A DNA stretch of 33,490 bases, taken from contig JAFRIR010000038.1 in the NCBI GenBank assembly GCA_017432685.1, positions 1-33,490 on the forward strand, written 5' to 3'. Made by a program: the position numbers and the translations under genes. The notes beneath the pieces were generated by a model. It saw only the letters and a program-made list of their open reading frames with translations. It was not told the origin of the DNA and searched no databases. Of this stretch, positions 1 to 33,490 are shown in pieces; position 1 is the stretch's first letter; each line of letters opens with the position of its first letter. Source of the stretch: Flexilinea sp. Its GTDB lineage: Bacteria; Chloroflexota; Anaerolineae; Anaerolineales; Anaerolineaceae.

Positions 1-240
1 AGCGATAGTTTCGTCCTCACCGGGGTACAGGCCCGCTGCACGGTACCGTCCCCTCTTTATTCAGTGACAGCGGAGACGGTTCCCTTTGCACCTTCACCAG
101 CCAGTATGGGAAACGCCGCTTCCAATTCCGATAGCTGCCCGGGAAGTTTCCCTTGCGGTGCGCCGGGCAACCGGCCCGCTGTCACCACAGCCGTCCCCCT
201 TTAAATTCAGGCAGCCGAAATCCTCCGGAGATCGGCTGTT
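1..240. other. Intergenic stretch with no recognisable gene
   Basis: I see no convincing gene here. The stretch contains fragments resembling other repeats in the window, such as ACCGTCCCC near 46-54 and GACGGTTCCC near 96-105, which recall the hairpin at 32983-33047. No clean stem could be drawn. Open frames crossing it lack a ribosome binding site and run antisense to the gene that ends at 284. Confidence 0.5.
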
Positions 241-293
241 CCTATACCCTATACCCTATACCCTATATCCTACGTCCTACTTCCTATTTCCTC
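241..293. repeat. Degenerate 7-bp tandem array (ACCCTAT type)
   Basis: About seven units with a 7-bp period, three of them clear ACCCTAT copies, degrading rightward into TTCCTAT-like units. The TAG stop codon of the minus-strand gene at 284-286 lies inside the array. A near-identical array lies beside the stop codon of the Tat/Cys-rich protein gene at 13702-13744. Confidence 0.85.
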
Positions 294-1375
294 TTCTTCC
301 GCTTTTCCCTCAGTTTTTTCCGCTTAGCATCAGAGGGACCGGCGCGCTTCCGGAATTGGTCCGTCTCATCCAGATGCCGTTCCCAGCGCCGCGCGAACGC
401 GTCACTGTCCTCTTTTTGAATTTCCAGCACCGCCTGCTGGTCTCCGTGTCGGAGGGCTTCCTCGATCAGGATCCGCCGGGCCTCGCCCTCCGTGATCATC
501 CCTTCCGGAATTTCATCCTTCACAGGATGGGTTTGCGTTGTCGCTTTTTCTTCCGGCTGAACAGCCGGTTTTACCGGGATCGGCATAGGCGGGTAAGGAT
601 GGATCCCCAGCGCCTGCAGGGCACGCTCTTCAGAACGTTCATAGTCCCGCTTCTGCTTTTCGATGATCCGCTCTTTCCGCAGCATATCCGAGGCCATGGA
701 AGTGAGCAGCGGCAGGGAAGCAGGGTTCAAAAAGGGACGTTTTGACCATTCTTTACCGATTTCTTTCGGCAAATCTGTCCGATTCCGGAAACTGCCTTCC
801 CGATGAAAGAGGAAATCCGCTTTCAGTTCACCATCCCGTATTTTTTGGATCTTCGCTTCCGTAGACTTGAGCCGTTCGCCCAGATTGATCCAGCGAAGTT
901 CCCATTGCAGGTAGACGAAACCGAGTTTGTCATTGTCCCGGTACAGTCCATCGATCGCTGCATGGCATTTACGGATGTGGAAGGAAACCCTGCTGATCAG
1001 GTCCAGCGTATTCAGATTTTCCAGCTTCGGGAAAGACAAGCCTTTCTGTTCCAAAACAGCCTTCGTCAGGCAAAAGCTGCCCGCTTTGCTGATATATTTC
1101 TCCAACTGAGGCAGGCATTTCAGATATTTTTCAGAAAATCGGTTCGATGTTCCGGCCATGTAATGGAGTTTTTCCATATCTTCCATAACAAGCAGGGCGC
1201 TTTCTTCAAAGGTGTAAGGAGCGGCGCTGAAATCAAGAAGCGTTTCATCCGGCAGGTCAACTGCCTGGATATCGGTCAGGATCCCGCGGTTTTCAGGACC
1301 GCCGGAATTGCCGTATTTCTCCTGTTTTCTGATGTTTTTAACCAGCCCGGCCGTATCGGTCATCACGGAATCCAT
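284..1375 (-). CDS. Hypothetical protein with a very basic C-terminal tail
   Basis: I do not recognise this 363-residue protein. It looks soluble: no signal peptide or membrane segment is visible. The N-terminal two thirds are mixed and probably helical. A Pro-rich linker (IHPYPPMPIPVKPAVQP) follows, then an acidic helical stretch, and the protein ends in a run of Lys and Arg (KRKKLREKRKKRK) that could bind nucleic acid or simply be disordered. I chose the ATG at 1375 because GGAGG sits ten bases upstream; an in-frame ATG at 1399 would add eight residues, but the GGAGG would then be inside the gene. It is followed by the heptamer array and preceded by a glycosyltransferase gene in the same direction, about 95 bp away, with no evident functional link. 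The reading frame is supported by length and the ribosome binding site only. Confidence 0.7.
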   Translation of the reverse strand: MDSVMTDTAGLVKNIRKQEKYGNSGGPENRGILTDIQAVDLPDETLLDFSAAPYTFEESALLVMEDMEKLHYMAGTSNRFSEKYLKCLPQLEKYISKAGSFCLTKAVLEQKGLSFPKLENLNTLDLISRVSFHIRKCHAAIDGLYRDNDKLGFVYLQWELRWINLGERLKSTEAKIQKIRDGELKADFLFHREGSFRNRTDLPKEIGKEWSKRPFLNPASLPLLTSMASDMLRKERIIEKQKRDYERSEERALQALGIHPYPPMPIPVKPAVQPEEKATTQTHPVKDEIPEGMITEGEARRILIEEALRHGDQQAVLEIQKEDSDAFARRWERHLDETDQFRKRAGPSDAKRKKLREKRKKRK

Positions 1376-1470
1376 TTTTTCAGCGCCTCCTTTCCTCATT
1401 ATTTAGTTTATATATTCTATTATAATACCCCAGAAAACATTTGTCAAGGGTATTTTAGAAATTAATTTTG

Positions 1471-3306
1471 TTATTTTCTAACAGGAGGATATTCGCCATA
1501 AGCCTTCCGAATAGAACCTTCCCGGCCGTCAAAACGATATAACACACAATCCGGCTCATCCATCAGGATTTCGGCGCTTTCGGGGATTATAAAATTACCG
1601 CCCGGGCCATATTTTGCCAGCATATCATCCAAGGTTTTCGGTTCACGCCCGTAATCTGATATATCTGATGGATTCACATAGACATAAACCGTATTAAAGG
1701 CTGAGCGTTTGTCAAATATTTTTTCAGGCAGGTTATATATTTCCGCATAAGCCCAGTTTGGAGCATCTGCCGCAGGCGCTGTAACAAAAAGGATATTTCC
1801 AACATTTGTGCCTTCTCTTTCCCGAATGACTTGTATGGCACGTTCATTCGTCCCGACCACGCCAATGCTGTTTTGACCGACATAAAACTGAGAAATGGCC
1901 ATAGCCAAAACAAGAGAAGCCGAGATCCATCCGGAGACTTTTCCAAGGTAAGGCACCAGCCGCATTCCCGACAACCCGGAGGCAGCATACAGAAGCAGAA
2001 AAGGATGCAGGAACAAAAACAGTCTGGGCAGCATCTCGGGTCTTTGAATCAGGATCAAAGGTCCCATCCACAAAGCGACTGCCAAACCATAGGAAATCCT
2101 TTCCCTCGAATTGATTTTGAACAGAAAAATTGACAGAACTATTCCTAAAACAATACACCATAATACAAAAGGCGGTAATGTTCCTGAAAACGCTGTTATG
2201 CTGTCAGAGAAATAGGAATGTGCGGTTCTCCAAAAAAAGGAAGCATCCCGCGGCTGTACAAAACCGTTGCCGAAGAGACTATTCAATCCGGACCGGCGAA
2301 TTATCGGCAGATAAAGGACAAATGTAAACGCAGAAACAGAAAGTCCCATAAAGATCAAATATTTGAAGAGCTGCATTCTGCCGCGCCAAACCCGGTTATC
2401 CGTCTGAAAGAAAATCACATTCAAAAATAACCAGACACAGATGCCGCCGAACGGATACAAAGAAGTCGGCAGGGTATAAAAGTTTAATCCGGAGAAAAAG
2501 ATCAACAGAAACCAGGCGAAAATGTTATTTTTCCTTCTGCAGTATACGACTAATCCCACTGTGATCACCGTAAACAAAACCTGGAGCTCATAACCACGGG
2601 CATTCACTGAATAATAAATGAGATAAGGTGCGAATGCGGTGAAACCGGCAGAAAACAGCGCGATGAAATCATCGTAAAGCGTCCGGCCCAGCAGCCAAAC
2701 CGCTCCAATCAGTAAACAGCCGCTGATAAATACCGGAAGACGCAGCAGGGGGACCGACTTTCCAAGATGGTGAAAGATCAGATTCAACAGAATTGTATGG
2801 AAAACATGATTATTCGGCAGATGATAATCACTGATTGCCCAAAGCAAATCACTTCTGCCCCAGGCAACGATCGTATAAGCCTCATCGTAACGCAGCGGAA
2901 CACCCAATTGGATCGCACGCAGGACAGTTCCGGCAGCAATGATCAGGAGCAGGCCCAAAGCTGCTGCAGGCTTCATGTGAAACGCAGCAAACAAATCACA
3001 GAAAAAGGGCTTCACATCATGAACGCATCTTCCGGGCAGAGAAACAAGGGAACGAAAAAAGTGATCTCTGCTGTCCCGCCTGAACCATCCCCACAAAACC
3101 ATACCCAGGGAGAAAACAAACAGAAGGGCAAAAATCAGATGGATAATCCGGACCAATTCCGGGGTGATGCGTTCCAGGTTTCCATCCGAGGCGAAATGAT
3201 CACCAAATGCTTTATAAGCATCAAAGGGACATAAGGCTAAAAGCAGGCAAATCAGAGCAAAACCGGTGAACAACCATTCTGCAAAGCGAAATCTCCTTTT
3301 CCTCAT
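1471..3306 (-). CDS. GT-C family membrane glycosyltransferase (GT39/ArnT-like)
   Basis: A 611-residue polytopic membrane protein, with about eleven hydrophobic segments by eye. Two come early (near residues 11-29 and 53-75), followed by a long series from about 115 to 480, then a soluble C-terminal domain of about 130 residues. The first extracytoplasmic loop carries the acidic pair of GT-C enzymes in RYDEAYT (about 139-145), followed by YHLPNNHVFH, and later YYSVNARGYELQ, all typical of dolichyl/undecaprenyl-phosphate-sugar dependent transferases of the PMT/ArnT superfamily. By family analogy it would move a sugar from a lipid-phosphate carrier to an extracytoplasmic acceptor; donor and acceptor cannot be read from the sequence. 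The ATG at 3306 has GAGG five bases upstream and is preferred over a GTG two codons earlier. It lies alone between a palindrome (3391-3435) and the hypothetical gene. Confidence 0.85.
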   Translation of the reverse strand: MRKRRFRFAEWLFTGFALICLLLALCPFDAYKAFGDHFASDGNLERITPELVRIIHLIFALLFVFSLGMVLWGWFRRDSRDHFFRSLVSLPGRCVHDVKPFFCDLFAAFHMKPAAALGLLLIIAAGTVLRAIQLGVPLRYDEAYTIVAWGRSDLLWAISDYHLPNNHVFHTILLNLIFHHLGKSVPLLRLPVFISGCLLIGAVWLLGRTLYDDFIALFSAGFTAFAPYLIYYSVNARGYELQVLFTVITVGLVVYCRRKNNIFAWFLLIFFSGLNFYTLPTSLYPFGGICVWLFLNVIFFQTDNRVWRGRMQLFKYLIFMGLSVSAFTFVLYLPIIRRSGLNSLFGNGFVQPRDASFFWRTAHSYFSDSITAFSGTLPPFVLWCIVLGIVLSIFLFKINSRERISYGLAVALWMGPLILIQRPEMLPRLFLFLHPFLLLYAASGLSGMRLVPYLGKVSGWISASLVLAMAISQFYVGQNSIGVVGTNERAIQVIREREGTNVGNILFVTAPAADAPNWAYAEIYNLPEKIFDKRSAFNTVYVYVNPSDISDYGREPKTLDDMLAKYGPGGNFIIPESAEILMDEPDCVLYRFDGREGSIRKAYGEYPPVRK

Positions 3307-3390
3307 TTCCACCTCAATTTTATACTGCTGTTTGAGCTAACTTATTATATGCCTTGCTGTTCAGACAGAACGCTTTTCAGGAGATGTTAA

Positions 3391-3435
3391 GTGCCAGTTT
3401 GGTGACAATTGCCTTTTATGTCACCAAATTGGCAC
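3391..3435. repeat. 17-bp perfect-type hairpin with TGTCACC/GGTGACA arms
   Basis: GTGCCAGTTTGGTGACA (3391-3407) pairs with TGTCACCAAATTGGCAC (3419-3435) across an 11-base loop, with one mismatch. It lies between the end of the sugar isomerase gene (3463) and the start of the glycosyltransferase gene (3306). There is no T-run on the minus strand, so it looks more like a REP-type palindrome than a classical terminator. The GTCACC/GGTGAC core recurs inside the palindrome at 32983-33047. Confidence 0.75.
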
Positions 3436-3462
3436 GAATATGACACTAATAAACCTACTGTT

Positions 3463-4320
3463 TTAAATTTCGTTATACACCCGCTCGATCAGCTCTCGGG
3501 CGGCGACGGCGTTGTCATTGCAGGTGTTTTCGAGGGAAACCTGCACAAACGGCTTACGGGCTTTGAGGTAACGGAGGATACCGGTATAATCCATCTCACC
3601 GGTACCGGCGGCCACACTCACCAGTTTGCCGTCCCTGCGTACGAAGTCTTTGATATGCACCATGGCAATGTGCTCACCGAGCAGGTCCATGGCCTCCTCG
3701 AAGATGTTTTCCCGGTCATCCGCGTTTTCCATGCTCAACAGGTTCACCGGATCAAAGATGATGCGCAGGTTGCGGCTGCCCATGCTTTTGATCACCTGCA
3801 GCGCCCGCTTCGGGTTGTAAACGATATGATTCCAGACCGGTTCGATGGCCATCGTCACACCGTAATCCTCGGCAGCTGTCAGCACATCCTCCAGATTGCG
3901 CATGAAAGTCTCCAGCGCTTCATCCGTATGGGTATTGGCATCCAGCTTATATTCCGCGTTCGGAGCGCCGGTTTCTGTCCCGACCATGGAAGCGCCGCAC
4001 AATGCGGCTACACGCATGTTGCCGTAATACTTTTCTTTGATCTCCCGCAGCTTGTTCGGGTCCGGATGAGCCAGGTTCAGGTAGCAGCCCAGCACCGCGA
4101 TATCCAGGTCATATTTGGAAAAGACCCGTCTGAAATAAACAGCAAGTCCCTCCGTCATGGCAGTCGGATCATAAACGAGTCCTTTCATCACCTTCTGCGG
4201 CGCAAGATGGACACAGCAGAAGCCTTCCTCCCGGGCTTTCGCCGCCCGGGCTTCCAGCGTCTGCAGTTCGTCAGTCAATCCACTGTTTACATCATGAAGA
4301 CGAATTCCGATTTGTAACAT
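3463..4320 (-). CDS. Sugar phosphate isomerase/epimerase family protein
   Basis: A 285-residue TIM-barrel protein of the xylose isomerase-like / AP endonuclease family 2 superfamily. The expected divalent metal ligands are visible in order: E160 in MAIEPVW, D190 in IIFDPVN, H222 in MVHIKD and E264 in SLENT. Members interconvert ketoses, aldoses or inosose-type sugars, or act as hydroxypyruvate isomerase-like enzymes; the substrate cannot be told from sequence. The start at 4320 has GGAGG four bases upstream. It follows the antitoxin-like gene by 50 bp and sits downstream of the uxa genes, which makes a side role in uronic acid catabolism plausible, but co-transcription is uncertain because a hairpin (4694-4730) separates the groups. 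Confidence 0.85.
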   Translation of the reverse strand: MLQIGIRLHDVNSGLTDELQTLEARAAKAREEGFCCVHLAPQKVMKGLVYDPTAMTEGLAVYFRRVFSKYDLDIAVLGCYLNLAHPDPNKLREIKEKYYGNMRVAALCGASMVGTETGAPNAEYKLDANTHTDEALETFMRNLEDVLTAAEDYGVTMAIEPVWNHIVYNPKRALQVIKSMGSRNLRIIFDPVNLLSMENADDRENIFEEAMDLLGEHIAMVHIKDFVRRDGKLVSVAAGTGEMDYTGILRYLKARKPFVQVSLENTCNDNAVAARELIERVYNEI

Positions 4321-4370
4321 TTAGCCTCCGAAGTTCAAAATGCAAGTATCTCATTATTTCATGATAATTC

Positions 4371-4670
4371 TCAAACAAATGCCGGCTTCAATTCTTCACG
4401 GGCACATTGCATTAAGAACATTTTCATCAATTCCTGGTAAGATACACCGATCTCAATAGACAGCCTTCTAAAATAATTTACAATGTCTATGTCCACATCT
4501 AATGTAACAGTTTTTTTCTCTCTGTCATACCAGGGACGAAATTGGCGCAGCTCTTCATAAGTCATTTCAGGACAATCTTCTGACGGCAAAGGTCTGGCAT
4601 TTTCTATAATTTTAATTTCCTCTTCTGTAAGAGGAGGAAGTTTTATCAGCTCATCCCATTCAAATTGCAT
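4371..4670 (-). CDS. BrnA/CopG-like orphan antitoxin
   Basis: A 99-residue protein with an acidic, Pro-rich first half containing EMTYEELRQFRPW, the kind of EMTDEELAKMRP box seen in BrnA antitoxins. A C-terminal ribbon-helix-helix follows: the strand KKTVTLDVDIDIVNYF, then the helix-turn-helix around SIEIGVSYQELMKMFLMQC. Such proteins bind operator DNA as dimers and neutralise a BrnT-type RNase that is normally encoded immediately upstream. No brnT-like gene is present in the upstream 280 bp, which holds only a hairpin and REP-like palindromes, so this is an orphan. I chose the ATG at 4670 because the sequence before it forms the hairpin; an upstream in-frame start at 4733 would have to translate through that hairpin. 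The ribosome binding site is weak (AAGAG). Confidence 0.7.
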   Translation of the reverse strand: MQFEWDELIKLPPLTEEEIKIIENARPLPSEDCPEMTYEELRQFRPWYDREKKTVTLDVDIDIVNYFRRLSIEIGVSYQELMKMFLMQCAREELKPAFV

Positions 4671-4693
4671 TACTTTACTCTTTCTGACAGTAA

Positions 4694-4730
4694 AAGATGA
4701 GACATGGAAACAAGTTTCCTGTCCCATCTT
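4694..4730 (-). terminator. Long hairpin ahead of the antitoxin gene; terminator or attenuator
   Basis: AAGATGAGACATGGAAAC (4694-4711) pairs with GTTTCCTGTCCCATCTT (4714-4730), a stem of about 17 bp with two or three irregularities. Read on the minus strand, the stem is followed by TTTTACTG. It lies between uxaC and the antitoxin start, so it could terminate the uxa transcript or regulate the antitoxin by attenuation or as a binding site. Confidence 0.55.
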
Positions 4731-4773
4731 CAATTATAAGCGATTAAGCAGTCTCCGTGTGCCCAAATTCACC

Positions 4774-4842
4774 GAAGCACGACGAGACGTTTCTGCTGCT
4801 GCGGCGTCAGCCCGCACAGCAGGGGCGTATCTCGTTGTGCGC
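4774..4842. repeat. REP-like two-part palindrome, copy 1
   Basis: Outer arms GCACGACGAGA and TCTCGTTGTGC enclose an inner stem formed by CTGCTGCTGCGGC and GCCCGCACAGCAG. It is almost identical to 30024-30087. It is paired with copy 2 after a 35-bp spacer, the same tandem arrangement seen at 30024-30161. Confidence 0.85.
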
Positions 4843-4877
4843 ATTAGCGCGACGCAGCACAAAAGACAATACGCAAC

Positions 4878-4940
4878 GCATCACGTGATACTGCCCTTGT
4901 GTGCGGGCTTCGCCGCAGCACAAGAGCAGTCTCCGTGTGC
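4878..4940. repeat. REP-like two-part palindrome, copy 2
   Basis: Begins GCATCACGTGATAC, has an inner stem between CTTGTGTGCGG and CCGCAGCACAAG, and ends CAGTCTCCGTGTGC, twelve bases past the uxaC stop codon. A second copy of the GTCTCCGTGTGC end alone lies at 4751-4762, suggesting a truncated unit. Confidence 0.85.
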
Positions 4941-4952
4941 TTTATCTAATAC

Positions 4953-6386
4953 TCATAAGTTGAAGTACCGCGCCGCGTTCTTGTAGGAAACGCCCTCGAC
5001 GATCTTTTTCAGGCTCTCGTCATGGTTCGGATACTCACCGTTTTCGACCCAATTCCCGACCATATTGCAGAAAATGCGGCGGAAATAGTCATGCCGCGCA
5101 TAGGAGAGGAAGGAGCGGGAATCCGTCAGCATGCCGATGAAGTTCCCCAGCAGGCTCAGGTTGGCAAAGGAGCGCATCTGGGCTTCCATGCCGGATTTGG
5201 TATCCAGGAACCACCAGGCAGAGCCCAGCTGCATCTTGCCGATCACCTCATCAGACTGGAAGCAGCCGAGGATGGTGCCCAGCTGGTCGAAATCTGTGGA
5301 ATTCAGCGAATAGAGAATTGTCTTCGGGCACTCGCCGCTCTCATCCAGCGCAGAAAGCAGATCGGCAATGTCACCGCCGCAGCTGTTCTGTGCGATCATG
5401 TCAAAACCGGTATCCGGACCAAGCTTTTTGAACATGCGGCTGTTGGCATTTCGTTTGCAGGAATAATGCAGCTGCATGGCGATGTTCAGCCGGTGATATT
5501 CTTTTCCGAGGTGCATCAGCACGGCCGTCTGATATTTTTCCGCATCTTCCGTGCTGATGGCTCCGCCCTTCATCACCTTCTGATAAATGGCATTAACTTC
5601 ACTCTCATCCGCGGGGCGGAAGGGAATGTAATCCAACCCGTGGTCGGAAGCACGGCAGCCGAGGGAAGCGAAATATTCCAGCCGTTCGGTCAGTGCGGCA
5701 AACACATCCGTGATCTTCAGCAGGTCATCTTTGCCGACCGAAGCCGCCAGTTTCTTGATATATTCGGCAAATCCCGGTTTATTGATGTTGATCGCCTTGT
5801 CGGGGCGGAAGGACGGGCAGACCTTCACGGTGATCGTCGGGTCGGCAGCGATCTTTTTATGCCATTCCAGCGTGTCTGCCGGATCATCGGTGGTGCCGAT
5901 CATAGCCACATTGGCCTTTTTGATGATGCCGCGGACGGTCAGCTCCGGGTCATGCTGCAGCTTATCATTGCAGAAATTCCAGGCTTCCTCGGCGGTCTCC
6001 ATGGTCAGCGGTTTGTCATAACCGAAGAACTGATGGAGCTCCAGGTTGCACCAGTGATACATCGGGTTGCCGATGGCCATTTCCAGCGCTTCGACGAACT
6101 TCAGGAAACGTTCATAATCCGGTTTGTCTCCGGTAACGTAGTCTTCACTGACACCGTTGGAGCGCATCACACGCCATTTGTAATGATCGCCGAAATAGCT
6201 GCCGTCCGGCATTTTGCCGCCCAGCCAGACTTCGCAAAGGTTGTTGAAGCGGCGGTCTTCATAAATTTCCTGCGGACTGATGTGGCAGTGATAATCCACC
6301 AGCGGCTGATGCTCCGCATAGTCATGAAATAGATGTTTTGCAGTCTCCGTTTCCAAAAGGAAATCTTTATCCATAAAGGGTTTCAT
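4953..6386 (-). CDS. uxaC: Glucuronate/galacturonate isomerase
   Basis: A 477-residue protein matching uronate isomerase over its full length (family usually about 465-475). It belongs to the amidohydrolase superfamily and isomerises D-glucuronate to D-fructuronate and D-galacturonate to D-tagaturonate, the first step of hexuronate breakdown in the cytoplasm. The N-terminal VDYHCHISP carries the metal-binding HxH (H33, H35); other typical segments are IGTTDDPADTLEWH, VCPSFRPDKAIN and the C-terminal ARHDYFRRIFCNMVG. The ATG at 6386 has GGAG upstream. It is the last uxa gene of a uxaB-uxaA-uxaC run on the same strand and is separated from uxaA by a 197-bp spacer made largely of heptamer arrays. 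Confidence 0.95.
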   Translation of the reverse strand: MKPFMDKDFLLETETAKHLFHDYAEHQPLVDYHCHISPQEIYEDRRFNNLCEVWLGGKMPDGSYFGDHYKWRVMRSNGVSEDYVTGDKPDYERFLKFVEALEMAIGNPMYHWCNLELHQFFGYDKPLTMETAEEAWNFCNDKLQHDPELTVRGIIKKANVAMIGTTDDPADTLEWHKKIAADPTITVKVCPSFRPDKAININKPGFAEYIKKLAASVGKDDLLKITDVFAALTERLEYFASLGCRASDHGLDYIPFRPADESEVNAIYQKVMKGGAISTEDAEKYQTAVLMHLGKEYHRLNIAMQLHYSCKRNANSRMFKKLGPDTGFDMIAQNSCGGDIADLLSALDESGECPKTILYSLNSTDFDQLGTILGCFQSDEVIGKMQLGSAWWFLDTKSGMEAQMRSFANLSLLGNFIGMLTDSRSFLSYARHDYFRRIFCNMVGNWVENGEYPNHDESLKKIVEGVSYKNAARYFNL

Positions 6387-6426
6387 AATAATCTCCAGTT
6401 CTTAGTTAGTAGTTGGCAGGCAGAAG

Positions 6427-6463
6427 TTAAGAATTAAGAATTAAGAGTTAAGAATTAAGACTT
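6427..6463. repeat. 7-bp tandem array (TTAAGAA type)
   Basis: About five consecutive units of TTAAGAA or TTAAGAG in the uxaA-uxaC spacer, with exact 7-bp spacing. Confidence 0.85.
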
Positions 6464-6502
6464 TAGTATTTGAAGTTAGAAGTTTAGGAATTTTAAGATC
6501 CC

Positions 6503-6586
6503 TGATTCCTGAATTCTCACTCCTAATTTCTCATTTCTCATTCCTAATTCCTAATTCCTCATTCCTCATTCCTAATTCCTGATTTA
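6503..6586. repeat. 7-bp tandem array (ATTCCTA type)
   Basis: About twelve units drifting among ATTCCTG, ATTTCTC, ATTCCTA and ATTCCTC while keeping the 7-bp period. The array runs into the TAA stop of uxaA at 6584-6586, as the array at 241 does for the gene ending at 284. Confidence 0.85.
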
Positions 6587-8068
6587 TAGTGTTACGCCGT
6601 CTTTGAAGATGGCAAGGTTTTTCTTGCTCAGGGCTTCGCTGGCAGGATGCGCCTCACCGGAGGCGACACTCAGCACATAAGCGAAGAGTTCTTCTGTCAG
6701 CTCATCCATGCTTTCGCCTTCCAGCAGCTTCCCCGCGTTGAAATCGATCCAGTTCGCCTTGCGTGCGGCAATATCGGACTGGGTGGAAACCTTCACCGTC
6801 GGGATCGGGCAGCCAAAGGGGGTGCCCCGGCCAGTGGTGAACAGGATCAGCTGTGCACCGGAAATCGCCAGTGCAGTCGCCGCCACCAGGTCGTTGCCCG
6901 GCGCCTGCAGCAGACTCAGCCCCGGAACCTGAACTTTATCGCCATAGCGCAGCACATCACGGACCGTGATCCGTCCGCCCTTCTGCACACAGCCGAGGGA
7001 CTTGTCTTCCAGCGTGGTAATGCCGCCTTTTTTGTTGCCCGGAGAAGGATTTTCATTGATCTTTTCGCCGTAGCGCATGAAATATTCTTTGAAATCGTTG
7101 ATGAGAGAAACTGTTTTCTCGAAGACTTCCTGTGTTTCCGCCCGGTCCATCAGCATGGTTTCCGCACCGAACATCTCCGGTACTTCCGTGAGCATCACCG
7201 CACCGCCCTGCGCGGAGAGTTTTTCCGCAAAGGAACCCAGCAGCGGATTGGCCGTGATTCCGGAAAATCCGTCCGAACCGCCGCATTTCAGCCCGACGAT
7301 CAGCTTTGAGGTGGAGACCGGTTCCCGTTTGAAGGAAGCGGCATAATCCATCAACTCTTTTACGATGGCGGTACCCTCGGCGATCTCATCGCTCACCTGC
7401 TGGCAGACCAGGAACTTCACCCGCTGCGGGTCATACTCGCCCAGCACCTGTTTCAGGTCATCGATCTGGTTGTTTTCGCAGCCCAGTCCCAGCACCAGCA
7501 CAGCGCCGGCATTCGGATGGCGAATCAGTCCGCAAAGGGCCTTCTGGGTCATCAGGTGATCTCCGCCCAACTGGGAACAGCCATAGGGATGGGTATAAGC
7601 ACAGACCCGTTCCACACCTTCCGGCATCACCGATTTTGCGTTTTCCTCGATGGCTTCGGCGATCCCGTTGACACAACCGACTGTCGGGATGATCCAGACC
7701 TCATTGCGAATCCCGACACTGCCGTCCGGACGGACATAGCCCATGAAGGTCTGCGCCTCTTCCACCCGGTCGCTGCCCTTAACCGGATGATAAGCATATT
7801 CTTTCAGCCCGGCCAGGTTGGACTTGACATTATGGGTATGGACATGTTCCCCGGCTTTGATGTCCGCCTTCGCATGACCGATGGGAAAGCCATACTTGAT
7901 GATGTTGACTCCTTCGGGGATGTCAGTCAGCGCGATCTTGTGCCCGGCAGGGATCGCTTCAAGTGCTGTCACGGAATACCCTTCCAGGTCGACCGGTGTT
8001 CCCGCGGGAACTTCCTGAAGCGCAACCGCGACATTGTCATTTTCATGAATTCTGATAAACTTCTTCAT
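6584..8068 (-). CDS. uxaA: Altronate dehydratase
   Basis: A 494-residue UxaA family enzyme that dehydrates D-altronate to 2-keto-3-deoxygluconate, the third step of galacturonate catabolism. The N-terminal SAF domain (about 1-95) includes GFPIGHAKADIKAGEHVHTHNV. The remainder is the GD/UxaA catalytic domain, with RNEVWIIPTVGCVN, THPYGCSQLGGDH, GLGCENNQ, LKCGGSDGFSGITANP and TTGRGTPFGCPIPTVKV; its conserved cysteines probably hold the metal or cluster. I chose the ATG at 8068, which starts MKKFIRIHEND at the conserved beginning of the SAF domain; an in-frame ATG at 8110 would add a poorly conserved 14-residue extension. It lies between uxaB and uxaC in the same direction. Confidence 0.95.
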   Translation of the reverse strand: MKKFIRIHENDNVAVALQEVPAGTPVDLEGYSVTALEAIPAGHKIALTDIPEGVNIIKYGFPIGHAKADIKAGEHVHTHNVKSNLAGLKEYAYHPVKGSDRVEEAQTFMGYVRPDGSVGIRNEVWIIPTVGCVNGIAEAIEENAKSVMPEGVERVCAYTHPYGCSQLGGDHLMTQKALCGLIRHPNAGAVLVLGLGCENNQIDDLKQVLGEYDPQRVKFLVCQQVSDEIAEGTAIVKELMDYAASFKREPVSTSKLIVGLKCGGSDGFSGITANPLLGSFAEKLSAQGGAVMLTEVPEMFGAETMLMDRAETQEVFEKTVSLINDFKEYFMRYGEKINENPSPGNKKGGITTLEDKSLGCVQKGGRITVRDVLRYGDKVQVPGLSLLQAPGNDLVAATALAISGAQLILFTTGRGTPFGCPIPTVKVSTQSDIAARKANWIDFNAGKLLEGESMDELTEELFAYVLSVASGEAHPASEALSKKNLAIFKDGVTL

Positions 8069-8130
8069 TCTTCCATCTTCATTCTTATAGTCTGAATTCG
8101 GATTCATCAAATCGTCATGAAAATCAGTAT

Positions 8131-8158
8131 TCTGACCCCTGAATCCTGAATCCTTTTT
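8131..8158. repeat. Short 7-bp array (CCTGAAT type)
   Basis: Three or so CCTGAAT-like heptamers in the uxaB-uxaA spacer. This is the reverse complement of the ATTCAGG type seen at 13634. Confidence 0.65.
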
Positions 8159-8174
8159 TCAAACTTCATTTCGC

Positions 8175-8235
8175 GCACAGGTTGACAGTTCTTGCGTGCC
8201 GGCGAAGCGGCATCGCAAAAACCGTCCCCGTGTGC
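8175..8235. repeat. REP-like two-part palindrome, copy 3
   Basis: GCACAGGTTGACAG at one end and CCGTCCCCGTGTGC at the other, with an inner stem TTGCGTGCCG / CGGCATCGCAA. It ends five bases before the uxaB stop codon. Its sequence is closest to copies 4 and 6 (10347 and 10550). Confidence 0.8.
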
Positions 8236-8239
8236 TCCA

Positions 8240-9658
8240 TTAAGCAAGCAGCGCTTCCACCGCCTTGCGGGGATCTTCCCGGATCGCGCACAGCGAAGTC
8301 CAAACATCCTGGCTCAGCGAGCTCAGGTCTGTACCCCACAGGCTTTCATCGGAAAGTACACGCTTTACATCGTCAAGGCTCTGCACCTGCACGGACTCCA
8401 CGACTTTGCGATCCTCACGGATCGGGTAAAGACTGCCGTCCGAAAGCTTTCCGTAATACTGTCCGTCCTTATCCTCGGCAATCGTGTCAAAAGCCAGCAG
8501 CGCTGCCAGGGAGAAAACCAGCACCTTCGGATCCTTTCCGGCAGCAAGCGTATCACAGACCGTCGGCAGGTCACGGGCACGCCATTTGGAGACGGAATTC
8601 AGGGAAATGTCCAGCAGCTTGTGATTCAGGAAGGGGTTTTCAAAACGTTCCATTACCTCATCGGCAAATTCACGGGTCTCATCAATCGGCTGCGGAACAG
8701 CCGGAGCCAGCTCTTCATAGCTGACATAATCGATATAGCGGCGCAGCAGTGCGTCCGCCATGGCATCGGCAACAATGCTCACACCGCACAAGTAGGAAAT
8801 CATCGCCATTGCCGTATGCGTGCCGTTCAGCACACGGACCTTGCGCTCCCGGAAAGGCTTCAGGTCATCGGTGAAGACCACCGGCATTCCGGCCTGTGCC
8901 AAAGTGAATTCACCGGAAATGTCTTTGTCAGAAGCAATGATCCAAAGACCGAAGGGTTCGGCAACCACATACATACTGTCATCCGGGAATTTGGCGCTCA
9001 TCGCATCGGACTTTCCGGAAACGATGCGGTCCACAAGCGTGGAGGTGAAGACGTTAGCTTTCTCCACCCAGGCTTTGAAAGCTTCATCCAGGGCCCAGCG
9101 ATCGATGAGCTTCATGCAGCATTCCTTCAGGACTTTGCCGTTATCTTCGATCAGTTCCACCGGCAGGATGATCAGCCCTTTGTCCGGATCGCCGCTGAAA
9201 GCCTGCCAGCGTTCATACAGGAACTGCACCAGACGGCCCGGGTAACTGGCGGCCGGCAGGGAATCAAACTTATCTGATTCATCATAAACGATCCCTGCTT
9301 CGGTGGTGTTGGAGATCACGAAGCGCAATGTATCCAGACGGGCCAGCGCCAGATAAGCATCGTAATCGGTATAAGGGTTCACCGTTCCGCGGACAGAGGT
9401 GATGACGCGGACTTCATCGATGATCTTCCCGTCCTGCTTCCCCTGCAGGATCACGTGATATTCACCACCCTGCGCTGCCAGGCGGTCTGAACCTTTTCCG
9501 GGAACCTGCTTGACCATCACCACATCACCGTCAAAGCAGCCTTTTTCATTAGCCACATCGATCATGTAATCGGCAAAAGCACGAAGGAAGTTACCGGTAC
9601 CGAACTGGGCAACACGGATCGGGTGTTTGCCGGGAGCCAAAAGATCTTCTTTATTCAT
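8240..9658 (-). CDS. uxaB: Tagaturonate reductase
   Basis: A 472-residue member of the mannitol dehydrogenase / polyol-specific long-chain dehydrogenase family, close to UxaB in length and ends. It reduces D-tagaturonate to D-altronate with NADH, between UxaC and UxaA. The N-terminal VAQFGTGNFLRAFADYMID is the nucleotide-binding start typical of UxaB; FVISNTTEAGI, VELIEDNG, TLVDRIVSG and VRVLNGTHTAM are further family blocks, with the last containing the catalytic Lys/Asn/His region characteristic of these enzymes (here the Lys position is not obvious to me). It is the first gene of the uxa run. The start at 9658 has only a weak GGAA upstream. With no uxuA or uxuB in view, the cluster as seen serves galacturonate rather than the full glucuronate branch. 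Confidence 0.92.
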   Translation of the reverse strand: MNKEDLLAPGKHPIRVAQFGTGNFLRAFADYMIDVANEKGCFDGDVVMVKQVPGKGSDRLAAQGGEYHVILQGKQDGKIIDEVRVITSVRGTVNPYTDYDAYLALARLDTLRFVISNTTEAGIVYDESDKFDSLPAASYPGRLVQFLYERWQAFSGDPDKGLIILPVELIEDNGKVLKECCMKLIDRWALDEAFKAWVEKANVFTSTLVDRIVSGKSDAMSAKFPDDSMYVVAEPFGLWIIASDKDISGEFTLAQAGMPVVFTDDLKPFRERKVRVLNGTHTAMAMISYLCGVSIVADAMADALLRRYIDYVSYEELAPAVPQPIDETREFADEVMERFENPFLNHKLLDISLNSVSKWRARDLPTVCDTLAAGKDPKVLVFSLAALLAFDTIAEDKDGQYYGKLSDGSLYPIREDRKVVESVQVQSLDDVKRVLSDESLWGTDLSSLSQDVWTSLCAIREDPRKAVEALLA

Positions 9659-9784
9659 AAATCAATTCCATTCTGCCGCAAAACGGCGGCATATCTCCAT
9701 TGTATTAAATGAATTGTAGCGGGCGTTCCGCCAAAGTCAATGAAAAAATCAGTCAAGTATATAGGCAAAATGGGGGAACAAGAA

Positions 9785-9820
9785 GGAGTCAGATCCCGAG
9801 CTTGCGAGGGGTCTGACTCC
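9785..9820. terminator. GC-rich hairpin between uxaB promoter region and pseudogene
   Basis: GGAGTCAGATCCC (9785-9797) pairs with GGGGTCTGACTCC (9808-9820) with one G-T pair. The T-run is weak in both directions (CTCTT on plus, TTCTTG on minus). It could be a weak bidirectional terminator or another REP-type hairpin. Confidence 0.5.
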
Positions 9821-9853
9821 CTCTTCAGCACATGAAATGCATCATAATCTAAA

Positions 9854-9934
9854 CAAAATGCGATTTTGTGGTATTTTTGAGAAAAACAAAATGCGATTTT
9901 GCAGAATCATCATTGAAAACAAATTGCGAATAAT
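9854..9934. promoter_or_regulatory. Three operator-like palindromes at exact 33-bp spacing
   Basis: CAAAATGCGATTTTG, a perfect 6+3+6 dyad, occurs at 9854-9868 and 9887-9901. A degenerate third copy, CAAATTGCGAATAAT, lies at 9920-9934, ten bases before the ATG of the deleted ATPase gene. The start-to-start distance is 33 bp both times, about three helical turns, so a cooperative DNA-binding protein could sit on one face. The dyads probably controlled the now broken gene. Confidence 0.75.
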
Positions 9935-9943
9935 GGTGCAACA

Positions 9944-10130
9944 ATGTTTAAGCAGAAAATTTACGATAAACTATTGGAATGGAAAACGAGATCTATGAGA
10001 AATTACTGAACGATAAACTTTCTGCAAATCTTGGGTATCTTTACGAAAATATTGTTGCACAGATACTCACGGCAAACGGTGATGAACTGTTTTATCATAC
10101 ATTTTTAAATTCTGACTGCCCTGTGAGCAA
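9944..10130 (+). pseudogene. Internally deleted AAA ATPase (DUF4143 type) remnant
   Basis: The ATG at 9944 opens MFKQKIYDKLLEWK, the usual start of archaeal/bacterial AAA ATPases with a C-terminal DUF4143 domain (about 430 residues). That frame runs into a stop after about 21 codons. In the next frame, from about 9979, the sequence EIYEKLLNDKLSANLGYLYENIVAQ... up to NELFYHTF-like text matches the DUF4143 region that normally lies more than 300 residues later. The Walker A and B region is therefore missing and the two ends are joined out of frame. The right limit is approximate: after about 10110 similarity fades and the frame runs on into the tRNA, so a protein spanning it is not credible. 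Confidence 0.75.
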
Positions 10131-10172
10131 CCCAGACTTAATCAAAATTAATCACGAATTTCAGCAATTCCC

Positions 10173-10201
10173 TTGCTTTTTTTTTGAGGTTGATATAGAA
10201 T
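10173..10201 (+). promoter_or_regulatory. Probable promoter of tRNA-Val
   Basis: TTGCTT (10173-10178), a 17-base spacer and TAGAAT (10196-10201), placing transcription start a few bases before the tRNA at 10213. Confidence 0.6.
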
Positions 10202-10212
10202 ATTGTCTGTTC

Positions 10213-10286
10213 GAGCGGTTAGCTCAGTTGGTTAGAGCGTTGCGTTGACATCGCAAAGGCCGATGGTTCGAGTCCATTACCGCTCA
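10213..10286 (+). tRNA. tRNA-Val (anticodon GAC)
   Basis: A 74-base cloverleaf. The acceptor arm GAGCGGT (10213-10219) pairs with ACCGCTC (10279-10285) and the discriminator is A. The D arm holds AGCTCAGTTGGTTAGAGC; the anticodon stem TTGCG/CGCAA encloses the loop TTGACAT, giving anticodon GAC; the T arm has GGTTCGAGTCC. CCA is not encoded. The tRNA is followed at once by a strong terminator, so it is transcribed alone. Confidence 0.95.
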
Positions 10287-10320
10287 CAAAACAGACTCTT
10301 CGAAAGAGTCTGTTTTTTTT
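10287..10320 (+). terminator. Intrinsic terminator of tRNA-Val
   Basis: AAACAGACTCTT (10289-10300) pairs with AAGAGTCTGTTT (10304-10315) and is followed by a run of eight T in total. Confidence 0.92.
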
Positions 10321-10346
10321 ATTGTATTTGATCAGTAACCAACAGC

Positions 10347-10410
10347 GCAACACAGGATGACAGTTCTTGCGTGCAGGCTGCGCTGCAGCGCAATAACCGT
10401 CCCCGTGTGC
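10347..10410. repeat. REP-like two-part palindrome, copy 4
   Basis: GCAACACAGGATGACAG to CCGTCCCCGTGTGC, with the inner stem TTGCGTGCAGGC / GCTGCAGCGCAA. Together with copies 5 and 6 it fills the 400-bp gap between the tRNA and the pyrophosphatase gene, where I see no other gene. Confidence 0.85.
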
Positions 10411-10450
10411 TTCTTCTTTCTATTTTCGTATCTGTTCAGAACCTGGCCAC

Positions 10451-10513
10451 GCATCACGAGATACAGCCCTGCTGTGTTGGCTTTGCAACAACAGCAGAGC
10501 AGTCTCCGTGTGC
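10451..10513. repeat. REP-like two-part palindrome, copy 5
   Basis: GCATCACGAGATACAG to GTCTCCGTGTGC, with an inner stem CTGCTGTGTTG / CAACAACAGCAG. It belongs to the same subtype as copies 2, 7 and 9. Confidence 0.8.
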
Positions 10514-10549
10514 TCCGTTCTGAATAGATACCTATTTTCTTAATTTTTA

Positions 10550-10610
10550 GCACATGATGACAGTTCTTGCGTGCAGGCTGCGCTGCAGCGCAATAACCGT
10601 CCCCATGTGC
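10550..10610. repeat. REP-like two-part palindrome, copy 6
   Basis: Outer arms GCACATG / CATGTGC are perfect. The interior is identical to copy 4 over more than 40 bases (GATGACAGTTCTTGCGTGCA onward). Confidence 0.88.
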
Positions 10611-10615
10611 TTTTT

Positions 10616-10652
10616 ATTTCTCATTTCTTATTTCTGATTTCTGATTTATAAT
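10616..10652 (+). repeat. 7-bp array (ATTTCTG type) ending in a TATAAT box
   Basis: Units TTTCTCA, TTTCTTA, TTTCTGA, TTTCTGA follow at 7-bp spacing; the last runs into TTTATAATG. TATAAT at 10647-10652 could be the -10 box of the pyrophosphatase gene that starts at 10694, though no good -35 is present. Confidence 0.6.
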
Positions 10653-10693
10653 GAAAGGGGGGTGCTCAAATTTTTCCCCGCCGGAGGTACATC

Positions 10694-12304
10694 ATGAACG
10701 AGATCTATGTTACCGGTCACAGAAATCCCGATACGGATTCCGTGGTAGCCGCAATCGCATACGCCTCGCTGCGGAATGCTCTCGGTGACCGCAATTATAT
10801 CGCCGCCCATCTGGACCACATCAACGATGAAACCCAGCGCATTCTGGACCATTTCGGTGTGGAAACACCGATGAGGCTGCGGAACGTCCGCACACAGGTC
10901 TGTGACCTGGAATATGACACTCCGCCCGTGCTCAGTTCCACCGTTTCGATCGACTTTGCCTGGAACACGATTCAGGAACACGGCATCACGCACATTCCCG
11001 TTGTCAACGAAGACGGCACGCTGTACGGCATGATTTCCGCTGAAAACATCACCGAATACAACATGCTCGCCAACGAAAACGGCAGCATTGATGACGTGCC
11101 GATTTTCAACCTGCTCAGTGTCCTGGAAGGCAGGATGATCAATGATGACTGCGACAAAGACACCCTTTCCGGCGATATCGTGATCGCGCTGCCGCTGAAC
11201 TGTGAACAACTGATGTTCCGGAAAAAAGAAACCATCGTGATCTGCGGCAGCCAGCCGGACATCATCCGCAGGGCGCTGGACATGGGCGTGGAATGCCTGA
11301 TCATCTGCCAGTCGGAGGTCGACCCGGCCTGGATCGAAGCGCCCGGCAACACCTGCATCATCTCCACACCGTTTGATGCCCGCTACACCGTCTGCCAGAT
11401 CATTCAGGCGATCCCGATCGCTCATTACTGTGTCACCGATGACCTGATCAGTTTCCACCTGAATGACTATATTGATGACGTCCGGGAAAAGATGGGTGAC
11501 CGGCGTGACGCTTACTATCCGGTGCTGGATGAGAATGAGAAAGTGGTCGGCATGCTTTCCCGCTACCACCTGATGCGCCCCAAACGAAAACAGGTGGTGC
11601 TGGTGGACCATAACGAGATAGGGCAGGCCGTTCCGGGGTTGAATGAAGCAGAGATTCTGGAGATCATCGACCATCACCGCCTGGCAGACATCCAGACGCT
11701 GCAGCCCATCCGTATGCGGAACGAACCGGTCGGCAGCACCAACACCATCATCGCCGATATGTACATGCAGTATGGAAAGGTTCCCTCATCGTCTATTGCC
11801 GGGCTGATGGCCAGCGCCATCCTTTCCGATACGGTGATGTTCAAGTCTCCAACCTGTACCAAGCGGGATATCGCTCTCGCGGAGCGCATGGCGAGGATCG
11901 CCGGTGTGACGATCGAGGAACTGGGCAGAACCTTATTCGCCAATGTTTATGGAACGCATTCCGACCTGGATCAGCTCATCAACCGGGACTTCAAGGAATT
12001 CCACTTCGCCGAGCAGAAATTCGGTGTCGGGCAGATCACCAGTTACGATTCCGAGCCGCTGCTGCAGCGCAAGGATGAAATGCTGGATATCCTGCGGGAA
12101 ATAAACGAGGAACGGAAATACAGTTTCACCATGCTGATGATCACCGATGTGCTTCTGGGCGGGACGCAGCTGCTTTATGTCGGCAGCGACGACATCATCC
12201 GTCATGCCTTCAATCTGGAGCCAAAGGACAACATGGTCTTCCTGCCGGGCGTGATGTCCCGGAAGAAGCAGGTCATCCCGGCGCTCTCGGATCTGTGGGG
12301 GTAA
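10694..12304 (+). CDS. ppaC: Manganese-dependent inorganic pyrophosphatase with CBS domains
   Basis: A 536-residue family II (DHH-type) pyrophosphatase that hydrolyses diphosphate in the cytoplasm using Mn2+/Co2+. The catalytic N-terminal segment has GHRNPDTDS (H9, D13, D15). About residues 60-300 are the inserted regulatory region: a first CBS half (ITHIPVVNEDGTLYGMIS), a DRTGG-like domain (EGRMIND...), and a second CBS half (AYYPVLDENEKVVGMLSRYHLM). The DHH core resumes with VLVDHNE and IIDHHRL, and the DHHA2 domain ends the protein. In this family the CBS pair binds adenine nucleotides that inhibit or activate the enzyme. The ATG at 10694 has GGAGG six bases upstream. It converges on the HemN-like gene, with 32 bp of 3' overlap. 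Confidence 0.95.
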   Translation: MNEIYVTGHRNPDTDSVVAAIAYASLRNALGDRNYIAAHLDHINDETQRILDHFGVETPMRLRNVRTQVCDLEYDTPPVLSSTVSIDFAWNTIQEHGITHIPVVNEDGTLYGMISAENITEYNMLANENGSIDDVPIFNLLSVLEGRMINDDCDKDTLSGDIVIALPLNCEQLMFRKKETIVICGSQPDIIRRALDMGVECLIICQSEVDPAWIEAPGNTCIISTPFDARYTVCQIIQAIPIAHYCVTDDLISFHLNDYIDDVREKMGDRRDAYYPVLDENEKVVGMLSRYHLMRPKRKQVVLVDHNEIGQAVPGLNEAEILEIIDHHRLADIQTLQPIRMRNEPVGSTNTIIADMYMQYGKVPSSSIAGLMASAILSDTVMFKSPTCTKRDIALAERMARIAGVTIEELGRTLFANVYGTHSDLDQLINRDFKEFHFAEQKFGVGQITSYDSEPLLQRKDEMLDILREINEERKYSFTMLMITDVLLGGTQLLYVGSDDIIRHAFNLEPKDNMVFLPGVMSRKKQVIPALSDLWG

Positions 12305-13616
12305 TGTCATCGATCATCTTCATGATGAACCAGGAGCCGTTAGGGAGGAGCTCCGTTGACTCTCCGTCAGCGCTCACACGAAGATAGCCGCGCCCGATCC
12401 AGTTTTGGAAAAGAGTCAGCGCCTTTTCGGGACCGAGAAGGCGGATAAACGGCTCGGGATCCGGACGTCCGCCCCGGATCTCCCGCTCCAGACAGGCAAC
12501 GCGGCTTTCTGTCTCCGTCCGCAGCATACCGCCGAGAAACCCCGGATACCCCTGCTCAACCGCCGAACGATATTCAGGCAGCTCCGCATGGCGGTATAAA
12601 TACTCGCCGAAATATCCGTCCGCGATGGTCCCAAAAGAGAGCAGATCCTCTCCACGGGAGGGCGAAGTGAAATAACGGTTATCGTCCCGGCCTTTGGCCA
12701 TGTGGTTATAAATTTTCAGCGAACAGCCGGCATTCTCCGAGAGCCAAAAGGCATACTGATACTGCCGCCACATGGCCGTGATATCCGGATCCAGCAGGCC
12801 ATGACGCTCAAAAAAAGCGCGGTTGCGCGGAGACCGAACCAGCTCATAAATCGAAAGGCCCTCGACACCCGCATCCATCATTTCTTCCACATCGGCAGCG
12901 ATATCTTCTTCACCATACTGCGGCAGTCCAATGATGATATCGCTGCTGACCGCCCAGCCGCTTTCCACCGCATAACGGATCTTTCGAAGAACCTGCAGCC
13001 CGCTCTCACGGCGTCCGATCGCTCTGCGCACGGGATCACGCAGGGACTGCACGCCGATATGCAGCCGGGTGAAGCCAAGCCGCATAAGATCATCCAGAAC
13101 TTTTTCGTTAAGGTCTGAGGATGTTGACTCAAGAGCGAGTTCTGTGTTTTCTTTAACCTTAAAGAAATTTTGCACCGTCTCCACAACCCGGGCCAGCCCC
13201 TCTGTCCCAACCATCAGCGGCGTACCCCCGCCAAAATGGATCGTGGACAGGCGCTTTTCCCTCAGTGAAGGGACATTGCGTCCCCACCAGCTGATTTCCT
13301 TCTCAAGCAGTCCCGGATAGACAGCCAGGTCCGGAAGACGGGAAGGAGTCAACGGAAAGGAATAGCAGTCACAGTAGCCGCAGCGCGTCCGGCAGTAGGG
13401 GACATGGATATAGATACAAAAAGCGTCAGCAGGACTGGCTGCTGCCGCTTTCACGATCTGTTCTTCAAGAACGGAGCCCGAATCAGTCATGGGACGCTGC
13501 GCCCACAGCGGTTTCGGCATAGCCCGCTCTTTCAGGATCTCTGAAAAAGGCCGCGGATCAAAGCGCCGCAGCCCCTCCTCCTGTTGTTTTATTCGTTCAA
13601 CAAAGCTCTCGCTCAT
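12273..13616 (-). CDS. HemN/HemW-like radical SAM enzyme at the end of the maturation cluster
   Basis: A 447-residue radical SAM protein of the coproporphyrinogen-oxidase-like group. IHVPYCRTRCGYCDC holds the four-cysteine motif CxxxCxxCxC (C75, C79, C82, C84), followed by the SAM-binding FGGGTP and IGLPQYGEED. The C-terminal part resembles the HemN C-terminal domain. No heme genes are near. HemN-like proteins are not only heme enzymes: HemW is a heme chaperone, and class C radical SAM methylases such as NosN share this fold and act on RiPPs. Because it is the last gene on the strand of the Cys-rich protein cluster, a peptide-modifying role is plausible but unproven. A 70-residue N-terminal extension precedes the barrel. 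The start has no good ribosome binding site. It is separated from the substrate gene by 129 bp of heptamer arrays. Confidence 0.8.
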   Translation of the reverse strand: MSESFVERIKQQEEGLRRFDPRPFSEILKERAMPKPLWAQRPMTDSGSVLEEQIVKAAAASPADAFCIYIHVPYCRTRCGYCDCYSFPLTPSRLPDLAVYPGLLEKEISWWGRNVPSLREKRLSTIHFGGGTPLMVGTEGLARVVETVQNFFKVKENTELALESTSSDLNEKVLDDLMRLGFTRLHIGVQSLRDPVRRAIGRRESGLQVLRKIRYAVESGWAVSSDIIIGLPQYGEEDIAADVEEMMDAGVEGLSIYELVRSPRNRAFFERHGLLDPDITAMWRQYQYAFWLSENAGCSLKIYNHMAKGRDDNRYFTSPSRGEDLLSFGTIADGYFGEYLYRHAELPEYRSAVEQGYPGFLGGMLRTETESRVACLEREIRGGRPDPEPFIRLLGPEKALTLFQNWIGRGYLRVSADGESTELLPNGSWFIMKMIDDITPTDPRAPG

Positions 13617-13633
13617 TGTCTTTTAAGGGGATA

Positions 13634-13678
13634 AGGCTCAGGATTCAGGATGCAGGATTCAGAATTCAGAATACAGCA
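13634..13678. repeat. 7-bp tandem array (GATTCAG type)
   Basis: About six units of ATTCAGG, ATGCAGG, ATTCAGA and ATTCAGA at 7-bp spacing between the Tat/Cys-rich gene and the HemN-like gene. Confidence 0.8.
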
Positions 13679-13701
13679 GGACCACACAAAAACCAATTTC
13701 A

Positions 13702-13744
13702 AAACCCTAAACCCTATACCCTATACCCTATATCCTATATCCTC
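13702..13744. repeat. 7-bp tandem array (ACCCTAT type)
   Basis: Six units (AACCCTA, AACCCTA, TACCCTA repeated, then TATCCTA) ending two bases from the TAG stop of the Tat/Cys-rich gene. It shares most of its sequence with the array at 241-293. Confidence 0.88.
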
Positions 13745-13745
13745 A

Positions 13746-15122
13746 CTAATTCGGATGCCAGTAATGACCGGTCGTCACCACATTCCCGACGCAGCTGCAC
13801 ACCGTATCGCAGGTGCAGATGGTGTTTCCCACACAGGAGCAGACCGTGTCACAGGTACAGACCGTATGTCCGACGCAGGAACAAACCGAACCAGCCACAC
13901 AATTGCACACACAGACCGCACCCTCCGGAATCGGAGAGCCGCAGGGAAGAGTATAGGTGACCGTACGGCCGGTCGCCGGGTCCGTCCCTTTGACCTCGAT
14001 TCCCTTGGTATCGTCTTTCATTTCCTTCAGGTCCACCGGGCAGCCGATGATCTCAAAATCCGGAAGGCTGATGAACAGAATACTCTTCCCGGCACCGGCA
14101 GCTAACTGAGTTCCGTCATTCGCCACCACCAGCGGGTTCTGCGTACCGTCGCTGACTGTCAGGCGCCGGACCTCGGAACCGTCCGCCATGGAGATCAGGA
14201 CCAGCCGCTTCTTTGCATAAAGGATCCCGTAGGTGCCGTCAGGTGTGACAGCCGCGGACATAATGTTGCTGCTGATGGATGCATTCCAGATCACACTGCC
14301 ATCGACAAGAGAGACCAGACTGTATTGGCTGCTGTCCTTTTTACACAAGAGCGCTTTTGCCCCGCCGGGCAGGATAGCATAGGCATAATATGAATTGCCT
14401 TCGTCAAACACCCGCATGGTCCTGTTTTGTACATCGAAAACACCGTAGCCCTGTTCTTTGAGCAGAAACAGGGATCTTTCCGAAGCGAGGACCGACACAT
14501 TCCAATAGATATCGTTTGAATTCTCCGGGACACTTGCCAGGGTTTCCGGGCTTCCAAAGGATTTCCCATCCGTTTTACAGCGGAACAAATGTTTTTCGGA
14601 AACGATGTAAAGGTCGCCGTTGCTGTCTATGTCAAGGCTATTCAGACCTTCCGAACTTTTCAAAGACGGACTGACCGTCTCTCCGCTGATTTCCGTCAAA
14701 TCAGGCGCTTCCAACAGGCGGACCGTTTTTTCCCGGGAATAAAGCAGCGCCTGTTTTCCATCTCGCACCGTGGTACCCTCGATCCAGCCGGAACTGAGAT
14801 CTTTGTCTCCCAGGAGCGCATGTGAATGAAAATCCCAGCATTTGATTTTGTGCCCGCTGTCACAGGAAAGCAGATATTTTCCGTCTTTCGAAAGGCACAC
14901 CGCCATCACCGGATCTTTATGTGCCGGGGAATTTTCGCACAGGGACTCCAGGTCGGATGCCGCGTTCGCCGGTTTGACAAAGCGGCTGCCCATCCCGATC
15001 CCCATTACGGCTGCACCGAGACCGGCCGCTTTCAAAAAATCCCGGCGGCTGATCTGCCAGTCCCCGCCGCTGCGGCGGATCGCGTAAACTTCCGGTTTTT
15101 CTTTCTGATCATTTCCACTCAT
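13746..15122 (-). CDS. Tat-exported beta-propeller-like protein with a 13-Cys CxC repeat tail; probable maturation substrate
   Basis: A 458-residue protein in three parts. Residues 1-55 are a Tat signal: SRRDFLKAAG around R26-R27, a hydrophobic stretch and ANA|A near 54. Residues 56-380 are WD40/propeller-like repeats, for example HKDPVMAVCLSKDGKYLLS followed by IKCWDF. Residues 403-458 are a tail with 13 cysteines, all in CxC pairs or a CxCxC: CVCNC, CSC, CTC, CSC, CTC, CSC (C404 to C444). The core is a 14-residue unit, VCSCVG(H/N)T(V/I)CTCDT, present twice (413-440) plus a half unit, then the end GHYWHPN. The ATG at 15122 has GGAGG four bases upstream. Its neighbours are four radical SAM genes and a PqqD-like gene upstream and a HemN-like gene downstream. 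I infer that the tail is modified in the cytoplasm before Tat export. No family name is known to me. Confidence 0.88.
   Translation of the reverse strand: MSGNDQKEKPEVYAIRRSGGDWQISRRDFLKAAGLGAAVMGIGMGSRFVKPANAASDLESLCENSPAHKDPVMAVCLSKDGKYLLSCDSGHKIKCWDFHSHALLGDKDLSSGWIEGTTVRDGKQALLYSREKTVRLLEAPDLTEISGETVSPSLKSSEGLNSLDIDSNGDLYIVSEKHLFRCKTDGKSFGSPETLASVPENSNDIYWNVSVLASERSLFLLKEQGYGVFDVQNRTMRVFDEGNSYYAYAILPGGAKALLCKKDSSQYSLVSLVDGSVIWNASISSNIMSAAVTPDGTYGILYAKKRLVLISMADGSEVRRLTVSDGTQNPLVVANDGTQLAAGAGKSILFISLPDFEIIGCPVDLKEMKDDTKGIEVKGTDPATGRTVTYTLPCGSPIPEGAVCVCNCVAGSVCSCVGHTVCTCDTVCSCVGNTICTCDTVCSCVGNVVTTGHYWHPN
13749..13916 (-). repeat. Coding repeat for the Cys-rich tail (42-bp unit)
   Basis: Encodes residues 403-458. 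Two 42-bp units (13803-13886) and a 21-bp partial unit (13782-13802) encode the CSC/CTC motif. The copies differ at the nucleotide level, mostly synonymously (GTC/GTA, ACC/ACG-type changes), while the Cys spacing is kept, so the amino acid pattern appears to be under selection. Confidence 0.8.
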
Positions 15123-15392
15123 AATACCTCCAAAAGGGAAAATCCATTTCCAGCGATGAGACATGCTGATCTGATTTAAGGAACCCTCTAAAATTCTGTA
15201 AAATTACTTCCTCATTCACAGTTTATCCTATATGGCGCGGGATTCAGATTTATTTTGTCTCGGAAAATAACCTTCCCGCGCCAGGTTTTCCGGGGGCTAT
15301 GCAGCCCCCATACCCCCGCCCGGTAGATTTTAGAATTGCCACAGTGATGAGACACTGTTATCTAATTAAAATTATACAACAGGTTTTTATGA
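15123..15392 (-). promoter_or_regulatory. Structured leader with duplicated hairpin ahead of the Cys-rich protein gene
   Basis: No gene is visible in these 270 bp. On the minus strand TATAAT occurs at 15376-15371, with no good -35. A hairpin CAGTG-ATGAGA-CACTG (15342-15357) is repeated in altered form at 15151-15168 (CAGCGATGAGACATGCTG). The two 30-bp elements, including a following YTAATTAAA/CTGATTTAA stretch, are about 70 percent alike by eye. Between them lie the palindrome GGGGGCT-ATGC-AGCCCCC (15292-15309) and an inverted pair GGCGCGGGA / TCCCGCGCC (15234-15242 and 15274-15282). A run of G tracts (GGGCGGGGGTATGGGGG on the minus strand) overlaps. This looks like a folded 5' leader or a processing site that sets the substrate gene apart from the enzyme genes. 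Confidence 0.55.
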
Positions 15393-16682
15393 TTATCCCA
15401 CACTCAGTTTTCTCAGCAACAGTTCGAGCGTGAGCGCCCGGTTGATCTCGCAGCGGTTATAAGGCCAATCACCCTCTTCCGCCGGGATTCCTCTCGTAAA
15501 ACAGTCGCCCGCACAATGATAATAGCAAAAGCAATCCCTGCATTTGTCCTTCCGATGCAGGATCCCGGTCATCTGTGCAATGCGTTTTTCTTCATCGATG
15601 AAGATCCCGCCTGCATCCGCGTGACCGAAGACACCGCCGCACTGGCCGTCACGTCCCGTCGTCTCATAACAGCCGGTCACCTGCCCCAACGGGTTGACCG
15701 TCAGGCTCCCGCCCAGCGGAGCCTTGCAAAATACCGCAGAGACATTCTCCGGACGGGCGCCGGAATAATAGAGGAATTTCCCATGATCCGCAGCGATCTG
15801 CCATGCGTCCAGAAAGCTCTTAACAAAACACTCTCCCTGCTCCCGGAAGGCTGTCCCATGGGCACCGCGGACTTCATAAAAAGCCGGTTCCGCCTGGATC
15901 TCCCGGCAGCCGGTGTTTTCACACAAAAAGCGCACATCCTCCGGCAGCCGCTCAAAGCGTTCCGGCGTGACCGTCATACGGATGTTGAAGGAATACCCCG
16001 CCTCCGTGAGCTGCTTCACCGAGCGCATCACAAGCTCAAAAGAAGCCTTCCCGCCCGGCAGCGGCCGCTGGAGGTTTTGTGTCTCCGCGGCTCCATCCAT
16101 GGAGATCGTCATCCCGTCGATCCATTCCATCAGCCATTTTCCGTGCGCTTCACTCCAGCAGCCGTTGGTGACGATGTGCAGCGTGGATCTCAGCGGTTTT
16201 TCACGGGCATATTTCGCGAGTTCCAGCATCGCATCCCAATGCAGCGTCGGCTCCCCGCCCCCGTGAAAGGTCACGGAAAAGTGGTCCATCCCTTGCTTCC
16301 GGGCATTGTCACAGACCAGGTCGATCGCTCTGCGGGCAAGGGCGGGGTCCAGGTCTAAATTGTTCGTTTCACCGCCATTGGCATAGCAGTAAATACAGCG
16401 CAGGTTGCAGCGGTTGCTCATCAGCAGCGCAGCGAAGGTCGGCTGAAATTCTTTAAGGTTTGGATCGGGAGGTTCCGGCGGATCGGGCTGCGTGAAGCCG
16501 ATGGAATCGAAAAAGTCCAGCGCCTCCGGTTCGTCAGCAAGTGACTCTCTTTTCCATGTACCGCAAAATTGCTGTGCACAGTCTGCCATCGCCCGGTTGC
16601 CCAAAAACAGCAGTCCCCGCAGCGGACGATAAATCAGATATTTATCCTGAAACGGTATCAGATAAAGCGATTTCCCGCTCAT
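15393..16682 (-). CDS. Radical SAM/SPASM peptide-maturase-like enzyme (third SPASM paralogue)
   Basis: A 429-residue SPASM radical SAM protein. The first 80 residues form an N-terminal domain (YLIPFQDKYLIYRPLRGLLF) that it shares with the protein at 19402-21108. The radical SAM motif is CNLRCIYC (C92, C96, C99), followed by FHGGGEPTLHW and SMDGAAETQNLQRP, as in anaerobic sulfatase maturases and RiPP maturases. The SPASM half has CKAPLGGSLTVNPLGQVTGCYE and then CRDCFCYYHCAGDC with a final C near NRCEIN, enough for two auxiliary [4Fe-4S] clusters. SPASM enzymes of this class abstract hydrogen from peptide side chains to make thioether or C-C crosslinks or formylglycine. Its start overlaps the previous stop as ATGA (16679-16682), so it is translationally coupled. 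It directly precedes the leader of the Cys-rich substrate gene. Confidence 0.9.
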   Translation of the reverse strand: MSGKSLYLIPFQDKYLIYRPLRGLLFLGNRAMADCAQQFCGTWKRESLADEPEALDFFDSIGFTQPDPPEPPDPNLKEFQPTFAALLMSNRCNLRCIYCYANGGETNNLDLDPALARRAIDLVCDNARKQGMDHFSVTFHGGGEPTLHWDAMLELAKYAREKPLRSTLHIVTNGCWSEAHGKWLMEWIDGMTISMDGAAETQNLQRPLPGGKASFELVMRSVKQLTEAGYSFNIRMTVTPERFERLPEDVRFLCENTGCREIQAEPAFYEVRGAHGTAFREQGECFVKSFLDAWQIAADHGKFLYYSGARPENVSAVFCKAPLGGSLTVNPLGQVTGCYETTGRDGQCGGVFGHADAGGIFIDEEKRIAQMTGILHRKDKCRDCFCYYHCAGDCFTRGIPAEEGDWPYNRCEINRALTLELLLRKLSVG

Positions 16683-18010
16683 TGATCCTCCCTCAGCTTC
16701 ACCCCGGCATAACCGTAATTCCGTGCCGGTCCAAACAGCAGCCGTTCCGCAGTCTCCGTCAGCTCCGTTTCCGCCAGCCGGCGGTTCACCCGACAGCGGA
16801 AGCTCCCCGCATCCCTGGCATCAACGGACAAAGCCGGGCAGACATCCGGGCAACCCCGCGCACAGTGAAAACGGTTGAAACAGTGCTCACAGTCCGGATC
16901 CTCCCGGGAAAGTTTTTCAAAAAGAGCCTCATCCTGCATGGGATCCAGCTGTTTCTCTTCCGCCTCTTCCTGAGAGGAAACCGCGAAACAGGACGAGGCG
17001 CCTGCCGGCGGGACCAGATGGAGCGCCTGACGGAAGATCTGGCAAAAACGTCCATGGACCTCTCCGATCCGGCTGCCGCTGGAAACGATCTTTGCAGGTT
17101 TTTCAGATTGTGCCTTCAAGAAAGACTCACAAAAAACATCTGCAAGATCCGCATCAATGTGCTGATGATACACCGGCTCAATATGGATCTCCTCAGCGTC
17201 AAATCTTTCCGCTATGAAACCGGCAATTTCCGGGATCCTGCCGAAGTTTTCAGGCAGGACCGTCACCCGAAAGGATAGATTCTCTGAAATCCTGCTGATA
17301 TTTTTGATTGTCCGCTCCAGGATCCGGAAGCTTTCCGAACCGTTCCGCAGCGGCCGCTGCCGGTTGTGGAGCTCCGGCGGACCGTCAACGGAAATACCCA
17401 CCCTGTCAAAATGTGCAGCGATCCAGCGGGCTTTTTCCGGGTCCATGACGCCGTTCGTCGCGATATAGGAGCGGAATGGTACCTTTGCCTGTTTGCAGAT
17501 CCATTGCAGATCCGTCAGCAGATCCGGAAGCCGCGAATCCAGTGAAGGCTCACCGCCGCCATGAAAGACAGCCGTGAACGGCTCACCCTTTTCCCGGCAG
17601 TTCCCGGCCACCTCACGGGCAGCAGCCATAATCAGGTCTTTGGACAGCCTGACACCTTCCCGATGGGCAGCTTTGGCAAAACAATAAGAGCAGTTCAGAT
17701 TACAATCCAGCGTCGTATAAAGCGTCAGGCAGGTCGGCCGGTAATTTTCGGGATCATGCATCTGCTGCCAGATAGCCTGTGCAGAAAGCGCCGCCCGGAT
17801 CAGGTAATGAGGCGTCATATCCTCACCGAAGGGAAGAGCTCCGGAAAGGATCCCCGTGATCTCCTCCGCCTCACGCTTTCGGGCGGCTGCAAGATACCCC
17901 GGAGCATAAAACAGCGTCAGGTCGCCGGCATTTCGGAAAAAGACCGGCGGGGATACCCCTTCGATCTGCCGGAACACGTCTTTATTCAGGACATCCGGGC
18001 TCACAGACAC
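16679..18010 (-). CDS. Radical SAM/SPASM peptide-maturase-like enzyme (second SPASM paralogue)
   Basis: A 443-residue SPASM radical SAM protein with a divergent 95-residue N-terminal domain, the motif CNLNCSYC (C103, C107, C110), VFHGGGEPSLDSRLP and ISVDGPPELHNRQRP. The C-terminal SPASM region has CFAVSS, then a spaced cluster CEHCFNRFHCARGCPDVCP and a final CRVN, so both auxiliary clusters look possible, although the segment between the first and later cysteines is unusually acidic (SSQEEAEEKQLDPMQDEALF). The GTG at 18010 overlaps the end of the PqqD-like gene by 29 bases; a second in-frame GTG at 18004 has a better distance from GAGG. The coupling upstream to the PqqD-like gene and downstream (ATGA) to the next SPASM gene argues that the three act together. 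Confidence 0.9.
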   Translation of the reverse strand: MSVSPDVLNKDVFRQIEGVSPPVFFRNAGDLTLFYAPGYLAAARKREAEEITGILSGALPFGEDMTPHYLIRAALSAQAIWQQMHDPENYRPTCLTLYTTLDCNLNCSYCFAKAAHREGVRLSKDLIMAAAREVAGNCREKGEPFTAVFHGGGEPSLDSRLPDLLTDLQWICKQAKVPFRSYIATNGVMDPEKARWIAAHFDRVGISVDGPPELHNRQRPLRNGSESFRILERTIKNISRISENLSFRVTVLPENFGRIPEIAGFIAERFDAEEIHIEPVYHQHIDADLADVFCESFLKAQSEKPAKIVSSGSRIGEVHGRFCQIFRQALHLVPPAGASSCFAVSSQEEAEEKQLDPMQDEALFEKLSREDPDCEHCFNRFHCARGCPDVCPALSVDARDAGSFRCRVNRRLAETELTETAERLLFGPARNYGYAGVKLREDQ

Positions 18011-18449
18011 GCACCTCGCATAATTTCAAAAACACCGCCCGGACGAATGAGCGGGTCTTTTCCTCATCCCAGCCGGTATATTGCTGAACCTTAACAAAAA
18101 CCTCCGACATCGGCTGTTCTCCGTTGAACTGGTTGAAGACAAACAACGCCGGTGAATCAAGCGAAAACAACGGGATCGGGTCAACAGCTGCGGAAGTCTC
18201 CGCGCAGACCATCCCTTTTTCCAGGCTGATTTTCGCCTTACGGTTGACAGCCGGGTAAAGCTCAGAGAACTGTGCAACGTCAAACTCCGTCAGGTCTTCG
18301 ATACGGTAACTCGGCAGTCCCGCCCGGCTGCGCTTCCGTTCCGCAGCAGCATCCGCGGCAGCAGAAAACATCCCGCGGCGGGAGACCCTGATTTTCATCT
18401 CTCCGACGGTCTTCGGAAAATGTTCGGAATCGATCAGTGGCTTTTTCAT
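17982..18449 (-). CDS. PqqD-like small protein, probable peptide-recognition partner
   Basis: A 155-residue protein. The C-terminal half (about 98-150) reads like PqqD: SPALFVFNQFNGEQPMSEVF, then a helix pair QYTGWDEEKTRSFVRAVFLKLCEVRVC, matching the winged helix of the PqqD / RiPP recognition element fold, including the 'lFn.fdG..s..ei...l' pattern. Such domains bind the leader or substrate and deliver it to a radical SAM partner. The N-terminal half has an isolated SRRGMFSAAADAAAE, reminiscent of a Tat box but without a hydrophobic segment, and ILE-type beta segments with a cysteine (MVCAETSA). The ATG at 18449 overlaps the stop of the preceding radical SAM gene (ATGA), with GGGGGA upstream. 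The assignment is by eye and would be the weakest link in the system. Confidence 0.6.
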   Translation of the reverse strand: MKKPLIDSEHFPKTVGEMKIRVSRRGMFSAAADAAAERKRSRAGLPSYRIEDLTEFDVAQFSELYPAVNRKAKISLEKGMVCAETSAAVDPIPLFSLDSPALFVFNQFNGEQPMSEVFVKVQQYTGWDEEKTRSFVRAVFLKLCEVRVCEPGCPE

Positions 18450-19402
18450 CGATCCCCCATCGGCTGCAATCTGCGCAAACGGGCAGCAATACAGCCGCCG
18501 CAGCACTCTTCTGTCTCAAAATAAACACATTTTGAACATTCCGGATAAATCCCGAAAGTTCGCAGAGGCCTGATCCGTTCTGTCATCGCCTGAAAAGCAG
18601 CTTCGGCATCCGGAAAATCCGCTTGATTCAGCGAAAACAGGTTTGACAAACCGAAGCAGGGAATGATCCTGCCCCCGGTGCACAGATCCAGCACCGGCGA
18701 GCATCTGGAAATATAGCGGAACCCGTTTGCCGTGAGCCGATCAAAGGAATTTCCGAACATACAGCGGACAAACCCACAATCCGCATCCAGGCTGATCCCG
18801 TGTTCTGCTGTCAGAAAGGATTGCTCCAGCAGAGCCTGCCCAATCATCGGGTAACATTTCGGATGCAGCGCCCTGTTCGCTCCCTGCCAGGTCGGGTGAG
18901 CCAGTCCGATGCGGATGTTCCTGCGCAGTCGATAGTTTTCGATCCATGTCACAGCTTCCCGAAAGGAGAAAGCCGCCGAGGTCAGTGTATATCCCAATGA
19001 CACACGTGGACCAAGCATCTCCAGTGTCTCCTGACGGATACGTAACTCCCGGTTTCCACATGATGCGCTCATATTGATCACCACGTTACAGACCTCCGGG
19101 TCCAGCGCGGCCAGGGCACTCCGTGCCGGCTTCGACATCACACCGTTGGAAAAAACCGTGACCGTACAACCTGCCTCGCGGCCGAGGTTTACAAATTTAT
19201 CAAAACACGGGTGCATCGTCGGCTCACCACCGAGAAGCCGAAGCTCCCTGATCCCTCCCCGCAGTGTGAAATCCAGCCAGGCCCGAACCTCCGTTTCGTC
19301 CATCTGAAAGTGATTCTCACGAAGCATACGTCTGCGTGAATCGACAGCAAAGCAGAAGTCGCAGTGTGTGCTGCAGTAGTTGGTGATGATCTGATTTGCC
19401 AT
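18446..19402 (-). CDS. Small radical SAM enzyme with Cys-rich C-terminus
   Basis: A 318-residue radical SAM protein that begins almost at its motif: NYCSTHCDFCFA (C10, C14, C17). RLLGGEPTMHPCFDKFV and FSNGVMSK follow, as in molybdopterin- or peptide-directed radical SAM enzymes. The C-terminal region is shorter than in the SPASM paralogues but keeps two cysteine groups, CTGGRIIPCFG and CSKC...CCGGC, so a SPASM-like or twitch auxiliary cluster is likely. It lacks the N-terminal 80-residue domain of its neighbours. The ATG at 19402 shares a base with the preceding stop (TGATG) and has GGGAG upstream. Substrate unknown; position between the long SPASM enzyme and the PqqD-like gene suggests a role in the same maturation pathway. 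Confidence 0.88.
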   Translation of the reverse strand: MANQIITNYCSTHCDFCFAVDSRRRMLRENHFQMDETEVRAWLDFTLRGGIRELRLLGGEPTMHPCFDKFVNLGREAGCTVTVFSNGVMSKPARSALAALDPEVCNVVINMSASCGNRELRIRQETLEMLGPRVSLGYTLTSAAFSFREAVTWIENYRLRRNIRIGLAHPTWQGANRALHPKCYPMIGQALLEQSFLTAEHGISLDADCGFVRCMFGNSFDRLTANGFRYISRCSPVLDLCTGGRIIPCFGLSNLFSLNQADFPDAEAAFQAMTERIRPLRTFGIYPECSKCVYFETEECCGGCIAARLRRLQPMGDR

Positions 19403-21108
19403 CAATTGCTCCCTTCCCGAAGCGCTGACCAAACCATCTCTATATCCGATTTGTTCATACCGGAATGATCCAGCTGAAATTTCAGGGATTCGTCTCCTTC
19501 CAGAACCTTAACAAAATTATCATAAGAACATGATGAACCGCAGTACGGGATATATTTCTGCTGTTCCGATATCGCGTCAGCAGCAGAACAGCCTCTGTCG
19601 GTTTCGTTCAGCCCGGACGTATCAGCAATAATGATCCGGGATCCATCCCGGAACCATCCCTGAGCCGAATCTGAAGGGAGAGGAGGCAATTCTTTGGGTT
19701 TCGGTGAATGATAACGATTCCAGGATTCTGTACCATATGCGGATAATACCATCGGGAAAGTATCCGGGCATTCAAGCCCGGCATCGCGAAAATCAGTCTG
19801 TTTTGTCACCCAGGCCCGGTAAACTTCATTTTCCAATATCTCATCCGACCGGTTCCGGCATCCAAGCTGATCAAGAAGCTGCCACAGGGTCAATATTTTT
19901 GTCATACAGCAGAAATCACCGTTCCGTTCCCGTGTCAGGACACAGCCGCCTGCGCAGTGCGCATAACAGAAACAACCCCGGCAGCTTTCCCGGTTTTCTT
20001 CGCTGGTTGCCCGCTGTTGCTCCAACAATTCTTCATCTATACGCATATTTTCGGAACTGACGTACCCAAAATACCGGCCGGACCCGTCAGTTTGCCGATT
20101 CTCCGCCAGCTGCCAGCAGCTGCCGATTTGTCCTTCCGGGTCAACGATCAGCGCATCTCTTCCCACCGGGCAGAGGGAATTTCTGCATTCACTGATATCA
20201 CCCGAGGAATAAACCAATGGGATCTGCTTCGCTTTCAAAATTCGCTGCGCTGACGCCCATTGTCTTGCAAAGACCAACGGATCCGGCGACATCAAGCCGT
20301 TCTTTCGGGACATGGCGCTTTCGATCATCGGTTCCAGACAGACAGCACCCACCGTCCAGCGATCCGCAAGAAAGGCCGCCCATGCAGGAAGTTCTTCAAC
20401 ATTTTCCGCCGAGATACAGGAACGGATGATCAGTTCACAAGGACCTTTCGAGAAAATATCCGCGCTTCGGCAGACCGTTTGGAAAGACTCCCCGCCGTTC
20501 GCTCCCGGCCGCTGCCGGTTCTGTGAATCAGGAAACCCGTCCAGTGAAAGCACCACCGTATCCATGTTTTCCGCGATCCAGCGGGCTTTTTCTTCAGAAT
20601 AAAATCCGTTCGTCGTCACCTCAAAACGGACCGGTACACCTGCTTTTTCAGCCTTTCGCCGGGCATAATTCACAGCAAAAAAGACCTCTTTGAACGCGGC
20701 AAATGGCTCTCCGCCGAAAAAATGAATATTCCAGTCAGCCGCCCCGCTCTTTCGCATGACTTCCGCATAACCGTCAACCGCCCGGCGGATCAGGTCAAAG
20801 GACATCACGGGATGGGCCTGCAGCGCAGCAAAATCACAGTAGGCACAATGCATCATGCAGTCCCGGGTCGGAACCAGACCGAGAAAACACGGATCAGGCA
20901 CTCCGCATTTGCGGTCGGGACGGTTTCCCTCTTTTCGCAGTTCCCCAACCCAGGGAGCGCCTGCCGGAATCGGAGCTGAAGCGTCCTCAAGACAAACGGA
21001 AACTGCTGCTGCCATTGCCCGGTTGACCAGCGTCGAAATGCCGTGAAACGGCACATAAATCAAAACCTGGCTGCGGTTAATGGGGATGTACCACACATCA
21101 GCGGACAC
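19402..21108 (-). CDS. Long radical SAM/SPASM enzyme with a C-terminal extension (first SPASM paralogue)
   Basis: A 568-residue protein, about 140 residues longer than the other two SPASM enzymes here. N-terminal domain 1-75 (WYIPINRSQVLIYVPFHG) resembles that of the third paralogue. The radical SAM motif is CMMHCAYC (C84, C88, C91), then FFGGEPFAAFKE and SLDGFPDSQNRQRP. SPASM cysteines are C308, C313, C331, C376, C379, C381, C385, C389 and C400/C401, a full set for two auxiliary clusters. Residues about 420-568 are an extension I do not recognise, with a Pro-rich linker (KPKELPPLPSD) and YIPYCGSSCSYDNFVKVL near the end. The GTG start at 21108 has GGGAG six bases upstream and lies 13 bases after the preceding stop, so it is in one operon with the FGE-like gene. 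Confidence 0.9.
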   Translation of the reverse strand: MSADVWYIPINRSQVLIYVPFHGISTLVNRAMAAAVSVCLEDASAPIPAGAPWVGELRKEGNRPDRKCGVPDPCFLGLVPTRDCMMHCAYCDFAALQAHPVMSFDLIRRAVDGYAEVMRKSGAADWNIHFFGGEPFAAFKEVFFAVNYARRKAEKAGVPVRFEVTTNGFYSEEKARWIAENMDTVVLSLDGFPDSQNRQRPGANGGESFQTVCRSADIFSKGPCELIIRSCISAENVEELPAWAAFLADRWTVGAVCLEPMIESAMSRKNGLMSPDPLVFARQWASAQRILKAKQIPLVYSSGDISECRNSLCPVGRDALIVDPEGQIGSCWQLAENRQTDGSGRYFGYVSSENMRIDEELLEQQRATSEENRESCRGCFCYAHCAGGCVLTRERNGDFCCMTKILTLWQLLDQLGCRNRSDEILENEVYRAWVTKQTDFRDAGLECPDTFPMVLSAYGTESWNRYHSPKPKELPPLPSDSAQGWFRDGSRIIIADTSGLNETDRGCSAADAISEQQKYIPYCGSSCSYDNFVKVLEGDESLKFQLDHSGMNKSDIEMVWSALREGSN

Positions 21109-21121
21109 GGTTCACTCCCGG

Positions 21122-23524
21122 TCAGTTTTCGGAGACCGCACAGCGGAAGCCGCGGTCAAGACCGAAGGAAGTACCGATGCCATAGAAACGGTCAGTCGTC
21201 CGGGCGTTGTTTTCCCCGGTCTGGGCCGAACCACCGCGGATCACATAATAGTTTCCGTTTTCCGGACCTGTCGGGTCGATCGGCTGGTTCGTAACGCTGT
21301 ACCAGTTTTCCTGATAGCGATCGGACACCCATTCCGAAACGTTTCCGCCCAGGTCATACACACCAAAAGCGCTGACATCCTCCGGGTTGGCATTCACCGC
21401 AAGGGTGTCATAATTTCCATTTCCGGAATAATTCAGATTTCCGGAGACAAAAGCCGCGCCCCAGGGGTAGGCAGTCCCTTCCGGACCCTTTGCCACATAT
21501 TCCCATTCAGCCTCGGTCGGCAGACGCATCCCCGCCCATTCACAGTAAGCTGCCGCCTGCTGCCTGTCCACGGCAATCACCGGATAGTTGCTGAAAGCCG
21601 GATTCCCGTAATAGGAGGCCTGACGGAGGGATTTCGTCTCATGCGGTTCCGTACACGCCCCCTCAGCCACACACAGCGCATATTGCTCGTTATTGACTTC
21701 GTACGCGTCGATCCAGTAAGCCGAAAGCGTCACTTCGTGAACCGGCTTCTCGTCGATCTGTCCGTTGGTCACACCCATGTTGAAGACCGCGGATGGGATA
21801 TAAACCATTTTTGCATTGTCCTTTGCCCGGACACCTTTGGAAGACCACAAGCCGGGGTTCAGCAAAACGTCCACATCGTCCTCGCTTACCTCAAATTTTT
21901 CCGGATCCAGCGAATTCATATCCACAAAACAGCGGAACCCGATGTTGTCAGCCGCGTAACCCGGGAACGTTTCTATTTCCGCATCAGGACCGGCAGCAGC
22001 CGGATAGCTGTTCCACGCACCGCCCAGGGCAACATCAGCGCCATCACCCTCCGGGGCTGTCCATTCCCAAACATTGCCGATCATCTGCACCATGCCATAA
22101 GCCGAAGACGGAGAACGGAAAGCAGTGACGGGAACCGTCAGCGCATGCTGATCTTCGGAATGGATGTAAGCGCGCCGGTTGGTACCGACGACATTGACCG
22201 ATGAAGCCGTGACAGCCGCGTTATCGGCGAGTTTTGCAGCAGCTTTCCACTCATCAGCGCTCGGAAGCCGCATGCCCGCCCATTCACAATAGGAAGCCGC
22301 CTGACCGGAATTCACATAAACCATCGGCAGCTTGTCAGCAGCATTTTCCTCTTCGGGATAGGCAAGGCGGTAGAGCGCTTCCGGCAGCTCACAAACCCCG
22401 TCAGCCACACACGATTGATATTGCTCGACTGTCACCGCATAGACGGACGCCAGCACATCCTTTTCCGTCAGCAGCAAGATGGAACCGTCCTGCTTTGCGA
22501 TGACCGCCTGTCCCGGTTTGACCTGCACAGCTGCCTTTTCCGGAACCGGTTCTGTCTCGGAAACAGAAGCAGCGATAGCAGAGGCTTTTCTGCCAACCGT
22601 TGTGTCAGATGCATCTTCTGTTGTTTCTTCTGTGACCGAAAGCTCAGCCTCAGCCACTTCAGCCGTCGGCAGCGGAACCGAAGGCCCCTCCACCACAACG
22701 ATATCAGCTTCCGGAGTCTCGGCCCCTTCAACTGCCTCTTCCAACGGTTTTTCCCCTTCCGCAGTCCTTATCTCTGTCTTTACCGGAACAACAGTTTTGA
22801 CATCCGCATCCGCCGGCGTCTTTTCCGCGTCCTTTTTGTCGGAAACCGGATCGGCTGCCGGAGTCTGTACCGGCACACTGACCTGAGCCGGTACAAAATC
22901 CTTAAGGGAAGCAAGGCCGTTCTCACTCACCGTCTGAAAAGCCGCCATCACCGTTTGGTGCGTTCCGGTCCTCAGGATCTCACGGTTCAGGAACCAGCCA
23001 CCGACAGCAAGCAGCACAAAGACCACGAAAAACCAGCCTCCGTTCCGGGGCTTTGCGGCAATTGTCACGATATTGTCGAAGGCGCCGAGCAGGTCATTTT
23101 CCCCGCGGGCACGCTTGAGCCGGCGCAGAAGATCTTCATAACCGCCCTTCTGCAGCAACCAGATCAACAGAATAAAGGAGCCGATCACCGGGATCAGCCC
23201 GAGCAGCAGCCACCAGCCGCTTTTCGGCAGGGAATGCAGACGGCGGACGGTTGCTGACCAAACCGGAATGACCATCAGCAGAAAATAAAAGCACCAGAGC
23301 GGCAGCACCCAGGGAATATAAATTTTCGAAAGCATGCCGGTCTCATCTGCAATATTGAGCGCAGCGGGCAGCAGGTCATTTTTATTCAGCAGGAAAAAGA
23401 TACCGGGCACAAGCGGTATCAGCAGGATCAGCCAGTGAATGATCATCGCCATCCAATAGACACCGCGTTTCATGAATCCGGAGAAATTTGCATAATTCCG
23501 AAACAGACTGAAATATGACTTCAT
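21122..23524 (-). CDS. DUF805 membrane protein fused to two FGE/SUMF1-fold domains
   Basis: An 800-residue protein. Residues 1-135 are a DUF805 domain (RNYANFSGFMKRGVYW, then RRLHSLPKSGWWLLLGLIPVIG) with three or four membrane segments; another hydrophobic segment at about 163-180 follows. Residues 195-350 are an acidic low-complexity Val/Glu/Thr linker. Two formylglycine-generating-enzyme folds follow: 355-535 (VTVEQYQSC, YCEWAGMRLPSADEWKAAAK, GNVWEWTA) and 573-800 (MVYIPSAVFNMG, YCEWAGMRLPTEAEWEYVAKG, GGNVSEWVSDRY, VIRGGSAQTGENNARTTDR, GFRCA). The paired cysteines of true FGE (RGGS followed by CxxxxC) are absent, so it is probably not an oxidase of sulfatases. The fold is also used for ligand binding and protein recognition. 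The start at 23524 has GGGAGG upstream. First gene of the radical SAM cluster. Confidence 0.88.
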   Translation of the reverse strand: MKSYFSLFRNYANFSGFMKRGVYWMAMIIHWLILLIPLVPGIFFLLNKNDLLPAALNIADETGMLSKIYIPWVLPLWCFYFLLMVIPVWSATVRRLHSLPKSGWWLLLGLIPVIGSFILLIWLLQKGGYEDLLRRLKRARGENDLLGAFDNIVTIAAKPRNGGWFFVVFVLLAVGGWFLNREILRTGTHQTVMAAFQTVSENGLASLKDFVPAQVSVPVQTPAADPVSDKKDAEKTPADADVKTVVPVKTEIRTAEGEKPLEEAVEGAETPEADIVVVEGPSVPLPTAEVAEAELSVTEETTEDASDTTVGRKASAIAASVSETEPVPEKAAVQVKPGQAVIAKQDGSILLLTEKDVLASVYAVTVEQYQSCVADGVCELPEALYRLAYPEEENAADKLPMVYVNSGQAASYCEWAGMRLPSADEWKAAAKLADNAAVTASSVNVVGTNRRAYIHSEDQHALTVPVTAFRSPSSAYGMVQMIGNVWEWTAPEGDGADVALGGAWNSYPAAAGPDAEIETFPGYAADNIGFRCFVDMNSLDPEKFEVSEDDVDVLLNPGLWSSKGVRAKDNAKMVYIPSAVFNMGVTNGQIDEKPVHEVTLSAYWIDAYEVNNEQYALCVAEGACTEPHETKSLRQASYYGNPAFSNYPVIAVDRQQAAAYCEWAGMRLPTEAEWEYVAKGPEGTAYPWGAAFVSGNLNYSGNGNYDTLAVNANPEDVSAFGVYDLGGNVSEWVSDRYQENWYSVTNQPIDPTGPENGNYYVIRGGSAQTGENNARTTDRFYGIGTSFGLDRGFRCAVSEN

Positions 23525-23620
23525 AAGACACCTCCCATCTCTGCGAATACCGTTCGATCCTCACTCTAAAAACACGTTCCGGCTGCTCACAGAGACTTTG
23601 TATGCTTTTCTTATCTGGGT

Positions 23621-23649
23621 ATTATATCAAAAGAATGAAAAGCGGGAAA
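23621..23649 (-). promoter_or_regulatory. Possible promoter of the radical SAM cluster
   Basis: On the minus strand TATAAT lies at 23626-23621 with a poor -35 (TTTCCC near 23649-23644). It would give a leader of about 90 bases before the FGE-like gene. It is divergent from the promoter of the NifU-like gene. Confidence 0.4.
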
Positions 23650-23682
23650 AGGTGCAGCACATTCTGATTCGTCAGTATAATT

Positions 23683-23712
23683 TTCAAATTTCTCAATTTG
23701 TTAGTGTATAAT
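23683..23712 (+). promoter_or_regulatory. Possible promoter of the NifU-like/GGGtGRT pair
   Basis: TATAAT at 23707-23712, preceded by TTCAAA at 23683-23688 with an 18-base spacer. The leader to the start codon is about 50 bases. Confidence 0.5.
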
Positions 23713-23768
23713 TGTAAAGAAGACATCCAACACGTCCCTGGCGTGTTTAATTTATGAGGAGAAATTTC

Positions 23769-24461
23769 ATGATCTATACATCCGAAGTCGAGAATATGTG
23801 CTGCGTTCTCAAGGGCGCGGACCATGGCCCGGCCCCGATCCCGGAAGAAGGAAAATGGGTTCAGGCAAAGGAAATCAAGGATATCAGCGGTCTGACCCAT
23901 GGTATCGGCTGGTGCGCTCCGCAGCAGGGCTGCTGCAAGCTCTCCCTGAACGTTAAAGACGGCATCATCCAGGAAGCCCTGGTGGAAACCATCGGCTGCT
24001 CCGGCATGACCCATTCCGCCGCGATGGCCGCAGAGATCCTGCCGAAGAAGACCATCCTCGAAGCGCTGAACACCGACCTGGTCTGTGACGCCATCAACAC
24101 CGCCATGCGCGAACTGTTCCTGCAGATCGTCTACGGCCGCACCCAGACAGCTTTCTCCGAAGGCGGTCTGCCGATCGGCGCCGGACTGGAAGACCTGGGC
24201 AAGGGGCTGCGCTCCATGACCGGTACCACCTACGGCACCGCCGCAAAGGGTCCGCGCTACCTGGAATTGACCGAAGGTTACATCACCCGCCTCGCTTTGG
24301 ATGATGAAAACGCCATTATCGGCTATGAATTCATCCACCTCGGCAAGATGATGGAAATGATCAAGAAGGGCGAAGATGCCAATGAAGCGCTGAAGAAAGC
24401 CAAAGGTCACTATGGTCGCTTCGACAACGCGCCGAAATACATCGACCCGAGACACGAATAA
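23769..24461 (+). CDS. NifU-like iron-sulfur cluster scaffold protein
   Basis: A 230-residue protein of the NifU N-terminal/IscU-like family in the form found next to GGGtGRT proteins. Cysteines that could hold a cluster are C49 in GIGWCAP, C55 and C56 in QQGCCKL and C77 in ETIGCSGMTHSAAMAAE, the last being the IscU-type motif. It is longer than IscU (about 130 residues); the second half (GPRYLELTEGYITRLALDDEN onward) is characteristic of this subfamily. It would assemble or carry an Fe-S cluster, but its client is unknown. I chose the ATG at 23769 with GAGGAG upstream; an ATG at 23754 contains the ribosome binding site within its frame. The next gene begins 14 bases after its stop, so they are one operon. 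Confidence 0.88.
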   Translation: MIYTSEVENMCCVLKGADHGPAPIPEEGKWVQAKEIKDISGLTHGIGWCAPQQGCCKLSLNVKDGIIQEALVETIGCSGMTHSAAMAAEILPKKTILEALNTDLVCDAINTAMRELFLQIVYGRTQTAFSEGGLPIGAGLEDLGKGLRSMTGTTYGTAAKGPRYLELTEGYITRLALDDENAIIGYEFIHLGKMMEMIKKGEDANEALKKAKGHYGRFDNAPKYIDPRHE

Positions 24462-24475
24462 GAGGAGGCTTGGAA

Positions 24476-25471
24476 ATGGCACTGTTTGAAAGTTACGAAC
24501 GCCGTGTTGACAAAATCAACGCCGTTATCAAAGAATATGGCATCAACAGCATCGAAGAATGTGCTGAGATCTGCAAGGAAAAGGGCATCGACCCTTATAC
24601 CATCGTGAAAGAAACCCAGCCGATCTGCTTTGAAAACGCCTGCTGGGCATACACCGTCGGCTGCGCCATCGCCATCAAATCCGGCGTGAAGACTGCCGCG
24701 GACGCCGCGAAGATGATCGGCGTCGGTCTGCAGGCCTTCTGCATCCCCGGTTCCGTCGCGGAAGACCGCAAAGTCGGTCTCGGCCATGGCAACCTCGGCT
24801 CCATGCTGCTGAGCGAAGAGACCAAGTGCTTCGCTTTCCTGGCCGGCCACGAATCCTTTGCTGCCGCAGAAGGCGCGATCAAGATCGCCCTGAACGCCAA
24901 CAAAGTCCGCAAGAACCCGCTGAAGGTCATCCTGAACGGTCTCGGTAAAGACGCCGCCATGATCATTTCCCGCATCAACGGCTTCACCTATGTCCAGACC
25001 AAGTTCAACTACTTCACCGGTGAACTTGAGATCGTCCGCGAGATCCCCTATTCCGACGGTGACCGCGCGAAGGTCCGCTGCTTCGGCGCTGACGACGTCC
25101 GCGAAGGCGTCGCCATCATGCACCACGAAGGTGCGGATGTTTCCATCACCGGGAACTCCACCAACCCGACCCGCTTCCAGCACCCGGTCGCCGGCACCTA
25201 CAAGAAGGAATGCAACGAGATGGGCAAGAAATACTTCTCCGTCGCTTCCGGCGGCGGTACCGGCCGCACCCTGCACCCGGATAACATGGCAGCCGGTCCG
25301 GCTTCCTACGGCATGACCGACACCATGGGCCGCATGCACTCCGACGCCCAGTTCGCCGGTTCCTCTTCCGTTCCCGCCCACGTGGAAATGATGGGCTTCA
25401 TGGGCATGGGGAACAACCCGATGGTCGGCGCCACCGTCGCCTGCGCAGTCGCAGTCGCGAGCGTCATGTAA
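24476..25471 (+). CDS. GGGtGRT family protein
   Basis: A 331-residue protein of the conserved family named for GGGTGRT, visible here in VASGGGTGRTLHPDN, followed by MAAGPASYGMTDTMGRMHSDAQ and HVEMMGFMGMGNNPMVGAT. The function is not established; the family travels with the NifU-like scaffold gene, as here, which suggests an iron-sulfur or redox enzyme. The C-terminus is very Gly/Met/Ala-rich. The ATG at 24476 has a full AGGAGG seven bases upstream. Codon use is strongly biased to C-ending codons (as in the NifU-like gene and metK), which suggests high expression. Confidence 0.9.
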   Translation: MALFESYERRVDKINAVIKEYGINSIEECAEICKEKGIDPYTIVKETQPICFENACWAYTVGCAIAIKSGVKTAADAAKMIGVGLQAFCIPGSVAEDRKVGLGHGNLGSMLLSEETKCFAFLAGHESFAAAEGAIKIALNANKVRKNPLKVILNGLGKDAAMIISRINGFTYVQTKFNYFTGELEIVREIPYSDGDRAKVRCFGADDVREGVAIMHHEGADVSITGNSTNPTRFQHPVAGTYKKECNEMGKKYFSVASGGGTGRTLHPDNMAAGPASYGMTDTMGRMHSDAQFAGSSSVPAHVEMMGFMGMGNNPMVGATVACAVAVASVM

Positions 25472-25486
25472 AATAACCAAAACGGA

Positions 25487-25550
25487 GCACACGGAGACTG
25501 CTCTGCTGCTGCAGCGAAGTCTGCACAACAGGGCTGTATCCAGTGATGCG
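25487..25550. repeat. REP-like two-part palindrome, copy 7 (opposite orientation)
   Basis: Begins GCACACGGAGACTGCTC and ends CCAGTGATGCG, the reverse of copy 5. The inner arms CTGCTGCTGCAG and CTGCACAACAG pair imperfectly. It lies 15 bases after the GGGtGRT stop codon. Confidence 0.82.
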
Positions 25551-25583
25551 TTCCGGTTTCTGAACAGGTAAAATGGAAAATCC

Positions 25584-25617
25584 AAAACAGGAGGAATTTC
25601 GGTTCCTCCTGTTTTTT
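25584..25617 (+). terminator. Intrinsic terminator after the GGGtGRT gene
   Basis: AAAACAGGAGGAA (25584-25596) pairs perfectly with TTCCTCCTGTTTT (25603-25615) and runs into six T. Confidence 0.93.
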
Positions 25618-25639
25618 GTCATATTTTTCATCATCCCAT

Positions 25640-25668
25640 TTGACAAAGACCTGAGCCTGTGTTTTAAT
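25640..25668 (+). promoter_or_regulatory. Promoter of the metK transcript
   Basis: TTGACA (25640-25645), a 17-base spacer and TTTAAT (25663-25668). This is the best match to a housekeeping promoter in the window, and it places transcription start about 25 bases before the SAM riboswitch. Confidence 0.8.
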
Positions 25669-25700
25669 AACCTTAACAAATTAATATCGCCCCTGAGGCG

Positions 25701-25810
25701 CTCTTATCCAGAGAGGCGGAGGGACCGGCCCTTTGAAACCTCGGCAACCGATCTGAACAGATCAAGGTGCTAATTCCGGCAGATAAACAATCAAATCTGG
25801 AAGATAAGAG
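25701..25810 (+). ncRNA. SAM-I (S-box) riboswitch upstream of metK
   Basis: The closing helix P1 is CTCTTATC (25701-25708) with GATAAGAG (25803-25810), a perfect 8-bp match. Core S-box elements follow in order: GAGGCGGAGGGACCGGCCC, TTTGAAACCTCGGCAACC, and AAGGTGCTAATTCCGGCAGA. SAM binding stabilises P1 and favours the terminator downstream, so metK is shut off when SAM is plentiful. The terminator lies 25 bases after P1. Confidence 0.95.
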
Positions 25811-25835
25811 GGCACGGACACAATCAAAAAGCGTG

Positions 25836-25866
25836 AGCCCCCTTAGAGTCCAGGGGGGCTTTTTTT
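25836..25866 (+). terminator. Riboswitch-controlled terminator in the metK leader
   Basis: AGCCCCC (25836-25842) pairs with GGGGGCT (25854-25860) and is followed directly by six more T. It is the expression platform of the SAM-I riboswitch and ends just before the metK ribosome binding site (AGGAG at 25869). Confidence 0.92.
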
Positions 25867-25883
25867 ATAGGAGAGAAAACACT

Positions 25884-27092
25884 ATGTCTACTTTTATGAA
25901 CTCACCGAAGTTCTTCTTCACGTCCGAATCCGTAACCGAAGGTCACCCCGACAAGATGTGCGACCAGATCAGCGATGCGGTCCTGGACGCCTGTCTCGAA
26001 CAGGATCCCTATTCCCGGGTCGCCTGCGAAACCTTCACGAAGACCGGTTTTGTCATGCTCGCCGGCGAAATCACCACCCAGGCCTTTGTTGATTTCGACC
26101 ACCTTGTCCGCAAGGTCGTCAATGAAATCGGCTATGACCGCGGGAAAAAAGGCTTTGACGGCAACACCTGTGCAGTCATGTCTGCCATCTGCAGCCAGTC
26201 ACCCGATATCGCCATGGGCGTCGATGCCGCCCTTGAAAAGAAATCCGGCGAAATGGCCGACGAAGACATCGAAGCGGTTGGCGCCGGCGACCAGGGGATC
26301 ATGTTCGGCTACGCCTGCAATGAGACCGCAACCCTCATGCCGATGCCGATCTTCCTCGCCCATCGCCTGTGCGAACAGCTGACCAAAGTCCGCAAAGACG
26401 GCACACTGCCGTGGCTGCGTCCGGACGGCAAGAGCCAGGTCACGATCGAGTATGCCTACGGCAAACCGAAGCGCGTCGATACCGTTCTGATCTCCACCCA
26501 GCATGGGGAAGAAGTCAGCCAGGAAGAGATCCGCGAAGCTGTCATCAAATATGTGATCGACCCGGTCCTTCCGAAGGAAATGGTCGACGATCAGCTCAAG
26601 ATCTATGTCAACCCCACCGGCCGCTTCGTTATCGGCGGACCTATGGGCGATGCCGGACTGACCGGACGCAAGATCATCGTTGACACCTACGGCGGCATGG
26701 GCCGTCATGGCGGCGGCGCCTTCTCCGGCAAAGATTGCACCAAGGTGGACCGTTCCGCTGCCTACGCAGCCCGCTGGGTCGCCAAGAACATCGTCGCCGC
26801 GGGTCTGGCGGACCGCTGTGAAGTCCAGCTTTCCTACGCCATCGGCGTGGCAAAGCCGCTCTCCATCAACGTGGAGACCTTCGGCACCGGCAAGATCGAC
26901 GACATGAAGATCGCCGGGATCATCGACGAACACTTCGACCTGCGTCCGGGCGCCATCATCCGTGACCTGAACCTGCGCCGCCCGATCTACCGCAAGACCG
27001 CTGCCTACGGTCACTTCGGCCGCGAAGATGCCGATTTCACCTGGGAAAAGACCGACAAGGCTGCTGAGCTCAAAGCCGCCGCGGGCCTTTAG
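25884..27092 (+). CDS. metK: S-adenosylmethionine synthetase
   Basis: A 402-residue methionine adenosyltransferase that makes SAM from methionine and ATP. Signature blocks are [57 protein letters not shown], and [23 protein letters not shown], the P-loop-like GGGAFSGKD being the second family signature. I chose the ATG at 25884, with AGGAG upstream, directly after the riboswitch terminator. SAM is the cofactor of all five radical SAM enzymes in the neighbouring cluster, but metK is a housekeeping gene and need not be linked to them. Confidence 0.97.
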
Positions 27093-27103
27093 AAATAAAT
27101 AAT

Positions 27104-27147
27104 AAAAAGAGAGATCTGTTGATCAATATCGCAGATCTCTCTTTTTT
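27104..27147. terminator. Bidirectional terminator between metK and the Rpn nuclease gene
   Basis: AAGAGAGATCTG (27107-27118) pairs with CAGATCTCTCTT (27132-27143); T-runs on both strands (TTTTTT on plus, TTTTTATT on minus) suit the two converging genes. Confidence 0.93.
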
Positions 27148-27172
27148 ATATACGATTAAACCTTTCGGATCA

Positions 27173-28039
27173 TTACAACATTGGTAAATATCGTTTTTGA
27201 TCTGCCTCAGATATCTTCAACGCATTCATTGCCTGCTGCGCAGTCAATTTCAAAGTTTCCATCATCGTTTTGATGTTCGAAACCTTTTCCTCTTCGCGGC
27301 CTTCTTTTCGGCCTTCTATTTTAAATAACTCCATTGTTTCCGCTTCGTTATATTCTGTCAGTAACATACCCTTAACCTCCGTTCTGTGAAGAATCAAAAA
27401 TGGCTTAATCAAAAATTCATCCGGCATTGCAGTGATTGCCTGATCAACCGCACTGCTGAATCCATCCGTATCATTCGTAATATTGTTCTTCCTGACCTCT
27501 GCAACCAGCCAGGAATACTCCATCAACGGTTTACAATCCTTCATCAATTTTAGATTTTTTCCGTAATTCACATTCAACATTTTGACACGAACTTCGATAT
27601 CCGACCTTTCGCCCTCAGAAAACGAATCGCTAAGCTGCAAGATCATTTCATCTTGCTGGTCAAGCGTCCCATTATAGAAAACAATCAATTTCGGTACGGG
27701 CAGCTGAAGGATAGAGCTGCCATATTTGTTCAAATTATGCTGTTTTATATATCTTTCAAACAAATTTCCTGCATACTGCATCATTCGCAGCGGCATATTC
27801 GGATTATAGGTTGATTGCTGCTCATACAGGTTCATCTCATCAGAAATAATAAAAGACACGTCATTATGCATTCCAAGATACATGATTTCTTTGATAGTCG
27901 TGATTTCGATGGCAGACGGATCATCGTATGCAGAGTCATTCACTGCATTATAAAGACTGAGCGTCCATGCCCTGTTCTCTTCGGAACCGAATAAAAAGTT
28001 GAACAATCTGTCTTTGTATTGAATATTGTCCTCAGCCAT
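27173..28039 (-). CDS. Rpn family PD-(D/E)XK nuclease/putative transposase
   Basis: A 288-residue protein of the recombination-promoting nuclease group. The nuclease core is HNDVSFIISDEMNLYEQQSTYNPNMPLR, with D60 as the first metal ligand and E73-Q75 as the E-x-Q that replaces E-x-K in this family. The second half is helical and ends in a charged, repeat-like stretch (GRKEGREEEK) typical of these proteins. E. coli RpnA cuts DNA and raises RecA-independent recombination. Genomes usually carry many divergent copies. No inverted repeats or target duplications were seen around it. I chose the ATG at 28039; its A+T-rich coding sequence differs from neighbouring genes and suggests transfer. Confidence 0.9.
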   Translation of the reverse strand: MAEDNIQYKDRLFNFLFGSEENRAWTLSLYNAVNDSAYDDPSAIEITTIKEIMYLGMHNDVSFIISDEMNLYEQQSTYNPNMPLRMMQYAGNLFERYIKQHNLNKYGSSILQLPVPKLIVFYNGTLDQQDEMILQLSDSFSEGERSDIEVRVKMLNVNYGKNLKLMKDCKPLMEYSWLVAEVRKNNITNDTDGFSSAVDQAITAMPDEFLIKPFLILHRTEVKGMLLTEYNEAETMELFKIEGRKEGREEEKVSNIKTMMETLKLTAQQAMNALKISEADQKRYLPML

Positions 28040-28174
28040 AACCAATTTCCCTTCCTGATTTATATTTTACACGATTTAAAATGCTTTTTCAAGACCTGAA
28101 ACATAGACAACACCGTCAATATATTGCAAACAACTCTATGAATCTGCGGTACAATTGAGGCAAGGAGTAATATC

Positions 28175-28777
28175 ATGATCTTAGACATCGTTCAAATCGG
28201 TGATCCCGTTTTACGCAGAAAAGCACACAAAATCACACAAATTGACCGCGACATCCGGCTTCTCGCGGAAGACATGGTGGAGACTCTCCGCGATTCCGGC
28301 GGTGTCGGTCTTGCCGCGCCGCAGGTCGGCGAATCCATCCGCATGATCGTGGTGGAATATCCCGAAGATGACAGCGTGGAAGATTCCCCGAAGAAGACCT
28401 ATAAAGTCATCAACCCCGAAATCATCTGGCGCTCGGAAGAGACCGTGGATGGCGATGAAGGATGTCTCTCCATCCCCGGCTACGTCGGTACCGTAACAAG
28501 AAATGAATCCATCAAGGTCAAAGGCCTCAGTGTCTTCGGACGCCCGCTGAAGATCAGCGCCTCCGGCTGGCTGGCCCGCATCTTCCAGCATGAGATCGAC
28601 CATCTGGAAGGCATCTGCTACATCGACCGCGCCACAGCCATCTACCAGCCCTCGGAAGAGAAAGAAGACAACAGCGAAAGCGCCGATGAGGCAGCCGCAG
28701 ACAGCGCGGAGACTCCCGCAGCAGCCCCGAAAGCGGCTGCCGAAGCACAGCCGGCATCTCCTGAGACTCAGGCCTGA
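28175..28777 (+). CDS. def: Peptide deformylase with a low-complexity tail
   Basis: A 200-residue peptide deformylase that removes the N-formyl group from nascent proteins. All three motifs are present: GVGLAAPQVG (43-52), EGCLSIPG (C97), and QHEIDHLEG (H139, E140, H143), the metal ligands and the catalytic Glu. The enzyme part ends near residue 158. Then 42 residues of Glu/Asp/Ser followed by Ala/Pro/Glu (SESADEAAADSAETPAAAPK...) form a probably disordered tail not needed for activity in typical enzymes. The ATG at 28175 has AAGGAG upstream. recF begins 36 bases after the stop, so the two are probably co-transcribed. Confidence 0.96.
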   Translation: MILDIVQIGDPVLRRKAHKITQIDRDIRLLAEDMVETLRDSGGVGLAAPQVGESIRMIVVEYPEDDSVEDSPKKTYKVINPEIIWRSEETVDGDEGCLSIPGYVGTVTRNESIKVKGLSVFGRPLKISASGWLARIFQHEIDHLEGICYIDRATAIYQPSEEKEDNSESADEAAADSAETPAAAPKAAAEAQPASPETQA

Positions 28778-28813
28778 GCCTCAGGGACGCTTCCCCGCAC
28801 ATAACAGACGCCT

Positions 28814-30016
28814 GTGATCCTCAGACACCTTTCCCTCAGCAATTTCCGCTCCTATCTCCGCCTGGATACCGACATACCCCGGCGGATTCTTTTGTTATCC
28901 GGCGGCAATGCCCAGGGAAAGACGACCCTGCTGGAATCCCTTTTTTACTGTGCCTCCTTCTCCAGTCCACTTTCTGCTGCGGACCGGCAGCTGATTCATT
29001 TCAATGTACTGAATGACCCGGTCGCGGTCGCACGCATGATCGTGGAGTTCGAACGGGAGGGAGCCTCCCACCGCATGGAAGTCCGCATCATTCTCGAAAA
29101 CGCGGAAAAAGGCGGACGGACCCGCAAGGAGATCCTCCTTGACGGAATCAAATCCAGTGCACAGAAAGCCATCGGGACCTTTCCCTGCGTGCTCTTTCTG
29201 CCCCAGATGACCCGTATTCTCGAAGGGCCGCCCGACGAACGCCGCCGCTACATGAACATCATGCTCTCCCAGTCCGTTCCCGGATACGCCCGGGCGCTCT
29301 CGGAACAAAAGCAAATCCTCACCCGCCGCAACGCGCTGCTGAAGCTGCTGGCGGAACGGCGCACGGACCCGTCTCAATTGGATTACTGGGATATGATGCT
29401 TGCGCAGCGTTCGGCCATCCTGATCCGCCAGCGGGCAAACGCACTGCTTTCCTTAAAGAAATTCGCGCAGGAGATCCATCTTCAGCTCACCGATTCGCAT
29501 GAGCTGCTGAGTCTGTCCTATCTGCCCGGGTTTGACCCGCTCCATCCGGACTTATATGTCGGGAAACCCGCACAAAACCCGGTCAAGGAGGAAGCAATTT
29601 TCAGTCTCAGCGACGACGAGATCATACACAGCTATACCCGTTACCTTAAAGAATTTCGTGAAAATGACATTCGACGTGGATCCACATCGGTCGGCGCCCA
29701 TCGGGATGACTTTTCCATCTTTTCCTCCGGCATCGACCTGTGCACCTACGGTTCCCGCGGTCAGGTCCGCACCGCACTGCTTTCTCTGAAGCTCGCCGAA
29801 ATCGAATGGATGAAGGAGCACACCGGCACCTCGCCGCTGCTGCTGCTGGATGAGACACTGGCGGAACTGGATGAAAAACGCAGCCTGGACCTGCTCAGCC
29901 GTCTGGAGCAGTATGATCAGGCGATTCTGACCACCACCGACCAGACCCATTTTCCCACATCCTTCACTGAAAACAACACCATCTGGCAGGTGAACGGAGG
30001 GGTGATAAAAAAATAA
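28814..30016 (+). CDS. recF: DNA replication and repair protein RecF
   Basis: A 400-residue SMC-like ABC ATPase that loads RecA at gaps. N-terminal MILRHLSLSNFRSY is the usual RecF start; Walker A is GGNAQGKTT (30-38), the D-loop/Walker B region is SPLLLLDETLAELDEKR, and MTRILEGPPDERRRYMN is the RecF signature following the helical insertion. It starts with GTG at 28814 and the spacing and ribosome binding site are poor, suggesting low translation or coupling to def. RecF usually sits in dnaA-dnaN-recF; here it follows def, away from dnaN. Similarity over the whole length makes it RecF and not a generic OLD/AAA protein. Confidence 0.93.
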   Translation: MILRHLSLSNFRSYLRLDTDIPRRILLLSGGNAQGKTTLLESLFYCASFSSPLSAADRQLIHFNVLNDPVAVARMIVEFEREGASHRMEVRIILENAEKGGRTRKEILLDGIKSSAQKAIGTFPCVLFLPQMTRILEGPPDERRRYMNIMLSQSVPGYARALSEQKQILTRRNALLKLLAERRTDPSQLDYWDMMLAQRSAILIRQRANALLSLKKFAQEIHLQLTDSHELLSLSYLPGFDPLHPDLYVGKPAQNPVKEEAIFSLSDDEIIHSYTRYLKEFRENDIRRGSTSVGAHRDDFSIFSSGIDLCTYGSRGQVRTALLSLKLAEIEWMKEHTGTSPLLLLDETLAELDEKRSLDLLSRLEQYDQAILTTTDQTHFPTSFTENNTIWQVNGGVIKK

Positions 30017-30023
30017 AAACGAA

Positions 30024-30087
30024 GCACAACGAGACGTTTCTGCTGCTGCGGCCTCAGCCCGCACAGCAGGGACGTATCCTGTTGTGC
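30024..30087. repeat. REP-like two-part palindrome, copy 8
   Basis: Nearly the same sequence as copy 1 (4774-4842), with arms GCACAACGAGACG and TCCTGTTGTGC. It begins eight bases after the recF stop and is followed by copy 9 after 11 bases. Confidence 0.88.
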
Positions 30088-30098
30088 GCTTATATGGC

Positions 30099-30161
30099 GC
30101 AACACATGATACAGCCCTTGCGTGTCGGCTTCGCGACAACGCAAGGGCCGTCTCTGTGTGC
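30099..30161. repeat. REP-like two-part palindrome, copy 9
   Basis: GCAACACATGATACAG to CCGTCTCTGTGTGC, with a strong inner stem, CCCTTGCGTGTCG / CGACAACGCAAGGG. It lies between recF and the C69 dipeptidase, two converging genes, and could serve as their terminator. Confidence 0.88.
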
Positions 30162-30169
30162 TTCGTTAA

Positions 30170-31642
30170 TTAATTATCAGCCCGATTATAACAGTCTTTC
30201 ATGGTTTTGGTAGATTCCAACAGGACCTTGTTCAGGGTATCCGTGGTCTGTTCTTTTGCCATCTCGCAGAGCTTCCGGTTGGCCTCTTCCATCAAATCAA
30301 ATTTTCCGCTTTCGATCATCTTCCGGTCATATTCCCGAATGATCTGACGTCCTTTGGAATTCATCGCCTTATGGTAGCGTTCGATCAACTGGACGCAGGT
30401 ATTGTAATCATGGTCCGCCAGTGCAGCGATCAGACGGCTGCCCCAATAGAAATTTTCGGTGGAAGTATCCAGCGTTACATTGCTCAGATACGCAGGCAGG
30501 CGGGAAACATTGGTATAGACCGGCAGCATGGAACTGAACGTGGTCGGGCCGAAGCAGATCCATTCCACGCCCTTGAGCGGATCCGGCACATCACTGCGGA
30601 TCTGGCAGATGGAAGTCACCCCGGTGCGATTGATGCCAATGGAGCGGTACATGCCGCGTTTGCCGGTATCATGATTGGTGTAGGGATTGTAGGGCGTGCC
30701 CTGATAGTGTGAGGAGAGCAGGTATTTCACATCCTCAGCGGTCACCTTGCGGTCCGGAACCATGGACCAGGGAATGTTGTCCGATTCCGGAGTAAAATCA
30801 GCATCCTCACCGTCCCATTTGTAATCCCGCGGGATCAGATAACGGGCCATGAACCAGGCACGCGGTGTATTGTAGATATGATCCATATCACTGCGGGACC
30901 CGAAAATATCACGGAGATTCCAGTAAAATTCATTTTTGTCGTTATTGTTGCAGTCCAGATGGTTCTCTTTGATGAAATCCAGCAGATCCGCAGAGCACAG
31001 GTGTTCCTTCTTTTCACCGAAGGCGTCATCAAAATCGAAATCATCCATGCCGAACTGGTTCGGGTTGATCACCACGCGGTCATCCGGAACCCGGCGGGCG
31101 ACCCAGTGATGACCGCCGATGGTTTCCAGCCACCAGACCTCGTTCTCATCATTGAAAGCGATGCCATTCATCTCATAGGTACCGTACTGCTCCAGCAGCC
31201 ACCCCAGACGTTCTACGCCTTCGCGGGCGCTGCGGATATAAGGCAGCACCAGCACGACAATGTCTTCCTCACCGATCCCACCCGGGACTTCCTTCTTCCG
31301 TCCTTTGGCTTCCTGCAGCTCCACCAGCGGATCAGCCGCCAACACCCGGGGATTGGATGTGATGGTTTCGGTGGCGGTCATGCCCACGTTGGCTTCGTTG
31401 ATGCCGGTGGCAGCCCAGATGCCCTTTTTCGGGTCCACGCTGGGACTGGCCGTATAGCGCATCGGGTTATCAGGCAGTTCGATCTCCACATGGGAGAGGA
31501 CGCTTTTATATTTGCGGGGCTGCTTTTTCGGCTCCACGACGACCATCTTTTTCACGTCAAAATGCCCGTCATCGGTACGGGCAATCATTGTTGAATTATC
31601 ATTGCTGGCAAGCTTGCCAACCAGAATCGTTGTACAGGACAT
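30170..31642 (-). CDS. C69 family dipeptidase
   Basis: A 490-residue peptidase of family C69 (N-terminal nucleophile hydrolases, PepD type). The protein starts MSCTTILVGKLAS; the Cys at residue 3, near the mature N-terminus, is the expected nucleophile, followed by TMIARTDDGHFD, the usual Arg/Asp block. Later blocks are AATGINEANVGMTATETI, WLLEQYGTYEMNGIAFNDENEVWWLETIGGHHW, and ARYLIPRDYKWDG. It cleaves dipeptides, usually in the cytoplasm; no signal peptide is present. The ATG at 31642 has GGGAG upstream and lies 11 bases after the stop of the secreted protein gene, so they are one operon. Confidence 0.93.
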   Translation of the reverse strand: MSCTTILVGKLASNDNSTMIARTDDGHFDVKKMVVVEPKKQPRKYKSVLSHVEIELPDNPMRYTASPSVDPKKGIWAATGINEANVGMTATETITSNPRVLAADPLVELQEAKGRKKEVPGGIGEEDIVVLVLPYIRSAREGVERLGWLLEQYGTYEMNGIAFNDENEVWWLETIGGHHWVARRVPDDRVVINPNQFGMDDFDFDDAFGEKKEHLCSADLLDFIKENHLDCNNNDKNEFYWNLRDIFGSRSDMDHIYNTPRAWFMARYLIPRDYKWDGEDADFTPESDNIPWSMVPDRKVTAEDVKYLLSSHYQGTPYNPYTNHDTGKRGMYRSIGINRTGVTSICQIRSDVPDPLKGVEWICFGPTTFSSMLPVYTNVSRLPAYLSNVTLDTSTENFYWGSRLIAALADHDYNTCVQLIERYHKAMNSKGRQIIREYDRKMIESGKFDLMEEANRKLCEMAKEQTTDTLNKVLLESTKTMKDCYNRADN

Positions 31643-31653
31643 TTGCTCCCTCT

Positions 31654-32781
31654 TTAGTAGGTTGAGGCATTGTAGAAATAATTATAGGAATAGAATCCGC
31701 AGGGACCGAGGTCACTGATCCACAGGGCGATCGGACTCACACCGTAAAGGTTAGAGGGGATCGTGAAGGTCAGTGTCTGCGGAGCGCCGTCACCGGTCTC
31801 AAAGGTTCCGACCTGGGTTCCGGAGAATGTCGTGGAGACCACAGGCTGTCCGTCAGGACGCGGAGCGGGTCCATGAGGTTTATCGGTATTCGGGAAGCCC
31901 GGCACATGCGGGGATTCCACCGGATCCAGCATATAAAACTGCGGATAATCGTCACTGTAAGTGATCGGGCGCGGTTCCGGGCGGGAAGGTTCGCGGCGTT
32001 CCGGTTCATGGCGATCCGGTTCATGATGACGCGGATCCCTCGGTTCCGGAGACCAGGTGGCGACATAAACACCCATGGAAACGGAGAAGGCGCTGTTGGC
32101 CGGGAAGTTGGCAGTGGTGAAGGTGACGGAGGTGTTCCGGGTCACGGCGTCAATGGAAACGGTCGGTGTCACTGCATAGTTGCAGGTCACGGCAGGAACT
32201 GCAGCCACAGGCGCTTCTTCAACAGCGGGGACTTCTTCAGCAGGTTCCTCAGCAGGGACTGTGTCAGCAGGTTCATCAACAGGTTCTTCCGCAGGAACTG
32301 TATCGGCTGGTTCTTCCACCGGTTCTTCCGCCGGTTCTTCCGCAGGGACTGTGTCAGCCGGTTCTTCTGCCGGTTCTTCCGCAGGGACTGTGTCAGCCGG
32401 TTCTTCGACCGGTTCTTCTTCCGGAATGTTGGCGAAGTTTCCGAAGATCTTGCCGCCGTTTTCATCCTTCAGCAGCAAGTTGATGGTCGGTTCACCCTGG
32501 AATTTTTCAGGGATATGAATGGTGATGCCCAGCGCACCGCCTTCCTGGCTGCTGAACTTCGCCACAGCGATATAGGTGTTCGGATCGTCGGGTGTACCCA
32601 TGCCGACGGTGTAGGCAGTCTCTGCAGGGAAATCTTTGGTGACGAGAACGACGTAATCGTCCGTCACAACTTCAGAGATCTTGAAAGCCGGCGTACCGGG
32701 TTCCTGCGCCATAGCGCTGCCGAAAACCGTCATCAGGATCGCAAACAGGCTCAGCAGTAAAAATAATTTGGTTCTTTTCAT
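31654..32781 (-). CDS. Secreted protein with two related beta domains and a Glu/Pro repeat linker
   Basis: A 375-residue exported protein. A signal peptide covers residues 1-25 (hydrophobic 5-22, AMA|Q). Domain 1 (about 27-118) has TKDFPAETAYTVGMGTPDDP and ITIHIPEKFQG. Residues 121-185 are repeats of EEPADTVPAEEP. Domain 2 (about 197-375) has TTANFPANSAFSVSMG and LTFTIPSNLYG, clearly related to domain 1, and is split by an insertion rich in Pro, His, Arg and Glu (SPEPRDPRHHEPDRHEP) before it ends GPCGFYSYNYFYNASTY. This domain style occurs in secreted proteins of Anaerolineae. Function unknown; cell-surface display or ligand binding is possible. The start has AGGAGG eight bases upstream. There is no LPxTG motif, despite the sortase upstream. 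Confidence 0.82.
   Translation of the reverse strand: MKRTKLFLLLSLFAILMTVFGSAMAQEPGTPAFKISEVVTDDYVVLVTKDFPAETAYTVGMGTPDDPNTYIAVAKFSSQEGGALGITIHIPEKFQGEPTINLLLKDENGGKIFGNFANIPEEEPVEEPADTVPAEEPAEEPADTVPAEEPAEEPVEEPADTVPAEEPVDEPADTVPAEEPAEEVPAVEEAPVAAVPAVTCNYAVTPTVSIDAVTRNTSVTFTTANFPANSAFSVSMGVYVATWSPEPRDPRHHEPDRHEPERREPSRPEPRPITYSDDYPQFYMLDPVESPHVPGFPNTDKPHGPAPRPDGQPVVSTTFSGTQVGTFETGDGAPQTLTFTIPSNLYGVSPIALWISDLGPCGFYSYNYFYNASTY
32227..32421 (-). repeat. Coding repeats for EEPADTVPAEEP units
   Basis: Residues 121-185 of the secreted protein: four copies of PADTVPAEEP separated by AEE, VEE or VDE. The DNA copies are highly alike (GGTTCTTCxGCxGG-type text on the plus strand), so the region may vary in length among strains. 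Confidence 0.85.
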
Positions 32782-32858
32782 TTGATTTTCCTCCTGTATC
32801 CGCCGGTTTAAAATCGGCAGTAAGCTAACAACTTTAAGGGAGCAAGAAACGCGCCAGA

Positions 32859-32891
32859 GAAATAAGAAATAAGAAATAAGAAATAAGAAAA
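32859..32891. repeat. 7-bp tandem array (AAATAAG type)
   Basis: Four to five exact AAATAAG units upstream of the secreted protein gene. It is one of the cleanest of the heptamer arrays. Confidence 0.88.
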
Positions 32892-32909
32892 TGAAGAAGG
32901 AAGCACATT

Positions 32910-32940
32910 GAGGACGGGCCTGATCAACAGGCCCGTCCTC
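32910..32940 (-). terminator. Perfect 13-bp hairpin downstream of the sortase gene
   Basis: GAGGACGGGCCTG (32910-32922) and CAGGCCCGTCCTC (32928-32940) with a five-base loop. The flanking T content is small on either strand (TCTTTG on plus), so it is a possible terminator for the sortase transcript. Confidence 0.6.
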
Positions 32941-32970
32941 TCTTTGATGTGTAGTATAAAGTAATAAAAC

Positions 32971-33057
32971 GCTGATAAAAATGTGCCGTTGGGGACGGTT
33001 CCTTCCGTCACCATGAGGTGACTACAGGCAACCGGCCCCAACGGCACACGAATCAGC
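32971..33057. repeat. Nested palindrome (18-bp outer stem, 6-bp inner stem)
   Basis: GTGCCGTTGGGGACGGTT (32983-33000) pairs with AACCGGCCCCAACGGCAC (33030-33047) with one mismatch; inside, GTCACC (33007-33012) pairs with GGTGAC (33017-33022) around ATGA. Outside, GCTGAT (32971-32976) and ATCAGC (33052-33057) extend the symmetry. It lies just after the sortase stop codon. Confidence 0.8.
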
Positions 33058-33069
33058 GCTTCCGAAAGA

Positions 33070-33490
33070 TCAATGAATCGGGTATGCGGCGATGACACGG
33101 CGGCTGGCATACCCGCCTTCCGGAGATTCATCCTCGCAAGTCAGCAGGGTCAGGGAGCCGTCATAGCGCTTCGCGATGCTTTCGACGGCGGCACTGTCGG
33201 CGGCAGCGATCTTCTCGCTGGCATAGACCTTGAAGGATCTCAGCGCATTCCCGGCGTCCGTCACGAAGATCATGTCACCCTTGTCAAGTGCGGAGAGCAG
33301 GGCAAAGGGACCGGCTTCCGTGGTGTTCAGGTGGTTGTGACCGGTGAGGACGGTGAAGCCTTCACCCGGTTTCGCGGAGCCTTCCAGCATACCGGCTGCA
33401 TTGCCGAGCCATTCCACCGGGTACTGCCCGTCGGTATACGGCACAGTCACGATGTCCGTCATCACATCCAGGGTCGGGATCTGCAGCGTC
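33070..33490 (-). CDS. Sortase, C-terminal part (gene continues beyond the window)
   Basis: About 139 residues of a sortase, open to the right edge of the window. It includes LQIPTLDVMTDIVTVPYTDGQ, the catalytic His in VLTGHNHLN, the Cys in LTLLTCEDE, and the Arg in GGYASRRVIAAYPIH. Sortases cleave cell-wall sorting signals and join proteins to the cell surface; this form, with a short polypeptide after the Cys, is like the class D/E type found outside classical Gram-positive cocci. The N-terminus and any membrane anchor lie outside the window. The stop is at 33070. It is followed by the nested palindrome and the hairpin, and then by the secreted protein gene. Confidence 0.85.
   Translation of the reverse strand, partial: TLQIPTLDVMTDIVTVPYTDGQYPVEWLGNAAGMLEGSAKPGEGFTVLTGHNHLNTTEAGPFALLSALDKGDMIFVTDAGNALRSFKVYASEKIAAADSAAVESIAKRYDGSLTLLTCEDESPEGGYASRRVIAAYPIH

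What the first reader, a model, noticed from the sequence alone, without database searches (positions are those of the whole stretch)
12273..23524. Candidate new maturation system: five radical SAM enzymes, a PqqD-like protein and a Tat-exported propeller with a CxC-repeat tail
Seen: eight genes in the same direction. The FGE-like gene and first SPASM gene are 13 bases apart; the next four junctions, down to the third SPASM gene, are overlapping stop/start codons. The last structural gene before the HemN-like gene encodes a Tat protein whose C-terminal 56 residues hold 13 cysteines in CxC units. Known: SPASM enzymes with PqqD-like partners commonly install thioether, C-C or other crosslinks in Cys-rich peptides, and a substrate can sit at the end of a larger protein. 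Inference: the tail is the core and the propeller is the exported carrier or active partner. I do not recognise a described family with this combination.
Basis: partly seen in the sequence, partly recalled or inferred. Interest (0 to 1): 0.93.

Follow-up and report, generated by a model that had tools for sequence, protein, structure and literature searches.

The report
Multi-enzyme crosslinking of exported protein tails
A gene set found in several bacterial phyla encodes up to five radical enzymes and a predicted leader-binding helper that likely modify and crosslink the cysteine-rich tail of a protein before it is exported, a protein-finishing system that matched no named family in the libraries searched here.

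Summary
In detail: eight same-strand genes (12273-23524) with five radical-SAM proteins, a PqqD-like protein, an FGE-like membrane protein and a Tat-signal WD40 protein with a CxC-repeat tail. A second complete copy lies elsewhere in the genome; the order recurs in two congeneric genomes. The tail is an unnamed module: head TLPCGSPIPxGAxCxCNCV, mostly six-residue CxC repeats, and ends of the type HYW[YH]P[ND] or CTC[IV]PV. It occurs in genomes labelled Chloroflexota, Acidobacteriota, Armatimonadota, Bacteroidota, Verrucomicrobiota and others. The carrier is swappable (WD40, SH3, Ig-like); a pre-Tat leader motif and the tail are constant. One SPASM enzyme, S3, lies in 63 of 82 tail loci, without the others in 27. 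The others (S1, S2, M, D, HemN-like) track the YWxPN ending: 40 of 43 loci with them, 1 of 27 without. D has a predicted leader-binding fold. Best reading: S3 likely installs thioether links in the tail and the others likely modify its Tyr/Trp end, in the cytoplasm, before Tat export. The chemistry is inferred; PapB/QhpD-type Cys-to-Asp/Glu links cannot be general, since 92 of 328 tails lack acidic residues. Nine searches of an open-access library showed no description. A new variant of radical-SAM maturation.

The parts
21122..23524 (-). FGE-like protein: DUF805 membrane domain plus two FGE-sulfatase stretches; probably accessory
   Evidence: Pfam PF03781 225 bits, 2 stretches, and PF05656; in the fetched loci, full-length homologues only in the second copy, G009 and G010 (fetched flanks are at most 10 kb). 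The region where SUMF1-type enzymes carry two active-site Cys (recalled) reads IRGGSAQTGENNARTTDRF, without Cys.
19402..21108 (-). S1, radical-SAM/SPASM protein
   Evidence: PF04055 47.8 bits; own clade in the tree, 30 of 31 S1 rows together
18446..19402 (-). M, small radical-SAM protein; start set at the conserved MAN(L/Q) rather than the upstream TTG
   Evidence: PF04055 39 bits; alignment A3; 2 of 400 Chloroflexota genomes have M proper (over 440 bits), both with the tail
17982..18449 (-). D, PqqD-like protein, predicted RiPP-recognition (RRE-type) fold; start set at ATG 18449
   Evidence: Profile hits PqqD chain 3g2b_A E=0.00081; AlphaFold mean pLDDT 85.7; Foldseek ranks 3 and 4 are PqqD 5sxy and leader-bound TbiB1 5v1v, ranks 1 and 2 a methyltransferase, none below E 0.001
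16679..18010 (-). S2, radical-SAM/SPASM protein; fused to the HemN-like protein in some relatives
   Evidence: PF04055 58.6 bits; clade of 30 of 30; fused ORFs in L027, L028, L046, L052
15393..16682 (-). S3, radical-SAM/SPASM protein, the most constant partner of the tail
   Evidence: PF04055 56.7 bits; best named family PapB 116.4 bits against a cut-off of 340; closest solved structure 5wgg; S3 proper in exactly the 3 of 400 Chloroflexota genomes that have the tail
13746..15164 (-). Tat-signal WD40 propeller carrying the tail; conserved N-terminus suggests Met at 15122
   Evidence: TIGR01409 32.3 bits over cut-off; WD40 E=7.8e-06, just under the Pfam cut-off; AlphaFold propeller confident, residues 1-56 and 392-458 under pLDDT 50 in the 458-residue form; WD40 folds in Foldseek
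15078..15095 (-). leader motif PEVYAI ahead of the Tat motif; likely recognition site
   Evidence: position checked; motif type in 54 of 55 YW-ending carriers with an N-terminus, across WD40, SH3 and Ig-like carriers
15033..15050 (-). twin-arginine motif SRRDFL
   Evidence: position checked; TIGR01409 and PF10518 over cut-off
13749..13952 (-). C-terminal tail from TLPCG to HYWHPN; likely substrate
   Evidence: position checked; conserved head and ends
13749..13763 (-). terminal YWHPN motif; motifs of this type track the accessory enzymes
   Evidence: position checked
12273..13616 (-). HemN/HutW-like radical-SAM protein
   Evidence: TIGR04107 HutW 176.5 bits against a cut-off of 400; solved relatives HemN 1olt and methyltransferase NocN 9p2u; found in 28 of 81 tail-pattern loci

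Best explanation
Five radical-SAM proteins, a PqqD-like protein predicted to bind a leader peptide, and a Tat-signal WD40 protein with a cysteine-rich tail are encoded together, and the enzymes likely modify that tail in the cytoplasm before the protein's predicted export. Shown by comparison: the tail and a pre-Tat leader motif are constant while the carrier domain changes; S3 is the most constant partner of the tail; S1, M, D, S2 and the HemN-like protein come and go with the terminal YWxPN motif. Inferred: D (and the N-terminal regions of the SPASM enzymes) would hold the PEVYA-type leader; S3 would install thioether crosslinks from cysteines of the head TLPCGSPIPxGAxCxCNCV and the CxC repeats to neighbouring residues such as Asn, Thr or Val; S1/M/S2/HemN-like would then modify the HYW[YH]P[ND] end, possibly by an aromatic-to-Asn/Asp cyclophane at [YH]-P-[ND] and an alteration of the Tyr-Trp pair. 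The finished, folded protein would leave by the Tat route and display the modified tail outside the membrane. What the tail does there (redox, metal binding or attachment) is untested.
For: Tail loci with set members in the locus: 70 of 82; with S3: 63 of 82, in 57 of these within 1.5 kb of a tail ORF (plus L023 by hand). S3 proper (over 540 bits) occurs in exactly the 3 tail-bearing genomes of 400 Chloroflexota; the next best is 388.5 bits. YWxPN ending: 40 of 43 loci with accessory enzymes against 1 of 27 with S3 alone, Fisher 8e-15. On the S3 tree of 65 rows the ending changes 3 times, bootstrap 3-3; the nested gain (L031, L034) and the nested loss (L049) coincide with gain or loss of the accessory genes. 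Leader motif in 54 of 55 YW carriers with an N-terminus. Carrier domains differ: a WD40-type model matches 51 of the 63 carriers scanned, SH3_3 L063 and N_BRCA1_IG L080. D fold. S3 is nearest to thioether-forming enzymes (PapB, SCIFF maturase, QhpD families; solved 5wgg). Fusions S2-HemN-like and M-U. Leader and tail are predicted disordered around a confident propeller.
Against: No modification has been measured. All named-family scores are far below the curated cut-offs. The Cys-to-Asp/Glu reaction of PapB/QhpD cannot be general because 92 of 328 tails have no D/E from the head on, so the acceptor is a guess. Seven loci have accessory enzymes but no S3 in the fetched stretch (L047, L052, L055, L060, L070, L072, L089). 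The Fisher test ignores kinship and counts a locus as YW if any of its tails is; the tree shows only three switches. The accessory-gene label itself needs 6 changes, rows L041, L053 and L097 disagree, and L076 holds S3 genes of both clades. The leader patterns were written after seeing the sequences. CxC repeats would also suit metal binding. Two tail-bearing genomes show no S3: G013, where the tail is a decayed remnant, and G105, a draft; two more (G107, G108) show only weak generic hits.
Confidence: 0.7

Rival explanations
1. The tail is a metal-binding or iron-sulfur module made of free CxC thiolates, and the radical-SAM enzymes modify only the short head and the YWxPN end, or provide a metal ligand.
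For: CxC units, most often six residues apart (319 spacings), resemble metal-thiolate proteins (recalled); 161 of 197 YW ends have His before Tyr.
Against: The closest named and solved relatives of S3 are thioether-forming maturases that act on Cys-rich substrates, and in 27 loci S3 is the only set member found beside Cys-rich tails.
Confidence: 0.14
2. The tail end becomes a protein-derived redox cofactor (tryptophylquinone-like, from the Tyr-Trp pair) supported by Cys crosslinks, as in quinohemoprotein amine dehydrogenase; the propeller is its protein partner.
For: QhpD makes three Cys-to-Asp/Glu links in a polypeptide whose Trp becomes CTQ, in the cytoplasm, with an N-terminal leader (PMC7876137, passages); YW stands in 197 of 328 tail ends, with Y/H next in 194 and N/D last in 193.
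Against: SH3 and Ig-like carriers with no propeller occur; no flavoprotein or c-type haem family was among the Pfam hits of the eight genes; the QhpD family score is 72.7 against a cut-off of 453.
Confidence: 0.1
3. The tail is a precursor that is cut off after modification to give a small diffusible product, so the carrier is a spent delivery domain.
For: Usual logic of RiPP and PQQ pathways (recalled); D is PqqD-like.
Against: No protease family is among the Pfam hits of the eight genes; unassigned ORFs of relatives were only crudely clustered, so a protease elsewhere is not excluded. The carriers include adhesion-type SH3 and Ig-like domains.
Confidence: 0.06

Closest known systems
QhpD / quinohemoprotein amine dehydrogenase gamma subunit (qhp operon)
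   Same: radical-SAM enzyme acting on a protein subunit, N-terminal leader, cytoplasmic crosslinking before export, Trp in the modified region (PMC7876137, passages)
   Different: TIGR03906 score 72.7 of 453; tail often lacks Asp/Glu; Tat signal instead of leader cleavage by QhpE and ABC export; no QhpG-like family hit in the block; three SPASM enzymes instead of one
Ranthipeptide maturases PapB and CteB (SCIFF)
   Same: best profile match of S3 (116 bits) and nearest solved structure 5wgg (that 5wgg is CteB is recalled); Cys-rich targets; S-Cbeta links to Asn and S-Cgamma to Thr are on record (PMC11002830, passages)
   Different: below the family cut-off of 340; substrate is the end of an exported protein of about 260-1250 residues, not a short peptide; Asp/Glu acceptors of the Cys-Xn-Asp/Glu motif (PMC9413430, abstract) absent in 92 of 328 tails
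Triceptide / three-residue cyclophane enzymes (XncB, OscB, YxdB, YhhB)
   Same: C-terminal [YH]-P-[ND] fits the aromatic i to i+2 pattern, for which Asn and Asp acceptors are on record (PMC11002830, passages; counts)
   Different: S1, S2 and S3 score far below the cut-offs of the cyclophane families listed; Pro in the middle; the end sits on an exported carrier
PqqD and other RiPP recognition elements
   Same: D has the predicted fold and a weak profile match
   Different: extra N-terminal part with an invariant Arg-Arg; no Pfam/NCBIfam hit

Membership tests
PapB-type ranthipeptide system | maturase over the NF047865 cut-off of 340 bits | tested here: not met
   S3 of the window 116.4 bits; the five S3 relatives scanned 96.7 to 143.4
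PapB-type ranthipeptide system | Cys-Xn-Asp/Glu acceptor motifs in the substrate | tested here: not met
   92 of 328 tails have no D/E from the head on (the 328 include near-copies)
PapB-type ranthipeptide system | thioether links to a non-alpha carbon | not testable with these tools
   needs mass spectrometry or NMR
QHNDH maturation (QhpD) | maturase over the TIGR03906 cut-off of 453 bits | tested here: not met
   72.7 bits for S3 in the window; best relative scanned 133.9
Triceptide (three-residue cyclophane) system | aromatic-X-acceptor motif (i, i+2) in the substrate | tested here: met
   196 of 197 YWxP ends have Y, H or F before Pro and 193 of 197 end in N or D
Triceptide (three-residue cyclophane) system | enzyme in a named cyclophane-forming family | tested here: not met
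   far below cut-off, e.g. YhhB 52 of 445 for S3, 56 of 445 for S2, 42.5 of 445 for S1
RiPP recognition element (PqqD-like) | winged-helix PqqD fold | tested here: met
   PqqD profile match E=0.00081; predicted fold matches PqqD (E 0.0077) and leader-bound TbiB1 (E 0.0087); best row a methyltransferase at E 0.0026
RiPP recognition element (PqqD-like) | binds the leader peptide | not testable with these tools
   leader motif conserved; binding not measured
Formylglycine-generating enzyme | two active-site Cys after the GGS motif (recalled) | tested here: not met
   no Cys in IRGGSAQTGENNARTTDRF, nor in the matching stretch of the second copy
HutW/ChuW haem-degrading methyltransferase | over the TIGR04107 cut-off of 400 bits | tested here: not met
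   176.5 bits

The most novel reading that the evidence does not exclude
A new class of post-translational modification: Tat-exported proteins with exchangeable domains (WD40, SH3, Ig-like) carry a C-terminal 'cable' that S3 ties into a ladder of cysteine crosslinks and that, in the larger systems, S1/M/S2/HemN-like cap with a Tyr/Trp-derived cofactor or cyclophane, so that the modified tail, not the folded domain, is the working part on the cell surface.
Probability: 0.35. Interest if true: 0.93.

Novelty: new variant of a known kind. Interest (0 to 1): 0.85.

Why it matters
Radical-SAM peptide maturation is mostly known from short peptides. Here the same enzyme kind appears dedicated to the ends of large exported proteins in several phyla, with a natural two-step design: a minimal system of one SPASM enzyme and one carrier, and an extended one with up to four more radical enzymes linked to a single terminal motif. 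That makes enzyme order, leader recognition and the chemistry of each step directly testable, offers a modular tag that could be moved between carriers, and would give meaning to proteins that sources now name only WD40 repeat protein or hypothetical protein.

Tried and rejected
Rejected: PapB/QhpD-type Cys-to-Asp/Glu chemistry as the general reaction (92 of 328 tails without D/E). Rejected: propeller as the essential active partner (SH3 and Ig-like carriers). Rejected: FGE-like gene as a formylglycine enzyme or core part (no recalled active-site Cys; full-length only in close relatives among the fetched loci). Rejected: S3-like genes of small-genome Chloroflexota (G149, G200, G215) as members: 257-330 bits, and in the two loci opened (G149, G215) nearly equal scores for the S1, S2 and S3 profiles and no ORF with three or more CxC units in the stretch; M-like genes in that genus and in G469 about 150-180 bits.

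Led nowhere: clustering of unassigned ORFs was swamped by shadow frames. The U domain (fused to M or beside it) found no Pfam, NCBIfam or PDB match for the members searched; a likeness to U32-type hydroxylases came to mind and was not tested. Nine paper searches gave no description of the system: seven were aimed at it, two at known chemistry; only listings with abstract starts were seen except for six papers: PMC7876137, PMC11002830, PMC7159879, PMC6367495 and PMC12281569 at passages and PMC9413430 abstract and outline. From the passages seen, PMC7159879 and PMC6367495 are not about this system.

Dropped rows and limits: 20 loci were left out of the locus counts (set): most repeat other loci, and L009-L012 and L015 are weak WD40-only matches. 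L020 was left out of the trees. L023 was missed by the tail pattern and is added by hand to make 82. ORFs under 300 bits, or with a match over 650 residues, were left out of the first tree. In one search, 9 of 239 held proteins did not match the tail pattern, and the pattern itself fixes two of the four head Cys and the N/D. One search kept the best 80 of 83 stretches (79 loci); one search listed 120 of 201 and 120 of 144 proteins. One search scanned 63 of 98 tail ORFs. In the 400-genome searches only the best few candidates of a genome were scored (at most 14, 5, 4, in the rows shown). One search counts 10 of 101 genomes, of which G026, G039, G075 and G078 are weak propeller-only matches.


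Full report
What is there. Eight genes on the minus strand occupy 12273-23524. In order of transcription: an FGE-like protein with a DUF805 membrane domain, S1 (SPASM), M (small radical SAM), D, S2 (SPASM), S3 (SPASM), a Tat-signal propeller with a Cys-rich tail, and a HemN/HutW-like radical-SAM protein. Radical_SAM is above the Pfam cut-off in five of them. Junctions were read directly: 13-base gap FGE/S1, stop/start overlaps at S1/M, M/D and S2/S3, and a 23-29 base overlap at D/S2. SPASM-type cysteine spacing (C-x2-C-x5-C-x3-C, pattern recalled) is visible in S1, S2 and S3.

It recurs. The same genome holds a second complete copy on contig 141, whose tail protein is 52% identical. Of 101 related genomes searched, 10 had a match to the propeller protein, four of them weak propeller-only matches. 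G009 and G010 have the same eight genes in the same order, G007 and G014 parts of it on short contigs, and G013 only a tail remnant with no enzyme gene of the set nearby. The G009 locus is Flexilinea flocculi TC1 and G010 a Flexilinea genome, by matching contig lengths and coordinates.

The tail is a module of its own. A search with the tail region gave 201 proteins at E<=0.001 (120 listed) and one with an S3-only tail gave 144 (120 listed). A scan of named genomes gave 79 loci in records labelled Chloroflexota, Acidobacteriota, Armatimonadota, Bacteroidota, Verrucomicrobiota, Pseudomonadota, Nitrospirota, Planctomycetota, Gemmatimonadota and others (phylum labels); most are metagenome-assembled, so single labels may be wrong. 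Across 328 tails (98 ORFs plus 230 database proteins, near-copies included) the head reads T-L-P-C-G-S-P-I-P-x-G-A-x-C-x-C-N-C-V; two of its four Cys are fixed by the search pattern, the other two stand in 321 each. Following CxC units are mostly six residues apart (319 spacings, next 131 at eight). Of the 328, 197 end in YWxP; x is Y or H in 194, and the last residue is N in 178 and D in 15. No Pfam or NCBIfam model covers the tail in the proteins scanned.

The carrier is swappable, the two ends are not. A WD40-type model (Beta-prop_THOC3) matched 51 of 63 carriers scanned; L063 carries SH3_3 and L080 N_BRCA1_IG instead, and L133 has no Pfam match at E<=0.0001. Ahead of the Tat motif sits a leader of the type P-E-V-Y-A-I: 54 of 55 YW-ending carriers with an N-terminus match the pattern. 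Many carriers without the YW end have another leader (F-E-L-x-R-V-x-x-D-G): of 33 with an N-terminus, 27 match one of the two patterns. The patterns were written after seeing the sequences. AlphaFold places a confident propeller between a disordered leader and a disordered tail, and Foldseek finds WD40 proteins. This is what one expects if leader and tail are read by enzymes and the middle is cargo or anchor; that step is inference.

Enzymes track the tail. In 81 tail-pattern loci plus L023, members of the set lie in the locus in 70 of 82 and S3 in 63, in 57 of these within 1.5 kb of a tail ORF. Seven loci have accessory enzymes without S3 in the fetched stretch: L047, L052, L055, L060, L070, L072 and L089; L052, L055 and L089 share an assembly, by contig prefix, with loci that have S3 (L076, L080, L088). 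For the 12 loci without any set member, the whole genome was searched with S3: L030, L033, L035, L057, L095 and L102 lie in genomes with S3 homologues, L101 (not passed itself) belongs to the assembly of L033 by its contig prefix, and L042 has a partial one; L077 and L093 begin at the contig end and their genomes show only weak generic hits; L056 (G105) and L023 (G013, remnant) have none. In 400 Chloroflexota genomes the tail occurs in 3, S3 proper (548.8 to 604.3 bits) in the same 3 and in no other, next best 388.5, and M proper (over 440 bits) in 2 of those 3. The system is therefore rare in that phylum but tightly linked.

Two layers. Loci with S1, S2, M, D or HemN-like genes have YWxPN-type ends in 40 of 43 cases; loci with S3 alone in 1 of 27 (Fisher 8e-15). 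The exceptions are L053 (a HemN-type hit that scored only 69.7 bits with the first profile, possibly an unrelated gene), L070 (ends YRYPN), L097 (ends in SYWY) and L041 (S3 cut by the contig end). The test ignores kinship. On a tree of 65 S3 rows the ending changes three times (bootstrap 3-3); inside the clade without YW ends, L031 and L034 have both YWxPN and accessory genes, as does L076, which however also holds S3 genes of the other clade; L049, inside the YW clade, has neither. The accessory-gene label needs six changes, and rows L041, L053 and L097 disagree. S1, S2 and S3 form separate groups (two changes in all; one L089 row lies outside the main S1 group). S2 is fused to the HemN-like protein in L027, L028, L046 and L052, and M to a further unnamed domain (U) in L027, L028, L031, L046 and L076, which suggests joint action.

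What the parts are like. S3 is nearest to PapB (116.4 bits of a 340 cut-off), with SCIFF and QhpD maturases also among its best matches, and its profile best matches solved 5wgg. Thioether links to Asp, Glu, Thr and Asn made by such enzymes are on record (PMC11002830, passages; PMC9413430, abstract). Because 92 of 328 tails contain no Asp or Glu from the head on, the constant reaction would need another acceptor. D matches PqqD by profile at E=0.00081, folds with mean pLDDT 85.7 and resembles PqqD and leader-bound TbiB1 by Foldseek, though the best E is 0.0026 and the first two rows are a methyltransferase. The HemN-like protein resembles HutW (176.5 of 400) and solved HemN and NocN; NocN is named a methyltransferase there. 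The FGE-like protein lacks the cysteines recalled for formylglycine-generating enzymes.

Mechanism. The closest worked example is the qhp operon: QhpD crosslinks a polypeptide held by its leader in the cytoplasm, QhpG oxidises its Trp, and the product is exported after leader cleavage (PMC7876137, passages). By analogy, and as inference only, S3 would crosslink the Cys-rich part, the accessory enzymes would act on the Tyr-Trp end (the [YH]-P-[ND] step fits the i/i+2 rule of three-residue cyclophanes), and Tat would export the finished protein. Tat suits this since it carries folded proteins (recalled).

Novelty. No NCBIfam or Pfam family specific to the tail, D or U was found, and the S enzymes, M and the HemN-like protein reach only general cut-offs (Radical_SAM; Fer4_12 for S3), none of those of the named maturase families shown. 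Nine paper searches in an open-access library showed no description; subscription papers are mostly missing from it. I rate it a new variant of radical-SAM protein maturation.

Noticed in passing
G000:C141 (L001 5364-17467): A second complete copy of the eight-gene block in the same genome, with tail protein 52% identical.
   Followed up: yes
window 15165-15392: The gap between S3 and the propeller gene holds a GC-rich inverted repeat (GGGGGCT-GCAT-AGCCCCC on the minus strand), which could separate expression of enzymes and carrier.
   Followed up: no
window 13617-13745: The gap between propeller and HemN-like gene holds short near-tandem repeats of the type GGATATAG/GGGTATAG.
   Followed up: no
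L068 8639-11737 and L082 7868-10978: Tails of the S3-only kind are followed by a further domain that looks like an intramolecular chaperone (Peptidase_S74-like by eye, not tested); L062 and L092 carry another extension after the tail.
   Followed up: no
L022 14242-15282; L045 5310-6260; L047 6119-7222; L048 4723-5679; fused to M in L027, L028, L031, L046, L076: Unnamed U domain of about 310 residues, no Pfam, NCBIfam or PDB match for the members searched, beside or fused to M.
   Followed up: partly
L023 11220-11657: Decayed tail-only remnant in a congeneric genome in which no S3 homologue was found.
   Followed up: yes
G149, G200, G215 and others of genus g112: Small-genome Chloroflexota carry S3-like and M-like radical-SAM genes at lower scores, with no CxC-rich ORF beside the two S3-like genes opened (L130, L131).
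   Followed up: partly
window 24470-25471: GGGtGRT family protein (PF14057) on the opposite strand next to the block; elsewhere in the window uronate catabolism genes (glucuronate isomerase, altronate dehydratase).
   Followed up: no
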